Below, in pieces: positions 1 through 64,000 of a DNA stretch of 64,000 nucleotides. The stretch spans positions 1,957,858 through 2,021,857 of the forward strand of contig OY979724.1 in assembly GCA_963855995.1 (NCBI GenBank), read 5' to 3'. This stretch comes from Muricea muricata. Its lineage: Eukaryota; Cnidaria; Anthozoa; Malacalcyonacea; Plexauridae. The notes below the pieces were generated by a model, which worked only from the letters and a program-made list of their open reading frames with translations, was not told where the DNA came from and searched no databases. The translations under genes were made by a program, and so were the position numbers. Every line of letters starts with the position of its first letter. Positions within the stretch are counted from its first letter, which is position 1.

Positions 1-620
1 GATCGATGCGGGAAAGAAAATCCCGCTATTTTTGCTTTGGTTTACTCCCCCCGGTATTTTGTTTCGGCTGCACAACTACCGGCCAGCTGACTTGGTTGGT
101 CGCCATATTTTTTTTATATTTGGCGGGCGGCGTGCGGTTCAGGGTGAAAAAAATTATATATTATATAATTCGTTTCGCTCTAAATAAGCCATTTATTATT
201 TAAATAAATAATCTACTATTTGCTAAATAATCCATTTATTATAAATAAGTGAAATGGATTATTTGTTATATAATTTATTTGGTCTAAATAAACAATTTAT
301 TATTTAAATAAATAATGGATTATTTATTAAATAATCCATTTATTATATAAAACAGCGAAGCATTATTTGCGAACAATCCTTGTCTTATTTACAAATAATG
401 AAATGTTTCCAAGATTGTTTGTAAATAATGTGTGGATTATTTTGAAATAATCTATGGATTATTTAACAAACAGTAACGCATTTTTTGTAAATAATGAATT
501 ATTTAGGTAAATAATAAAAAAATACACATTTTCGACATAAATAATTTTTTTACAAATGGCGCCCCATAATTCAATATGTCAAAAGTTCTTAGAATGTTGC
601 AGCAATATTTTGAAGATAAT
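1..620. repeat. AT-rich segment of imperfect palindromes
   Basis: No gene is supported here. From about 180 to 500 the sequence is built from recurring forms of AAATAATGGATTATTT and its reverse complement AAATAATCCATTTATT, so short inverted repeats recur every 30-60 bases. This looks like a decayed inverted-repeat element or AT-rich satellite rather than regulatory DNA. Confidence 0.5.
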
Positions 621-621
621 T

Positions 622-825
622 TCAGATATTTCTATCTTTCATACCTAATATATAATGGAACAAACTTTGTGTATCAAAATATTTAAATGATTGATTAATT
701 TTATAAACCGAATTAATAAAATTCTGTCTCAAAAAAGTAAACACTGTGTTACCACATGACATTAGGTAATGTTGTTCATTTCCAACTTCACCCTGATCAC
801 AAAGTTTACATTTGAGTGATGACAT
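622..825 (-). mobile_element. Non-LTR retrotransposon fragment, 3' end of ORF2
   Basis: The minus strand encodes about 67 residues starting with a Cys-x2-Cys pair (CKLC), then GNEQHYLMSC. This Cys-Cys-His-Cys arrangement is typical of the region after the reverse transcriptase in LINE ORF2 proteins. No RT core is seen upstream on that strand, so this is a short 3' fragment. The family within the non-LTR elements cannot be assigned. Confidence 0.55.
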
Positions 826-833
826 CTTGAATC

Positions 834-1640
834 ATGCCCTGCGGAGTTTCCGCTACCGAATTTCTCCAAAAGCATCAAAATTGGCGCGTTTTATTTGCAC
901 AGACACGAAACACACAATCTCGAAAAACCAGGAATGTACAAACGGTTTTTTATAATCTTAAACCAAAGTCAGAAATCCTTTTGCAACCCATAATCAAAAC
1001 TTCTGATCTTTCAAATAAGCTTCATGTCTGATCGTGTAAACTATGATGCAATACAATAATATCTACTACTAACTTCACGACGAACGGCCTTCGCTCAAGA
1101 CATCCAAATTCTGCTTGAAATGTTCAGATGGTAAAAGAAACAATGGTTTTGTCTGTTTTATGCTGCACCATCAACACTGGTAACTAAATGCAATAACATG
1201 CGAGGTATACTACACAAATTCTTGTTAGAAACGTCGCTGGATTTGTCCTGTTTATAAACCTATCAAACCTGTTTAAATCCGCACCAAAGTGGATACTTCA
1301 TACCATTTGAGGTGGTCTTGTGATGTAACAACACATCATTGCGCTATACGCATTGGTATTCGTCAGTTGCGTTTGATTCAAGATTGTTGTTGCAATTATT
1401 TGGATGTATTAGCGGCCATCCTGCAGAAAACTAAAGGTACCTTAACAGTACTTTCTTTTAAATTACCTTACGTTAAATATGGTTAGCGAGTTCTTTATAT
1501 AGATACAAGATTTTAGCAATTCAAAATATGCAGACGATTTTTAAAGCGTACACGGTGGGAACAATTTAGGCTAGCTCCCACTACTAGCTTCAGATCTGTT
1601 ACTCATCTGTTGAGTCTTTGTTGTGTGCACTCCTAGTTTT
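834..1640 (+). repeat. Upstream flank of the RING/Kelch module, copy 1
   Basis: This segment recurs at about 7250-7990 and 9369-10110, including the shared strings TTTGCACAGACACGAAA and CACGACGAACGGCCTTCGC. It precedes the first RING/Kelch gene by about 450 bases, as the third copy precedes the second gene. It marks the tandem duplication unit. A 65-codon open frame ending in KTSDLSNK-x-HV is kept in copies 1 and 3 but shifted in copy 2, so it is probably not a gene. Confidence 0.75.
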
Positions 1641-2098
1641 TCTAGCGAGTTTCGAAGAAGCTAAACGCCTTTTAGGTTGATGTTTACGGCTAATCACAGT
1701 CACTGACAAAATCATCGGGCGTGAAATATTTTACCCAAACAATGATTGAAAAAGATATAATTCACAGCCGTCATGATTACATAGAAATTCTGCATTCATG
1801 AGTTTATCAAAGTAAATTAATATAAAGGACGTTAAGTTTCGCTCGAGTTAGCGGAGAGTTCAATATAAGCGCGAGTTTGTCTTTAGTCTTGGACGGTTTT
1901 GCTGTATAAAGCTATAAATTATAACCACAACCAACGGTGCGAAACTAAGTTGCCCAAAAACAAGCCACAGACAACAGTGATAACTGTTGACAGACTTATT
2001 AAAAGTACCCCGATTTGTACAGCACTTCTAAAAAAGTCTATATTTCTTTCAGGTTTGCTTTGTAAATCTGGTGTATATTCTTCGGCGAGAAAATTGAC

Positions 2099-4423
2099 AT
2101 GGCAGAGTCGCTAGCTGGAGCAGCAGCTCAGGGTATAAGCATCAATGTTTCACTGCCACTGGGTGGTGATATTTCGATCAACATCGACAGTATCAGTGCT
2201 AAATCCGTGAAAGACCTATGTGAAACTGGGCTTAAACTGGGTGCAATGTACGCCGCGTACAAGTTGATCGCGAAAGCAATCGATGGCGCTATTTCTCGAA
2301 CTCTCGGGGGCGAGCGAGATGATCAAAGGATTGGAGGCATTAAACCTGGTTCACTGCACGTCTTGTTGCACTGTTTGACGGACCAGAGACTCTTGGAAGT
2401 ACTAGAGGATTTTGAACGCGGAACGATGAAAGAACGTTTGGAAAAGGAATTTTTGAAAATTGGAATTGAAGTGGAAGGATTGAAGGTTCAAATTGACAAT
2501 ATTGAAGAAGTCAAGAAACGTAAAGAGCAAATGTAAGAAGTTTGCATAATCCATGTAAAATCACTTCAGTTTAGTGAAAGTAAATAAGGTCATAACATTT
2601 TCATTTTTTATCATCTTGTATAGTTTGAGTTCCAAAAATAATATGGCTGAAAGAGATGAAACAAGTGAAGAAGCGAAGACAAGTGAAGAAGCGAAGACAA
2701 GTGAGGTAAGCTTGTGCAAATGTGCGTACTTGTTTAACGTTCTGGCGGATTCAAATAGCCGCCGCATATTTTTTCCTGAACAGTTTGTCTAAAAAAATTA
2801 TTCTTTACTTTCAATATGAAGTTGTCTTATGATATAGCGATACATGATTCTATTTTCTTTCAGAATGAAAATGGAGACAATAAGACATTCGGTGGATATG
2901 AAGAAGAAAGATTTGAGAAGAAAGTAGATATTACTAAATTCAATTGTTCTGTTTGTCTCAAGGTCTTAAAGGACCCAGTACAATGTCCAAACGAACACTA
3001 CTTCTGTCGCTCGTGTATTCAAAGAAGTTTGCGGGACAACAAAACCTGTCCTGTGTGCAAACATACTCTGACGGAAGAAACCTTGACCAAACTACCGAGA
3101 ATTGTGAAGGAAATGTGGGAAAATCTCATGATTCGATGCGATTACGAAAACCATGGTTGTGGAGAATTGATCAAGCTTGAATTTCTGGATCGTCATGTCG
3201 GCAGCTGTGGCTATTCACCAACACGTTGCACAAACGCTGGTTGTGCTGAAGTGATAAACCAACACGAGAAAGAACAACACGAACACGAACTCTGTCAGTT
3301 TCGTAAGATCGTTTGCGACGATTGCGGAGAACAAGTGATTTGGAAGTCACGTCGTCTACACCCGTGCTTCATGCAAAAGCAAATAGACGATTTAGCGAGA
3401 AGATTGAACGTTGTTCAGAATGATGTTGGGGAAGTTAAACATGAAGTGAAGCTGACTAAAGAGGAAGTGAAGCTGACTCAAGTGGAAATGACATATCTAA
3501 CAAGAGAAGCGACTGAAAGATGTGATTTATTTACTGGCCGCCAGAAGATTTTCGTTTGTGGAGGTGACGATCGCTACACTACGTTTAATTCAGTTGAGTC
3601 CTATAGCTGGCCCGATAATTTCTGGACACTGGAACCAGCAATGAACAAGAAGCGATCATGTCATTCAGCATTTGTCCATGATCGTGAAATATATGTCGGT
3701 GGCGGATGGACTGGGACCAAGCTCACTGACAGTATCGAGATCTTGAATGTTGACGAGGAGAATTTAAAATGGAAGCCACAGTCTCCGCAATTCAAGATGC
3801 CAATCAAGTGTTCAGGACACAAGATGGTTTGTCACGAGAACAGTGTGATTCACACTGGCGGACTTACCGGGGGTGGTCATGTTTCCGATGGGATTTACGA
3901 AATCAGTCTAAATCCTCCACATAACACGAAGTTATTGGCCAAGATGCCAGAGCCAAAAAGATTCCATGGCTGTGAAATAATTGACAACCAAGTGGTAGTG
4001 GCTGGAGGAATGGCAGCAGACAGCGTCGCTAAAAACACTGTGTACGCATACGACCTCGACAACGGTGAACTTAAAACATTACCACCGCTTCCATCCCCTG
4101 TTTCTCAGATGGCTACTGTTAGTTATAAAGGTAATGTAATTTTGATCGGAGGAGTTGATGAGCATTATAAAACATTAAACACAGTCATGATATATAATGT
4201 GAAAACAGGGAAAATTAAAATGTTACCCTGTCTTAATCATAAAAGAGCTGGATGTGCAGCAGTTATCACTGGCAATGTCATAGTAGTGATGGGGGGACAT
4301 GTTTATGGAACTTGTCTCAATTCCGTCGAGTTCTTAGACTTAAGCACCAATGTATGGAGAGAACTGTCACCAATGACAACTACACGAGCGGGTCTTACTG
4401 CAGTTTTAAAACCAATTGTTTAG
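2099..4423 (+). CDS. TRADD-N-like / RING / TRAF zinc-finger / Kelch protein, copy 1
   Basis: Three exons join in phase: 2099-2532 (donor GTAAGA), 2624-2705 (donor GTAAGC) and 2864-4423 (acceptor TTTCTTTCAG), giving 691 residues. Residues about 85-135 have the length and hydrophobic/Cys/Gly pattern of the TRADD N-terminal domain (GSLHVLLHC, then LEDFERGTMKERL); this match is from memory. A C3HC4 RING follows at about 200-237, with Cys pairs at 200/203, 220/223 and 234/237 plus C213 and H217. Cys/His-rich TRAF-type zinc fingers come next, then a coiled coil with two VKLT-type heptads, and six Kelch blades from about 400, each with a GG doublet. The likely role is a cytoplasmic E3 ubiquitin ligase or adaptor; the TRAF-C/MATH domain is absent and Kelch sits in its place. 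A possible 5'UTR acceptor lies near 2051. The start is the first in-frame ATG of exon 1, and it is conserved in copy 2. A poly(A) signal is at 4558. Confidence 0.85.
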
Positions 4424-5330
4424 ATTGTATATTTAAATGAACTGCAGTATGAACAAGAACATCTGGTTAAGTAATAGCATGATTTAGGAATACTTATTAA
4501 TTATGATAAGTAATCAATATTGACGAGCTGTATTCACCAATAATTTACTGAATGTTTAATAAAATCAACACTTAAAATATTGCGTATTGGCAACTCAACG
4601 GTCGTCAGTTGATGTTCACTTGAAAACTGTTAGAAACAACACTTGTTCATATTTATGTCGGAACATTCAGGTGATGAGCCATCAATATTTGCTACATGAG
4701 AAAATATCTCAAAATATTATTACTGAAAAAAATTATAAAAGTATGATATATTTTCTCAAAAACTCAAAATATTATCACTCGTTTTTGAAGACATTATCTG
4801 TGGACAAAGAAGTTGATAATTAGGTAGGTAGGTACGCAGGCAGATGAGGTTTGTCTTCTAATCTAATAATACTAGTCTAATAGAGCATTTTTGCTTCTTT
4901 AGAGAATTAGATATTTCATATACGGTTTTCAGTGGCCATATAGAAAATTCCTTATTGATCAATTCTTAAAGCTTTAATACTTCAGATTTGTTGATATAAA
5001 GTATACAAATTCATTGATATAAAAAGAATATTTTTCAGAAAAAAATTACAAAAAGGGACTGGCACTACCTACAAAGCACGGCTTCAAATCCCCCCTCCCC
5101 CTGAGTTATCATTCCTGTATACTTAGAGTTCACTGCTACATCCTTATATGTACATATCCTTATATGATTTGCATTAGTCTTAGTCATGTAAATTAGGCAT
5201 GCTTACTATATTTCACTTTACTACATTTGAAAGTAGACAAGTTACTGTAGATTATAACATGTATCTCATTATGTCTAATGTTCATCTGCTTCATCAAAAA
5301 TAGGTACGCCAAGCGTACATGTATCTGCGA
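4424..5330. repeat. 3' flank of the RING/Kelch module, copy 1
   Basis: Noncoding. It aligns with about 13650-14690 downstream of the second gene (shared strings GGTCGTCAGTTGATGTTCAC and GGGACTGGCACTACCTAC). It includes the gene's poly(A) signal and marks the right side of the duplicated unit. From 5330 to 5980 I see no further gene. Confidence 0.7.
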
Positions 5331-5981
5331 AGCGAAGTGGGAAAGCTACATAAATATGGTTAAATAATGGCCGTTTAGCGAGCGAAACGGTAAAGAAGGC
5401 GGAACAAATCTAATGACAGAGCCCGGACATATTCACAAATTGGGCTAAGGAAATTTAGCGAAGGAAATTCAGCGAAATATAGTGAATATAAAAATATAGT
5501 ATCACTGAGTAGAGATATCAAATACATTTATACACATGGCATTATTTGAATGAACTTTGACCCAAAAAGTACTATTACTACAATACAAATTCTACAGCTT
5601 ATCTGTAACAACACTGTTTCTACAAAATTATTATTGCAAAATATTACCTTTCAATGTTTTGTCAATAGCATTATACAGTGCAACTCACGATATTACTTGT
5701 ATGAGATATTTATGCCGTACGTATTCAAAATGAGCATTGCTATTCATTAAAACTTACGAACATCAAAACAAAGTTGTGAGAAGATCTTTACGATGTTGAT
5801 AGTTGATGTTAGTCACATGACTGAAAAAATATGGCGTTGTTCCATATTTGGGGAGGACCACGCTATTAGTTTTAAAGATATGATAACACGACAGGACGTC
5901 GTTTTTAACTTAATTGGAAGTGGAAACGACATTCTTTAACCAAAAACAGCATAGTTAACAACAAGAGAATGTTTTAGCTAG

Positions 5982-6777
5982 AAAACTTAAAACTTTAACG
6001 CCACTTCCATTTCCTGTTACTGAGATGGCTACTGTTACTTAAAAAAATAATGTAATTTTGATCGGAGGTGTTGATGATGATCGTAAAACATTAAACACAG
6101 TAGCAATACACGATGTCAAAACGGGGGAAACTAAAGAGTTACCTTGTCTTAATCATGAAAGAGCAGGGTGTGCAGCAGTTATCACTGGCAATGTAATAGT
6201 AGTGATGGGGGCTAAATCAGCTTTAAACTGAAATAACTTGTAAAAAAGCACGGTGAGCCCCATTTTTTATTTTCTTAAAAATTTTCTATTGACATAAGAA
6301 ATATTTTTAGCGTTTTAGAAAAAATTCTGTTGATTGAAAATTTTTTTATTCTAAGAATTCATGTTTTTCCAATTCAAAAAAAATTCAATCAACAGAATTA
6401 AAGTCGGTAAAAATATTTTGTATATCAGTAGAAAACTTTTAAGAGTATAAAAAATGGGGGTCACCGTGCTTTTTTACAAGTTATTTCAGTTTAAAGATGA
6501 TTTAGCCGCCATATTGGAACGCTATTGTTGCCATGGCAACGTAACTTAAAAATTCATACTTACCACAACTAGACTCTTGACATGTTCCTGGACTCAAGTG
6601 GACCTATTTAATTACTCCAAATAATAATTATTTGTCAGAAATATGACCTAAACTATGTATTTTTTATTTGAATGAAAATTGTACGGAGCCACCTTAAGCA
6701 CCAATGCATGGAGAGAACTGTCACCAATGACACCTAAACGAAGAGTGACTGCTGCAGTTTTAAGACCAATTTATTAG
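5982..6777 (+). pseudogene. Decayed Kelch-domain copy of the RING/Kelch gene
   Basis: Segments 5982-6209 and 6690-6777 align with the last third of the copy 1 coding exon (fifth and sixth Kelch blades and the C-terminus). Between them lies a foldback insertion, and the part of blade six from the GHVYG region to the EFLD region is missing. An in-frame TAA at 6040-6042 replaces a Tyr codon of the intact copy. The N-terminal, RING and zinc-finger parts are absent. It is a dead remnant of a third gene copy between the two larger ones. Confidence 0.8.
6210..6690. mobile_element. Foldback / MITE-like element inside the Kelch pseudogene
   Basis: Bases 6210-6507 form an almost full-length hairpin. 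The left arm starts GGCTAAATCAGCTTTAAACT and the right arm is its near-perfect reverse complement ending GATTTAGCC, with only a few mismatches over the outer 60 bases and pairing that continues inward. Bases 6508-6690 are also foreign to the Kelch gene and end in GGAGCC, so the whole insertion may be about 480 bp with a subterminal hairpin. It has no coding capacity. Confidence 0.75.
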
Positions 6778-6899
6778 ATTGACCTTATTGAACGGTATGA
6801 ACAAAAGCCAGATTATGTAACAGCACGACTGATGTAATAAGTATATTATTGAATTTATGTAGAATTTATAATATATTATACTAATTATATAATTAATCA

Positions 6900-8360
6900 A
6901 TGTTTATAAGTTAAATGTTGGAATAAAAACCTCTCAAACCTTTTAATTTTTGTGTGATTACAGGAAATGTGGGAAAATTTTCGGAAAACCTTAATCAAAT
7001 GGTCTGGACAATTCAAAACCGAATTGTGAAGACACTACCTCCTAACTTCCCGTTATTAATGAAGCCCCTCTCCTCCCACCTTTTGGAATATCATTTTACA
7101 AGCTACATTTCATTAAAAAGAACAAGAGTAAAACTCACATTTATATCTGAACACATTCATGTCATTCAGCATGATGTTTTTGCCATAGGTTTACAATTTC
7201 CCAAATTAACATTGCTTTGAAACAATTCATAACAACAAATAACATATTTCGCCAAAAACTGAATCTCTCCAAAAACATCAAAATTGATGCAATTTATTTG
7301 CACAGACACGAAACACACAATCAGCAAACACCAGGAAGCAACAAACGGTTTTTCTAATCTTAAACTAAAGCGAGAAATCCTCTTGCAACCCACACTAAAA
7401 ACTTCTGATCTTTCAAATAAGGTTCATGTCTGATCGTGTAGACTATGATGCAATACAATAATATCCACCATTAACTTCACGACGAACGGCCTTCGCTCAA
7501 GACATCCAAATTCTACCTGAAATTTTCAGCTGGTAAAAGAAACAATGCTTTTGTCTGTTTTATGGTACACCACCCACACTGGTAACTAAATTCAATAACA
7601 TGCAAGGTATACTACACAAATTCTTGTTAGAAAAGTCGCTGGATTTATTCTGTTTATAAACCTGTCAAACCTGTTTGAATCCGCACGATACTTGATACCA
7701 CATGAGGTGGTCTTGTGAAATAACAACACATCATTGCGCCATATGCATTGATATTCGTTGCGTTTGATTCAAGATTGTGGTTGCAATTATTCGGATGTTA
7801 TTAGCGCACTTTCTGCACGAAGATAAAGGTACCTTAACAATATTTTCTTTTCAATTACCTTAGGTTAACGAGTTCTTTATATAGATATATGATTTAGCAA
7901 CTCAAAATACGCAGACGATTTTTAAAGCGTGCACGGTGGGAACAATTTAGTAAGGCTAGCTCCACTACTGGCTTCAGATCTGTATGTTACTCCTCTGTTT
8001 ATAAGTTACATGTTAAAATAAAAACATCTTAAAAACCTTTCAAATTTTGTGTGATGCGAGGAAATGTGGGAAAATCTTCGGAAAACCTTAACTAAATAGT
8101 CTGAAGAATTCAAAGCCTAATTGTGAAGGCACTCCCTCCTAACCTCCACTTATTCATGGAGTTCCCATCCTCCTCTTCTCACATTTTGTAATATCATTTT
8201 ACAAGCTACGTTTCATTAAACAGAACAAGAGTAAAACTCACATTTATATCTGAACACATTCATGTCATACAGCATGGTTTTGCCATATGCTTATAATCTC
8301 CCAAACTAACATTGCTTTGAAACAATTCATAACAACAAATAACATATTTCGCCAAAAATT
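6900..8360. repeat. Tandem copies of a 350-bp segment around flank copy 2
   Basis: Bases 6900-7250 and 8000-8360 are diverged copies of each other (shared AGGAAATGTGGGAAAAT and TATCTGAACACATTCATGTC). Between them, about 7250-7990 is the second copy of the RING/Kelch upstream flank. The arrangement indicates repeated unequal exchange. No gene is supported here. Confidence 0.65.
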
Positions 8361-9368
8361 GAGATACAATTCAAGGTAGCATTATAATGCACAAATGATA
8401 CGTCTATTTCTTAGAAATATTCACCGTCGAGACATGGTTGTAAAGCATGGGATTTCCAAGCTTTTACATTTCTAAACAACAAGGTATAGATTTTGGAGTG
8501 AGCACAACTGTTCTCAAGGATGTTGTGAAATTCTATTCCAAGAAAATGTTAAACTCGCCTTCGGCTTTAGTTTGTATAGTATCCCATACAACTATACGAC
8601 CACTCACGTTGGCACATCAAGTTGCAACAAGCCAAAGTGCATTCGAATTTTAATAGGACAGATTATTCTAAACTCTGCTGGTATTAAGTAGAGAATTATC
8701 CAAAGGTTTTCAATAAAGACAATATAGGTATAACGTTAACTATTGGAAATAGAGTTCAGTCTTCTCCATTCTTCAGTCAGATATAAACACAAACATTGAC
8801 ATTTGTGATTTGACAAATGCATAGTCGCAAGTTAGGACGACAAAGCAGCCTCGGCAGGAAAGGTCGACGGTTCAGTGTCTCCACATTAAGAACTGAATCA
8901 CGTAAATTTGTGAAATAAAACATATATTTGTCGGATGTCAGTATTTATACCTGACTAATGAAAGTACAAGACTATACTCTATTTTCAAAAGTTATAGCTA
9001 TATTGTCTTTCTTTGCAAATTGATACATATACTATATTCTTCAGGAGAAAACCATTAGACAATTCTGTGCCTGATACAAACAGAATTTGGACGTTTTGAA
9101 GCGATAGCAATTCAGCGGGGCGGAAGTTAGTAAGTCAGAGCTACCCTTGGCTTGAAAGGTCGACGATTTAGTGTCTCTATCGTTTAACTTATGGTCCAAA
9201 TGCTCCATATTTTTGTGGACTTCACAGTCAATTTCGATGGACAGGAATCGCATCAAATAAAACCAAACCAATAATGGTTTAAGGAATTTTATGGTCACTT
9301 TCGTTTAAAAGCTTTAGTATTTCACGAATCTGCATTGAGTGATATCTTGAATCTAGATTTCGTAATAT
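8361..9368. other. Intergenic, no gene seen
   Basis: I find no convincing coding exon. Two short related stretches occur near 8855 and 9155 (both contain GAAAGGTCGACG followed by a TTAGTGTCTC-like string), suggesting another small duplication. Confidence 0.4.
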
Positions 9369-10115
9369 GATCTGCAGGATTTCCGCTACAGAATTTCTCC
9401 AAAAGCATCAAATTTGCTGCATTTCATTTGCACAGACACGAAAAATACAATTAGCAGAAATCAAGAAGCACGAAACGCTATTTTGTAATCTTAAACTAAA
9501 GCGAGAAATCCTTTTGCAACCCACACTAAAAACTTCTGATCTTTCAAATAAGGTTCATGTCTGATCGTGTAAACTATGATGATATCTACCACTAACTTCA
9601 CGACGAACGGCCTTCGCTCAAGACATCCAAATTCTGCTTGAACATGCGAGTTATACTAGACAAATTCTTTATCCTGTTTATAAACTTGTCAAACCTGTTT
9701 GAATCCGCACCAAAGTCGATACTTGATACCATTTGAGGTGGTCTTGTGATATAACAACACATCATTGTGCTATATATATATACATTGATATTCGTTGCGT
9801 TTGATTCAAGATTGTTGTTGCAATTATTCGGATGTTATTAACGCACTTTCTGCAGAAAGCTAAAGGTATCTTAACAGTACTCTATTTTAAATTACCTCAC
9901 GTTAAATATGGTTAACGAGTTCTTTATAGAGATATATTATTTAGCAACTCAAAATATGCAGACGATTTTTAAAGCGTTGCACGGGCGGGAACAATTTAGT
10001 AAGGCTAGCTCCACTACAGGCTTCAGATCTGTTACTCATCTGTTGAGTCATTGTTGTGTCGCACTGGTAGTTTGTTCCTAGCTTTTTTAACGAGTTTCGA
10101 AGAAGCAATACGCCT
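9369..10115 (+). repeat. Upstream flank of the RING/Kelch module, copy 3
   Basis: This is the third copy of the flank seen at 834-1640. A tRNA-related palindromic insertion interrupts it at its right end. Past the insertion, from about 10415, the homology to copy 1 resumes (GGTTGATGTTCACGGCTAAT) and leads into the second RING/Kelch gene. Confidence 0.7.
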
Positions 10116-10414
10116 TTCAGGTTGAAAAACTAGATTCATATTAATCGTCTGACACTGCAGAGAACAACGAAAAATTCGTTGTCTCGAGTGGGATTCGAAC
10201 TCGCATCTTCGGGTTCCTAGACCGCCGCTCTACCAATCCCAGTTGGCCCGATAGCTCAATTGGCAGAGCGGCGGTCTAGAAACCCGAAGATGCGACTTGA
10301 AATCCCGCTCGAGACAACGAATTTTTCGTTGTTCACTGAAGTGTCAGATTAATATAATTCTAGTTTTTCATATCTCTGACGATGGTTCAGAAATAGAATT
10401 AAAACCTTCGGGTT
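10116..10414. mobile_element. Palindromic tRNA-derived SINE-like insertion
   Basis: Bases 10124-10369 form a near-perfect inverted repeat with arms of about 115 bp. Each arm carries a tRNA-like head: box A (TAGCTCAATTGGCAGAGC on plus, a variant on minus) and box B (GAGTTCGAATCCCAC on minus, degraded on plus). The acceptor ends do not pair as in a real tRNA. Comparison with flank copy 1 shows the block is inserted, with similar strings (CCTTTCAGGTTGA and CCTTCGGGTTGA) at its two sides, as expected for a target-site duplication. Confidence 0.7.
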
Positions 10415-10872
10415 GATGTTCACGGCTAATCTCTGTCATTCTCTTGTTATAAAGACAAAATCAATGGGCGTGAAATATTTTACCCAAACAATGATTGAAA
10501 GAGGAGGGCGTGACCCCCCCCCCCAATAATCTCTAACCTGTACGATTCTGTGACCTGTATAATTTATACCCGACATGAATGTATTCTCGAATTTACCATA
10601 GTAAATTAATACAAAGGACGTTGGGTTTAGCTCGAGTTAGCGGAGAGCAAGCGCGAGTTCGTCTTTGGTCTTGTCTCCTCAAAACAAGCCACAAACTACA
10701 GCGACAACTGTTGACAGACTTATTAGAAGTGCCCCGGTTTGTACTCATAAACACCCGCGCAAAAATAGCACACATCAGCACTTCTAAAAAAGTCTATATT
10801 TCTTTCAGGTTTGCTTTGTAAATCTAGTGTGTAAGAAAAATCGTAGCAAAATTCTTCGGTGGAAAAATTGAC

Positions 10873-13300
10873 ATGGCAGAGTCGCTAGCTGGAGCAGCAG
10901 CTCAGGGTATAAGCATCAATGTTTCACTGCCAGTGGGTGGTGATATTTCGATCAACATCGACAGTATCAGTGCTACATCGGTGAAAGACCTATGTGAAAC
11001 TGGGCTTAAACTGGGTGCAATGTACGCCGCTTACAGGTTGATTGCGAAAGCAATCGATGCCGCTATTTCTCGAACTCTCGGGGGTGAGCGAGATGATCAA
11101 AGGATTGGAGGCATTAGACCTGGTTCACTGCACGTCTTGTTGCACTGTTTGACGGACCAGAGACTCTTGGAAGTACTAGAGGATTTTGAATGTGGAACGA
11201 TGAAAGAACGTTTGGAAAAGGAATTTTTGGAAATTGGAATTAAAGTGGAGGGATTAAAGGTTGAAATTGACAATATTGAAGAAGTCAAGAAACGTAAAGA
11301 GCAAATGTAAGAAGTTTGCATAATCTATGTAAAATCACTTCAGTTTAATGGAAGTAAATTAGGTTATGATAGTTTCATTTTCCTATTATATTTTATAGTT
11401 TGAGTTCCAAAAACAATACGGCTGAAAGCGATGAAACAAGTGAAGAAGCGAAGACAAGTGAGGTAAGCTCGTGCAAATGTGCGTACTTGTTCAACGTTCT
11501 GGTGGATTCAAATGGCCTCCGCATATTTTTTCCTGAAAATCTTTTCTACAAAAATTATTCTTTACTTTCAATATGAAGTTGTCTTATGATTCTATTTTCT
11601 TTCAGAATGAAAATGGAGACAATAAGAGATTCGGTGGATATGAAGAAGAAAGATTTGAGAGCAAAGTAGACACTACTAAATTCAATTGCTCTGTTTGTCT
11701 CAAGGTCTTAAAGGACCCAGTACAATGTCCTAACGAACACTACTTCTGTCGCTCGTGTATTCAAAGAAGTTTGCGGGACAACAAAACCTGTCCTATGTGC
11801 AAACATCCTCTGACGGAAGAAACCTTGACCAAACTACCGAGAATTGTGAAGGAAATGTGGGAAAATCTAATGATTCGATACGATTACGAAAACCGTGGTT
11901 GTGGAGAATTGATCAAGCTTGAATTTCTGGATCGTCATGTCAGCAGCTGTGGCTATTCACCAACACGTTGCACAAACGCTGGTTGTGCTGAAGTGATAAA
12001 CCAACACGAAAAAGAACGACACGAACACGAACTCTGTCAGTTTCGTAAGACCGTTTGCGACGATTGCGGAGAACAAGTGATTTGGAAGTCACGTCGTCTA
12101 CACCCGTGCTTCATGCGACGAGAAATGGACGATTTAGCGAAAAGGTTGAACGTTGTTCAGACTGATGTTGGGGAAATTAAACATGAAGTGAAGCTGACTA
12201 AAGAGGAAGTGAAGCTGACTAAAGAGGAAGTGAAGCTGACTCAAGAGGAAGTGAAGCTGACTAAAGAGGAAGTGAAGCTGACTAAAGAGGAAGTGAAGCT
12301 GACTCAAGAGGAAGTGAAGCTGACTAAAGAGGAAATGACATATCTAACAAGAGAAGCGACTGAAAGATGTGATTTATTTACTGGCCGCCAGAAGATTTTC
12401 GTTTGTGGTGGGTGGTCAGATAACAAGACTTTGCTTAATTCAGTAGAGTCCTATAGCTGGCCCGATAATTCCTGGACACTGGAACCATCAATGAACAAGA
12501 AGCGATCAAATCATTCAGCATTTGTCCATGATCGTGAAATATATGTCGGCGGCGGATGGACTGGGACCGAGTGCACTGACAGTATCGAGATCTTGCATGT
12601 TGACGAGAAGAATTTAAAATGGAAGCCACATGTACAGTCTCCGCAGTTCAAGATGCCAATCAAGTGCAATAAGCACAAGATGGTTTGTCACGAGAACAGT
12701 GTGATTCACACTGGCGGACGTACCGGGGGTGGTCATGTTTCCGATGGGATTTACGAAATCAGTCTAAATCCTCCACACAACACGAAGTTATTGGCCAAGA
12801 TGCCAGAGCCAAGTTGTCTCCATGGCTGTGAAATAATTGACAACCAAGTAGTAGTGGCTGGAGGAATTGCAACACAATACGCCAAGGACGCTAAAAACAC
12901 TGTGTACGCATACGACCTTAACAACGGTGAACTTAAAACTTTACCACCGCTCCCATTTCCTGTTTATGGGATGGCTACTGTTAGTTATAAAGGTAATGTA
13001 ATTTTCATCGGAGGAGTTGATGAGCATGGTATAACACTAAACACAGTCATGATATATGATGTGAAAACAGGGAAAACTAAAATGTTACCCTGTCTTGATC
13101 ATAAAAGAGCACTATGTGCAGCAATTATCACTGGCAATGTAATAGTAGTGATGGGGGGATATGATTATGAAACTGGCACTTTTCTTAATTCTGTCGAGTT
13201 CTTAGACCCCGTTCACACGATACCGGCAGAGTTTGAAAACGGTATGAAATTCTTACGTTTAGGGGTTGCGTTCACACGATGCCGGTATGAAATTGTGTGA
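10873..13300 (+). CDS. TRADD-N-like / RING / TRAF zinc-finger / Kelch protein, copy 2 (C-terminally altered)
   Basis: A close paralogue of the gene at 2099-4423 with the same structure: exons 10873-11306, 11399-11462 and 11606-13300, phases 2 and 0. The frame gives about 730 residues. Exon 2 has one TSEEAK unit fewer (18 bp) than copy 1. RING cysteines and TRAF-type zinc-finger ligands are preserved. The coiled coil has seven exact-length VKLT(K/Q)EE heptads against two in copy 1. Five Kelch blades are intact; the sixth breaks after NSVEFLD, where an inverted-repeat element (13205-13569) supplies 29 foreign residues and a stop. The ancestral C-terminus lies beyond the element and has its own 5-bp deletion. 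The open frame upstream suggests the loss is recent, so the protein may still be made with an incomplete propeller. A cryptic 5'UTR acceptor lies near 10808. Confidence 0.8.
12185..12331 (+). repeat. 21-bp coding minisatellite (seven heptads)
   Basis: Seven consecutive 21-bp units of the type GAAGTGAAGCTGACTAAAGA-g encode EVKLT(K/Q)E. The AAA/CAA variant follows the order K,K,Q,K,K,Q,K, so a 63-bp three-heptad unit has itself been duplicated. The paralogue has only two units (3443-3484). Each unit adds exactly one coiled-coil heptad, so register is preserved. Confidence 0.9.
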
Positions 13301-13569
13301 AACCGTAACGCTAACCGTAAGAGTTTGAAAACGGTATACGTACCGTAAGACTTTGAAAACGGAACGAAATTCAACCGTCAGACTACCGTGTGAACGCCTA
13401 ACCGTAAGAGTTTTATTACGGTTATGCAAAACATTTTAGCGTGCGAATTTCAATAATGAAATGAACAAAAGTTGTAAAAAGTATAACTCTACCGGTACCG
13501 TGTGAACAGTTGAAAACGTAATGATCTTTAACCGGCAGAGTTTCGTACCGGTATCGTGTGAACGGGGTC
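13205..13569. mobile_element. MITE-like inverted-repeat element in the last Kelch blade
   Basis: The termini are inverted: GACCCCGTTCACACGATACC on the left and GGTATCGTGTGAACGGGGTC on the right. Copy 1 shows the empty site. Target duplication can be read as 3 bp (TTA/TTG, which would suit a PIF/Harbinger-type element) or as 7 bp (TCTTAGA/TCTTGGA) if the element starts at the C run. Inside are several CCGTAAGAGTTTGAAAACGG-like subrepeats in both orientations. No transposase is encoded. Confidence 0.85.
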
Positions 13570-13652
13570 TTGGACTTAAGCGCCAACGTATGGAAAGAAC
13601 TGTCACCAATGACAACGAGTGGGTCTTACTGCAGTCTTAAAACCAATTGTTT
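13570..13652 (+). pseudogene. Displaced ancestral 3' coding end of RING/Kelch copy 2
   Basis: After the element the old coding sequence resumes (GACTTAAGCGCCAACGTATG) and matches the last 80 bases of the copy 1 coding region. A 5-bp deletion relative to copy 1 near 13615 breaks the frame. It can no longer be translated as the native C-terminus. Confidence 0.75.
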
Positions 13653-14700
13653 AGATTGTATATTTAAATGAACTGCAGTATGAACAAGAACAACTGGTAA
13701 GTAATAGCATGATTTAGGAATACATATTAATTATGATGAGTAATTAATGTTCACGAGCTGTATTCACCAATAATTTACCGAATGCCTAATAAAATTGATC
13801 ACTTAAAATATTGCGTATTGGCAACTCAGCGGTCGTCAGTTGATGTTCACTTGAAAACTGTTAGAAGCAACACTTGTTCAGATTTATGTTGAACATTCAG
13901 GTGCATGATGAGCCATCAAGATTTGCTACATGAGAAAATATCTCCAAATAACATTACTGAAAAGAAATTATAAAAGTATGGTATATTCATCAAAAACTCA
14001 AAACATGATGGCTCGCTTTTGTAGACATTATCTGTGGACAAAGAAGTTGGTAATTAGGCAGGTAGACAGGTAAGCAAGTAGTTAGGTAGGTAAGTAGCCA
14101 GGCAGGTAGGTATGTAAAACATTATTTAAACATGCTTCCCTCATCACCCATGGATAATTTTCATCAGGGGCGTCACACATATAACATTATTACTATCAAG
14201 ACTACAACAAATTCAATATAAATATATTAAATATAAATATATTATATTAATATAAATATAAATATATTATATTTAGAGATTTGGATATTTCATAAACTGT
14301 TTTCAATGGCCATATAGAAAATTCCTACTGATCAATTCCTAATGAGCTTCAATGCCTCAGATATGTTGATATAAAGTATACAAATTCATTGATATAAAAA
14401 GAACATTTTTCGGAAAAACAATAAAACATTACAAAAAGGGACTGGCACTACCTACAAAGCACGGCTTCTAATCCCCCCTCCCCCTGAGTTATCATTCCTG
14501 TATACTTAGAGTTCACTGGTATATTATATGTACATATCCTTATATGATTTGCATTAGTCTTAGTCATGTAAATTAGAGCCATGCTTACTATATTTCAACT
14601 TACTGCATTTGAAGGTAGACAAGTTACTGTAGATTATAACATGTATCTCATTATGTCTAATGTTCATCTGCTTTATCAAGACAAAAATAGCTCCTCTCCT
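13653..14700. repeat. 3' flank of the RING/Kelch module, second copy
   Basis: Homologous to about 4424-5330, with an extra AT-rich segment near 14170-14280 (ATATTAAATATAAATATATT). It ends at a cytosine homopolymer (about 14702-14718), which may be a rearrangement boundary or a sequencing weak spot. Confidence 0.65.
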
Positions 14701-14718
14701 CCCCCCCCCCCCCCCCCC

Positions 14719-15539
14719 ATCTGTCTTGGGCAAAGGAATTGCACTCGTTCACTCCTTTAGATATTTTTATTCATATAGCAACAGGTTTGGCCACCTGTGT
14801 GCTATTTGCCTGTGATGTCCACATTGTTTTAAAATACCAATCAAATTCATTGTAAAGAACAAGCAATGTGTTACATGACAAATCAGAACGAAAACTTGTA
14901 ATTAAAACCTGTGGGCTGAAAGATTTTACTTGCAGAGCACTGCCTTAAGTGCATTTAACAGACCAAAGGGCTATTACTATTCCTTGAAATTTCCTTGTAT
15001 GTACACACATATAAGGAAGTTTCAAGAAATAGCATCAGCCCTTAGCCCTTATGTCCGAAACTTGCACATGTCAATTAATAATATTTTAACCTTTGTCAAA
15101 CACTTCAGAATTACGACTTCAAGGATGTCAGGCCCAGAAAGACATTAATATGAGGTATTCTTCTAAAACTAAAAAAATACGGCTGAGCACATGTCATGGT
15201 CTCGTTATTCATATTCATATTTGAAGCATTTTATGACACAAGAGTGAGGATTGAAGTTCTTCGAAAATGAAATCAACTGGGACAGCTTGATTAATTGATA
15301 GGATCGCACGGTGCCCAAACAAACTGGAATGTTTTACTTTTAAATATTTTCACAGTAATTTTTTTTATTTTGATTATTTACCCAAATAAAGTCAGGTAAA
15401 CAATACAATTCTTCTAGCAAAAGTAGTGCACTGGTCATTTTGACCAGCGAGGAAATGACTGGACAACTTAATATTCTGTCAGGACATTGTCTGTTGACTG
15501 GTCATTATCTGCGCCCTGCATGTGCAACTACACAACCAG
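14719..15539. other. Intergenic, no gene seen
   Basis: No exon is supported on either strand. The downstream exons expected for the minus-strand membrane-protein gene at 15855-16919 would lie on this side, but I cannot recognise any. Confidence 0.35.
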
Positions 15540-15800
15540 AAATGCGCACACAGAAATGCAAGACCGTTGACATCTTGCAACTTGTTGCAACAAGCTGGTA
15601 TCATGCATGATGCATTCACATGGCTTGCAAGAGCTTGAAGTCTGTCATATGACAGTCTGCAAATGACAAGTTGCAGAAAGCATGATTGTCACAGACTTGT
15701 TGCAACTTTATGAAGTTAACAAGTTTGTTGCAACTTGTTGACAAGTTGCAACAAGGCACAGGTAAAACTGAAACCTTGGCTGTGTAGTCTGGTTGCAGTT
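15540..15800. repeat. TTGCAAC-rich inverted-repeat segment
   Basis: The segment is dominated by TTGTTGCAAC and its complements (for example GACAAGTTGCAACAAG), plus a local palindrome around GTCATATGAC. Similar TTGCAAC-rich stretches occur at about 56590-56850 and 60640-60960, consistent with a short foldback/MITE family. No target duplication could be defined. Confidence 0.45.
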
Positions 15801-15854
15801 TGTAACCAGTCTGGGTGCCCCACATACAAAATCAAACCTTCATTCATTACGTAC

Positions 15855-16919
15855 CTCTAAGTCCTGTTGTGGATTCAGCTGCAGCCGCTGAAGATGTTCA
15901 CCTGACTCAGTCTCCTGCAACATTTGCATCTCGCGATCATGTTCCAGGACATCCCTTTTGTACTTTTCCTCATCGCTCATCTCCGGCGTGAGCAACCACA
16001 TTAATGCAAACACTAGGAAGAAGGTCAATATCCCCCCAAACACAAGTCCATTCATAAATGACGATGAAGGCAACATAAAATACAGAAATATAACAGCAGA
16101 TACCAAAAGAATGTTGTATAACGGAACTTCGGTGTATGTTAATACTGGCTTCTCGCCCTTTGCTGACGTTCCGACCTCTGTATTAAAATCCCCCAAACCA
16201 ATTGGCATGAGCAACCGTGAACTATCAGCAAGGGCGGAGGCTAGAAATCCCTTTGTTTTAGGCACTTCAACATGACCTTTCCCTTCTGGGCTGCTTCCCT
16301 TTCTACCAAAGTGGGCCTTGTCTTGTACTTCTTTTTTCAAAAGCGAACTCAGAGACATTGCAGAATGGACAACTGGGTTCTCCTTGCGTCTTGACACGGG
16401 CGGGCTGGTCGAGACACGACCGGAGTCGTCCATCTCCTTTAGAGAAGCAGGACTGGCGTCGGATTCCTGCTCAAAGTGCGACGTCTTGAAAACAATTTCT
16501 CCCATGCTGTTTGGACACGGTTCTTTTTGCGTCTGCTCCTCGAAACTTGACGCTTCCCTTCCGCTGTTTGAAGTTGGAGTTTTAGACAGAAACGGCAGGT
16601 TAAAAGCGGACAAAATCGAGTTTGTCCCAGAGCTGCTTGTCCCAGTTGGATTGGGCGAAGTCGAGACGCCGTGTTCGCCAGCAGGAGCGTTTTCGCTTTC
16701 GCCGTTTGATTCGGACTGGACATCTGGCGAGTCTTCTTTACGAACTATCGAGATCTCTTCGTCGGATTCATTTGCATCATCACGGCTATACCGGATCGAG
16801 AAACGGCCCAAGCTCTTCTGAGTTTCTTCCTGTTGTTGTTGGCTCGATGTTTCGAGCTTTTTAACCCGTGTAGGCAATGGGGGCCGCGGTGGGCCCGACT
16901 TTCTTGATATCATTTTCAA
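15855..16919 (-). CDS. 5' exon of a two-pass membrane protein, possibly TEX2-like
   Basis: One long minus-strand exon starts with ATG at 16919 and ends at a strong donor (GAG|GTACGT), phase 0, giving 355 residues. The first 245 or so residues are polar, Ser/Pro/Glu-rich and probably disordered (GPPRPPLP near the start). Two adjacent hydrophobic segments follow (YNILLVSAVIFLYFM and GLVFGGILTFFLVFALMWLL), separated by a short Ser-rich turn, and then a charged helix. A long disordered N-terminus followed by a membrane hairpin is how I remember TEX2, an ER lipid-transfer protein with an SMP domain after the hairpin. The assignment is tentative because no SMP exon is visible. The other exons would lie below 15855 or outside the window; if outside, the RING/Kelch genes would sit within its introns on the other strand. 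Confidence 0.6.
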
Positions 16920-17194
16920 TCTAGCAGCGAACGTCGGTTTTGGCTGTCAGCTCGACAACTGCGTTCTAATTTAGGCATAATAAACAGGATAAAACCACAA
17001 AATTTTCGCTAAAACATCACAACCATTGGCCCCATTTTCTATCGTTCATGATAAAAGAACGAAATTTAGTAAACATTGAGCACGAGGTGAGTCTGTTGTA
17101 CGACAGCGGAATGGTAAATACATAGCAAGTACTTCCTCTTGCAGGGATATTGTGGTTACAAGTTTTCTTGTAATGGGTTTCCCGCGTTACGATA

Positions 17195-17480
17195 GAGCTA
17201 TTCAGTATAAATAAAGTTAGTTCAGCTTAGGTTTTCTCCTGTAGTATCACTGAACCAGTGACAGTTTAGAACTGATAGAGCTATCCAGTATAAATAAAGT
17301 TAGTTTAGTTTAGGTTTCCTCCTGTAGTAACACTGGATCAATAAAAGATGATCCTTACTGGACCTCTAGGAAGAACAGTTTAGAACTGATAGAGCTATTA
17401 TCCAGTATAAATCAAGTTACTTTAGTGTAGTTTCCTCACGCAGTAACACTAGATCAATAACGTACTGGACCTCCAGAAAG
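17195..17480 (-). repeat. Dispersed 115-bp repeat, two to three units
   Basis: Units in minus orientation share the strings CTATCAGTTCTAAACTG, GATCATCTCTTATTGATCCA and AAACTAACTTTATTTATA (as read on minus) with copies near 25830, 31070-31265, 32790-33150 and 54945-55450. The function is unknown. Confidence 0.75.
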
Positions 17481-17619
17481 TATAGTTCGTTTACAATCAA
17501 AACTTCAGAGAAATACAAGGTTTTACTGCTGTAGGATTTATTATCACTGAATTGAATTACAAAACAAAGTTGTATCAAGGAATAAGGATTAGGATAAATA
17601 AGCATGTTCACGAATTACT

Positions 17620-20600
17620 TTATGCGAGATTGCCGCCAAACCACCAATTTGTCGTAGCAGTCTGGTCGGCAGTACAACGGAAGTTAGGATTGACATAATG
17701 GTTGTGGCCAAAATTATCTTCTTCGTAAGTTGCGCCTTGTTTGCCATTGAACTGACATGTCAGATAATTGGTGTCTGTGTGGAGAAACAAGGAGTTTTTA
17801 GCTGCCCACCACGGTGATGTGCAACCGGAACAACTGTGGCCACGGATATTCAAGTAATCTGTCTTCTTGCATACGTTAGCCCCCAAAAATGTCATTACAT
17901 CAAAATCTGCGAATTTTCCTCTCACGTAATCGCGATAGTCGACACCATGTGTTGGAAACAGTGAACTCTAATACAACTGGAACGATAACTCCTATGTTTT
18001 CGTCCTATGATTGGATGAAGCCAAATTTGAAGCCAAAGGCGGGAGCCGCGCGGGGAAAATGGCTTGTTCGAAAGGACTGGGGAAAGTTACGAGGAGTGAA
18101 AAGTTTGTTTTTGAGCGAAAATATGCTTGAAAAATGAGAATTTTCATCACAAGACTTCAATTTTAAAGATTCGATCCTGGTTTTCTGGATAGTCCTGACT
18201 GTTCTACACTTGGTTACGGAAAAAATTGAGGGCTATCACTTTTTTACTCTGGAAAATGACGAAAGTTTCAACGTGCCGAAGCAAACTACGAGGCAAACTA
18301 CGCTCTTCAATTGAAAAATATATTGCTTTAAAACATTTCAACACCTCCAAAACGTATCTTGTGCTAAAGTCCAGGTATCGTTGTCTATTTTGAGCTTTTA
18401 GTCTTTGCTGTAGCCCTTCTAATACGTGAGTAAATTGAGGTTTTCGAAGTGGTGTATTTGTATAGTTAATTCAAAAATACGTATAAAACTTACATTTTTC
18501 GTCAGATAGCATTAGTTTTAAAGCTTTAAACTTCGGTTACGGATAGTTCTTGGCAGCCTCTTCCATCTAACTGTTAAAACTCGAGAGGTAACAGTTGTTT
18601 AAAAAAGATATTTCGTGACAAAGTTTTCGCCGAAACTGTTTTTCATTTTTAGCAGCCAAAAAATATTTTAAAACCTTACTGGACGTCCTAGAAAGTTGAG
18701 GTACATGAAATTTCAATCTATCTAGAAAATATTTAGCACCTAACTGGCTCTAAAACACGAAGTTAAAGGGTCGAAAAGAGCTTTTGAAAATAGGTCATAT
18801 TTTCGCGGCGTGACGTACATGGCGGCCTTCAATTTGGCTTCAAAGATGGCGGCCAAGTTATCGTTCCAGTTGTATTAGAGTTCACTGGTTGGAAAGCTGC
18901 AGGTCGCTCGCCAGTGGGTGGACTGGGCACTAAGGTCGTTCATCATGCTCAAACTCATTCGGTATTTGTCCCAGTTTGGTAAGCTGTCGTCTACGGGAGA
19001 ATCTACTGTAAATGGGTTTGTTCGAAATTCTCTCATGTCCTTATTTTTTCTAGCCCAAGAGATGACTAGTGTCCAGGCTTTTCCGCTCTCTGACGTCATA
19101 TCACAGTAAACAGTGACAAGGTTTGAGTTGGCGTCATAAATGTTGTAGTAGCCGTTGGTTTTTAAACCGTTTTTCAAATGACCTAAACAACTTTGTGGCT
19201 TGGAAGATGAAACCGACTATAAAAAATTAATGAAACCATTAAATTAACCAAGATCTAGATAAATACACTTAACTGAATTAAACATCGATGATGATGCTAG
19301 ATGGCCCTATTAGTTCTGCGCTGTTCTTCTTAGAAATCGAGTTAAGCCCTTCTCGTGACAATTCTGCGCTATTACATAATTACTACTGCTGGTTGTAAAC
19401 TTTTTATGCTGATAAGTTTCACGATATGACAAGAAACTAGCTTACAGGAAGATTACAGCTGTCTGTAAACAACTCGATTCTCAAGGCAGCATTCTTGTGC
19501 TAACTTCTAGGAGAAATTCTGACAAATCGTGCTGCGAATGGAGTCTTGAGATAATTTGTTACAACACTGTTGCTGTCGTTGTTGCCAATGAATACCTAAT
19601 GAAATTATTACAAACACATTAGAAAATTAGTAGATTCTATTTTGTAAAGATTTTCTCTCTAGCACTGACCGCAAATGTGTTTCTCTGTTTTCCATATTGC
19701 TTCCAATCCTCGCCATTTTTGCTATACATGATTACGTAGGACTTTGTCCACTGATTTCCAGAACAACTGCCTTGAGTAGCGACCGCTGACACGTTTGTTA
19801 GTTTACCTATATCAATTTGAATCCACGGTGAGGCGACGTCAGTCTTTGCTGGTATCCATGCGCAGTTACCGCTTTGATTTCTCAAGCGAGCATAATGTGG
19901 AAAAGAACTGGTGTCTAGTATGGATGATGACGTCATAGCTACATCTGATATCCTTCCATTTTCAATTCCCAAAGGCGTTTTGCATTTAATCACAGGAGGT
20001 TCTGGAGAAATTTAAGAAACAAAGTGTTCATGCAGTATTTTTGATAAGGGCTCAATCGATCAAGATTGGATCTGGCTCAGCGGTCTTGGTTGTTGTTAGT
20101 ATGCTTATTGATTCACTTGTCTAAATTTCGATGTTGAACTTTCAACCACAATACAAAATTTAGTTAACCAAAACACAAACTGAACGAAACAGGAATCGAT
20201 AAAATGCGTGTAATTATTATACTGGCACTTGCTCAGATAAAGCTGATACTGGCGCCAGTAAGTTTCAAAATAGACATAGTTTTCCTCAGGAAGCAGACCA
20301 AAACGTACATTTGGTAAGCTCTTTTCTAAAATTATCCTTTTTATGCCCCTATGCACCCCCTCACATGCAATTTTTATTTTTTACGGTTTTTTCTTCTAAA
20401 GTCCTTTTCTACGCAAGCACCGAACACCTACCCTGAAGGAGCTGAACATAAAAACTCCTAATTATTTCCACCTCCTTAGATTTTTCATGCCTCCATTTCA
20501 TTCACATACAAGGAACACATATGACTACTCATTTAGCTTGACTTAAATTTATATATATACCTATGCCTAAACTTAAAAATGATATCAATATATACTTTCC

Positions 20601-20963
20601 TTAAGACAAGAAGTTAAATTCGTGCACATGCGTCCAATGCTTTATTAATATAAGCAACCATTGTTAAAATCATACAGCCAAACATGTTTAAGGAACCATG
20701 GAATAAGGAACCATACCTACAGGTCTTCTCTCTTTATGGCAAAGTGTCTTGTAAGCATAACGATATTTCTCAATGTCAGTCTCGATATCTCTACAGCAAT
20801 TCCTCGGCAACCTATTCTCTGCTCCCAAACACACAATTTGGTAAGCCGCTGTTTTGTTCTCCAACAAAGATTCCATTTCTTCACAGCAAATGCTTTCTGC
20901 CTCTAATGTTTTGCCTTCGTTGGCCAAAAGAACAAGAACGGCAACGAATATGATTGCAAACAT
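17620..20963 (-). pseudogene. Discoidin + fibrinogen-like secreted protein, paralogue A (disrupted)
   Basis: Four exon regions are recognisable on minus: 20717-20963 (signal peptide MFAIIFVAVLVLLA and a Cys-rich mini-domain), 19670-20001 and 19446-19595 (the two halves of an F5/8C domain) and 17620-19216 (fibrinogen-like end). Two lesions break it. A TGG codon, conserved as Trp in paralogues B, C and D, is TAG at 19502-19500. A 929-bp hAT-type element (17959-18887) splits the last exon. The reading frame and stop (NWWFGGNLA) beyond the element are otherwise well kept, so inactivation may be recent. Splice sites and phases match paralogues B and C. Confidence 0.85.
17959..18887. mobile_element. 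Non-autonomous hAT-type element, 929 bp
   Basis: Inverted termini start CAGTGAACTCTAATACAACT and end with the reverse complement (AGTTGTATTAGAGTTCACTG). The element is flanked by an exact 8-bp target duplication GTTGGAAA (17951-17958 and 18888-18895). CAGTG ends with 8-bp duplications are the classic hAT signature. No transposase frame is present. The right end carries AAGATGGCGGC, a YY1-type motif. Confidence 0.92.
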
Positions 20964-22640
20964 TTTTTGAACTCGGCGGTCCTTACTCTTCAACAGCTAG
21001 TTACAGAAATGATTAATTCTTGCCATTCTCTCAACTAAGTAATCAATTCGTTTGACATGCAGGAAACAGGTTGTCAAGCGTAATTCATACTTATTTAATT
21101 ATTATTTCATTTCCCCTAGCACACAAAAATCTTCTAAGCAAGTCGACAGTTGCACAGTCATTGCAGTTCTTGTTTAAAATATGTGAATACAAAGTCTCGA
21201 AATATATATCGTATCACAGGCCGTATTAAGGATGTTACGTCAGCAACATTACCGTTTTAGTCAGGGAGGCAGAGTTACAAAAATACATGTTTAGTTACTA
21301 TGTCGAGGGGCAATTTCATTGCATGTTTATATTGTACCTTAAGGTCTATAGTCTAATAAATATATTTCTGCATGTTGAACGCCATAAAATTTCTTGTGGG
21401 CTCCAGCCAATATGTTTTTCCTAAATTTTCCAAAAAACTATATTATAGTCAAAGAAGGTGAAATTTCAGATTTATTTCTTGGAAAGACTACTTACGTTAT
21501 CAAAAAGGTAATAAAAATTGCATACAACTCATTATTATGGTTACTTTTATATTTCACATTTTGTTGACTTATAAACGTTTGAAAACTTATTTCAGACTAG
21601 TGCCCAGGAAATTAGCGCCATTTTAGGACATTTTCCCATTTTGAAGTAGCAATAACTCAAACACGTCTTGAAAACCAGGGTAACCGTAATGATGTCTTAT
21701 ATGTTGTTTTTTTACAAGCTTTCTGATGATACAAGTTTTTTTCAAATGAATGAACTTGAAAGTTTTCTATTTTTGACAATATAATAGTCTCATAATAAAA
21801 CTGAAGAAAAACGTGTTGCTCGGGCCAAACAACATAATAGGCATCCAACGGACAATTTAAGAGCAAAACATGGATTTTCCTTCGAGAAGACAGGTAAAAT
21901 TACCTCTACCATTACAATTACTATTTCCATACCTTTCCTTTCACTGTCTATTATTTCTGTGACATGCAGGAAATTGGTTATTAAGAGTGTCTATAAACCT
22001 GATATACACTTTAAGTACAAAATCTATTTCTGTACTAGGGGAACTGGATAATAAATTGGTAATTAGTTTTGCAGTTCCCCTACCACACAAAAAGCTTTTA
22101 GTATGGCATATCAACTGATGACATGCTATATTTACAAACAATCACTGATATGCGTCGGCTATATATTGAGGCAACGAAGGGATGTGTGATTATTCACCCA
22201 AGCGCGCAGAGTAGATTTATAACGTATTAATTTTCATGTTGTTGAGTTTGTACTAATATTATCTGCTGGGGAATATATGGGGTTACTAGAGGGGATAAAG
22301 ATCTCTTGCTGATGATCTCTTGGAAAAAAAAACAGTTTGCTAGTAAACAATTAACAATTGAACACTATATTAAAACATAAGTGCGATCGTAACCATATTT
22401 TGTTGAAACTAAAGATGGAATTATCTACGAGGCGATACGCCGGTTTTAATTGAATTGAAATACCATCTCAGTCACTGAATGGAAATTTTCTTACCATTCA
22501 TAAATAAGCTTTCATTATTTGTTTTGTACTGTATAATACCAAAATACGCTGTTGCTTTTCAAGAACAGTTCAATTACAATTTGTTCAGCGTTTCGACGGA
22601 TGTGATTTATTGAAAACATAAGGAGTCGTGCAGGAGAACA
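20964..22640. other. Intergenic upstream of paralogue A, with a diverged duplication
   Basis: No gene is supported. About 21050-21160 and 21955-22125 look like old copies of each other (GACATGCAGGAAA, later TTCCCCTA-x-CACACAAAAA). Confidence 0.4.
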
Positions 22641-23093
22641 AAACGTGTCTCATTGCACTCATGGCAAATGGGACTTTCTATTCAATATCGCATGACCATA
22701 ATCAACCAATTAAACGCATCTGGATTTAACTGGCAATTACATAAAGCGTTTATAATCATGCAGGAGTATAATCTTCAGTTGGTCTTCTTAAAACTTTTAT
22801 CAAAATGCCAGTCAAAGCAATCTTGGGAATACTATAGGAGAGCTGGACGGAATAATTTACCAAGAATTGTTGTTTTGAGCAATCTTTTGTTGCTAATATC
22901 CGTGAGGAAATACATAGCATCCCTTTCTAGTTCGACTGTCTTTGTGTGTAAATGTCCTTGTTGTCCTAATGGTATCACACTGTCCTATGTTGTCCTAGAC
23001 AAATCTAATTGTCCCTTGTAATTTGACACTCTGTAACAAAACATTTAAACTTATATATTCAAATATTGCATGCTAATGTATCTTGTATTTAGT

Positions 23094-23124
23094 CTGAAGA
23101 TGTCTTATGTTAAGACGAAACGTC
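23094..23124 (+). ncRNA. Hammerhead-ribozyme-like core motif at a retroelement-like 3' end
   Basis: The plus strand reads CTGAAGA, then a perfect 6-bp hairpin (GTCTTA, loop TGT, TAAGAC), then GAAAC and GTC. This is the order CUGANGA / stem II / GAAA / NUH of a hammerhead with a minimal stem III, the form described for Penelope-like retroelements. Stem I support is weak: only ACT/AGT clearly pairs. AATAAA follows closely at 23131. The preceding 22640-23090 may be a decayed element but shows no recognisable protein. Confidence 0.4.
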
Positions 23125-23429
23125 ACTTTTAATAAACATATATAACCTTATGAAACTGTTCTATTTATGGCTCTACTAAAAGCACTATGTTGGGCTTTGA
23201 TATTTATACTGCGAATTCGATTTCCGCCCGGCAATTCTATCGCCACAGTATTTATTTTTTGTCTCAAAACAACTTACAATGAGCTAGGGAAAAGATAAGT
23301 TGAAAATATTCAACAAAAATCTTGACAATATTATTTAATGAGAAAAAATTGACATCATTAAACAAAAATCTTAGTATCATTAACATACCTTGGTAAACAA
23401 AATACAAATACTAAATTATATTGTTGGAC

Positions 23430-23520
23430 GTTTAATTAGATTAATATAGTTCTTATACAGGTTTAATTAGATTAATATAGTTCTTATATAGGTTTAATTA
23501 GATTAATACAGTTCTTATAT
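23430..23520. repeat. About 32-bp tandem repeat, three copies
   Basis: Three consecutive units of GGTTTAATTAGATTAATATA followed by GTTCTTATAYA, with one or two substitutions each. It abuts the left side of a foldback element. Confidence 0.85.
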
Positions 23521-23825
23521 ACCAATTTTGATTGGTTGAGAGCCTACAGACAATTCTCAATGTCACGCCACCTGCAACGACATTGAAAATTGTCTGCACT
23601 CTGCAGGGACCGTAATGGCGTTTTCGTCGAGATTCGCAACTATTTCTGAATTGTATAATAAAACAATTATTGAATTCGGCTTTCGCATGATATCAAGATT
23701 TATCCAGACCTCGGTCAAAGTTATCTTCCTCAGCTTCGCTTCGGCAGATGACTTTGACCTCGGTCTGGATAAATCTTGATATCATGCTCAGCCTCATGAT
23801 CATCCAATAATTGTTAAATAAAGCT
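23519..23825. mobile_element. Foldback element with 37-bp inner arms
   Basis: GCATGATATCAAGATTTATC at about 23684 is inverted at about 23765-23788 as GATAAATCTTGATATCATGC. The arms continue through CAGACC...GGTCAAAGT, with a loop of about 30 bp containing TTCGCTTCGGCAG. Outer AACAATTATTG / CAATAATTGTT and a further pair (ACAATTCTCAATGTC / GACATTGAAAATTGT) extend it leftward. Confidence 0.7.
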
Positions 23826-23872
23826 ACAAATAAACAATAGAATTCAATTTAACTTGGGCGCCTGCAGCCTCG

Positions 23873-24137
23873 TTCACACTTGTCGCAAGAATCGAGGATA
23901 GCTTCTTCTGGCCGATTTGATTGAGCGAATTCTATACCATTGCAAAAGCAATCTAATAATTGTTCGATACTTAGTTTGTTCCCATACTCGATCACATACG
24001 TGTGAAGGAGGAAATCCCCGATTCTTACGACATGTGGGAACCAGGTTTAAAGCTGTTTTCCACTCAAGATAATTTTACTGAAACTATCATGTCCATTCCT
24101 ATCTGTGGGAAAATTATTCTGAGTGGAAACAGGCCTT
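23873..24137. mobile_element. Two adjacent short foldback/MITE-like elements
   Basis: About 23873-24046 has imperfect inverted ends (CGTTCACACTTGTCGCAAGA against the complement of TCTTACGACATGTGGGAACC). About 24049-24137 has GCTGTTTTCCACTCAAGATA against the complement of TTATTCTGAGTGGAAACAGG. Both lack coding capacity. Confidence 0.5.
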
Positions 24138-24139
24138 AA

Positions 24140-25105
24140 AGTGGGACGAAACAGAAAGAGATTTTATTGTGTTAGCAGTGGGCAGCATAACAATAGGATT
24201 AGGTCCTATTGGCCTCTCTAGATTTTCTCCCATCGCCGTCAAAAAAATTCGGCCCTTGTAGTAAAACACTTTCGGACTGTATTATGTCTTGGAACCGTCG
24301 AGTACTGGATTCACACAGAAAAAATAATTTTAAAGCTACATTAAACCTTTGCGGCGAAGTATCTCTCGAGATTTCACTGCCTCATGGGCCCCTATGTCGT
24401 TTCTCGGGTGACGCTAATTGACTGGATGCTCCTGGATAACGCCAGTTCAGGGAGGCACTTTATTACGCCACGGTGTATTAGGACGGAGGAGATAAAATCA
24501 TTGATTGATACAAAAATATTTTTAAATTTCTAGCCGATCTGACCGTGAGTAAAAGGCCTGGGACTAGCTACCAAATAGAAATCCATTTTGCTGTTGTTAA
24601 TTACTTTTATCTTTTGTTTTACTTCGTGAAATTTGTTGAAACCCAGTAACTGTCTTTAATGAAGAAAATTATAAGTCTGCCAGAAATTTAGAAACAAAGT
24701 AAATTATATTTCGTGAGAAATTTGATAATTTGGATCGAAAAATGGATTTCTATTTGAAAACTAGTGCCAGTACTTTTCCGTGGTTTCAGATCAACTGGTT
24801 ATAACAGACGATCTGTGCAATGTAAATGAAAGCGTTTATTTTTATGTTTCTCTGTCTTTAGGAAATGGACAAAATTCTTAAAATGAATAGACCAGTCCAG
24901 TTTAGTTACTTAGTTTGGAATTTATGAACTCTTAATTCGCAGCTACTGAGACTCATGCAATATCTTCTTAATTAAAAACAACAACACAAGTGATTACATA
25001 CAGAGAGGATACAAGATTTACAATCAATCAATCATGTGTAGTTGGTCATTAATCCTTAAGGGCTTTTTAATAAATTGATGAGTAAAAAGTTTTCATGTTT
25101 GCACC
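24140..25105. other. Intergenic, 3' of paralogue B
   Basis: No exon is supported. It is an AT-rich spacer between the foldback cluster and the stop codon of the minus-strand gene at 25106. Confidence 0.35.
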
Positions 25106-27625
25106 TTATGCAATGGTTCCACCAAACCACCAGTTTGTGGTCGCACTTGCATCAGCGGTACAGCGGAAATTGGAGTTAACTCTATCATAATGTCCAAAGT
25201 TGTCTTCGCTGGAGACTGCGCCTTGTGAGGGGTCGAAACCACAAGTGGTGTGGCTGCTGTCAGTGTGGAGAAAAAATTTTCGATCAACTTGCCACCATGG
25301 TATATCGCAATCGCTGCACTGATGACCACGGATATTCACATAGTCTACTCTCTTGCAAACATTGCTTCCCAGAAAATTTATCACCTTAAAATCTGCGAAT
25401 TTTCCTCTGACGTAATCAACATAGTCGACACCATGTGTTGGAAAGCTGCAGGTCGCTCGCCAGTGGGTGGACTGGGCTCTAAGGTCGTTCATCATGCTCA
25501 AACTCATTCGGTATTTGTCCCAGTTTGGTAAGCTGTCGTCTACGGGAGAATCTGTCGAAAATGGTGTTAATTGAAATTCAGTCATGTCCTTATTCCTTGT
25601 AGCCCAGGAGGTGACTAGTGTCCAGGCTTTTCCGCTCTCTGACGTCACATCGCAGTAAACAGTGACAAGGTTTGAGTTGGCGTCATAAATGTTGTAGTAG
25701 CCGTTGGTTTTTAAACCATTTTTCAAATGATCCAAGCAACTTCGTGGCTTAGAAGGTGAAACAGACTACAAAAGACAAAAAAACATTTAACGTTAACCCT
25801 TAAGTAAACTAAACTAAATTTAAGTATAATGGATGGCTCTATCAGTTCTAAACTGTTCTTCCTAGCGATCCAATAAGGATCATCTCTTTAGTGTTGCTAC
25901 AACTGGAGGAAACCTGAAGTAAACTAACTGGATAGCTCTATCAGTTCCACAATGTCACCAGCAACCTACAGAAAGATTACAGCTGTCTGTAAACAACTCG
26001 ATTCTCAAGGCAGCATTCTTGTGCCAACTTCTGGGAGAAATTCTGACAAATCGTGCTTCGAATGGAGTCTTGAAATAATTTGTTACAACACTGTTGCTGT
26101 CGTTGTTGCCAATGAATACCTAATAAAATGATTACAAACACATTAGCAAGTAAACCTTATTTTTTTAAATAATTTTCTGAGTACTTACCGTGGAACCCAG
26201 ATCTTCATACGTTTTCCAATCCTCGCCATTTTTGCTATACATGATGACGTAGGACTTTGTCCACTGATCTCCAGAACAACTGCCTTGAGTAGCGACCGCT
26301 GACACGTTTGTCACGTTACCCAAATCAATTTGGAGCCACGTTGAGTTAAGGTCAGCAGTCGTTGCAGGTATCCATGCGCAGTCCCCGTCCTCATTTCTCA
26401 AGCGAGCATAATGTGGAAAAGAACTGGTGTCTAGGATGGATGATGACGTCATAGATACATCTGATATCCTTCCAGTTTCAATTCCCAAAGAAGTTTTACA
26501 CTTAAGGACAGGAGGTTCTAGAAAAACGTAAGAAATAGAACACTTAGATTGTCTAACGGTTAGCGGAAGTTATTTAAAAGCGCGGGAAGCTGACGAAACG
26601 ATCAACCAGGGTGTCTGGTACACATCTACAATTTTTTCTTAACTTTCTTTCCCTGAAGTACAATGCGACCTGGTTTCATGCATTGCGGCCTTCACACAGA
26701 CTCACAACACTTTTTGAGAAGTTTATTTTAATCAGATGTTTTGTTGTAATCACCCACTTGCCTAGCGTGTGGAGAGTGCAGACACAGGCTAGCGTGTGCA
26801 GACACTGGTCAGGGATACATTGATGAAGTCAGCACATTCGATTACCTTGGTCTTCGTATTAGTAACACACTTTCCTGGGAATATCATGTGAACAGATTAT
26901 GTCAACGTATGTATCCCAAGTTTGGTTTACTCAATCGACTCTCCTTGTTCCTACCTTCATCTGTTTTACTCCGAATTTACAAACAAACGGTACTTCCTAT
27001 TCTGGACTATGGTTCAACTGTTTGGCACGAGTGTGGAATAACTCAAACTAAACGCGTAGAAAAGCTACGGAATCGTGCAATGAGGATCATTCTCCATCAA
27101 GGCAGACGGAAATGTACGCAAGACATGCGCAATGAGTTAAAGTTGCTAACACTGTGTAGTAGAAGACGTTTCTTAAGATTCATTTGTATCTTTAGATTAG
27201 TAAACAATATGGATTGTCCAATTCAATTAAAAGACACATTTAAATTTAGGTTTAATGTTCACCAAAGAAACTTGAGAGATAAAACATTACTTGACCTTCC
27301 AACAGTTAAATCTGCCATGGGACAGTCCACATTTAAATATGCTGCGGCTAAAGACTGGAACTCGTTGCCTTCCGAATTAAGGGACATTACATCACTCTCC
27401 CGTTTTAAACGTTCTGTTTATACTTATCTTGCAGCTATTGACAATGCATCCCACATATGTAGTATATAATTGTAAATTGTTCAGTAAATAGGATTTGTAT
27501 AGTCTGTAATTCGTTTTAGCTCAGTAACATATATGACTGTATATTCCTGTTAAAATATTCAGAAACACTGTTCTCCCATTAATACCAGCAGTATTGCTGA
27601 TGGGATAATTAACAGTATAAATAAA

Positions 27626-27664
<39 letters not shown>

Positions 27665-28121
27665 CGGAGACGAAAATTATGCATTCAACCTTTACAACAA
27701 TATAGTTCTTATGTTCCAGTATTATATTCACACTATCTCGGCAAAATAGTTCGGGCCTAAAGCCCATAGACTGCCATAGGTTCCGTGGTGCCCGACTGTC
27801 AAACTTTATAAAAAGAAAACAATCTGTTTAAAACAATTCGAGGAACTTAAGGAGCATACCTGTTGATGGTACGATTGGAGTCGATACAACTTCATGGCAA
27901 AGTGTCTTGTAGGCATAACGATATTTTTTAATGTCAGTCTCGATATCTCTACAGCAATTCCTCGGCAACCTATTCTCTGCTCCCAAACACACAGTTTGGT
28001 AAGCCGTCGTTTTGTTCTCCAACAATGATTCTATTTCTTCACAGCAAATGCTTTCTGCCTGTAATGCTTTGCCTTCGTTGGCAAAAAGAACAAAAAATGC
28101 AACGAATATGGCCAAGAACAT
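25106..28121 (-). CDS. Discoidin + fibrinogen-like secreted protein, paralogue B
   Basis: Four exons on minus: 27860-28121, 26189-26517, 25970-26119 and 25106-25765, joined in phases 1, 0 and 0, giving 466 residues. Exon 1 encodes a signal peptide (MFLAIFVAFFVLFA) and a compact domain with five Cys (two CC pairs) and an N-glycosylation sequon (NKT). Exons 2-3 encode an F5/8C (discoidin) domain, for example WLQIDLGNVTNVSAVATQG and ARFVRISPRSWH. Exon 4 encodes a fibrinogen-like C-terminus (NGYYNIYDANSNLVTVYCD, HWRATCSFPTHGVDY, TTNWWFGG). The order resembles coral skeletal-organic-matrix and related cnidarian secreted proteins, so a secreted matrix or glycan-binding role is inferred. No lesion is seen. 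Intron 1 holds a 5'-truncated LINE and the last intron a 115-bp repeat. Confidence 0.88.
26793..27662 (+). mobile_element. 5'-truncated non-LTR retrotransposon (CR1/L2-like)
   Basis: The plus strand encodes the C-terminal part of a LINE ORF2: upstream FDYLGLRISNTLSWEYHV, then IYKQTVLPILDYGSTVWH and DWNSLPSELRDITSLSRFK, typical of the segment after the RT core. The coding part stops at 27469 and the element ends in an (ATT)n tail at about 27620-27662, as in L2/CR1-type elements. It lies antisense in intron 1 of paralogue B. The corresponding intron of paralogue C (near 31920) lacks it, giving the empty site. Confidence 0.88.
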
Positions 28122-28201
28122 TTTTTTATCAGCAACTAGTCTTTGGCACTAACAGCTTCTCGAATAGCTTGTCGAACACTGACGAAAAGCGCTGAAACGA
28201 T

Positions 28202-28209
28202 TTATAAAT
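28202..28209 (-). promoter_or_regulatory. Putative TATA box of paralogue B
   Basis: TTTATAAA on minus lies about 80 bases upstream of the ATG at 28121. A TATA-like element at a comparable distance precedes paralogue D. Confidence 0.4.
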
Positions 28210-28496
28210 CTAATTCGAGACGAAATAGAGAGGCTCAGTTTAGTTTGCTTTTTTAAAATAACAATTATATGCATGAACTAATATCATTGTAAAACAACTT
28301 CCCTTTATGGTGAATGATGTAAGGATATTCCTTGTTTCGATTATTACAGCCATAAAAAAACGTCGTTCTGGCATTGTCTCAAAGGAAAGCGACAAACACC
28401 AACTGCGAAAGCCGAGGTGGTTTATTGGCAAAAACGGTGGCTTACAAGGTAAAAATTGGAACTTTAAAAAATCTCAGAGAGAGAGTGTTGAAGCTC

Positions 28497-29370
28497 GTAG
28501 GAGATATTGAAAGTTCTTCCATTTGAAAATTATCGTGAAGTGAACACGCCAGGCAAAATAATTGTAGGAATTACAGGCGGACATTGCAAGTTGTTTTTCA
28601 AAATTGCTCCAGGCCATGTTATAAAAAAACAACTGAAGACTCTTTATCTCGTCTTGAAGCAAAATTATATTGATGATTTTATAAATCGGTATAGCTTTTA
28701 AGCGATGTCAGTTCGTCAGTTTTCATTGACTTGCAACAGAACTCTTGCTCAGGCGATCACTTCGCCTGCCAAGGAGAAAGTAGGCGCAAAGTTGTCTTTC
28801 GTCAAAAACGTAAATAATGGACTGTTTAGAATGCTCGGCAGATGTAAAAAATGCCGTTCGCTAGCCCCTTAAAGGGTTTGCCATTTGACACAGTGCGAAA
28901 AATGTCTTACACCCTGAGTTAAAGAGTTCGCAAAGTATAAAGTTAGCAAAAGGATATTGAAAGAATGTTCTTCCGCGTGACATAATACTGAGTTAACACG
29001 CGAGTGGAGACAATGGTGGGTACTGCATGCAGGTGTTAGACAAAAAAGTGCATGGTCCTGTTAAAAATGGCGTCCGTGCTTCACAATGGTTGTGAGTATA
29101 ACCAAATAAGGGGAGGAATGTTTCTGTATTGTATGGTTAGCAGGAGGATGTCGAAAGTTCTTCCGTGTAAGATTACTATGAAGTGAACGTCAATCAAAAC
29201 AATTATAGGAATTACAGTGAGTAGTGAAAAACAACACCATTAAAAATGGCTTCTCTGGTTCATAAATAGCACCAAATTAGAAAAAAAAGGTTAATTGAGT
29301 TGTTTTTGTGCTCTTATAGCTAACAAGAGGATGTCGAAAGTTCTTCCTTGTGTGATTATCATGAAGTGAA
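28497..29370. repeat. Degenerate interspersed repeat, four copies
   Basis: Related blocks near 28500, 28950, 29145 and 29325 share GGATRTYGAAAGTTCTTCC followed by a degenerate ATTATCATGAAGTGAA. Spacing is irregular (about 180-450 bases). No coding role is seen. Confidence 0.55.
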
Positions 29371-30360
29371 AATTTTGTTGATTTTTAATGATCTATAATT
29401 CTGTTGCGAAGAATGGACGCAGCATCCGTGAGCAGCGAAAATGGTGTAATATGTTTTGAAATTTCTTCTACTTCAAGATTAGCCGTTATTTTTAAAGTCT
29501 TGTGGTAAATTCAGGAAAAACGAGTTGTCTGGCTCGGTTTTTATTTCTGCAAAAAAATAGGTTTAGTTTCTAGTGACTTTTTACCTCTAAGTCAAGCCCT
29601 ATCATTTTAAAGCACGTTTCTTAAATTTCAATTTGTGCACAGGCTATCTCAGGTGACCATGAAATTTTACGGCATTATTTGGACACATTGACCACTGTCA
29701 TATCTTTTTCCACAGTGTCTTCAACACATCACTGACAGCCCAACGTCATCGGGCAAAGTATTGCCCAAGAAGATACAACCATTTCAAAAAAAAGTTGTCA
29801 ATTGTCAGAGCTATCTCGTTGAACTAAATTTGGGCTTTCTTATCAACAAGACTGCACGTACAAAGTAGATTTCTATACACAGCGTCTTTAAGGAGGAGGT
29901 GTTCTATTCACATTTTCCATGGCCCACATTTTCACAAAATCCTATTTTCACAGTGCACGAGTTCTATCGTCTCCATAACTGTCTTGCTCATATCTTAATT
30001 CCATTTTACTATTTTTCATCACTTTCTCCTGATGAATCCTAGCCTAGTGCGTAGGTTTCCATTTTCTCTGCCAAAACTGGCAATTCCTAGTTCTTTTAAC
30101 TCGTCACGTGATTCACAGTTATTACCGCTGTTCAACAAATAAACACATACGAAAATTTTATGTTATGTTTTAATCAAACTGAATGAATAGATCAATTACT
30201 GTAATGATGTTTGGATGTATGGTATCAGAAATTGAGGATCAGAAACTTTTACTACAAGCTTGCAAATTTGTTTAAAATCAGAGCAATAGTCAGTCAAGTT
30301 TAATCAATACACGTCATTACTAATCAGTTCGAGTTTTGGAGATTTTTTCGTTCTGAAATG
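29371..30360. other. Intergenic, no gene seen
   Basis: Spacer between paralogues B and C. No exon or clear element is supported. Confidence 0.35.
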
Positions 30361-32400
30361 TTATGCAATGTTTCCTCCAAACCACCAGTTTGTGGTCGCA
30401 CTTGCGTCAGCGGTACAACGGAAATTGGAATTAACTGTACTATAATATCCAAAGTTGTCTTCGCTGTAAACTGCACCTTGTGAGGGGTCGAAACCGCAAT
30501 CGGCAGAGCTGCCCTCGGTGTGGATAAAATACGCTTGATTAACTTGCCACCATGGTATATCGCAATCGCTGCACTGATGACCACGGATATTCACATATTC
30601 TACACTCTTGCAAACGTTGTTTCCCAGAAAATTTATGACGTCTAAATCTGCGAATTTTCCTCTGACGTAATCAACAAGGTCGACACCATGTGTTGGAAAG
30701 CTGCAGGTTGCTCGCCACTGGGTGGACTGGGCACTAAGGTCGTTCATCATTCTTAAACTCATTCGGTATTTGTCCCAGTTTGGTAAGCTGTCGTCTACTG
30801 GTGAATCTGTCGAAAATGGTGTTGATCGAAATTCAGCCATATCCTTATTCCTTGTAGCCCAGGAGGTGACTAGTGTCCAGGCTTTTCCGCTCTCTGACGT
30901 CATATCACAGTAAACAGTGACAAGGTTTGAGTTTGCGTCATAAATGTTGTAGTAGCCGTTGGTTTTTAAACCTTTTTTCAAATGATCTAAACAACTTCTT
31001 ACCTTGGAAGTTGAAACAGACTACAGAAGATAAAAAACATTTAAAGTTAAACCTTAAGTAAACTAAACCTTAAGTAGTTCATTCTAAAGGTGCAGTAAAA
31101 ATCATCTCTTATTGATCCAGTGTTACTACAGGAGGAAACCTAAACTGTTCTTCCTAGAAGTCCAGTAAGGATTACGTCTTATTAATCCAATGTTACTACA
31201 GAAGGAAACCTAAAGTAAACTAACTCTATTTAAACTGGATAGCTCTATCATTTCCACAGTGTCACAATCAACTTACAGAAAGACTACAGCTGTCTGTAAA
31301 CAACTCGATTCTCAATGCAGCCTTCTTGTGCCAACTTCTGGGATAAATTCTGACAAATCGTGCTTCGAAAGGAGTCTTGAGATAATTTGTTACAACACTG
31401 TTGCTGTCGTTGTTGCCAATGAATACCTAACAAAATAATTACAAACACATTAGCAAGTAGATTTTATTTTTCCAAATAATTTTCTGAGCACTGACCGTGG
31501 AACCCAGATCTTCATACGTTTTCCAATCCTCGCCATTTTTGCTATACATGATGACGTAGGACTTTGTCCACTGATCTTCAGAGCAACTGCCTTGAGTAGC
31601 GACCGCTGACACGTTTGTCACGTTACCCAAGTCAATTTGAAGCCACGTTGAGTTATGGTCAGCAGTCGTCGCAGGTATCCATACGCAGTTCCTGTTCTGA
31701 TTTCTCAAGCGAGCATAATGTGGAAAAGAACTGGTATCTAGGATGGATGATGACGTCATAGACACATCTGATATCCTTCCATTTTCAATTCCCAAAGAAG
31801 TTTTACATTTGAGGACAGGAGGTTCTGGAAAAACGTAAGAAATAAAACGCTTTAACTTTTTAACGTTTAGTGGAGGTTATTTAAGAAGCGTGGGCCCTGA
31901 AGACTAGAGTGTGCAGACACTGGCGAGGAAGGTGGAGACGAAAATTATGTATTGAAACTATACAACAATACAGTTCTTATATTTTAGTATTACATTCACC
32001 CTATCTAAAGCAAAAAAGTTTATGGCCTAAAGCCCATAGACTGCCATTGGTTTCGTGGTGCCCGACTGTGATTAAACTTTATAAAAACAAAACAATCTGT
32101 TTAGAACAATTCGAGGAACTTAACGAGCTTACCTGTTGATGGTACGATTGGAGTTGGAGTCGATACAACTTCATGGCAAAGTGTCCTGTAGGCATAACGA
32201 TATTTCTCAATGTCAGTTTCGATATCTCTACAGCAATTGCTCGGCAACCTATTCTCTGCTCCTAAACACACAGTTTGGTAAGCCGTCGTTTTGTTCTGCA
32301 ACAAAGATTCCATTTCTTCACAGCAAATGCTTTCTGCCTCGAGTGCTTTTCCTTGGTTGGCGAAAAGAACAAAAACTACAACGAATATGATCGCAAACAT
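30361..32400 (-). CDS. Discoidin + fibrinogen-like secreted protein, paralogue C
   Basis: Four exons on minus: 32133-32400, 31496-31824, 31277-31426 and 30361-31020, with the same phases as paralogue B, giving 468 residues. The signal peptide is MFAIIFVVVFVLFA. The Cys-rich mini-domain, F5/8C halves (FVRISPRSWH-type end) and fibrinogen-like end (TTNWWFGGNIA) are all present without lesions. The first exon ends in a short Pro/Thr linker (TPTPIVPST). The chosen ATG is the one aligning with paralogue B; the frame stays open upstream to 32511, so a longer N-terminus cannot be excluded. It is divergent to paralogue D, with 2.4 kb between starts. The last intron carries 115-bp repeat units (31070-31265). 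Confidence 0.88.
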
Positions 32401-32789
32401 TTTTTTCAACGACAATCTTCCAACAAGCCTCTGGAACACTGACGAGCAACCAACTTGCTCATGCATTGTATAACAGCGCATGGACAAATATATGTCATTA
32501 TTTTGTCCCACGATTATTAATGATATCGTGGATAAGTAAACGAGAAAGTGCGAGAAGAAATTTTATCGCCTTAGATGGAAGAGAAATGTGAAATCATTTG
32601 CCATTTGAAACGATAGTTTGTCAGTGTGAAAGATAAACACGACTGCAGGGCATGCAATGGACGCCACATTTTTATCTAGGTGGGGCATTTCGTCTTAATA
32701 TTGTCCTAAAATGATATGTGAAATAAATGATTTCCGAATTAAGGATTTATAAAGTGATATGTCTAACAAAGTGGGGCCAACTTAGTTGG

Positions 32790-33150
32790 TATTAGATAGT
32801 TCTATCTGTTATAGACTAGTGTTCTGCCAGCCGATCCAGTGTTACTGCAGAAAAAAAGCTAAACTAAACTAACTTTATTTATGCTGGATAACTTTTTATA
32901 ACTGTCATGCTGGATAACTGTCTTCCTAAATGTCCAGGAAGGATCATCTCTTATTGATCCAGTGTTATTACAGCACGCAGGAAACCTAAACTAAACCAAC
33001 TTTATTTATACTTGATAGCTCTATCAGTTCTCAACTGTTTTTCCTAAAGGTCCACATTGAGGATCTGTCTTATTGATCCAGTGCTAGAAAAGAAACTCTA
33101 GACTAAATTACCTCCATTTATACTAGATAGCTCTATCAGTCCAGTAAACG
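32790..33150 (+). repeat. Dispersed 115-bp repeat, about three units
   Basis: Plus-oriented diverged units (TTATTGATCCAGTGTTACTG, AAACTAACTTTATTTATGCT, GATAGCTCTATCAGTTC) of the family also at 17195, 25830, 31070 and 54945. Confidence 0.7.
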
Positions 33151-34212
33151 ATTCTTTATGTCATTTTAAATGGAAACCTAAACGAAACCAATACGATTAT
33201 GCACAACTGATATAGCAAAGCCCTTATACTTCAAAACTGATCACGCTCTTCCATTCGAGTGGGCTATGTTCTAGTTTGACCTCAGGAAACGTTGAGGGAA
33301 TGAGAAAGTATTATTAATCAACCAGAAGAATTAGTGAAATCAAATCATTAATCAGATTATAAAAGGTCGTAAGCACACAGAGCGCCAAGTACATAAAATA
33401 TAATCTGCCAAGATCGTATATTGCAATTGTAATCGTAGACTACAATTTCAACATAGCTGGGACTTCCAACTTTATAAATGACGGAAGGATAAAGGTAAAA
33501 TTAATGATTTCCCATTACCACATTTCTGGTATGTATCGTCATAAACCATAAAGTACACCCGGCACCACAGACTTTCCAAACCAAAATGTTACAATGTATT
33601 CAAAATATTTTTATTTCGATTCTGAGCGAATTTCACAACTATATATAATCAATGTGGTAAAACCTTACTTGTGGAAAAGACCGAGTATTTTACCTAGGCC
33701 AGTTATTCAAGGCTAGGTTTGCGCTAGTCCATGAAGGTTAATCAATTGTTTTAATTTGTACATTTCTACAATTTCTCTTGATTATATACAATTTCTCACT
33801 TGACTACATCTGGGTACAAGAGTAAATTAACTGATGTTGCCAATATGATAGCAAAGACGTTTTTAAAGCAATTTCAAACCATAATGCCGTGTATAAGTAC
33901 CAAATGTACATGTCTGAATTCTGAATGTACATGTTTGAATATCTAAAATATCTGGGGATAGCCTAATCGCAATTTTCTCCACTGAACAATTGGACCAGAC
34001 TGGTACTTTTGCCAGTAGCGAAGCCAGTCCGACAATTTGGTTAGGTCATGCTACGCAAGCTTAAATCATTATATCATTGTTCATCTCTTTTGAAATTGAT
34101 TCCTTGTACAGTCTATAAACACAGAAAAATTTGCCTTTTCATAACAAAGTGCACAACTTTTGCTTGCCGGCTACATTTTACTCAAATAAACAGCTGTGCG
34201 CATATAAGTAAT
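33151..34212. other. Intergenic between divergent paralogues C and D
   Basis: No exon is supported on either strand. Confidence 0.35.
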
Positions 34213-34668
34213 GTACTTTTATTCGCATTTTCTGTGTCATTGATTTTGGGGCGTGGTGTGTCATTTGAACAATCATTTCCTATTTGCGAGACGAACAGAA
34301 AGCGAAGCAATCACAATGGAAGTAAAATAACTCTCTGTTTGCCAAGAATTTCTGAGAAAACAACAAGAAAAAACTCAATTAATTCTATCATTAGAATTTG
34401 TTGCCAGATGCAATAACAATGCAATTTTCTACTGAAAAGTAATTGCTTTTTATTCACAATTTCCGCGTTATTGATTTTTGGGTGTGGATGTCATTTGAAA
34501 CTATCAATTTCTATTTACAAGACGGACAGAAAGCGAGGCAACCACAATGGAAGTATAATAACTTTGTTTGCCAAGGATTCTTGGGAAAACAACAAGAAAA
34601 AACTCTATTAATTCTGGTAATAGAATTTAATACCAAATTTAATGACAGCGCTATTTTCTATTAAATCA
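34213..34668. repeat. Tandem duplication of about 225 bp upstream of paralogue D
   Basis: About 34213-34437 and 34447-34668 are diverged direct copies (shared CAATGGAAGTA-x-AATAACT and AACAACAAGAAAAAACTC). They lie 160-620 bases upstream of the start codon and may contain duplicated promoter-proximal elements. Confidence 0.7.
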
Positions 34669-34737
34669 TATTTAAACAGTCGCATACTTGTTGACTGTCC
34701 AAAACCAATACCGACAGCTATGATTACATTTGATAGG

Positions 34738-34746
34738 TTATATAAA
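34738..34746 (+). promoter_or_regulatory. Putative TATA box of paralogue D
   Basis: TTATATAAA lies about 90 bases upstream of the ATG at 34832, a suitable distance for a short 5'UTR. Confidence 0.45.
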
Positions 34747-34831
34747 CGCTCTACTAATACAACGAAATCATTTCAAAGAAGATATGAGCGAAGACTAAAA
34801 ACAATCAGTTACTGAAGAGAACAACTGAAAA

Positions 34832-37597
34832 ATGTCCACTATTTTTGCGAGGAACAATGCCATTATTATAATTTACGTTTTACTTTCGCTTTTTGCTAAA
34901 TCAGAAGGCGCAAAAGCAGCCTGTTGTGAAGATATTAAGAATCTTCTCACAAACAAAACTACACAGCATACCGAACCGTGTGTTTGGGAAAGGATAGCAG
35001 GCTTTCGAGCAACTGTTGCCGAAATATCGAAGTTGAAATCGAGAAGCATCGTTTCGCTTACCAAATGCTCTGCCCTGTGAAACCACATCCAACACCAATC
35101 ATTCCAACAAGTTTGTATACTTCTTTATAAGGTCTTTAATTAGTTTTATTCAAAAGTAACGATGTACCAGCCAGTGCCTTCTTACGTCAACCATCGTGTG
35201 TGTACTTTATAGCTAGTTCAAATGGATCCATTTAATTATTATGTAAAGCCGTACACAATTTTTCGCAGACAAAGGTTTCAAGTCAGGATCTTAGGGACCA
35301 TGCAAACTTTATGTACCTAACTAGGTCAGTTCAACTAAATTTTCAAAGTTAAAAAAAACCCCAGCAAGCCCGCTTGGATTGATCGAATACTTGCTAAGAA
35401 AAAGCCTGTGCTTTGCAAAGGTGATTTTACAAGGTCACCTTTTTATGGTAAAATTATGTCCAGTTTCTCAGAGGAAAGGTTAATAAAACGCAGCTCGAAA
35501 AACTATGTTATGTCGAAAAAACTAAAATATATTTTTTATGGTGGTTTAAACACCTTCCAGAATCCGTGATCGTCCAAGCTAATTCGGGGTCTATTCACAG
35601 CTGAAGACTTACAAAATAATTTCCCTTGCTCTCTTTTAGCACCTCCATGCTATAACACTCCTTTGGGAGTTGAAAATGGAAGCATTCCACATTTCGCCAT
35701 GACGGCCTCGTCCGTTTGCGATGACAAACATTTGCCGCACTCAGGTCGTCTGAGAAATCAACTGGGCGGTTGCGCATGGATGCCCGCAGATGACGCTGAC
35801 CCCGACACAACGTGGCTTCAAGTGGATTTGGCTAATCTGACAAGCGTATCAGCAATTGCGACCCAGGGCAATTGCTTAGGCGATCAATGGACAAAGTCGT
35901 ACGTCATGATGTATAGTGAAAATGGCGTAAATTGGACAGAATATAAAGAATATGGTCGTGTCAAGGTTGGAGTATATTCAAGAGGGAAGATTTGTTTATG
36001 ATTGGGACGGAGCACCCCAATAGAGAAATCACTCATATCTAGGAGGGTGGTACCCTCGACAGAGACATTGTTTGTATCTGGTTGAGGGGAGGGGGAGTGG
36101 CAACCTCAAGTTATTTTTGTATGGGCGCTGCCCGCCACAATAAGGAAATTATTTCTATTTAGGTGTGGCACCCTTAACCCCTAACTTTATCTGGGGACGA
36201 TACGCCTATAATAGGGAAATGTTTTTCTTAACCCACTGACCGATAAAGTCAATATCTGAACGATATCTGGCTTAAATGTATTGTGAAGGACGATCATTAC
36301 AATTGCAAAAAATAACTATTCCCAATATTGTACATGCACAACGTCTTGCAAGTACACTACAATTTATCATCATGAGGATAACACAGTCCGTTCGAACATT
36401 AACTTCAACTTATTTGATTATATATATATTATGACCGTTCCATCCTCGTAACAAGATGAATCCAATCCGCCAGTTTTTGTCTGAAGTGAGTCTCGTTTTT
36501 TGACAGGTATTTGGCGGTAACAAGAATCGCAGCGGTATTGTAACCAACTATCTAAAGTCTAAAATTGTCGCTCGGTCTATCCGGATTTTGCCTAGAACAT
36601 GGCACGGGCATGCTGCCTTAAGAGTGGAGTTATACAGCTGTTATACGGTTAGTAGTGTCGGAATTCGTAGAGTATATATGCTCATATGTTCTATAGGTAT
36701 TAACCGTGTTTAAGTGGGTCTCTGTCCGTTGTTTTATAGAGGTACTTTAATAGAGAAAGACTTGCCCTACTGTCTATCCGACAAAAGGCTTTCGCTTGAA
36801 ATGTTGAATTTCAGTTTAATTTCTTAACCAGCAACTTTAATTCGAGACATTTAGAGAAATGATTGTATTAGTTATAAATCTATATAGAGAAGAAGGGTCA
36901 CACACTACAGCATATTTTTATTCGTTTTTAGTCATTTCCAAAATGGTCTTTTGTCAAACCACGAAGTTGTTTAGATCATTTGAAAAACGGTTTAAAAACC
37001 AACGGTTACTACAACATTTATGACGCCAACTCAAACCTTGTCACTGTTTACTGTGATATGACGTCAGAGAGCGGAAAAGCCTGGACACTAGTCATGTCCT
37101 GGGCTACAAGGAATAAAAACATGGTTGAGTTTCGATCGCCATTTTCGACAGATTCACCGGTAGACGAAAACCTACCAAATTGGGACAAATACCGAACGAG
37201 TTTGATCGTGATGCACGACCTTAGTGCCCAGTCCACTCACTGGCGAGCAACCTGCAGTTTTCCAACACATGGTGTCGACTATGTTGATTACGTCAGAGGA
37301 AAATTCGTAGATTTTAATGTCATAAATTATCAGGGAAATGGTGTTTGCAAGAGAGTAGAATATGTGAATATTCGTGGTCATCAGTGCAGCGATTGCGATG
37401 TACCATGGTGGCAAGATGATCAAACTTGGTCTCTCCACACTGACAGCAGTAACAACGTTTGTGGTTTCGATCCAACACAAGACGCAGTTTTGAGCGAGGA
37501 CAATTTTGGACATTATAACTACGTCAATTCAAATTTCCGTTGTACGGCTGACGCAAACGCGACAACAAACTGGTGGTTTGGTGGAAATATCGCATAA
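34832..37597 (+). pseudogene. Discoidin + fibrinogen-like secreted protein, paralogue D (frameshifted first exon)
   Basis: The only plus-strand member. Exons are 34832-about 35112 (signal peptide and mini-domain), 35640-35965, 36507-36647 and 36932-37597. The last three are open and in phase, with F5/8C (WLQVDLANLTSVSAIATQG) and fibrinogen-like (WRATCSFPTHGVDYVDY, TTNWWFGGNIA) regions intact. In exon 1, two extra bases near 34961-34970 (a CA repeat) shift the frame after the NKTT sequon. The shifted frame stops at 35080, while the alternative frame keeps the conserved CC and Pro-rich linker. It is either a recent pseudogene, an allele with a sequencing error, or a gene using another first exon. 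It is more diverged than A-C are from one another. Confidence 0.75.
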
Positions 37598-39328
37598 AAC
37601 ACAAGAACTTTTTACTCATTAATTTGCTAAAACCTTAAGGATTGACGATTTATTGTGTTGTAATTAAGTTGTGTATATAACTACGAATTTGACTGCTATT
37701 TCACGTTACAGTCAATTCCAGCCGACTTTACACCAAATCTTCGGAAGTTCGTTCGCGACTTCCTATGTACGTTTCCGTATTTGGAACACTCGTTAGTAAG
37801 TCTGGGATTTTGTCGAGGGTCAAGGGCTAGGACGTCGAGGGTAAGAGGTCGAGAGGGTGGCAAATCGAGAGTGGCATTCGTTCTGACCCTCGACCACAAC
37901 TTTTTACCCCTCGACCTCGAGCTTTTCCACCCTCGCCCATCTATACATACTTTCCCACATAGCAAAAAAACACGGGAAGAAATTTGCATCGCGTGCGTGC
38001 TGATCACTGATCTCAAATGTTTTACTTGGACCACGAACGCGACTGTCGACATTTTTTGCGGTTGAAAAACGACCGGCGCCAAAGTTGGGCGAAGCGGAGG
38101 AAAACAAAAAAATTTAAAAACACAACCAGTGATGATAACAACATTGAAAAGTTTTTAGTTTTAATAATGACAAATGAAAAGTTTATTTTGTTTTAGAGTT
38201 TTATAACGTTAAAGGTGGTAGATAAAGACTTTTTTACAGGTTTGTAAAATGTGTTTAAACTTGTATATCATTATCAGAGATCAAGAAAATTAATTTGTGT
38301 TGCGAATTTTTTTCGATCGAATATTCGCCGACGACACAGCACAAGACCCAAGTGAGTTACATATTTTAGGAATCCAGATATTACGAACAAGCCCAAGGAA
38401 TGTCTATTTCCCCTGGCGAATATTATCAAGTTTATTCTCCGATCCGAGTTCGCGTGATGGATTTTGTATCTCCATATAATTTTTTTCACCGCTTCAAATA
38501 ATCTATCCCGACAAAACGCCATTATGGATGCTTAGAATGTCCATACGACATGAAATTTTGGAACAGACTATTTTGTACATGGCAATTTCAATTCTGAGGT
38601 CTGTTTTAGGCGAAAATGAGTAAATAGTAAAATGGGTAACTGATTACGTCAACTCGGATCGGAAATATAATAAAACTGAAAAGGTAAAGGCTTTATTTCT
38701 CACCATGGTGCAAGGTTTAACAACAACCCCCTGGGATGGCACCATGGTTTCAAGTTCTTTCCTACCCCAAGTCATATTGCAATGTCCCTGGAGCCATGGA
38801 GAGTGTCCACAGGAAACTGTTTATGTAAAACATGGTATGATTGGCATCTCAAAGAATTTTGCCATATCAAACAAATTATTTACAAATTAATTATTTTTTC
38901 AGTGTAACTATTATTATAATATAGCATTTGTAAATTCTGCACACTGATTGGTAAACAGATGTGTTGATATAAACTCTTGCCAAAACTGAAAATTTCTTGC
39001 CACTTTTCTATTAACGTTCTTTGTGCTATATAGGCAGAGGGGGGGGGTAGGCTTATATAAGCCAAATCCACTGATCTGCAAAAAATGTTTAGCAAATCCA
39101 AAAATGTTTGGGATTAAACCTGGATCTATCTCTAGAATACCCACAATATCCAAGCATTAGTATGAAATCCAAGATGTCCCTATGTTAACAAAATCCATAA
39201 TCAATAAGAAAAAACAATGTAACAACATTAATTATTACCAGTATTACCACATATTTGTACTATAGACTGAAGCTGTCTGTTTAACAAGTCAGCTCCTCTC
39301 TTATTTATTTATTTCTCTATACTCCAGC
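37598..39328. other. Intergenic with GTCGAGGGT-rich low-complexity segment
   Basis: About 37800-37945 is rich in GGTCGAGGGT-like motifs in both orientations. About 38430-38675 is bounded by an imperfect inverted repeat (TCCGATCCGAGTT / AACTCGGATCGGA). Open frames here look incidental and I do not call a gene. Confidence 0.4.
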
Positions 39329-41712
39329 ATGTCCACTAGCAGACACCGAATTGACCAACCACTTTGGCCTGAATACAATGGCTTAACATTTAGTTTCAAC
39401 ATGATCAATTACATTGAATACCAAAAATACGGCGACTCGGTTTTTAACGAGATCTGTGAAGCCATTTCAAGATGTTACAGATCAAAGGTTGCAACCTCCA
39501 GTCGGCTTTTGGGAAACTATCAAATGTATCCCATTCCTAAAAACCATGCATTATGCCAATACCTGGATTCAGAAGCTCAAAAAAGTCCAAACTTTTTAGT
39601 ATTTGTGAGAAAAGAGAACTGTGTATTAGTGTTGTGGTATGGACCTTTTGTTGATCCAGCTCACCTTGGTGATATCTATAGTACATTGACTCACTCACAT
39701 GTAATCTTGAAAGAAATAGCGAAGGCTGTAAAGCTTGGAGTGGATGACAGGGAGAAAGTTGAGTCAAGTAAAAAGGAATTAGTTGAAAAATACTGGAAGA
39801 ATGTCAAGGATGCTCTGGCAAAAATTGAAACCAAAAAAACTGAGCTTAAAGGTGAATTTAGTTGGATCATTTCGCAGATTATTATATCACTAACTTGTAG
39901 CCTCTCAGATGATCTTACTTGAAGTGAAATATGTTTGCTGGGATTACAAATAACTCTAAAATACTGCAAGATAAAATATGTGTGCATTTACAACCTGCTG
40001 TTAAGTCGGCACACCTTCAGGCAGAGGTATTAAGCAGCAATTCATGTATTTACAACCCAAATAATACCACCAGTACCTATTCTTTACTTTGCCCTTGGAA
40101 TATTACTGTGGGCATGGATTTATGTTAACAAGTACACAACCAGTAGTGAGAGATTAGATATGCATTTAATTGCTGCATTACCTTGCACAACTGAAAAACA
40201 CTAAGCCAAGCTTTGAAATTTGATGCAAGAGTGCACTGCCTGATAGTTGATCTCTCCTTGGCCTAGGTTTTGCTCTTAGCAGTTAGCACTCTAACTTCCC
40301 TCCCCCAAAATGCATGTATATTTGGGAGAAACAAAACCTTTAATGTCCATGTCATGCTTAGCTTTATAATAAAAGATAACATTTTCTAACTGAACAGGTT
40401 TTGCCTATCAAGTGTTTGACAAACCCACTGCAGATGAACTGACAAAGAAGCTGACAGCATCAACTGGGAAGGTTTTAGTTAAAGGTGTTGCCGCTGTGGT
40501 GCTTGCTGAAATAGCAGAGGAAATCGGGAGAAAGATCGCTGCAATGTTGGCTGCAAAAACAGCTGCAAAAGCAGCAACTAAAGGTGGCTCATCTGGAGTT
40601 AGCAAGTATGCAGCAAAGAGTGTGCCCATCTTAGGATTGGCTGTTGGCATTGGGTTTGGAGTTTGGAGGTATTGCAAAGGTGATATGGCAGGGGCAGGAT
40701 TAGAAGTAATGTCTGGAGCTGCAGCATGTGTTCCTGGGACTGGTACAGCAACATCACTGGCTATTGATGCTGGACTTATCGCAAGAGACGTGTACACAGC
40801 TAACACTGAAGGAGTGAAAGAGATCAAGGTAATTCAGACCCCATTCACATTGTAACAGATCCGCTAGGTCACGATAGTAAATATAATGGTTTGAAGACGA
40901 GTATAAGCTTTTAAATTCTAGCAACAAATGTACCCAGTTTATTGAGCAATTAAGGCAGGATTATTTTAATTTGAAATGCTTTTCGTAGTAGGCTGAAACT
41001 ACATATAATCTAGTTTTCTTTCTCCATACAAGACATGGGATAAAGTTAACAGTAGACACAGACAATTCACTGTCATGAACTGTAAATAGTGAAATAGAAA
41101 AGCCTCCAGTGATATTACTTTAATTTGTTGTTTTCTAATAGGATATCATACAAGCTGAAGGCCCTGTCAATGCTGTCATAACAATGCAATTTTTGTTGCA
41201 ACTTGCAATGCAATTCTACCCTTGGGAGATGTAAAATTGGCAAATACAAGTTTCCATCAGTTTTCTAATACATTTTTAACATGCCAAACATTTCTCACAA
41301 ATCTTATAAGAGTACAATTGCGTTGCAAGAAAATTTAATTACCATGCTTTGGTATTAATTGTACACTAATCTTAAGATGATTTTTTATAACCCACCTAAC
41401 CCTACATACTTCCGACAACAGGGAGGGAGAATTCACATACTTTTAGCAGAAAATTTATGGCCCTACTGTTTGTCTCCTTTCAAAAGGCTACAATTATTTA
41501 TTTTTCAGCATTTACAAGAAGAAATGCACGATCTTGACAAAGGGTTGAAAGAGTTATACGAACATTACGATAACGCAATGGCAGAGTACGAGTTTGTGAA
41601 GGAGGTAGTTGAAGTAGGATTCACGGTGACAAACCTGGAACACGAATTAAAGATCTTGGACAATGCTGTCACTATACTCGACTCAATTTATGATGAATTT
41701 GTTGTGATGTAG
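39329..41712 (+). CDS. Protein of unknown family with Ala/Gly-rich hydrophobic centre
   Basis: Three exons join in phase: 39329-39851 (donor GTGAAT), 40398-40828 (acceptor AACTGAACAG, donor GTAATT) and 41509-41712 (acceptor TTTTTCAG), giving 385 residues. Residues 1-145 look alpha/beta, with a hydrophobic strand pair (NFLVFVRKENCVLVLWYGPF), followed by charged helices. Residues about 175-318 are Ala/Gly-rich helices with two hydrophobic runs (VPILGLAVGIGFGVW and a GAGLEVMSGAAACVPGTGTA glycine-zipper-like run). The C-terminal 70 residues are a charged helix, probably coiled coil. The centre resembles membrane-inserting helical hairpins of bacterial effector proteins in composition only. I do not recognise the family and assign no function. 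An AG directly precedes the ATG, so an upstream noncoding exon is possible. There is no signal peptide. Confidence 0.7.
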
Positions 41713-41989
41713 ATTAACGAAAACTCCAGTGATCAACTTCCAAGTTTTAAATGATTACTCTTTGTCAGTTCTTGTCAGTAAAACTGGAGGCACTTTTCCT
41801 CAAATCGAGATTAAAAGCAAGTTAACTTCTATATTTGCAACACGTACACCTATTTATAAGAGCAGAAAATAATCTTCTGTATTATCATTTAATTCTTGTA
41901 CAGTCAAGTATTGTATAGCAAATATGTATACACTGTAGTTGGGTATTTGTACCATATATAGATAGAATAGGCAATTATATATACTGTAC

Positions 41990-42240
41990 AGGGGCCAGTT
42001 GTATCAAAGGTGTTTAGCTCAAACGGTGAATAAGTCAAAAACATAAAACAAGTTCGCATGTTGTATAAACAAGCTAACTGAAGTTATTTGACCTAAGAAG
42101 AACAGTTCTATTTAAAACTAAATATTTATTCTATTGAACTCATAATTTCGGTTCCGTAGTAGATGTAAAAGTGATTTTTAAATTTCACTTATCCACCGTT
42201 TATGCAAAGCGCCTTTAATAAATTAATACAACTGGCGTTA
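41990..42240. mobile_element. MITE with GGGCCAGTTGT ends
   Basis: The left end GGGGCCAGTTGTATCAAAGG is imperfectly inverted at the right (CCTTTAATAAATTAATACAACTGGC). It has no coding capacity. Same superfamily of ends as the elements at 42272 and 55872. Confidence 0.55.
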
Positions 42241-42271
42241 GGTTAGCATTAGTCAGCATTCCTGGAGGCTG

Positions 42272-42516
42272 GGGCCAGTTCTTCAAGCTTGTTTACCGTT
42301 AACCCTGGGTTAAAATTTAACGCACTGCTTCAGTTTGTGTATTTCAACAAACCGTTGTTTTAAAACTTTATTATAGAGAACTTCGATCGATGCAGGAAAA
42401 ATTCATTAAAAAAACATCAAGTTACAAAGAAGTTCTTGTAAAATTTGTTTGGAATTTTGAGTTTACCGCGAGGGTTAAGGCGAAACCGAGTTTTGAACAA
42501 CTGGGCCCGGCATAGA
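42272..42516. mobile_element. MITE with GGGCCAGTT ends, second copy
   Basis: The left end GGGGCCAGTTCTTCAAGCTT, continuing to TTAACCCTGGGTTAA, is inverted at the right (GTTTTGAACAACTGGGCCC). It sits only about 30 bases from the preceding element. Confidence 0.6.
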
Positions 42517-42519
42517 CGA

Positions 42520-43600
42520 CAAAAATGTGTTTGAGAACACTACGTGACTCCCTCAAGGGGAAAGCGGTCTAGGAGTTTAACCCAGAGATGAAACATTACT
42601 GTTCATCATTGCTGCACTAAGCTTTCGGTGCGAATTAATCAGTCGAAGCATAGAGGTAAAATTTTAGAGTTGCAAGCCAAAGTCTTAAAGAAACGAGCGA
42701 ACAATCGTGGATCCGAAATGAAATCAGTACCATTAGACGAAAATTTACAGTGCTTTTTTTAATAGTGTACATTCATTCCAAAAAAAATTGTTTCTGCACG
42801 AAAATTTAAATTTTGGAGTTTTAATAGCATGCTGAACTTTAATTTGCGGAATTGAATTTAACCAAACAGACTTAACTGCGTCAAGTATACAACAAATGGT
42901 CTGATTTCAAAATGAAACCGAATTGAATATATGGTGCGAAAAAAATTTAGCCTGAAAGCTTGCAGAGACAACAAAAGATAAAAAGGAATTTATTGCCTAA
43001 TACTTTTTACCTATTTCTTGACAGAGATCAGTTCCTTATGACCACACATCGATTTCTATATTTTACTATGCAGTAGCTATGTTGAACTATCTCTTTTTTT
43101 TTTAATTTAAAGTCAAAGTTAGCAAGGTCACTTTGATTTAACTTCCAATTGCCGTAAATTCTTTAAAGTTTTGGATAATTTTTGAGAAATCAATTCACGA
43201 ACAGTATTCGATTCATTCCCAACACGGCCGCTGTTATTTTAGTCACATGTTATTCAATATATATATAGCATATTTTACAAGATTGCTCTCTTCAGTTTCG
43301 AATTACAAAGTACTCCTTTTACTTTTATTTTACACTGCAATATAGGAGTAATATTACATTACAAAGATGTACGTACCACCCGAAGGCTGTACGTAACATC
43401 TTGTATTACAGATTATACCTATGAATCTATTCTACAAACTAATATATACTGTATTTTTACACAAATTAATTACTTTGAAATTAGCTATATAAATATTAAA
43501 TACTACAATAATTGGGGCCCCCACTTACATAATGACCTAATATTACACCTAAAGCCTTATCCTATGCATGTAAATTTATTTAACTTGCTTATTATTTTTG
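42520..43600. other. Intergenic, no gene seen
   Basis: AT-rich spacer with no supported exon. Confidence 0.35.
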
Positions 43601-43606
43601 TTATCA

Positions 43607-43990
43607 ATTCGCCATATTGTTACAAATTATTTCGCCATATTGTTACAAATTATTTCGCCATATTGTTGCCGCTAATGAACGGCTTACCTAATTCGTAACC
43701 GCAGGGCACCCCCCATTTTAAACCGCAGGGACCCCCATAACCCTTTTTATAGATCACCACAAACCTCACAGCATCTTCTTTCTTCAGTATGAAGCAATCA
43801 TGCAGTGTACAGGCTGCAGTATCGCAAAGACACACGCTGCCCGACCGCATGACCACCCTACAATTCCATTTTGGAGTGCACACAGTGCCCAAGATATCCA
43901 CCAAGTAAGTCGCTCAATGTAGTAATGCAACATTTGCCCAGGATATCCACCAAACTCATTGAAGTAATGCAACATTTGCCCACGATATCC
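43607..43990. repeat. Short tandem repeats (25 bp and about 57 bp units)
   Basis: About 43607-43667 holds three units of ATTTCGCCATATTGTTACAA with TT. About 43885-43990 holds two to three units sharing GTAATGCAACATTTGCCCA and GATATCCACC. No gene is supported here. Confidence 0.7.
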
Positions 43991-44290
43991 ACACCAAAGC
44001 GTTGTGGGAAGGTGGGAGAATTTCAGAATTGTTGAAAAAAGGTTTGGGGTCCGTCTAAGGGGCCTGGTGCGTGGATTTCACGCCTGGTGCCTTGGCCTAA
44101 GCTAACGTGAGTTTATCTCACTCACTGGTGCTTGCCTTAACTAAGACCTAAGAGACCTAATGCAGACTGAAGTAGTGCAATCCTAGTGTATCACCCATTT
44201 GCAAAGCACCATTCTGACATATCAGCATGCAACTTCCAACATTTTGTGTTTTGCACTAAAGCTTATAGCAATAGCAACCTGCCCTTAATG

Positions 44291-44665
44291 GACTACAACC
44301 ACAAGTTCGTTGCTAGACTTTCCCAAGGGGCACCTCAGATCTTTTTCTTCATAAGTGCAACCCAAGAGTACAGCAACTACATTTGCAATTGATTGTAAAA
44401 ACCGAAATTTCAAACAGATTTTATAATTTGGCAAGACTACAACTACAAGTTCGTTGCTAGGCTTTCCCAAGGGGCACCTCAGATCTTTTTCTTCATAAGT
44501 GCAACCCAAGAGTACAGCAACTACATTTGCAATTGATTGTAAAAACCGAAATTTCAAACAGATTTTTTAATTTGGCAATACTACAACCACAAGTTCGTTG
44601 CTAGGCTTTCCCAAGGGGCACCTCAGATCTTTCTTCATGAGTGCAGCCCAAGAGTACAGCAACTA
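44291..44665. repeat. 144-bp tandem repeat, two full copies plus a split third
   Basis: Unit 1 is 44291-44434, unit 2 is 44435-44578, and unit 3 starts at 44579 and is cut at 44665 by a mariner-type element, continuing after 45129 (TTTGCGATTGAG). The units are almost identical (CAAGTTCGTTGCTAG, CCAAGGGGCACCTCAGATCT). The period is divisible by three, so minus keeps an open frame across units, probably by chance. Confidence 0.88.
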
Positions 44666-45128
44666 CAGGGTGTCCCAAAAAAAACGGAACCCGCATAAAT
44701 TAATTACGCAGTCGTTAAAAATATTATTCACAATAATGTAATTATTATTCACAGTAGTGTAATGACTTGACATTTCTGTACCTCTGGGATTTCATATTTT
44801 TGTACAGCATATGTCAAAGCAAAACAAGTTAAAAGTAATGTCTTACATTAATTCTAAATGCAATTGTTTAAAATCAGTATTGTGTATTTTTTTACACAGG
44901 CTTATTTCAATCTTGAGAATCTTATTACAACATTATAGCTGGAAAAAAATGGCATTTCTTTCCTGTCTTTCATTTTTGTGGTTTCTGAACAACTGTGCGG
45001 AATTTAAGATTCAGTTCAGTGCTGTCAATTTGTGAATCATAATGCATACAAAATTAATTTATGCGGGTTTCGTTGTAAGTGCATACATAATTGATTTATG
45101 CGGGTTCCGTTTTTTTTGGGACACCCTG
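44666..45128. mobile_element. Non-autonomous Tc1/mariner element, 463 bp
   Basis: The termini start CAGGGTGTCCCAAAAAAAAC and end with the complement (TTTTTTTTGGGACACCCTG), flanked by TA on both sides (44664-44665 and 45129-45130). Inner ends continue the inverted repeat (GGAACCCGCATAAAT). No transposase frame is present. Confidence 0.93.
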
Positions 45129-45189
45129 TACTATTTGCGATTGAGTTTCGCAACTGGGGCTTGAAACAGACAACTAATTTTTAAAGAAA

Positions 45190-47155
45190 TTGAATGATTT
45201 TTAGCTGTAGCAATAGCTGGCTGCCCTCTATAGAAACAGCATTCAAATAACATTTCAACATTATTAGATATCTCAAGATACCTGGAACACTTCAGCCACC
45301 CGACACAGACAAACAGTACACCTAAAAAGTGGCGTTTTTTTACATGTACTGCTTGGCCATGCTGAATGAATGAAAGCCTCGCGAAGACCTTGGAAAAATA
45401 ATAAAGTCACAATGCCACTACCCACGTGACTTTTTCTATGCACGCACTGCGTACCTATTTTTTCATTCACGTAAATGAAATAATTGTTGCCCTGATGTGG
45501 AATTGAAATGGCACAATGCAAACGGAACCTGACGATTGGAAGACATGCAGTTGAGTTGGGCTCTCTCAATTTCTTCCGGCCTTAAGGTCATGAGTCATGA
45601 ATACATGTAAAAATAAAACTTCAAAAACGGGCAATTAAAAACCATAAATGTGCAGATATAAAAGCGTGACTGCCTATCGCAGTATGGGGGTGGAGGTGAC
45701 CTTTTGGCGACAGATATTTTCATTCACTCACATTGAATCTGAAAATAAAAAATAGAAAAATGTTATATACTGAGATACATGAAGTAACGAAGGGAGATTG
45801 GACTGATTTTAAAGACGGCCCATCACGGACGTAGCCACCCTAAAAGGGGGGGGGGGGGTCTAAACACACAATACACGCGGATACCAGGCTTTAAAAATGT
45901 CTGTAGCGCTTACTTCATCCATTTTTGGCAGATAATTAATAATGAATTTAAAGGTAAAAAAAACGCTGCATAGCTATATTTTAAAACAAATCTTTGTGCA
46001 ATTTTTCACAATGGCAATGAAAAAAACTTGAGACAAATATAAATTACATGCTCCCCCCCCCCTATCCCTACAGCTCTATCCAGTTTTGAACAAATTATAA
46101 ATCTTGTTCTGAATAAAGTGGGGTTGGTACGCTACCCTCCTGTGGCCACTCAGCACATTCATGCGTGAAGCACGAGAGGCTAGGATAACCATTTAGCTAC
46201 AATTTTGTGGAAACACCGTTGCGACATCAAATTTACGTGGTGTTTTCACAAAGTTATACTTTGATTAACAATCACTCTGCAAACATGCAAGGAAGTTACT
46301 CATTGCGCTATACCTCGTAGAATTAAAGAATGGATAAACGTTTAAGGTTGCTTGAAATAATAAAGCCATTACATTTTTGAAAAACGTTTTGAGCACACAA
46401 TAAAAATTTCCAATATAATTATAAACACGCTTCGGACTTAAAAAAATTCCCGATTACTTGCAGTCAAAATTATAAAGTTCAATTAGTTGACCTGCATTTA
46501 AGGTTGAAGCCTTAACATCATTAATACGACGAAAAAACATGCAGAATCGCTATTCTTATTGGCTCTTACTACATACTTGTGTGCAAGACATGACTATACA
46601 GAGAACAGTCAGATTTGATTGGCTGTTGCATGCATTATCAACATACGCATATGTACGCATACGCATAATTTCTTCATATATTGAACACTTATACAACATA
46701 AATACAAGGAAAATACAAAAGGCAAGCGCAGTTTGTGACATGTCTTCACATCACAATATCGCTCCTAACTTCATTACGGGACACTAAATTACCATCAGTT
46801 GATTTTGTGCATGAATTTACTGATTACTATTTACACAACGAGATGTAGGTACTCAGCTAGGACTCTATTAGCCCTTCTATGCACCTTATTATCACATAGC
46901 TTTATGCAACCAATCATAATTTGACATTTCAACGTACGCACACTTGTTAAACTAGATATAAGCTCGTTTACATCCTAGATGCAGGTCAACTATCAGAAGA
47001 ATTTAATGTGGTTCCTAACAGTGATAATAAAACTATCATCTCTTTTTTTTATGTTATACAATATACAGCTGGTGAAGAGCAGGATTTGCAAACGCTAAGC
47101 AACTTATACAGCAAAATTTAAACAAGCTTTGAACATCGTACAGGGTAGAAAAATA
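45190..47155. other. Intergenic, no gene seen
   Basis: Contains a G homopolymer near 45847 and a C homopolymer near 46053. No exon is supported on either strand. Confidence 0.35.
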
Positions 47156-47160
47156 CATAC

Positions 47161-48480
47161 CTTCGAGCTTTCGTTGAGGCTCAGAAGCAACAGTTCTTGT
47201 TAAATTTTGTTTCCAATTCCAGGAATAACGTTGCTTGCTTGTTTAGTTGCTTGCCGAGTCCGGCGAATCTGTTGCCACGTGGCTGGATTTTTAGGCACAT
47301 TTTCTGCTTAAAATAACAAGTTATATGACAAAATTAGATTGAAACACCCCAAAATTCTCATGCAGCTCTTTTTTTTTACCAGAGCGACAGCGAACGAACA
47401 AAAAAATAAGGCTTTAAAATTTAAAGTATACATTATGGCCGAGCGCGAACTTACTCGAACATTTAGACCCAACATGCACATTATTGGAATGTACAAAAAT
47501 ACACACCTTTGGTTAGCTGAGGTAAGAAAGTGCTTTGTCGATCGCTTGACGAGTTTGCTGCCACGTGGCTGAAACAATTTCCACATTTCTGCCAAAAACA
47601 ACAAATTTTAAACAAAATTAGCATCAAACACCTTAAAACTCTCACGCATCTCTCTTTAATATTCAAGAAGACAATGAACAAATAAGATAAAATGGCCGAG
47701 TCTGAACGACTCGAATCATTAGACTCTAAACATGTACATTTTTTGTAAAGTACGAAAATGCACACCTTCCAGGCTTCTTCGAGGTTGAGAGTCAACAATT
47801 TTCGTTGAATTTGTTTCAAATACGAGGTCGAAAGCGGTTATTTGTTCGCAGTTGTCTAAGAGACTGTCGACCACGAGGTGGAAATAATTTGCCATGTCAG
47901 TTGCCTAAAATGAAAAATATTAAAACAAAATTAGCTTCACACACGCTTCTCCACTAATTAAAACGAAAACGAGAACGAACAAACAACACCAAGATTCAAC
48001 GTACAAATCATGGCCAAAAACGAAGCGACCCGTCGATTTGACAAGAAATCCAGAAAATACAAAGAAATACACACCTTTGAATTCTCTTCATGGCCGACAA
48101 CTGTTCTCGATTCATTTCGTTTCAAATTCGAGGAAGAAAGCGCTTCTTCGCCAGCCATGTACTTCGGTTGCGGTCGACCACGAGGTTGGAATATTTTGCC
48201 ATATCTTCGCTCTAAAACTGCAAATTTAAAACAAAATTAATCCAAAAACACCAACAATATCTCATACGACTATTTCTGTACAAGTACACATGAAATATAA
48301 CGAAAACCAAAGCGAAATTCAACATCTTTTGGCGAGACAAGACGAAAGTCGAAGTGACATGCGGTTGGCCGCAAATTTCAACACGAACAAGAAAGCATGG
48401 TTTAACGCCTAAATAACAGCATTTCAAACAAAATGTGAACAACATACCCCAAAGTAGACTTCGAACTTTACTCAAAGATT
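47161..48480 (-). repeat. Tandem array of about 300-bp units with exon-like cores
   Basis: Four clear units, plus one or two weaker ones, repeat with acceptor-like sites near 47303, 47588, 47904 and 48211 (minus) and donor-like GTRTGT/GTGTGC near 47160, 47506, 47765 and 48074. Cores of 82-143 bases between these sites share a PRG-containing translation in one frame (FQPRGRP, LFPPRGRQ, FQPRGSK), but frames break between or within cores. Spacers share CTCGGCCAT and GCTAATTTTGTTTAA. It may be noncoding exons of a minus-strand transcript divergent from ENGASE, or a decayed repeat. I do not assign a protein. Confidence 0.5.
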
Positions 48481-48639
48481 GAGTTCGAACATTTCTTCTT
48501 CAAACTCGCTTCGAAACTTGGGCAAGAAATCTATTTTACTTCGACCAACCAGACGCCCAACAAGAAATGGTTGCCTTGTGCAAAGAGGGCGGTTTTAAAC
48601 CCTGCCGCACTTTGAACGAAATAGGTCACATGATCAGAT

Positions 48640-48770
48640 ATCACCATTTCTATTGGCTTATGTGAAACTGTCATGCAAATTACTGAATTCAAAATTGTTT
48701 TGAATTGCTAATTGCAGTGATTGGCTACAGATACGGTATCCTATTGGCCCATTTTAATTCCCAGGGGAAA
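48640..48770. promoter_or_regulatory. CCAAT/octamer promoter cluster upstream of ENGASE
   Basis: Three ATTGG (inverted CCAAT) sites near 48652, 48719 and 48743 and one ATGCAAAT octamer near 48673 lie 80-200 bases before the ENGASE ATG. The position between ENGASE and the minus-strand array would suit a bidirectional promoter. Confidence 0.4.
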
Positions 48771-48842
48771 ACTTAGAGTTTCCCGTTGGATTCCGACAAC
48801 TTCACGACAAATCTCGAGCTAGGAGACACGTTTCTAAACAAT

Positions 48843-51800
48843 ATGGCTGATTTTCTTGGAGTATTTTTGATAGCATTCGTGGTCATATTTCTTTCTTATC
48901 TCTACTGGCAATGGCGTGCGAAGGAGAAACACCTAGCAGACCAAAGCAGGAATAGACCTTTGCTCTCACGAGGTGACATGCTAAAACACCGACTTAAAAG
49001 GTTTGAACTGAAGGGCGATGATGATACAAGCTCTCTTTCAGCAAAGCAGGACAGTGCAAGGCCAATAGATGAATCTGTTAGGAAGGATTTCGATGCAATG
49101 GGCGAAGAGAAAGAGGTTGAAACACTTGTTAAGTCTGAAGATGTTGGGTTAAATGCTTCACCAGAAACACTGCAATCAGACAGTATGCAAGTCTTCCAGG
49201 AAACATCAACAAATAAAAGAGTTCAGTCTGAAACAAACACAGCTAAGGCTAAGCCTGTCAATTCAAGGAAATGGGTCACATTGTCGACCTCAGATTCTGA
49301 CGATAAGTCTGATCCGGTTACACAACCGTTGACTGGCTTGGATGAGCTACAAGCCTGGACCGAAGGATTTGATGAGCTAAATGTAAGCTCAGTGATGTTA
49401 AGGAGAGTAGGAAATGATTTAGAGCGACGTCCGAGAACGATTGTCTGCCATGATATGAAAGGTGGTTACGTGCAGGACAGGTAGGGTGACGTTGGTATGT
49501 TTTGTGTGGCAAACATTTTTTCGCAAGCAGTTGCGACATTGACTACCTATGGCTGGGTAACATCAATAACCATAGCCAATTACCGTGGTTCTATGAGATT
49601 TTACTATCGTAACTGGACAGAATTTTCTTACCATTTAGGTTTGTTCAGGGTCATCCATCGACCAATTGTTACCGTATATATAACTGGCAATACATCGACA
49701 TTTTTATCTACTTCAGTCATAATTTTATCACCATTCCTCCTCCTTGTTGGACAAATGCCGCACACAAGAATGGTGTTCTTGTGCTTGGCACCTTCATCAC
49801 AGAGTGGGAGGACGGTGCTGCCAGATGTGCAGAAATCTTCAAAGACCAGTTCTTGTACAGACAGGTTGCAGATCAGTTGGTTTCTATTGCAATATATTAT
49901 GGCTTTGACGGCTGGTTGATTAACGTTGAGAACCCGGTCCAGGTAATCCAAATCTGGTGATAGGTTTTTTTTGCATGGGTGAACCCTGTGTTTCAAAGAA
50001 TTTGAGAATTCCACAGTATACATATGTCATAATATCCTGACCACAATTAAGCTAGGTTATCGCGACTAGATACCTGTGTTCATACATGTGTGACACAGCC
50101 TGTATATTGCTTTAGGTCCCATTTCGAACTCAGACACTCTGCCTTGCAAAGAAACTCTGACATTGTAAACCAATTTTAATCATTGTGGGTTTTAATTTTA
50201 TCACTTTATGTAGCCAGCACAAATGAACAATTTGGTAGAATTCGTTAAATATCTAACAGACAAGATGCATGGAGCTGTGCCTGGCTCTTTGATAATTTGG
50301 TATGACAGTGTGACATACAAAGGTGACTTAAAGTGGCAGAATAAGCTAAATGCAGAAAACAGGTAGAGAATGCTGCAGTATTGAACCATGAAAATGAAAT
50401 GTAATATTAAGTGAAAATAAAAATGAAAACTTTATTCACTTTCTAAATTTGTATTCACTTTTTTGCACTTTGCGTGCACATTCATTTATTTCAAAAAGCA
50501 AAATTACTATTGATCCAGACAAGATTTCTGAGAAAATATTTTCCAGCTTTCAAACATGTACTTTCATTTACTTTTAACTGCACTACACTGACAACAATTG
50601 ATTGGAAGGCTGGTACAGTTATTGCTATCTCTTAATGGTTAAACCAGCGACCAGACTCTAAACTAACGTTCTTAATAAGTAAGTAAATTTTTTTAATATC
50701 AGTTTAGATATTAAGAAAATTTGAACTTCTCAGTTAGTTCAGTTCTCAAGTTAAAGTTTGTCTTTTTTCAACATTTTTTCAGAGTATTCTTTGATGTATC
50801 TGACGGGATATTCCTCAACTACGGCTGGAGTCCAACAGACTTGGCACTCTCTGCGAGAGCAGCTGGTCGTGAGAGAAAATATGATGTTTATGTTGGTATC
50901 GATGTGTTTGGTAGAGGTGTTTATGGTGGTGGCGGATGGAATACTAACAAGGTAATGCTGAGGATATCAAAGTACAGCTAGGACTGTGCACTAAGACACA
51001 GTTAGATAATGTACCTTTTGTTTGATAAGTTTACTGTTCCTACTAATGCTTTGTTTTAGGCAAGTCATGTTATCAAAGAAAATGATCTCTCTATGGCCTT
51101 GTTTGCACCTGGATGGGTGTATGAAAAGTATGAATCAACATTCAAAGCCAGTCAGGACAAGTATGTGGCCAGAATGTAATTCAGATATCATCTAACAATA
51201 AATGGGCATAAAATGCCATAATAACAGTCAGAATTACTTTGCACTGTTTTATACTGTAGATTCTGGACATTAATTGCACCAGACTGCTTTACTCATGCAT
51301 TGGGTCCTTATCTACCGTTTGTGACATCATTTTGTCAAGGATATGGTGAAAAGTGGTTCAACCATGGGGAGGTCAGAAACACTTGCTTAATTCCATTTGG
51401 AATTAGAACTCTGATATAATTACAGTTAAACAACATTGTAATTCTGGTTTGTGAGAATGTAATTATTTCTTTGTGTATATTTCTATTGTGAATTCTTCCT
51501 TTCCTCATTTTTAGGTTGTTTATGTTCAACCCTGGACACATCTCAGTGCACAAGAACTACAGCCCAGCTATGTGCAACAGGTCTACAGTTTGGGTACATC
51601 AAATGGTGTGCTTATCACAACAGTTGACCATCAGATTGAAGAGTCTTATCGAGGTGGTGGCTGCCTGACATTGCAAGGATCTACTAAATTAACGGCTACT
51701 TCATGCAAAGCAGTTGTTAGGTATAACTGTACCAAAGAGTAGTAACATATATACAGAAAAGAGCACAACATGGTGTATAACTGATGTGCATATAGTTGTC

Positions 51801-54332
51801 GAATGCCTTGACCTACTTGCTGAAAATTTAATTCCAGAAAGTGCATGAGGGTATTCACCCCCTGGCAACTTCAAGACATCAGCTAAACATTGCTGCAATT
51901 TTGACTTGGGGGGGGGGGGTGCTTAATGGTAATTTTGAGTGAAAAGCTGTTATGCCAAAATCATAGGAAAATACGTGAAGTGAGCCCTCGGTATGCTGCC
52001 AAGGCTACTCCATGACTTTTGATCAACCCACAATGAAACAAATGAACACACTCTATCTAATACCAGGCAATTTGACTTGTGAATGGAGAACCTAGCTTGC
52101 CTGTTAGCTGTATTAAGCAATAACAATGTACTACTGTGCCTAATGTTAACCATTAAGAGACAGATCTAGTCACTGCTCATCCATACAACCTTGCATTAGT
52201 ATAATAGCTGTAGATTTCCATTGAACTGCCTTCAGCTGTATTCCAGTTGTCCTAAGTATCACATAGTTACGTTTCATGTTGCAAGACAGAAATATGACAT
52301 CTGTTTCAGGTTATTCAAGACAGACTTACAACTTCCAAGTACAGTATTGATAAGTATCACAATCAAACTAGAATCCAGTAATGCACTGGACATTGCCCTG
52401 CAACTCCACGTTGATAAAAAGCCCAACTACATTATGCTTTGTCCTGCATCCGAAGACAATACCCCAGGTAATAAAGTTAAACTACTAAATCATGGTTACA
52501 TTGAGTGGAATCGTTGCATGAAAGTTTGCCAGCTTCTAGAGGCTTAATATTCATACTTGAAAAGTGTAGAATAACCTGTAACATCAAATGCAATAAATCT
52601 TGATTTGTGGAGTAGTTTGTGAGAGTAATCTAGAATTACAGGTATTAGAAAAGGCGACCAAGTTTTCATCATTTCAAAATTTTGCAATGCTCAAGATTCT
52701 AACTGATAGCTGTACCCAATGTACAGTCATCTCGAACTATCATTGCCAGTGTAGGTAGTGCAGTTAATCGTGCACGAAAGTTATAGGTTAACTACCTCTT
52801 TACATATGTACGATAAAGTTAAAATCGACTATTAGGGCAAAGGCTTTTCGTCCGGAAGTAATCACTAGAGAAGTTCAGATTTGACTACCACTACTGCTAC
52901 CTTATCCGATTTTTAAGCAATCTGATTGGTCAGTTGGGTAGGCCAAGCTCATCTGATTGGCTGAAAGATTGATTAAGGTAGTGGTAGCGGCAGTGGAAAT
53001 CAAGTCTGAACCTCTCTATTATCAACTTCCCGACGAATACCTTGCCTCGAAACGTCGATTTTCACATTATCGTTTCTGGCAGTGAAAGAACCTTTGAAAA
53101 TCTTCAGCAAGAGATACCATTTTTAGATTCGGAGAAAGCGGACAGTCTAAACGGGGCTTTGCTGCAACGCTACGGTGTACGGAGATCTGAAACCATTGAT
53201 TCAACACGTTTGGCATCCGTATCAGTTGGTGAAGAACATTATAGATCATTTGCACCCGTGACTGGAGACTGTCACAGGAAATTGGCCGAGATGTCTTGCG
53301 ATGAAGAAGTTGTCAACGAATGGTGCACAAGGTAGTTTGGTTCTTATAAAAGCATTTCAAAAACAGCGACGACGGCTTTAACCACGAAAAAGATTGGTTA
53401 AAGACTGCAGCTGTTTCAGTAAAATGCTAACTTCTGTACGCTATACGTTTAACCCTTTTTAGATACTAATTTGGTGGTTTTTCTAGATACTATTTGTTGG
53501 CAGAGAAGGATTTGAAAGGTTCCCACATCAAGGAAATCCGTTTGGTTCTAATGAATAAAACCAAATCTGGTACGTGAAATTGTTTTGTTGGTAAAAGCAA
53601 ACTTTGTCCATCCAATATATAAGGAACTTTTTGATTTTAAGTCTCAATTATTTTCTGTAGACAAATCTACCGAAAGCGCGCCTTTTAAACTTTATTTGGG
53701 CGAAATTAAGGTTTGTGTAATACAAAGTGTATTATTATTCCCTGTCAATTTCGTTACGTTTTAAAAGCATTTGTCTTGAACCAATCACCATTGAAATAAA
53801 CTTGTATTTGAAGAAGTATAATATTTACGTTATTGAAGGTTCAATATTTTGCGGATCATAACGAATTATAATTATACTAACTAGCTATATTTATACTACT
53901 GTTATATACTATTTATACTATAAGTTATACTACTAGCAACATTACCTTCTAATAACATCAATTTCATGATTATTGCAGATAATTGACGCAGTATTCCTAA
54001 GAAAACCTATTCCGACTGTAAACTCGCTAAAGTGCCTCGAAAGCCAGATAAAGAGCCGTATTTTAGACTCTAAAACAATTGCCATAACACTGACCCTGTC
54101 ATGGTCTTACGACAAAACAAACGCTGAACCCTGGGAGAGATTTGAGATATATCACATTCCTGCTGATGGTGGAACAGTTTTCCTTGGTTTGGCTTTTTGT
54201 TTGACGTACGTAGTGTCCGAACTGGCTCTGCCCAAGCTCCAGAAAGAAGCGCGGTTTGTCGTTCGAGCTATTGGTTGCAATCGTCGAAAACAAGCGATAA
54301 AGGACTGCCCAGCAATTACAGTGCATTGGTGA
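48843..54332 (+). CDS. ENGASE: Endo-beta-N-acetylglucosaminidase (GH85) with N-terminal membrane anchor
   Basis: Twelve exons join in phase: 48843-49480, 49639-49942, 50214-50362, 50783-50951, 51060-51160, 51260-51371, 51515-51720, 52310-52467, 53127-53331, 53487-53569, 53661-53710 and 53979-54332, giving 842 residues (human is about 743). ENGASE cleaves the chitobiose core of N-glycans, acting on free glycans and misfolded glycoproteins in the cytosol. Family landmarks are PRTIVCHDMKGGY, NWQYIDIFIYFSH, LGTFITEWEDG, the catalytic segment DGWLINVEN (Asn308 and Glu310), IWYDSV, DVYVGIDVFGRG, LFAPGWVYE and the C-terminal FLGLAF. The first 150 or so residues are extra: a hydrophobic helix at 4-22 with basic residues after it, then a Ser/Glu-rich linker. 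That would tether the enzyme to a membrane, unlike the soluble animal enzyme. Exon 9's acceptor was chosen by phase; a MITE lies just upstream. A poly(A) signal is at 54449. Confidence 0.93.
52866..53018. mobile_element. 153-bp MITE in ENGASE intron 8
   Basis: The ends are inverted: TAGAGAAGTTCAGATTTGA on the left and TCAAGTCTGAACCTCTCTA on the right, with further pairing across GCTACCTTA / TAAGGTAG. A TA at each end may be the target duplication. It lies about 110 bases before exon 9. Confidence 0.8.
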
Positions 54333-54791
54333 TGCATGTGAGATCTTTACCAAACTCTATGTGAGGCTGGAACAATAACTGCATAGGTCGCGATTTTTAA
54401 AGTCAATTTATGCCCATCTTGGCTTTACCTACACATCTATAGTCGGTTAATAAAAAGGTAAATAGCGCTATCCGCCGGATAGTGATTTTCTCGGGCTTTC
54501 GAAACATGATCAGTAACTGGTAAAACTCTATTAAGTCACTTTTTATCTCTTGCGAGTTCAATATCTCTGGTGTCATTGCTTTTTATGCTTTTCTGCTGCG
54601 GTTGAAAAAATCACTATCCAGTGGATAGCGCTATCCAGCTTTCGTACAACCCGCCTGTGTCTTTTACACAGAGTTATCCCTGAGAGAATGAAATGATAAA
54701 TTATTGGAATATGTATTATTGAATGATAAATAATAATGATAATATTTGTATATACAATTGAAAACAGATATACACTACGCCTTCTTTGCGT
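54333..54791. other. Tail-to-tail spacer between ENGASE and the PUL gene
   Basis: Holds the ENGASE 3'UTR and poly(A) signal and the presumed 3'UTR of the minus-strand gene. A short inverted pair around GATAGTGATTTT / AAAATCACTATC (54479 and 54604) includes GGATAGCGCTATCC-like palindromes. Confidence 0.4.
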
Positions 54792-57726
54792 TCACACAAT
54801 TAAATATTGTTCCAATTCATTGCAGATTTCTTCTATTTCTTTGGAAAGTTTAAGGAATTTCGAGAGTTCTATTCCAATAAGACTTGTCATATTTACAATC
54901 TAAAAATGGAGGATAATTTTCAGAGCTAATTTTTGGATACACTGTTACAGGAGGAACCTAAACTAATTTTGTAGCTCATTTACTTACGAACTGTTCTTCC
55001 TATAGAGATCCAGTAAGGATCATCTCTTATTGATCCAGTGTTACTACAGGAAGAAACCTAAACTAAACTAACTTTATTTATATTGGGTAGCTCTATCAGT
55101 TCTAAACTGTTCTTCCTAGAGGTCCAGTAAGGATCATCTCTTATTGATCCAGTGTTACTACAGGAAGAAACCTAAACTAAACCAACTTTATTTATGTTGG
55201 ATAGCTCTATCAGTTCTAAACTGTTCTTCCTAGAGGTCTAGTAAGGATCATCACTTATTGATCCAGTGTTACTACAGAAGGAAACCTAAACTAAACTAAC
55301 TTTATTTATACTGGATAGCTCTATCAGTTCTAAACTGTTCTTCCTAGAGGTCTAGTAAGGATCATCTCTTATTGATCCAGTGTTACCACAGGAAGAAACC
55401 TAAACTAACCTAACTTTATTTATATTGGATAGTTCTATGAGTTCTAATCTTCCACAGTTTACAACTACAGACTCTCCATACCTCAGTACTAATCTTCATA
55501 AAATTCTTTAAAGCAAATAAGCAGTGATAAACTAGAAAGAAAGAAACATGAATAACTAAAAAAATAATTAAAACAGACTGCCTTCATTTAAAGTGCCAAT
55601 CTCCTTTTCTCAGCCAGTGGTTCTTTGGGCTAGGTACAAAATAACGGACCAACCTGTACCCTTGTCCAAATCGTCTTTCCTCAAACATTCAAGAATTGCA
55701 GAGGAACACTCAAGCGCGGACTCCTCGCTGACCTTAAATGAGACAAAATAAAATAACTGATATTCAAATATTTGTCGAAAAAACTACAATACTATTGTGT
55801 TATGTCGTTATGTGTGTTGATTAAAGCGAGGGAGGAAATCCGTAGTACCCGTAGAAAACTCCTCGAAGCACAGGGGCCAGTTGTTCAAAGCTGGGTTAGC
55901 ACTAATCCTGGGTTAAAGTTTAAACCACTTTTTAAGTTAATTTCTACACCACCATTCCTTTCCAAACTTCAGGAAGCAAAACTACCATTGAACCAGACAT
56001 GCATGATTTCTTAAGAAATACTTAGCTTATGAAGAAGCTGCCGGAAAGTTTCGAAAGAAATTGTACGTTGACCCAGGGTTAAGCTAACCGGCTTTTGAAC
56101 AACTGGCCCTTGGAGAAGTAATCTACGAGAATTCTCACATTAAATACTGCACACCACACTTGGCCTAACTTGGTGAGAGGCAACGCGCTAATCGCTTAAG
56201 CTATCCGTGATTCCCTGGGAGGAGTTGACTTCAACTCTGCCCAGAGAGAGAGGGGGACTCGTAGCAGATAAAATATTCAAAGTAAACACCTTTGCCATTG
56301 AAATATTATACACCAAGCCAGCCGCTCTCGTGAGGAGTTCTCTACTTCCATCCAGCATTGCTTTTACAGTCACTTCAATCACGTCCCTATGATCTACAAC
56401 TGTGTCATTATGTCCGACATTCAGTCCTTGTTTGTCATTACTTGATTCTTCGGAGTCCCTCCTTGTTCCCGAGCCATCAATGTTCGCGGCTACGAAGATC
56501 TCTCGGCCAACATCGGTACTGCAGATATTTGTAAACTAAGCGAGAGAAAAAAAAAGTTATGGAATTAGGAGGAAAATTTGAAAAATGTCAGCAAGTTGCA
56601 GTTGACAAGCTTGTCAATTTCATCAAGTTGCAAGAAAGTCTGTCAAAATCAGGTTCATGAGCAACTTTTCATTTACAGACTTGTTACAACTAGTTGAATC
56701 AACGTGCAGCAAAATTAGTGCAACGAGCCTCTTGACAACTTGCAATTGACTTGTCGTCAACAAGCTGCCGCAAGGCATGCGAACGCATCCTGATATCGGC
56801 CTGTCGATCACGTCTGTCTCAAGATGCTGACAGACTTTTTGCAACTTGCGAGTTTTTTAGTGTGTATCGGAATGTCAGAGAACATACCAGTTCGACGACA
56901 GCACATTGAACTTCTGCTGAATTCAGACGTGGAAACTCACGAGCTAACTTAAACACTGGCTTTGACACTAAAGCAAAAAATACATTTTTTTGTGTATTCA
57001 TTCACACCATCTTTTAGTCATACTTCCATACATAGAATGCAGTTATAGAAACATTCGAGTAGTCAACAGATTACTTGTGCATGTTACCTGGATCTTGACA
57101 AACCATCAGGATTATATTATCTCGAAGTACAAGCAAACTAAGAGTTTGAACAATGTTAGTGAGCAAGTTATCTTCATTTGAATGTTCGTATCTTTCCAGA
57201 AGCGACTCTATAGATGAACACGAAACAAATACAATTATTATTCAAAAACTTCACTTCATTAATTTGCATCATTGATATCATTTTAGCCTGGGTGAAACCC
57301 GTGCAACATGCCCTTGCAACATTATGCAACTTTGTTGGTTGATATGTTGCCGACTATTTGCTTCAAACGAGCACAACATTGTAGTAGGTACGACATGAAA
57401 TACTCACTGCCAAACGATCTAAACACGAACAATTTTTTTATTGATATTAAATATTACGCCAAAATTTGATCGAAGTCAGATCATTCGCAACATTATGGAA
57501 CCAGAAGTTACATGGCGTTGTTGCAATGGTTTGACCAAGCCCTCCTGTACTCAACTACCATCAGATGACACCTGAACTAACCTAGCAGCTGAAGATGGTC
57601 TTTATTAACTCTGTCTTCTTGTTCAGACAGTAATACTCTTTCAATTTCTTTCACCCTAAATGCTTCATTTTCTGTCAATTTTTCTTTCTCTATTATTTGC
57701 TTTAAATGGGATACAAGCGATGCTAC
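54792..57726 (-). CDS. ARM/PUL-domain protein exons (3' part; 5' end unresolved)
   Basis: Minus-strand exons 57582-57726, 57088-57207, 56888-56967 and 56290-56535 join in phases 1, 1 and 0. A further exon starts at 55732 (donor near 55653), and the terminal exon is 54792-54899 (stop TGA). Sequence is helical and ARM-like: LLTNIVQTLSLLVLRDNIIL, FPRLNSAEVQCAVVEL, ELLTRAAGLVYNISMAK, ALECSSAILECLRKDDL, and a terminal LIGIELSKFLKLSKEIEEIC. This progression matches my memory of the PUL domain, a p97/Cdc48-binding ARM fold found in PLAA and fused to PPPDE peptidases in plants and fungi. The phase between the 55.7-kb exon and the last exon does not close, so one exon is unseen or was displaced by the tandem repeats. 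No start codon exon was found; it may be a long isoform of the DESI1 gene immediately upstream or a separate gene. Confidence 0.6.
54945..55450 (+). repeat. Tandem array of the dispersed 115-bp repeat, about four to five units
   Basis: Regular units of about 115 bp, each with GGATCATCTCTTATTGATCC, AGTGTTACTACAGGAAGAAA, CTAAACTAACTTTATTTATA and CTCTATCAGTTCTAAACTG. These are the best preserved copies in the window. They lie in the last intron of the minus-strand PUL gene. Confidence 0.9.
55872..56110. mobile_element. MITE with GGGCCAGTTGTTCAAA ends
   Basis: The left end GGGGCCAGTTGTTCAAAGCT, continuing to CCTGGGTTAAA, is inverted at the right (CTTTTGAACAACTGGCCCTT). It is about 240 bp and noncoding, in an intron of the PUL gene. 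Related to the elements at 41990 and 42272. Confidence 0.75.
56590..56850. repeat. TTGCAAC-rich inverted-repeat segment, second copy
   Basis: Rich in AAGTTGCA / TGCAACTT motifs in both orientations, with similar ends (AGCAAGTTGCAGTTGACAAG near the left, TTTTTGCAACTTGCGAG near the right). Intronic in the PUL gene. Similar to 15540-15800. Confidence 0.5.
57285..57550. mobile_element. Possible MITE with GTGCAACA / TGTTGC ends
   Basis: Loose inverted similarity between GTGAAACCCGTGCAACATG and the complement of GTTGTTGCAATGGTTTGACC. Target duplication not resolved. Confidence 0.3.
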
Positions 57727-58487
57727 CTAAATGACACAATCAACATCTTACAACCAGTTAACACCGCATACAGCCTAAGCCGTATCAGCAAGGCCGTCTG
57801 AAGCGCTCAACACCTCCCCCCCCCCATAATTTTATTTGATGTATAAAGCCTGCATGTCAGGGTTGATTTTACTAAAATTTTATGCCAAATGCAACCTTTT
57901 CTTTCTTACCAAACATGTTTGATAGTGTATTTATCTTATAGATACTAGCCGGTCTGTGGCAAATGTTTAATACACCCATTGTTCGTTTTGTACCTATTTT
58001 GTTCAACTCCAGCCACTGTAGTCCATATAGTTAACAGTCAATAGTCTTCAAAAAGGTATCCACCGAATAGGATAGAAATTCAGACATAAAAACGACGTCT
58101 AAGATGAAAAAAGCTGTGTAAACACAACTTCATGTTGCCAACTGATGTCAGTGGCGCCACGAAGAATTCAAATTGCTGCTTCAATATCGACATTTTATGC
58201 ATTAAATAACGTACGTATTTCGCTTAAATCGATATGGGTGTAACTTTGAAGATCTTTTTCCCCGATAAGCTTAATAAATCATGTATTAATTGTGGTAGAG
58301 TCGAAAAATATTGTTATAAATAGACACAAGTGTTACACGTTCACTTTGTCGTTCATGTTTCTTTGTCGATTTCAGAATTCGTAAAATTGACCAATAACAG
58401 CGAAGCACAAAAGTTCTAAACATTTGCCACAGACCAGTACTAGTGTTTTCTAATATCTTTTTTTCCTGTGCGAAAAATCGCTTCGCA

Positions 58488-58859
58488 ATGCTTATTAGCC
58501 AATCAAAATGTGTTTTTGACACGTGCGAAAAACGTTTCGCCAATGAAATCAAAGCAGTTCGAAATTCGTTTGCAGCAGACATTTTGACTTGGACATTTTG
58601 TCATTTTGAACAGGAATTGAATGTGACTTTAGTCCATAACTATCCAATGTTTGAGGTTCAAACTAGATTTGAAAGTGTTATGCAAACCGTTGACCATATA
58701 TTTCAGCAAGAAAGAACAAAAACTTTAAGCAGAAACAAGACAAAGACGGCCTCTTTTGCAAAGAGTACCAAAAGCAGAACGAAAAATTCAGAATTTTACA
58801 ATGCAGCTGTTGACTTCAATCGTTGTCTTAACGGATATTTTTCGTTTACAAGTCGAAAG
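58488..58859 (+). CDS. Hypothetical basic exon, weak support
   Basis: An open frame of 124 codons begins at ATG 58488 and runs into a consensus donor (AAG|GTAAGT) at 58860. The translation is basic and has no domain I recognise. A CCAAT site (58498) lies inside it and a partial duplication (GTGCGAAAAAYGYTTCGC near 58468 and 58522) overlaps its start, which argues against coding. It lies between the DESI1 and PUL exons on the other strand. No partner exon could be linked. Confidence 0.2.
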
Positions 58860-59153
58860 GTAAGTCAGTATGTGGTCCGACAGGATTGAAAAGACAGGAT
58901 TGTGTGAGCCTAGCTTTTGTTTTTAAATATGAAGTCAACTCCGGAAGCTGTAAGAGATGTATTGAATATGTAAAACTGAATTTCGCCGAAAATATCAACT
59001 TCAAAAACGTTAGGAGCTTCAGAAAGTTGGTTAGTTTACAATATAATATCATATACATTACTTTGTAGTTGTTATAAATAATCGGAATGTCTTTTGACAG
59101 TTGCAATTGCACCTTTGGGCTTTGGCTAGAAACGAAGTAGAAATTTTTACAAC

Positions 59154-59164
59154 AGTTTATTGAA
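59154..59164 (-). terminator. Poly(A) signal of DESI1
   Basis: TCAATAAACTG on minus lies about 30 bases after the DESI1 stop codon, supporting the end of that transcript here. Confidence 0.6.
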
Positions 59165-59192
59165 AACTAAGCTCTGGAAGACAGAGACCATG

Positions 59193-61927
59193 CTACGACT
59201 GTGAAACAAATAGGTCCGCCCACCTTATCAAGGATTCAGAATCACTTTCAGAGGTCGTAGGTCTGGGTTCGAAGATTGATGTTGGATCTGTGGGTTCATT
59301 ATTAGCTGTTGGCATTGTCCTTGCATTGTCGGCAATCGGTCGGATTGACATTGAATCAAATATTGGTTTTATCATTGCCCCAAATGGTCTGGAATCAAGA
59401 AAATCAGACATTTTTTTGTAAACGATAAGCCATTGAACCAGAAGAAGTAAAATTATCTGACCAGACCATGAATTAAAACAATTGATTTCAAATTGGCCAT
59501 CGTCAATCAAGGTACAAAGCCAGCATAGCTTGTAAATATTAATTTAGTTGGATGAAAATTTTTGTAACATTGCAAAAATTTGTATAAAATTCCTCAATTA
59601 TTATGTGCAAAATATGCACAAATATTTTCTGCAAGCAGATTGAATAACCTGAAATAATCTATCCAGTGCCGCTAAAAATACTTACGAGTTCAACACTTCC
59701 TTGGGTAACTCTTGAATATATTTTGGAATGGTTCGTCCAGTTAGAAACTGACCAGTTTCATTTGAAAATGTATTGCAGTTGTGTTCAAAGAGATTGTAAC
59801 ACTCGGGTCTACAATAACACAATTATATTGGGTAATTCTCAAATATATTTTGGAATGGTTTGTCCAGTTAGAAGCTGACTAGTTTCATTTGAAAATGTAT
59901 TGCAGATGTGATTTCTTGTTCTTAAATAAACTATGTTTCAAAAAAATTTTGCAATATTAAGGCCTACACAGACCAGACATGATTTCCCAATGCAATTTTT
60001 CAATTTTTGAAAGCAAATGAAACCAACGCTTTCATACATTGCTACATATTGAAACCAAATATCTTAAACTGTTCAAGTCTTTCTGAAGATTAGACAAAAA
60101 TAGAAAATGATTAAAGTTACAAGACGTTGAAAATCGAAAATTCACATTGCATTGTCAAATCATATCCAGTCTGTTTGGGCCTTAAAAGATGGGACTGAAT
60201 TTCAAGTTTCCCAACTCAAAGTCCAACTCGAACTTGAATCTCAACTTTGATTCCAACTTGACATTTCCTAACACCCAAATCATCTAGTGACTCTCATTGT
60301 CAGGTTTTCACCCCCCAGATTCTCAATGTTGGGTCTTTGCAATCCTACCTAAATTCTTTATCACTTAGTCCAATCAAATATTGTTGAAACACATCTTCAG
60401 GTATTTGCGTCACACCCATGTCTTGAATTTCATCTGGCTCACCCAATATTGTACCACACTGTACAAAAAAAATAAAAAATAAAAAACAACCTGTTACCTA
60501 ACTGTTATTACTGATTGCTGTTCAAAAGGAGATGAAATTTAGAGGCTTGATTGTCAGTTTAATAGCTATACCTAAGCAAAGCTATTTTATATTGGACTGG
60601 GTTGTTGTTTGCATAATAGGCCACTGTAAAGGTTTTGTTACACTGTGCAACACTTTGCAACTTGTCTTACAACATGTCTTGCAATGACTTTATTTTAACA
60701 ATTGGAGCATCATAAATATGCACAGATGTTGTGCAATGTTTCTTGAAACTTCTCCCACAATTGCATTGGAGGTTGGGAACCAATTTGAAATAGCAAGTTT
60801 TTATTGGCTGCTTAAGAGCAACATTGTGAGACAAGTTGAAAGAGGTATGTTACACTGTGCATGTAACATAACTAAAAATGTGTTGCAGTGATTGTTTTGA
60901 ACAGTAGGACCTGATTGTACTTTGTGCAATGCTTCTTGCAACAAAAATGTTGTGTGACTTAGGAAATAAAAGACAAAGAAATATGTAGTACTTACAGGAG
61001 GGCAGCACTGTATTCCTCCTGATCCAAAAAAATACTCCTTTCCATAGACCACAATTCCTGTATGCCTGTATGATGTGAAAATACTTTAAATTCTAAATGC
61101 TATGATTTTTGTAAGTCATGCTTTTGGAAAAAGCAACTGATCAAGCAAGATAAGTAGTAAGCTGATAATTTGAAAATGCAAACTATCCATTAAAATTTCA
61201 AAGTTTGCACATGGGTGGGTTAAACTGTTTATATAGTGCACCTGCTCAATAGTTAATTGCTCCAGGAAGGGGGTATCAGGCACATAAAGCACTAAGGTTA
61301 CACCCTGTCTAGTTTTTACCCAAAAACAGTTGAGATTATCTGCCCTAAATGAAATGCATACAAACTCAAGTACATGCAGGTCCTAGACTATTTCATGTTA
61401 GCTCAAGTAAAAACCATCATAAGCTTTTGTGTCATGCCTACTGGTGTAGCATTGTATTAAAGTCCAACAGCAAATTCTTATAATTAATGCAATTTTTGGC
61501 AGCTATGTTGGGGATAGCACATAAAGCACTAAGGTTACACTCTGCCTAGTTTTGCAGACCACATGAAACAAATCCCCACCTCACAGGAGTGGAAAACAAG
61601 TGATCATGAAATAGCAACTTTATATAAACGCACTCACCAAATGCCATCAATTTGTTTTCCTGCAAGAGAAACAATCAATTAAATACTTTAGCTGATATCA
61701 TAATAAAAAATTACCTTAAAATAAAAACATTAAGTAACATTGATATTACATTATCCTTGAAAACGTTCAAGGTGGGGGACAAAAGGAAACAAATTTCATG
61801 CACAAATCAAACTCATCAGCTAAAGTTCTCCAAATATAAACAAACCTAAAAAAATCGGAGACATTTGCTTGGCAAGTCCCCGCGACAAGTCATAAATATG
61901 TAGTTTCACATTGAAGCTGGAAGCCAT
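59193..61927 (-). CDS. DESI1: PPPDE-type desumoylating isopeptidase 1
   Basis: Six exons on minus join in phase: 61846-61927, 61638-61659, 60996-61065, 60349-60458, 59686-59808 and 59193-59388, giving 200 residues (human 168). DESI1 is a PPPDE-fold cysteine isopeptidase that removes SUMO from selected substrates; S-depalmitoylase activity has also been proposed. The family blocks follow in order: [59 protein letters not shown], the catalytic [13 protein letters not shown] and [15 protein letters not shown], then [14 protein letters not shown]. The catalytic pair His36 and Cys106 is present, matching human His38/Cys108. The C-terminal 35 or so residues are a Ser/Thr/Pro-rich extension, and AATAAA follows about 30 bases after the stop. 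Exon 2 is only 22 bp. A decayed duplicate of the catalytic exon sits in intron 4. Confidence 0.93.
59828..59908 (-). pseudogene. Decayed partial duplicate of the DESI1 catalytic exon
   Basis: About 80 bases in intron 4 are a diverged tandem copy of the part of exon 5 around the catalytic Cys (AATACATTTTCAAATGAAAC shared). The copy carries an in-frame TGA and differs at the residue before the Cys. It lacks a good splice context. Confidence 0.8.
60640..60960. repeat. TTGCAAC-rich segment, third copy
   Basis: Repeats of TGTGCAACACTTTGCAACTT-like and TTGCAACAAAAATGTTG strings, with TTACACTGTGCA occurring twice (about 60638 and 60850). Intronic in DESI1. Probably of the same foldback class as 15540 and 56590. 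Confidence 0.4.
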
Positions 61928-63028
61928 ATTTTATAATTCAGGTGCTTGACAACTTGAAAATAAAAGTAGACGTAATTTCAAACGACAGTAAAATCGAAAT
62001 TGATTTTTTGTAAACATTTTTGTTGATTCATGATGACATAAAAAATTTTTAAAAACGCTGTAAATATTCGTGACGATTCGTAAGAGGTTCGGGTACAGTT
62101 CGCTTCACCGTTATTTCTGACAACAATTTTCCTTAACTACAGACATTTTTGGAAGTTTTAAGAACTTTTAGGATGTTATTTTTTTAAAAAAATAGGAATT
62201 TTGAGAAATGTCGGAAAGTTGGCTGACCATCTTAAGGAATTCGAAAATTTGAGTGAATCGATCATATATCTAGAAATTTTCGAAAAGCAGCTATATCACA
62301 ATTTTACTCTAATTGTAACATTAATTTCCAGAAGAAATGCCGAGGATATTGCAGAATAAACCGCATATATAAGGCTAACAATGCTACTGCAGAAAGAATG
62401 CGACCAGTTCTATTATGTAAAACGCAAGTATCCCATGAAAATTATTAGAAAATTCCTTCTAAACTTTGTTTTAATTTGTATGAACCCATAGACGCATCTG
62501 TCACAATTTGTTCTACTTTACATTTGTCCTACTGTTCTCTGTTCAGTCTACAACATGTGACTGCTCTCTAAAAATAGTGTACGAGTGTACCGTAGCGACA
62601 TTACGTCATTGTTTGTATCGAAAAAATTACATCATCAAAAACATTTTAGAAAACATATAATAATATAACAGGTAACAAAATAATACAAGTTTATTAAATA
62701 GTGCAAATATCAGAACGAGACGACGACTGGCTAATAGTTATATAGTATTAAGTTCAAGCCCTGAATGTATTGTCAAGGTTACATATTGTAATTGTGACTA
62801 TATATATAATTTTGCGACTTTTCCCAGAAGGGGTTTTCCCGTAAGGGTTATCGTCGTTCCTTGGCATATAAATAAACTCTTGCCTTCTTGGTAACTTCAA
62901 ATCGTCGATACGGTTATTATGAGGTCGCTTACATTGAAAATGTCTTGTCTAAAAAGATTACATTAGTACTTAATAAGTACGTACGATTTTTGGCAAAAGT
63001 TTGGAGCTATAAACCCTCAAGGGAGAAA
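61928..63028. other. Divergent intergenic region between DESI1 and the right-edge gene
   Basis: No exon is supported. Near 62820-62880 there is CAGAAGGGGTTTTCCCGTAA and a TATAAATAAA, which could be a core promoter for the plus gene or the end of an old LTR. I could not decide. Confidence 0.35.
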
Positions 63029-63595
63029 ATGGCAAGCATACTAGGACCACCGAAGATAGCTGCACCCAGCCAACAGGAACGAGACAAAAGTAATATTACG
63101 TTGAAATCTAGCAAAGAAACTCGTTCAATACAAAGAAATAAAGAGAAAGAATGCGTTAAACAGGTATTAGAATAATCACTATGAGTCATCATGCATTTAT
63201 TGATAAACAAAATTCCATTGTACTTAAAGACACTTAATACGCAATTATTACGCATAACTTTATATCTTGGCGATCATGTTTGTACTGTTGTACAGCTGTG
63301 AAAATGAAACAAAATGGAAATTTGAACTAATAAATATCAATCTTTTCGTTCGTCTGGACGTATGGACGTTCGTCTATCGCAACACTCGTTTAATTGGTTA
63401 TTTTAATTGTTGCCTTAATCGCCCTTTAATTGTTGCCTTAATGGCCCTTTAATTGTTGCCTTAATGACTCTTTAATTGTCGCCTTAACGGCCCTTATATT
63501 TGTTTCATAGAAAATTGTCAACGCCTGTAACTGCTTTGAGTGGGGAAACTCAGAAAACATGACCAATCTCTGTCAATTATTGACAAAGCTCGCAG
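63029..63595 (+). CDS. 5' end of an unidentified gene running off the window
   Basis: Exon 1 (63029-63163) starts with ATG and encodes 45 residues (MASILGPPKIAAPSQQERDK, then a Lys/Glu/Arg-rich stretch), donor CAG|GTATTA, phase 0. Exon 2 (63511-63595, acceptor TTTGTTTCATAG, donor GTATGT) continues in phase with NACNCFEWGNSENMTNLCQL. The rest lies beyond 64000. The family is not recognised. The 347-bp intron contains a minisatellite. Phase continuity of two exons with good splice sites is the main support. Confidence 0.55.
63392..63500. repeat. About 23-bp tandem repeat, four to five copies
   Basis: Units of CTTTAATTGTTGCCTTAATG plus GCC with small changes, within the intron of the right-edge gene. 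Confidence 0.85.
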
Positions 63596-64000
63596 GTATG
63601 TTGACGCGATTATTGACACAGCTTGCAAGTATTTCATGTTATATAAAAAAGGTCTCAATGTGTGTTCCCTCAAATGTTAGTAGCATCTACCCAGCAGGAT
63701 AATGCTGCGGAGGTGTAGCCATGGGGAGGAGGGATCTTGCCCCAATTGAGGGATCCCCCCAATTTGATTCAGAAAAAGATTTGTGATATGTTGAAGATAA
63801 GGTAGAAATGCAGGGGGGCATATAAGAGACATCAAACGTCATGCAGTAGTCAGTGCCCTATACAATGCTTTTTGTATTTTTAAGTTAAAAGCAGCTGCTA
63901 TAAAATGCATGAAATATATGGTAAGGACAATTCTGTCCAAGCAGGATACTAACATGTACTGAGTGATTGAACCCCCTCGCTTCTTTAGAAGTGGCTACAC
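63596..64000. other. Intronic or intergenic tail of the window
   Basis: No further exon is recognised. GACAAAGCTCGCAGGTATGT recurs loosely 40-50 bases later (GACACAGCTTGCAAGTATTT), a small duplication that includes the exon 2 donor. Confidence 0.35.

Follow-up and report, generated by a model that had tools for sequence, protein, structure and literature searches.

One predicted protein chain with a TRADD-N-like domain, RING, TRAF-type zinc fingers and a Kelch propeller in the cnidarian Muricea muricata, and concentration of copy-to-copy changes in its predicted ligand loops

The TRADD-N domain has an RRM-like beta-alpha-beta-beta-alpha-beta fold and binds the MATH (TRAF-C) domain of TRAF2. 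Among E3 ligases, those of the TRIM5-like type carry variable recognition loops, and for the d-a loops of Kelch propellers a role is known from KEAP1. In its main text, the survey of Kaur et al. 2021 (eLife, PMC8195603) reports 17–168 DEDD2-clade TRADD-N copies in cnidarians and numerous fusion partners of that clade, TRIM E3 ligase domains included; it lists DDX60 for this clade in cnidarians and brachiopods and STAND NTPases for NCOA6-clade proteins of oysters, and it names WD40 propellers for NCOA6-clade TRADD-N. The same text describes a tiny residue plus Ser, occasionally Cys, in the beta2-beta3 turn as the hallmark of TRADD-N, notes that the domain tends to sit between two other domains, argues that MATH is not its universal partner and proposes a switch model for TRADD-N in general (PMC8195603). 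Combinations of TRADD-N with E3 ligases, and of TRADD-N with propellers, have thus already been published there, and a TRADD-N domain joined to a ligase is not a new principle for cnidarians (PMC8195603). The word Kelch occurs 0 times in that main text, to which the count applies rather than to the supplementary lists, and sections 8 and 10–13 contain no TRAF-type RING-finger front end (PMC8195603). Because both designs are already in that source and Kelch is absent from its main text, the architecture described below varies known designs; new here are the diversification of Kelch loops, the variation in heptad length, and the combination of TRADD-N-like domain, RING/TRAF fingers and Kelch.

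The window analyzed is a stretch of 64,000 nucleotides of M. muricata DNA; the genome search places it on contig C9 of a 453-Mb assembly. The gene studied (copy A) starts at an ATG at 2099, just 3' of an in-frame stop at 2063-2065, and its frame stays open to 4423. Three exons (2099-2532, 2624-2705 and 2864-4423) join in frame across two GT-AG introns to a predicted protein of 691 aa, and this joined gene model holds. The protein comprises, in order, the exon-1 domain, RING, TRAF-type fingers, heptad linker and Kelch. A possible acceptor, TTTCTTTCAG followed by G at 2043-2053, may point to a non-coding exon on the 5' side of the gene. The features of copy A are as follows.

2099..2532, + strand: exon 1, codons 1-144 plus 2 nt, with a phase-2 donor (AT/GTAAG) at its end
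2324..2518, + strand: TRADD-N-like core, residues 76-140 with the G84-S85 turn motif, placed by the family alignment and by sub-threshold PF20694 matches of 4/19 relatives over the corresponding stretch
2533..2623, + strand: intron 1, GT-AG, 91 nt; a TAA overlaps the donor; 79/91 positions identical to copy B
2624..2705, + strand: exon 2, acidic linker with 18-bp repeats; its length differs from that in copy B by 18 nt (6 codons)
2706..2863, + strand: intron 2, GT-AG
2864..4423, + strand: exon 3, coding from residue 173 onward, stop codon included
2942..3058, + strand: predicted RING finger, residues 199-237; Pfam zf-C3HC4_2, E 5.5e-9 with the full protein
3137..3367, + strand: three predicted TRAF-type zinc fingers, residues about 264-340; TRAF6 alignment together with the RING, zf-TRAF and Sina_ZnF
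3374..3526, + strand: heptad linker (probable coiled coil); a/d pattern, with a 21-bp (7-codon) repeat at 3436-3491
3539..4420, + strand: Kelch propeller, residues 398-691; Pfam Kelch_1 E 6e-38, PDB Kelch matches and loop analysis

A TRAF-family RING and TRAF-type fingers are present in the protein as judged by sequence comparison, the fingers on the strength of the TRAF6 alignment and Sina_ZnF. RING and fingers aligned with TRAF6 over query residues 18-170 (E 7.5e-19). On the trimmed piece, Sina_ZnF scored just over its cut-off (E 1.4e-7; 32.2 vs 32 bits), and zf-TRAF matched three stretches under its own (E 3.1e-4; 21.8 vs 27 bits). The protein is a predicted RING E3 ligase, which would transfer ubiquitin in an E2-dependent manner. 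The proposal that a Kelch propeller stands in place of TRAF-C is borne out by Pfam, which returns Kelch and no MATH (TRAF-C) domain among the matches listed for the window protein (to E 1). Likewise, no B-box appears among the best 25 Pfam matches to E 1 or on the trimmed pieces to E 10, and no BTB/BACK precedes the Kelch among the Pfam matches listed. In the linker, heptad position a is mostly hydrophobic (I L V V V M A) and position d is mixed (M L V V T T L); its 21-bp unit is present 2.7 times in copy A and 7.7 times in copy B (12178-12338).

Further copies of this gene lie within and outside the window. Those in the window, together with a Kelch remnant, are listed here.

5984..6828, + strand: degenerate Kelch fragment (5984-6211 and 6693-6828), split by DNA that includes the palindromic element 6205-6512
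10873..11306, + strand: exon 1 of copy B, which has the same exons and splice sites as copy A
11399..11462, + strand: exon 2 of copy B, with ACG where copy A has ATG
11606..13206, + strand: exon 3 of copy B up to the inserted element
13204..13570, + strand: insertion, probably of a mobile element, that interrupts the final Kelch blade of copy B; its inverted ends of 23 nt are 100% complementary

The succession of exon 1, RING, fingers and Kelch is repeated in copy B and also in a third copy (L003/L028), which is located at C9:1938238 and lies 21.7 kb upstream of copy A; exon 1 is open over all 144 codons in each. All 144 exon-1 residues of the window gene are matched in L002 and L003 at 94% identity, free of stops. 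The third copy continues from its exon 1 (94% identity) into RING, fingers and a full-length Kelch; it is open in exons 1 and 3, and its exon 3 ends at the same C-terminus as that of copy A. Copy B would yield a shortened protein with a broken last Kelch blade because of the insertion in that blade and because the 3' remainder is split over two frames; in addition, one of its finger cysteines is replaced by Tyr. A fourth copy, on C5 (L006/L031), is degenerate, with a stop within exon 1 and a changed donor. Between copies A and B, 16/434 positions differ in exon 1 compared with 52/639 in the introns and 3' flank (Fisher p 0.003), a count that excludes 105 aligned upstream positions, 86 of them identical. 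The corresponding dN/dS is 0.37 for exon 1, where dN < dS itself reaches only p 0.06, and 0.53-0.57 for RING and fingers.

The DNA upstream of the gene is repeated at 855-1611, 7258-7999 and 9372-10125, and since this stretch is itself repeated, the duplications of the array took in upstream DNA as well. The duplicated array also holds two MITE-like palindromes (6205-6512 and 10123-10370), each about 250-310 bp long and 82-84% identical to its own reverse complement. Elsewhere in the window, the exons of a second local family are repeated in both orientations (17600-20020, 25100-26590, 30360-31890 and 35570-37600); among the ORFs scanned, two of this family (19640-20011 and 26168-26569) match F5/8 type C (discoidin) domains. 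A dispersed repeat made of tandem units of about 115 bp was seen at 17191-17487, 31065-31262, 32833-33156 and 54971-55450, and the ORF 53970-54332 matches an ENGASE1-like C-terminal Ig-like domain (E 2.9e-8).

The amino-acid changes between copies concentrate in the predicted Kelch ligand loops, which differ far more than the remainder of the propeller does. Kelch propellers often engage substrates with their top face, and in KBTBD4 the b-c loops contact the substrate (PMC11882444). As loops we took, in every blade, the segments that link strand b to c and strand d to a, with borders drawn from the Kelch motif on copy A. Between copies A and B, 29/90 loop residues are changed as against 9/176 other residues (p 8e-9); the borders were set after the A-B alignment had been seen, so this test is post hoc. 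Reused unchanged on the third copy, the same borders gave 35/90 changed loop residues versus 11/204 others relative to copy A (p 4e-12); the two tests share copy A and are not independent. When the loop labels were slid round the domain, the observed number was reached in only one of 266 shifts, the unshifted position itself. Insertions follow a similar distribution: those that set copy B apart from A are located within Kelch loops or on their border, and by the same borders four of the five inserted positions of the third copy fall inside loops and one outside.

Could these changes be relaxed drift in the decaying duplicates of a Kelch-RING protein that has no immune role? We consider this somewhat unlikely. 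Drift would fit the loss of the last blade and of one finger cysteine in copy B, the general tolerance of propeller loops to change, and a loop dS that is raised too (0.20, copy A vs B). The loop non-synonymous rate is not in excess of the loops' own synonymous rate (p 0.30). Against drift, the excess is confined to the loops. Copies A and B have a dN/dS of 2.47 in the b-c loops, 0.65 in the d-a loops and 1.25 in the loops together, compared with 0.23 elsewhere in the propeller, and the loop non-synonymous rate exceeds both the pooled synonymous (p 1.9e-5) and the non-coding (p 1.3e-6) rates. Moreover, synonymous codon changes show no significant loop bias, either between copies A and B (7/90 in loops vs 10/176; p 0.60) or between copy A and the third copy (7/90 vs 8/204; p 0.25), and the loop excess is also found between two copies that both have an open exon 3. 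Copy B may partly drift. The strong differences in predicted target-binding loops between copies suggest that intracellular immune ligases are diversifying here as a small gene family.

Relatives of exon 1 are found across the genome at 27 matched places from 28 candidates (E up to 1), 23 of them below 1e-5; the remaining four are short segments that adjoin other members. From these 27 places we built a family alignment of 19 rows, which omits L003 (its exon-1 protein equals that of L002), the degenerate L006, and L022-L027 (fragments or pieces of included loci). The family is expanded within this genome. The survey of its neighbourhood took in 27 loci, each 3.1-3.4 kb long, plus 16 larger ones of 9.5-9.9 kb, and within these, relatives of RING, fingers and Kelch adjoin exon 1 only at L001, L002, L003/L028 and L006/L031. 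Seven of the 10 downstream ORFs scanned near exon-1 relatives have Pfam matches and three have none. The domains found include Ank (L029), Ras-like (L030), kinase (L032, L035), NB-ARC (L039) and DUF4559-NB-ARC-TPR (L043), and at L033 (C3:58543900-58553700) an 844-aa ORF carrying DDX60-type PIN-like and DEAD domains follows about 3.2 kb downstream of the exon-1 relative. These non-Kelch ORFs are neighbours, some of them several kb off, and may be separate genes. At L035 (C8:10984000-10993900), three exon-1 relatives are arranged in tandem with a spacing of about 2.1 kb upstream of the kinase-like ORF.

The exon-1 domain is likely, not proven, to belong to the TRADD-N superfamily, as judged from motif and profile comparisons. 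The turn position in the 19 aligned members is occupied by S in 13 and by C in 6, with a preceding G in 17/19, and this S/C turn in 19/19 members fits the published TRADD-N motif as given in the main text of PMC8195603. The window protein has G84-S85 here, a predicted beta turn assigned by sequence motif. The Pfam model PF20694 (TRADD-like_N) matches four of the 19 relatives (L009, L017, L018 and L021; E 0.013-0.024) at 14.9-15.8 bits, under its curated cut-off of 23.7 bits; the controls TRADD and DEDD2 match it at 7.6e-9 and 8.7e-10. It is the Pfam model matched by most members of the family (4/19); the coiled-coil model Osmo_CC matches three of 19 (best E 0.048). A conserved aromatic residue before x-x-G falls on PF20694 profile position 51 in L009 and L017 and on 51 or 52 in L021, the same register as the aromatic of TRADD and DEDD2 (51 or 52).

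None of the Pfam TRADD-N models (PF09034, PF20694, PF13820) matches the window protein, and support for its TRADD-N assignment comes from the matches of relatives in the same genome, not from the window protein itself. A two-sequence TRADD/DEDD2 core profile found its best register in the whole protein at residues 86-118; this score was equalled by 394/20000 shuffles of exon 1, or by 17/50000 with the register fixed, a post hoc choice, and two chance reading frames of the window outscore exon 1 with the profile. Pairwise comparison of exon 1 with TRADD or DEDD2 was not significant, and neither was the TRADD-DEDD2 positive control. The 19-member HMM fails to retrieve TRADD or DEDD2 (their scores are reached by 231 and 104 of 2000 shuffles), and hhalign to DEDD2 gave a probability of 1.7%, though in the register expected. 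A TRADD-N fold would need strands around residues 78-93; the AlphaFold models, which are weak (pLDDT 64 and 47; two-row alignments), have no strands at residues 78-93 and a helix instead of a strand at 86-91. The sequence-only reading had assigned residues 80-145 to TRADD-N; the turn motif and the sub-threshold matches of the relatives support this assignment, which is not fully confirmed.

It is unlikely, in our estimate, that exon 1 encodes a lineage-specific domain outside TRADD-N which resembles its turn and helix by convergence, so that the protein would be a TRAF/TRIM-like Kelch ligase with an N-terminal oligomerisation or regulatory domain of its own. The negative pairwise tests fail on the control pair too; convergence would also have to produce TRADD-like_N matches in four relatives in the register of TRADD and DEDD2, an S/C turn in every aligned member, and a genome-wide family whose neighbours, such as DDX60-like and NB-ARC domains, resemble those published for TRADD-N. 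We retain TRADD-N membership as the preferred assignment of the exon-1 domain.

A donor-like site at the end of exon 1 recurs in the family. A phase-2 GTRAG was found by script at the aligned exon-1 end of 8/21 loci (L001-L004, L007, L010-L012), and by eye 12 more loci (L005, L008, L009, L013-L021) have another phase-2 GT within a few codons; only the degenerate L006 is without a phase-2 GT near this end. Two more script matches to GTRAG, in L006 and L013, lie elsewhere than at the aligned place. What the loci have in common is this donor-like site and not a stop codon, and this favours the view that exon 1 is spliced to exons further downstream. That exon 1 is a separate short gene ending at the TAA at 2534-2536, followed by a RING-Kelch gene starting from the exon-2 ATG, is very improbable: the TAA does directly overlap the exon-1 donor and exon 2 of copy A does hold an in-frame ATG, but both introns join exons in frame, the phase-2 GTRAG or GT is present in 20/21 loci whether or not a TAA stop follows, and the ATG is ACG in copy B. 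The presence of TRADD-N-like domain, RING, TRAF-type fingers and Kelch on one chain, as the sequence-only reading had it, is thus supported at the level of the gene model.

Taken together, we interpret the window gene, with a probability of roughly 0.7, as one of several copies at its locus that encodes an immune-type E3 ubiquitin ligase of the TRADD-N superfamily, probably of the DEDD2 clade. By analogy with TRAF proteins, Kelch ligases and TRADD-N proteins, to which the functional steps are owed, whereas anatomy and loop pattern are observed, the Kelch propeller would bind a target, perhaps a pathogen protein or an altered self protein. The heptad linker could oligomerise or cluster the chains, and RING and fingers might then ubiquitinate the target or build signalling chains. 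The TRADD-N-like domain may hold the chain inactive, or couple it to other TRADD-N or death-fold proteins through the conserved Ser/Cys turn, along the lines of the general switch model of Kaur et al. (PMC8195603). More tentatively, and with somewhat less than even odds, the copies may form a family of intracellular receptors whose single chain combines sensing, oligomerisation and ubiquitination. In such a family, selection would diversify the ligand face of the Kelch from one copy to the next, the heptad stalk would vary by whole 7-residue units, and a TRADD-N switch, dispersed over the genome as a portable phase-2 exon, would tie the ligase into a broader TRADD-N network (DDX60-like, NB-ARC and kinase genes). 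The idea of a fused TRADD-TRAF2 pair is partly supported, in that the gene model places the domains on one chain; its mechanism is an analogy, as MATH is absent and, as argued in the main text of PMC8195603, not a universal partner of TRADD-N. If the interpretation is right, it ties the TRADD-N expansions of marine invertebrates to self-contained E3 ligases with variable recognition domains, and loop diversification in so compact a gene family offers a direct handle on what the proteins recognise.

Compared with the DEDD2-clade TRADD-N proteins of cnidarians as described in the main text of PMC8195603, the family shares expansion within one genome, a TRADD-N-like core with a G-S/C turn, and varied neighbouring domains, including an E3 ligase with a propeller; a cnidarian origin agrees with the phyletic distribution published there. 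It differs from the TRADD-N proteins published there in that the TRADD-N-like domain of the window protein is N-terminal, with no Pfam match before it and a recognised domain on one side only (PMC8195603). With TRAF6 and other TRAF E3 ligases it has in common the RING followed by TRAF-type zinc fingers and the heptad linker, whereas Kelch takes the place of MATH/TRAF-C and the N-terminal exon-1 domain is additional. TRIM ligases with C-terminal propellers or SPRY show the same succession of RING, zinc-binding middle, heptad linker and C-terminal recognition domain; by the Pfam matches listed, the window protein has TRAF-type fingers instead of a B-box. Finally, the Kelch propeller as presumed substrate receptor is shared with KLHL/KBTBD receptors such as KEAP1 and KLHL20, but in the window protein, which has no BTB/BACK match among the Pfam matches listed, the RING is carried on the same chain, whereas theirs is recruited through CUL3.
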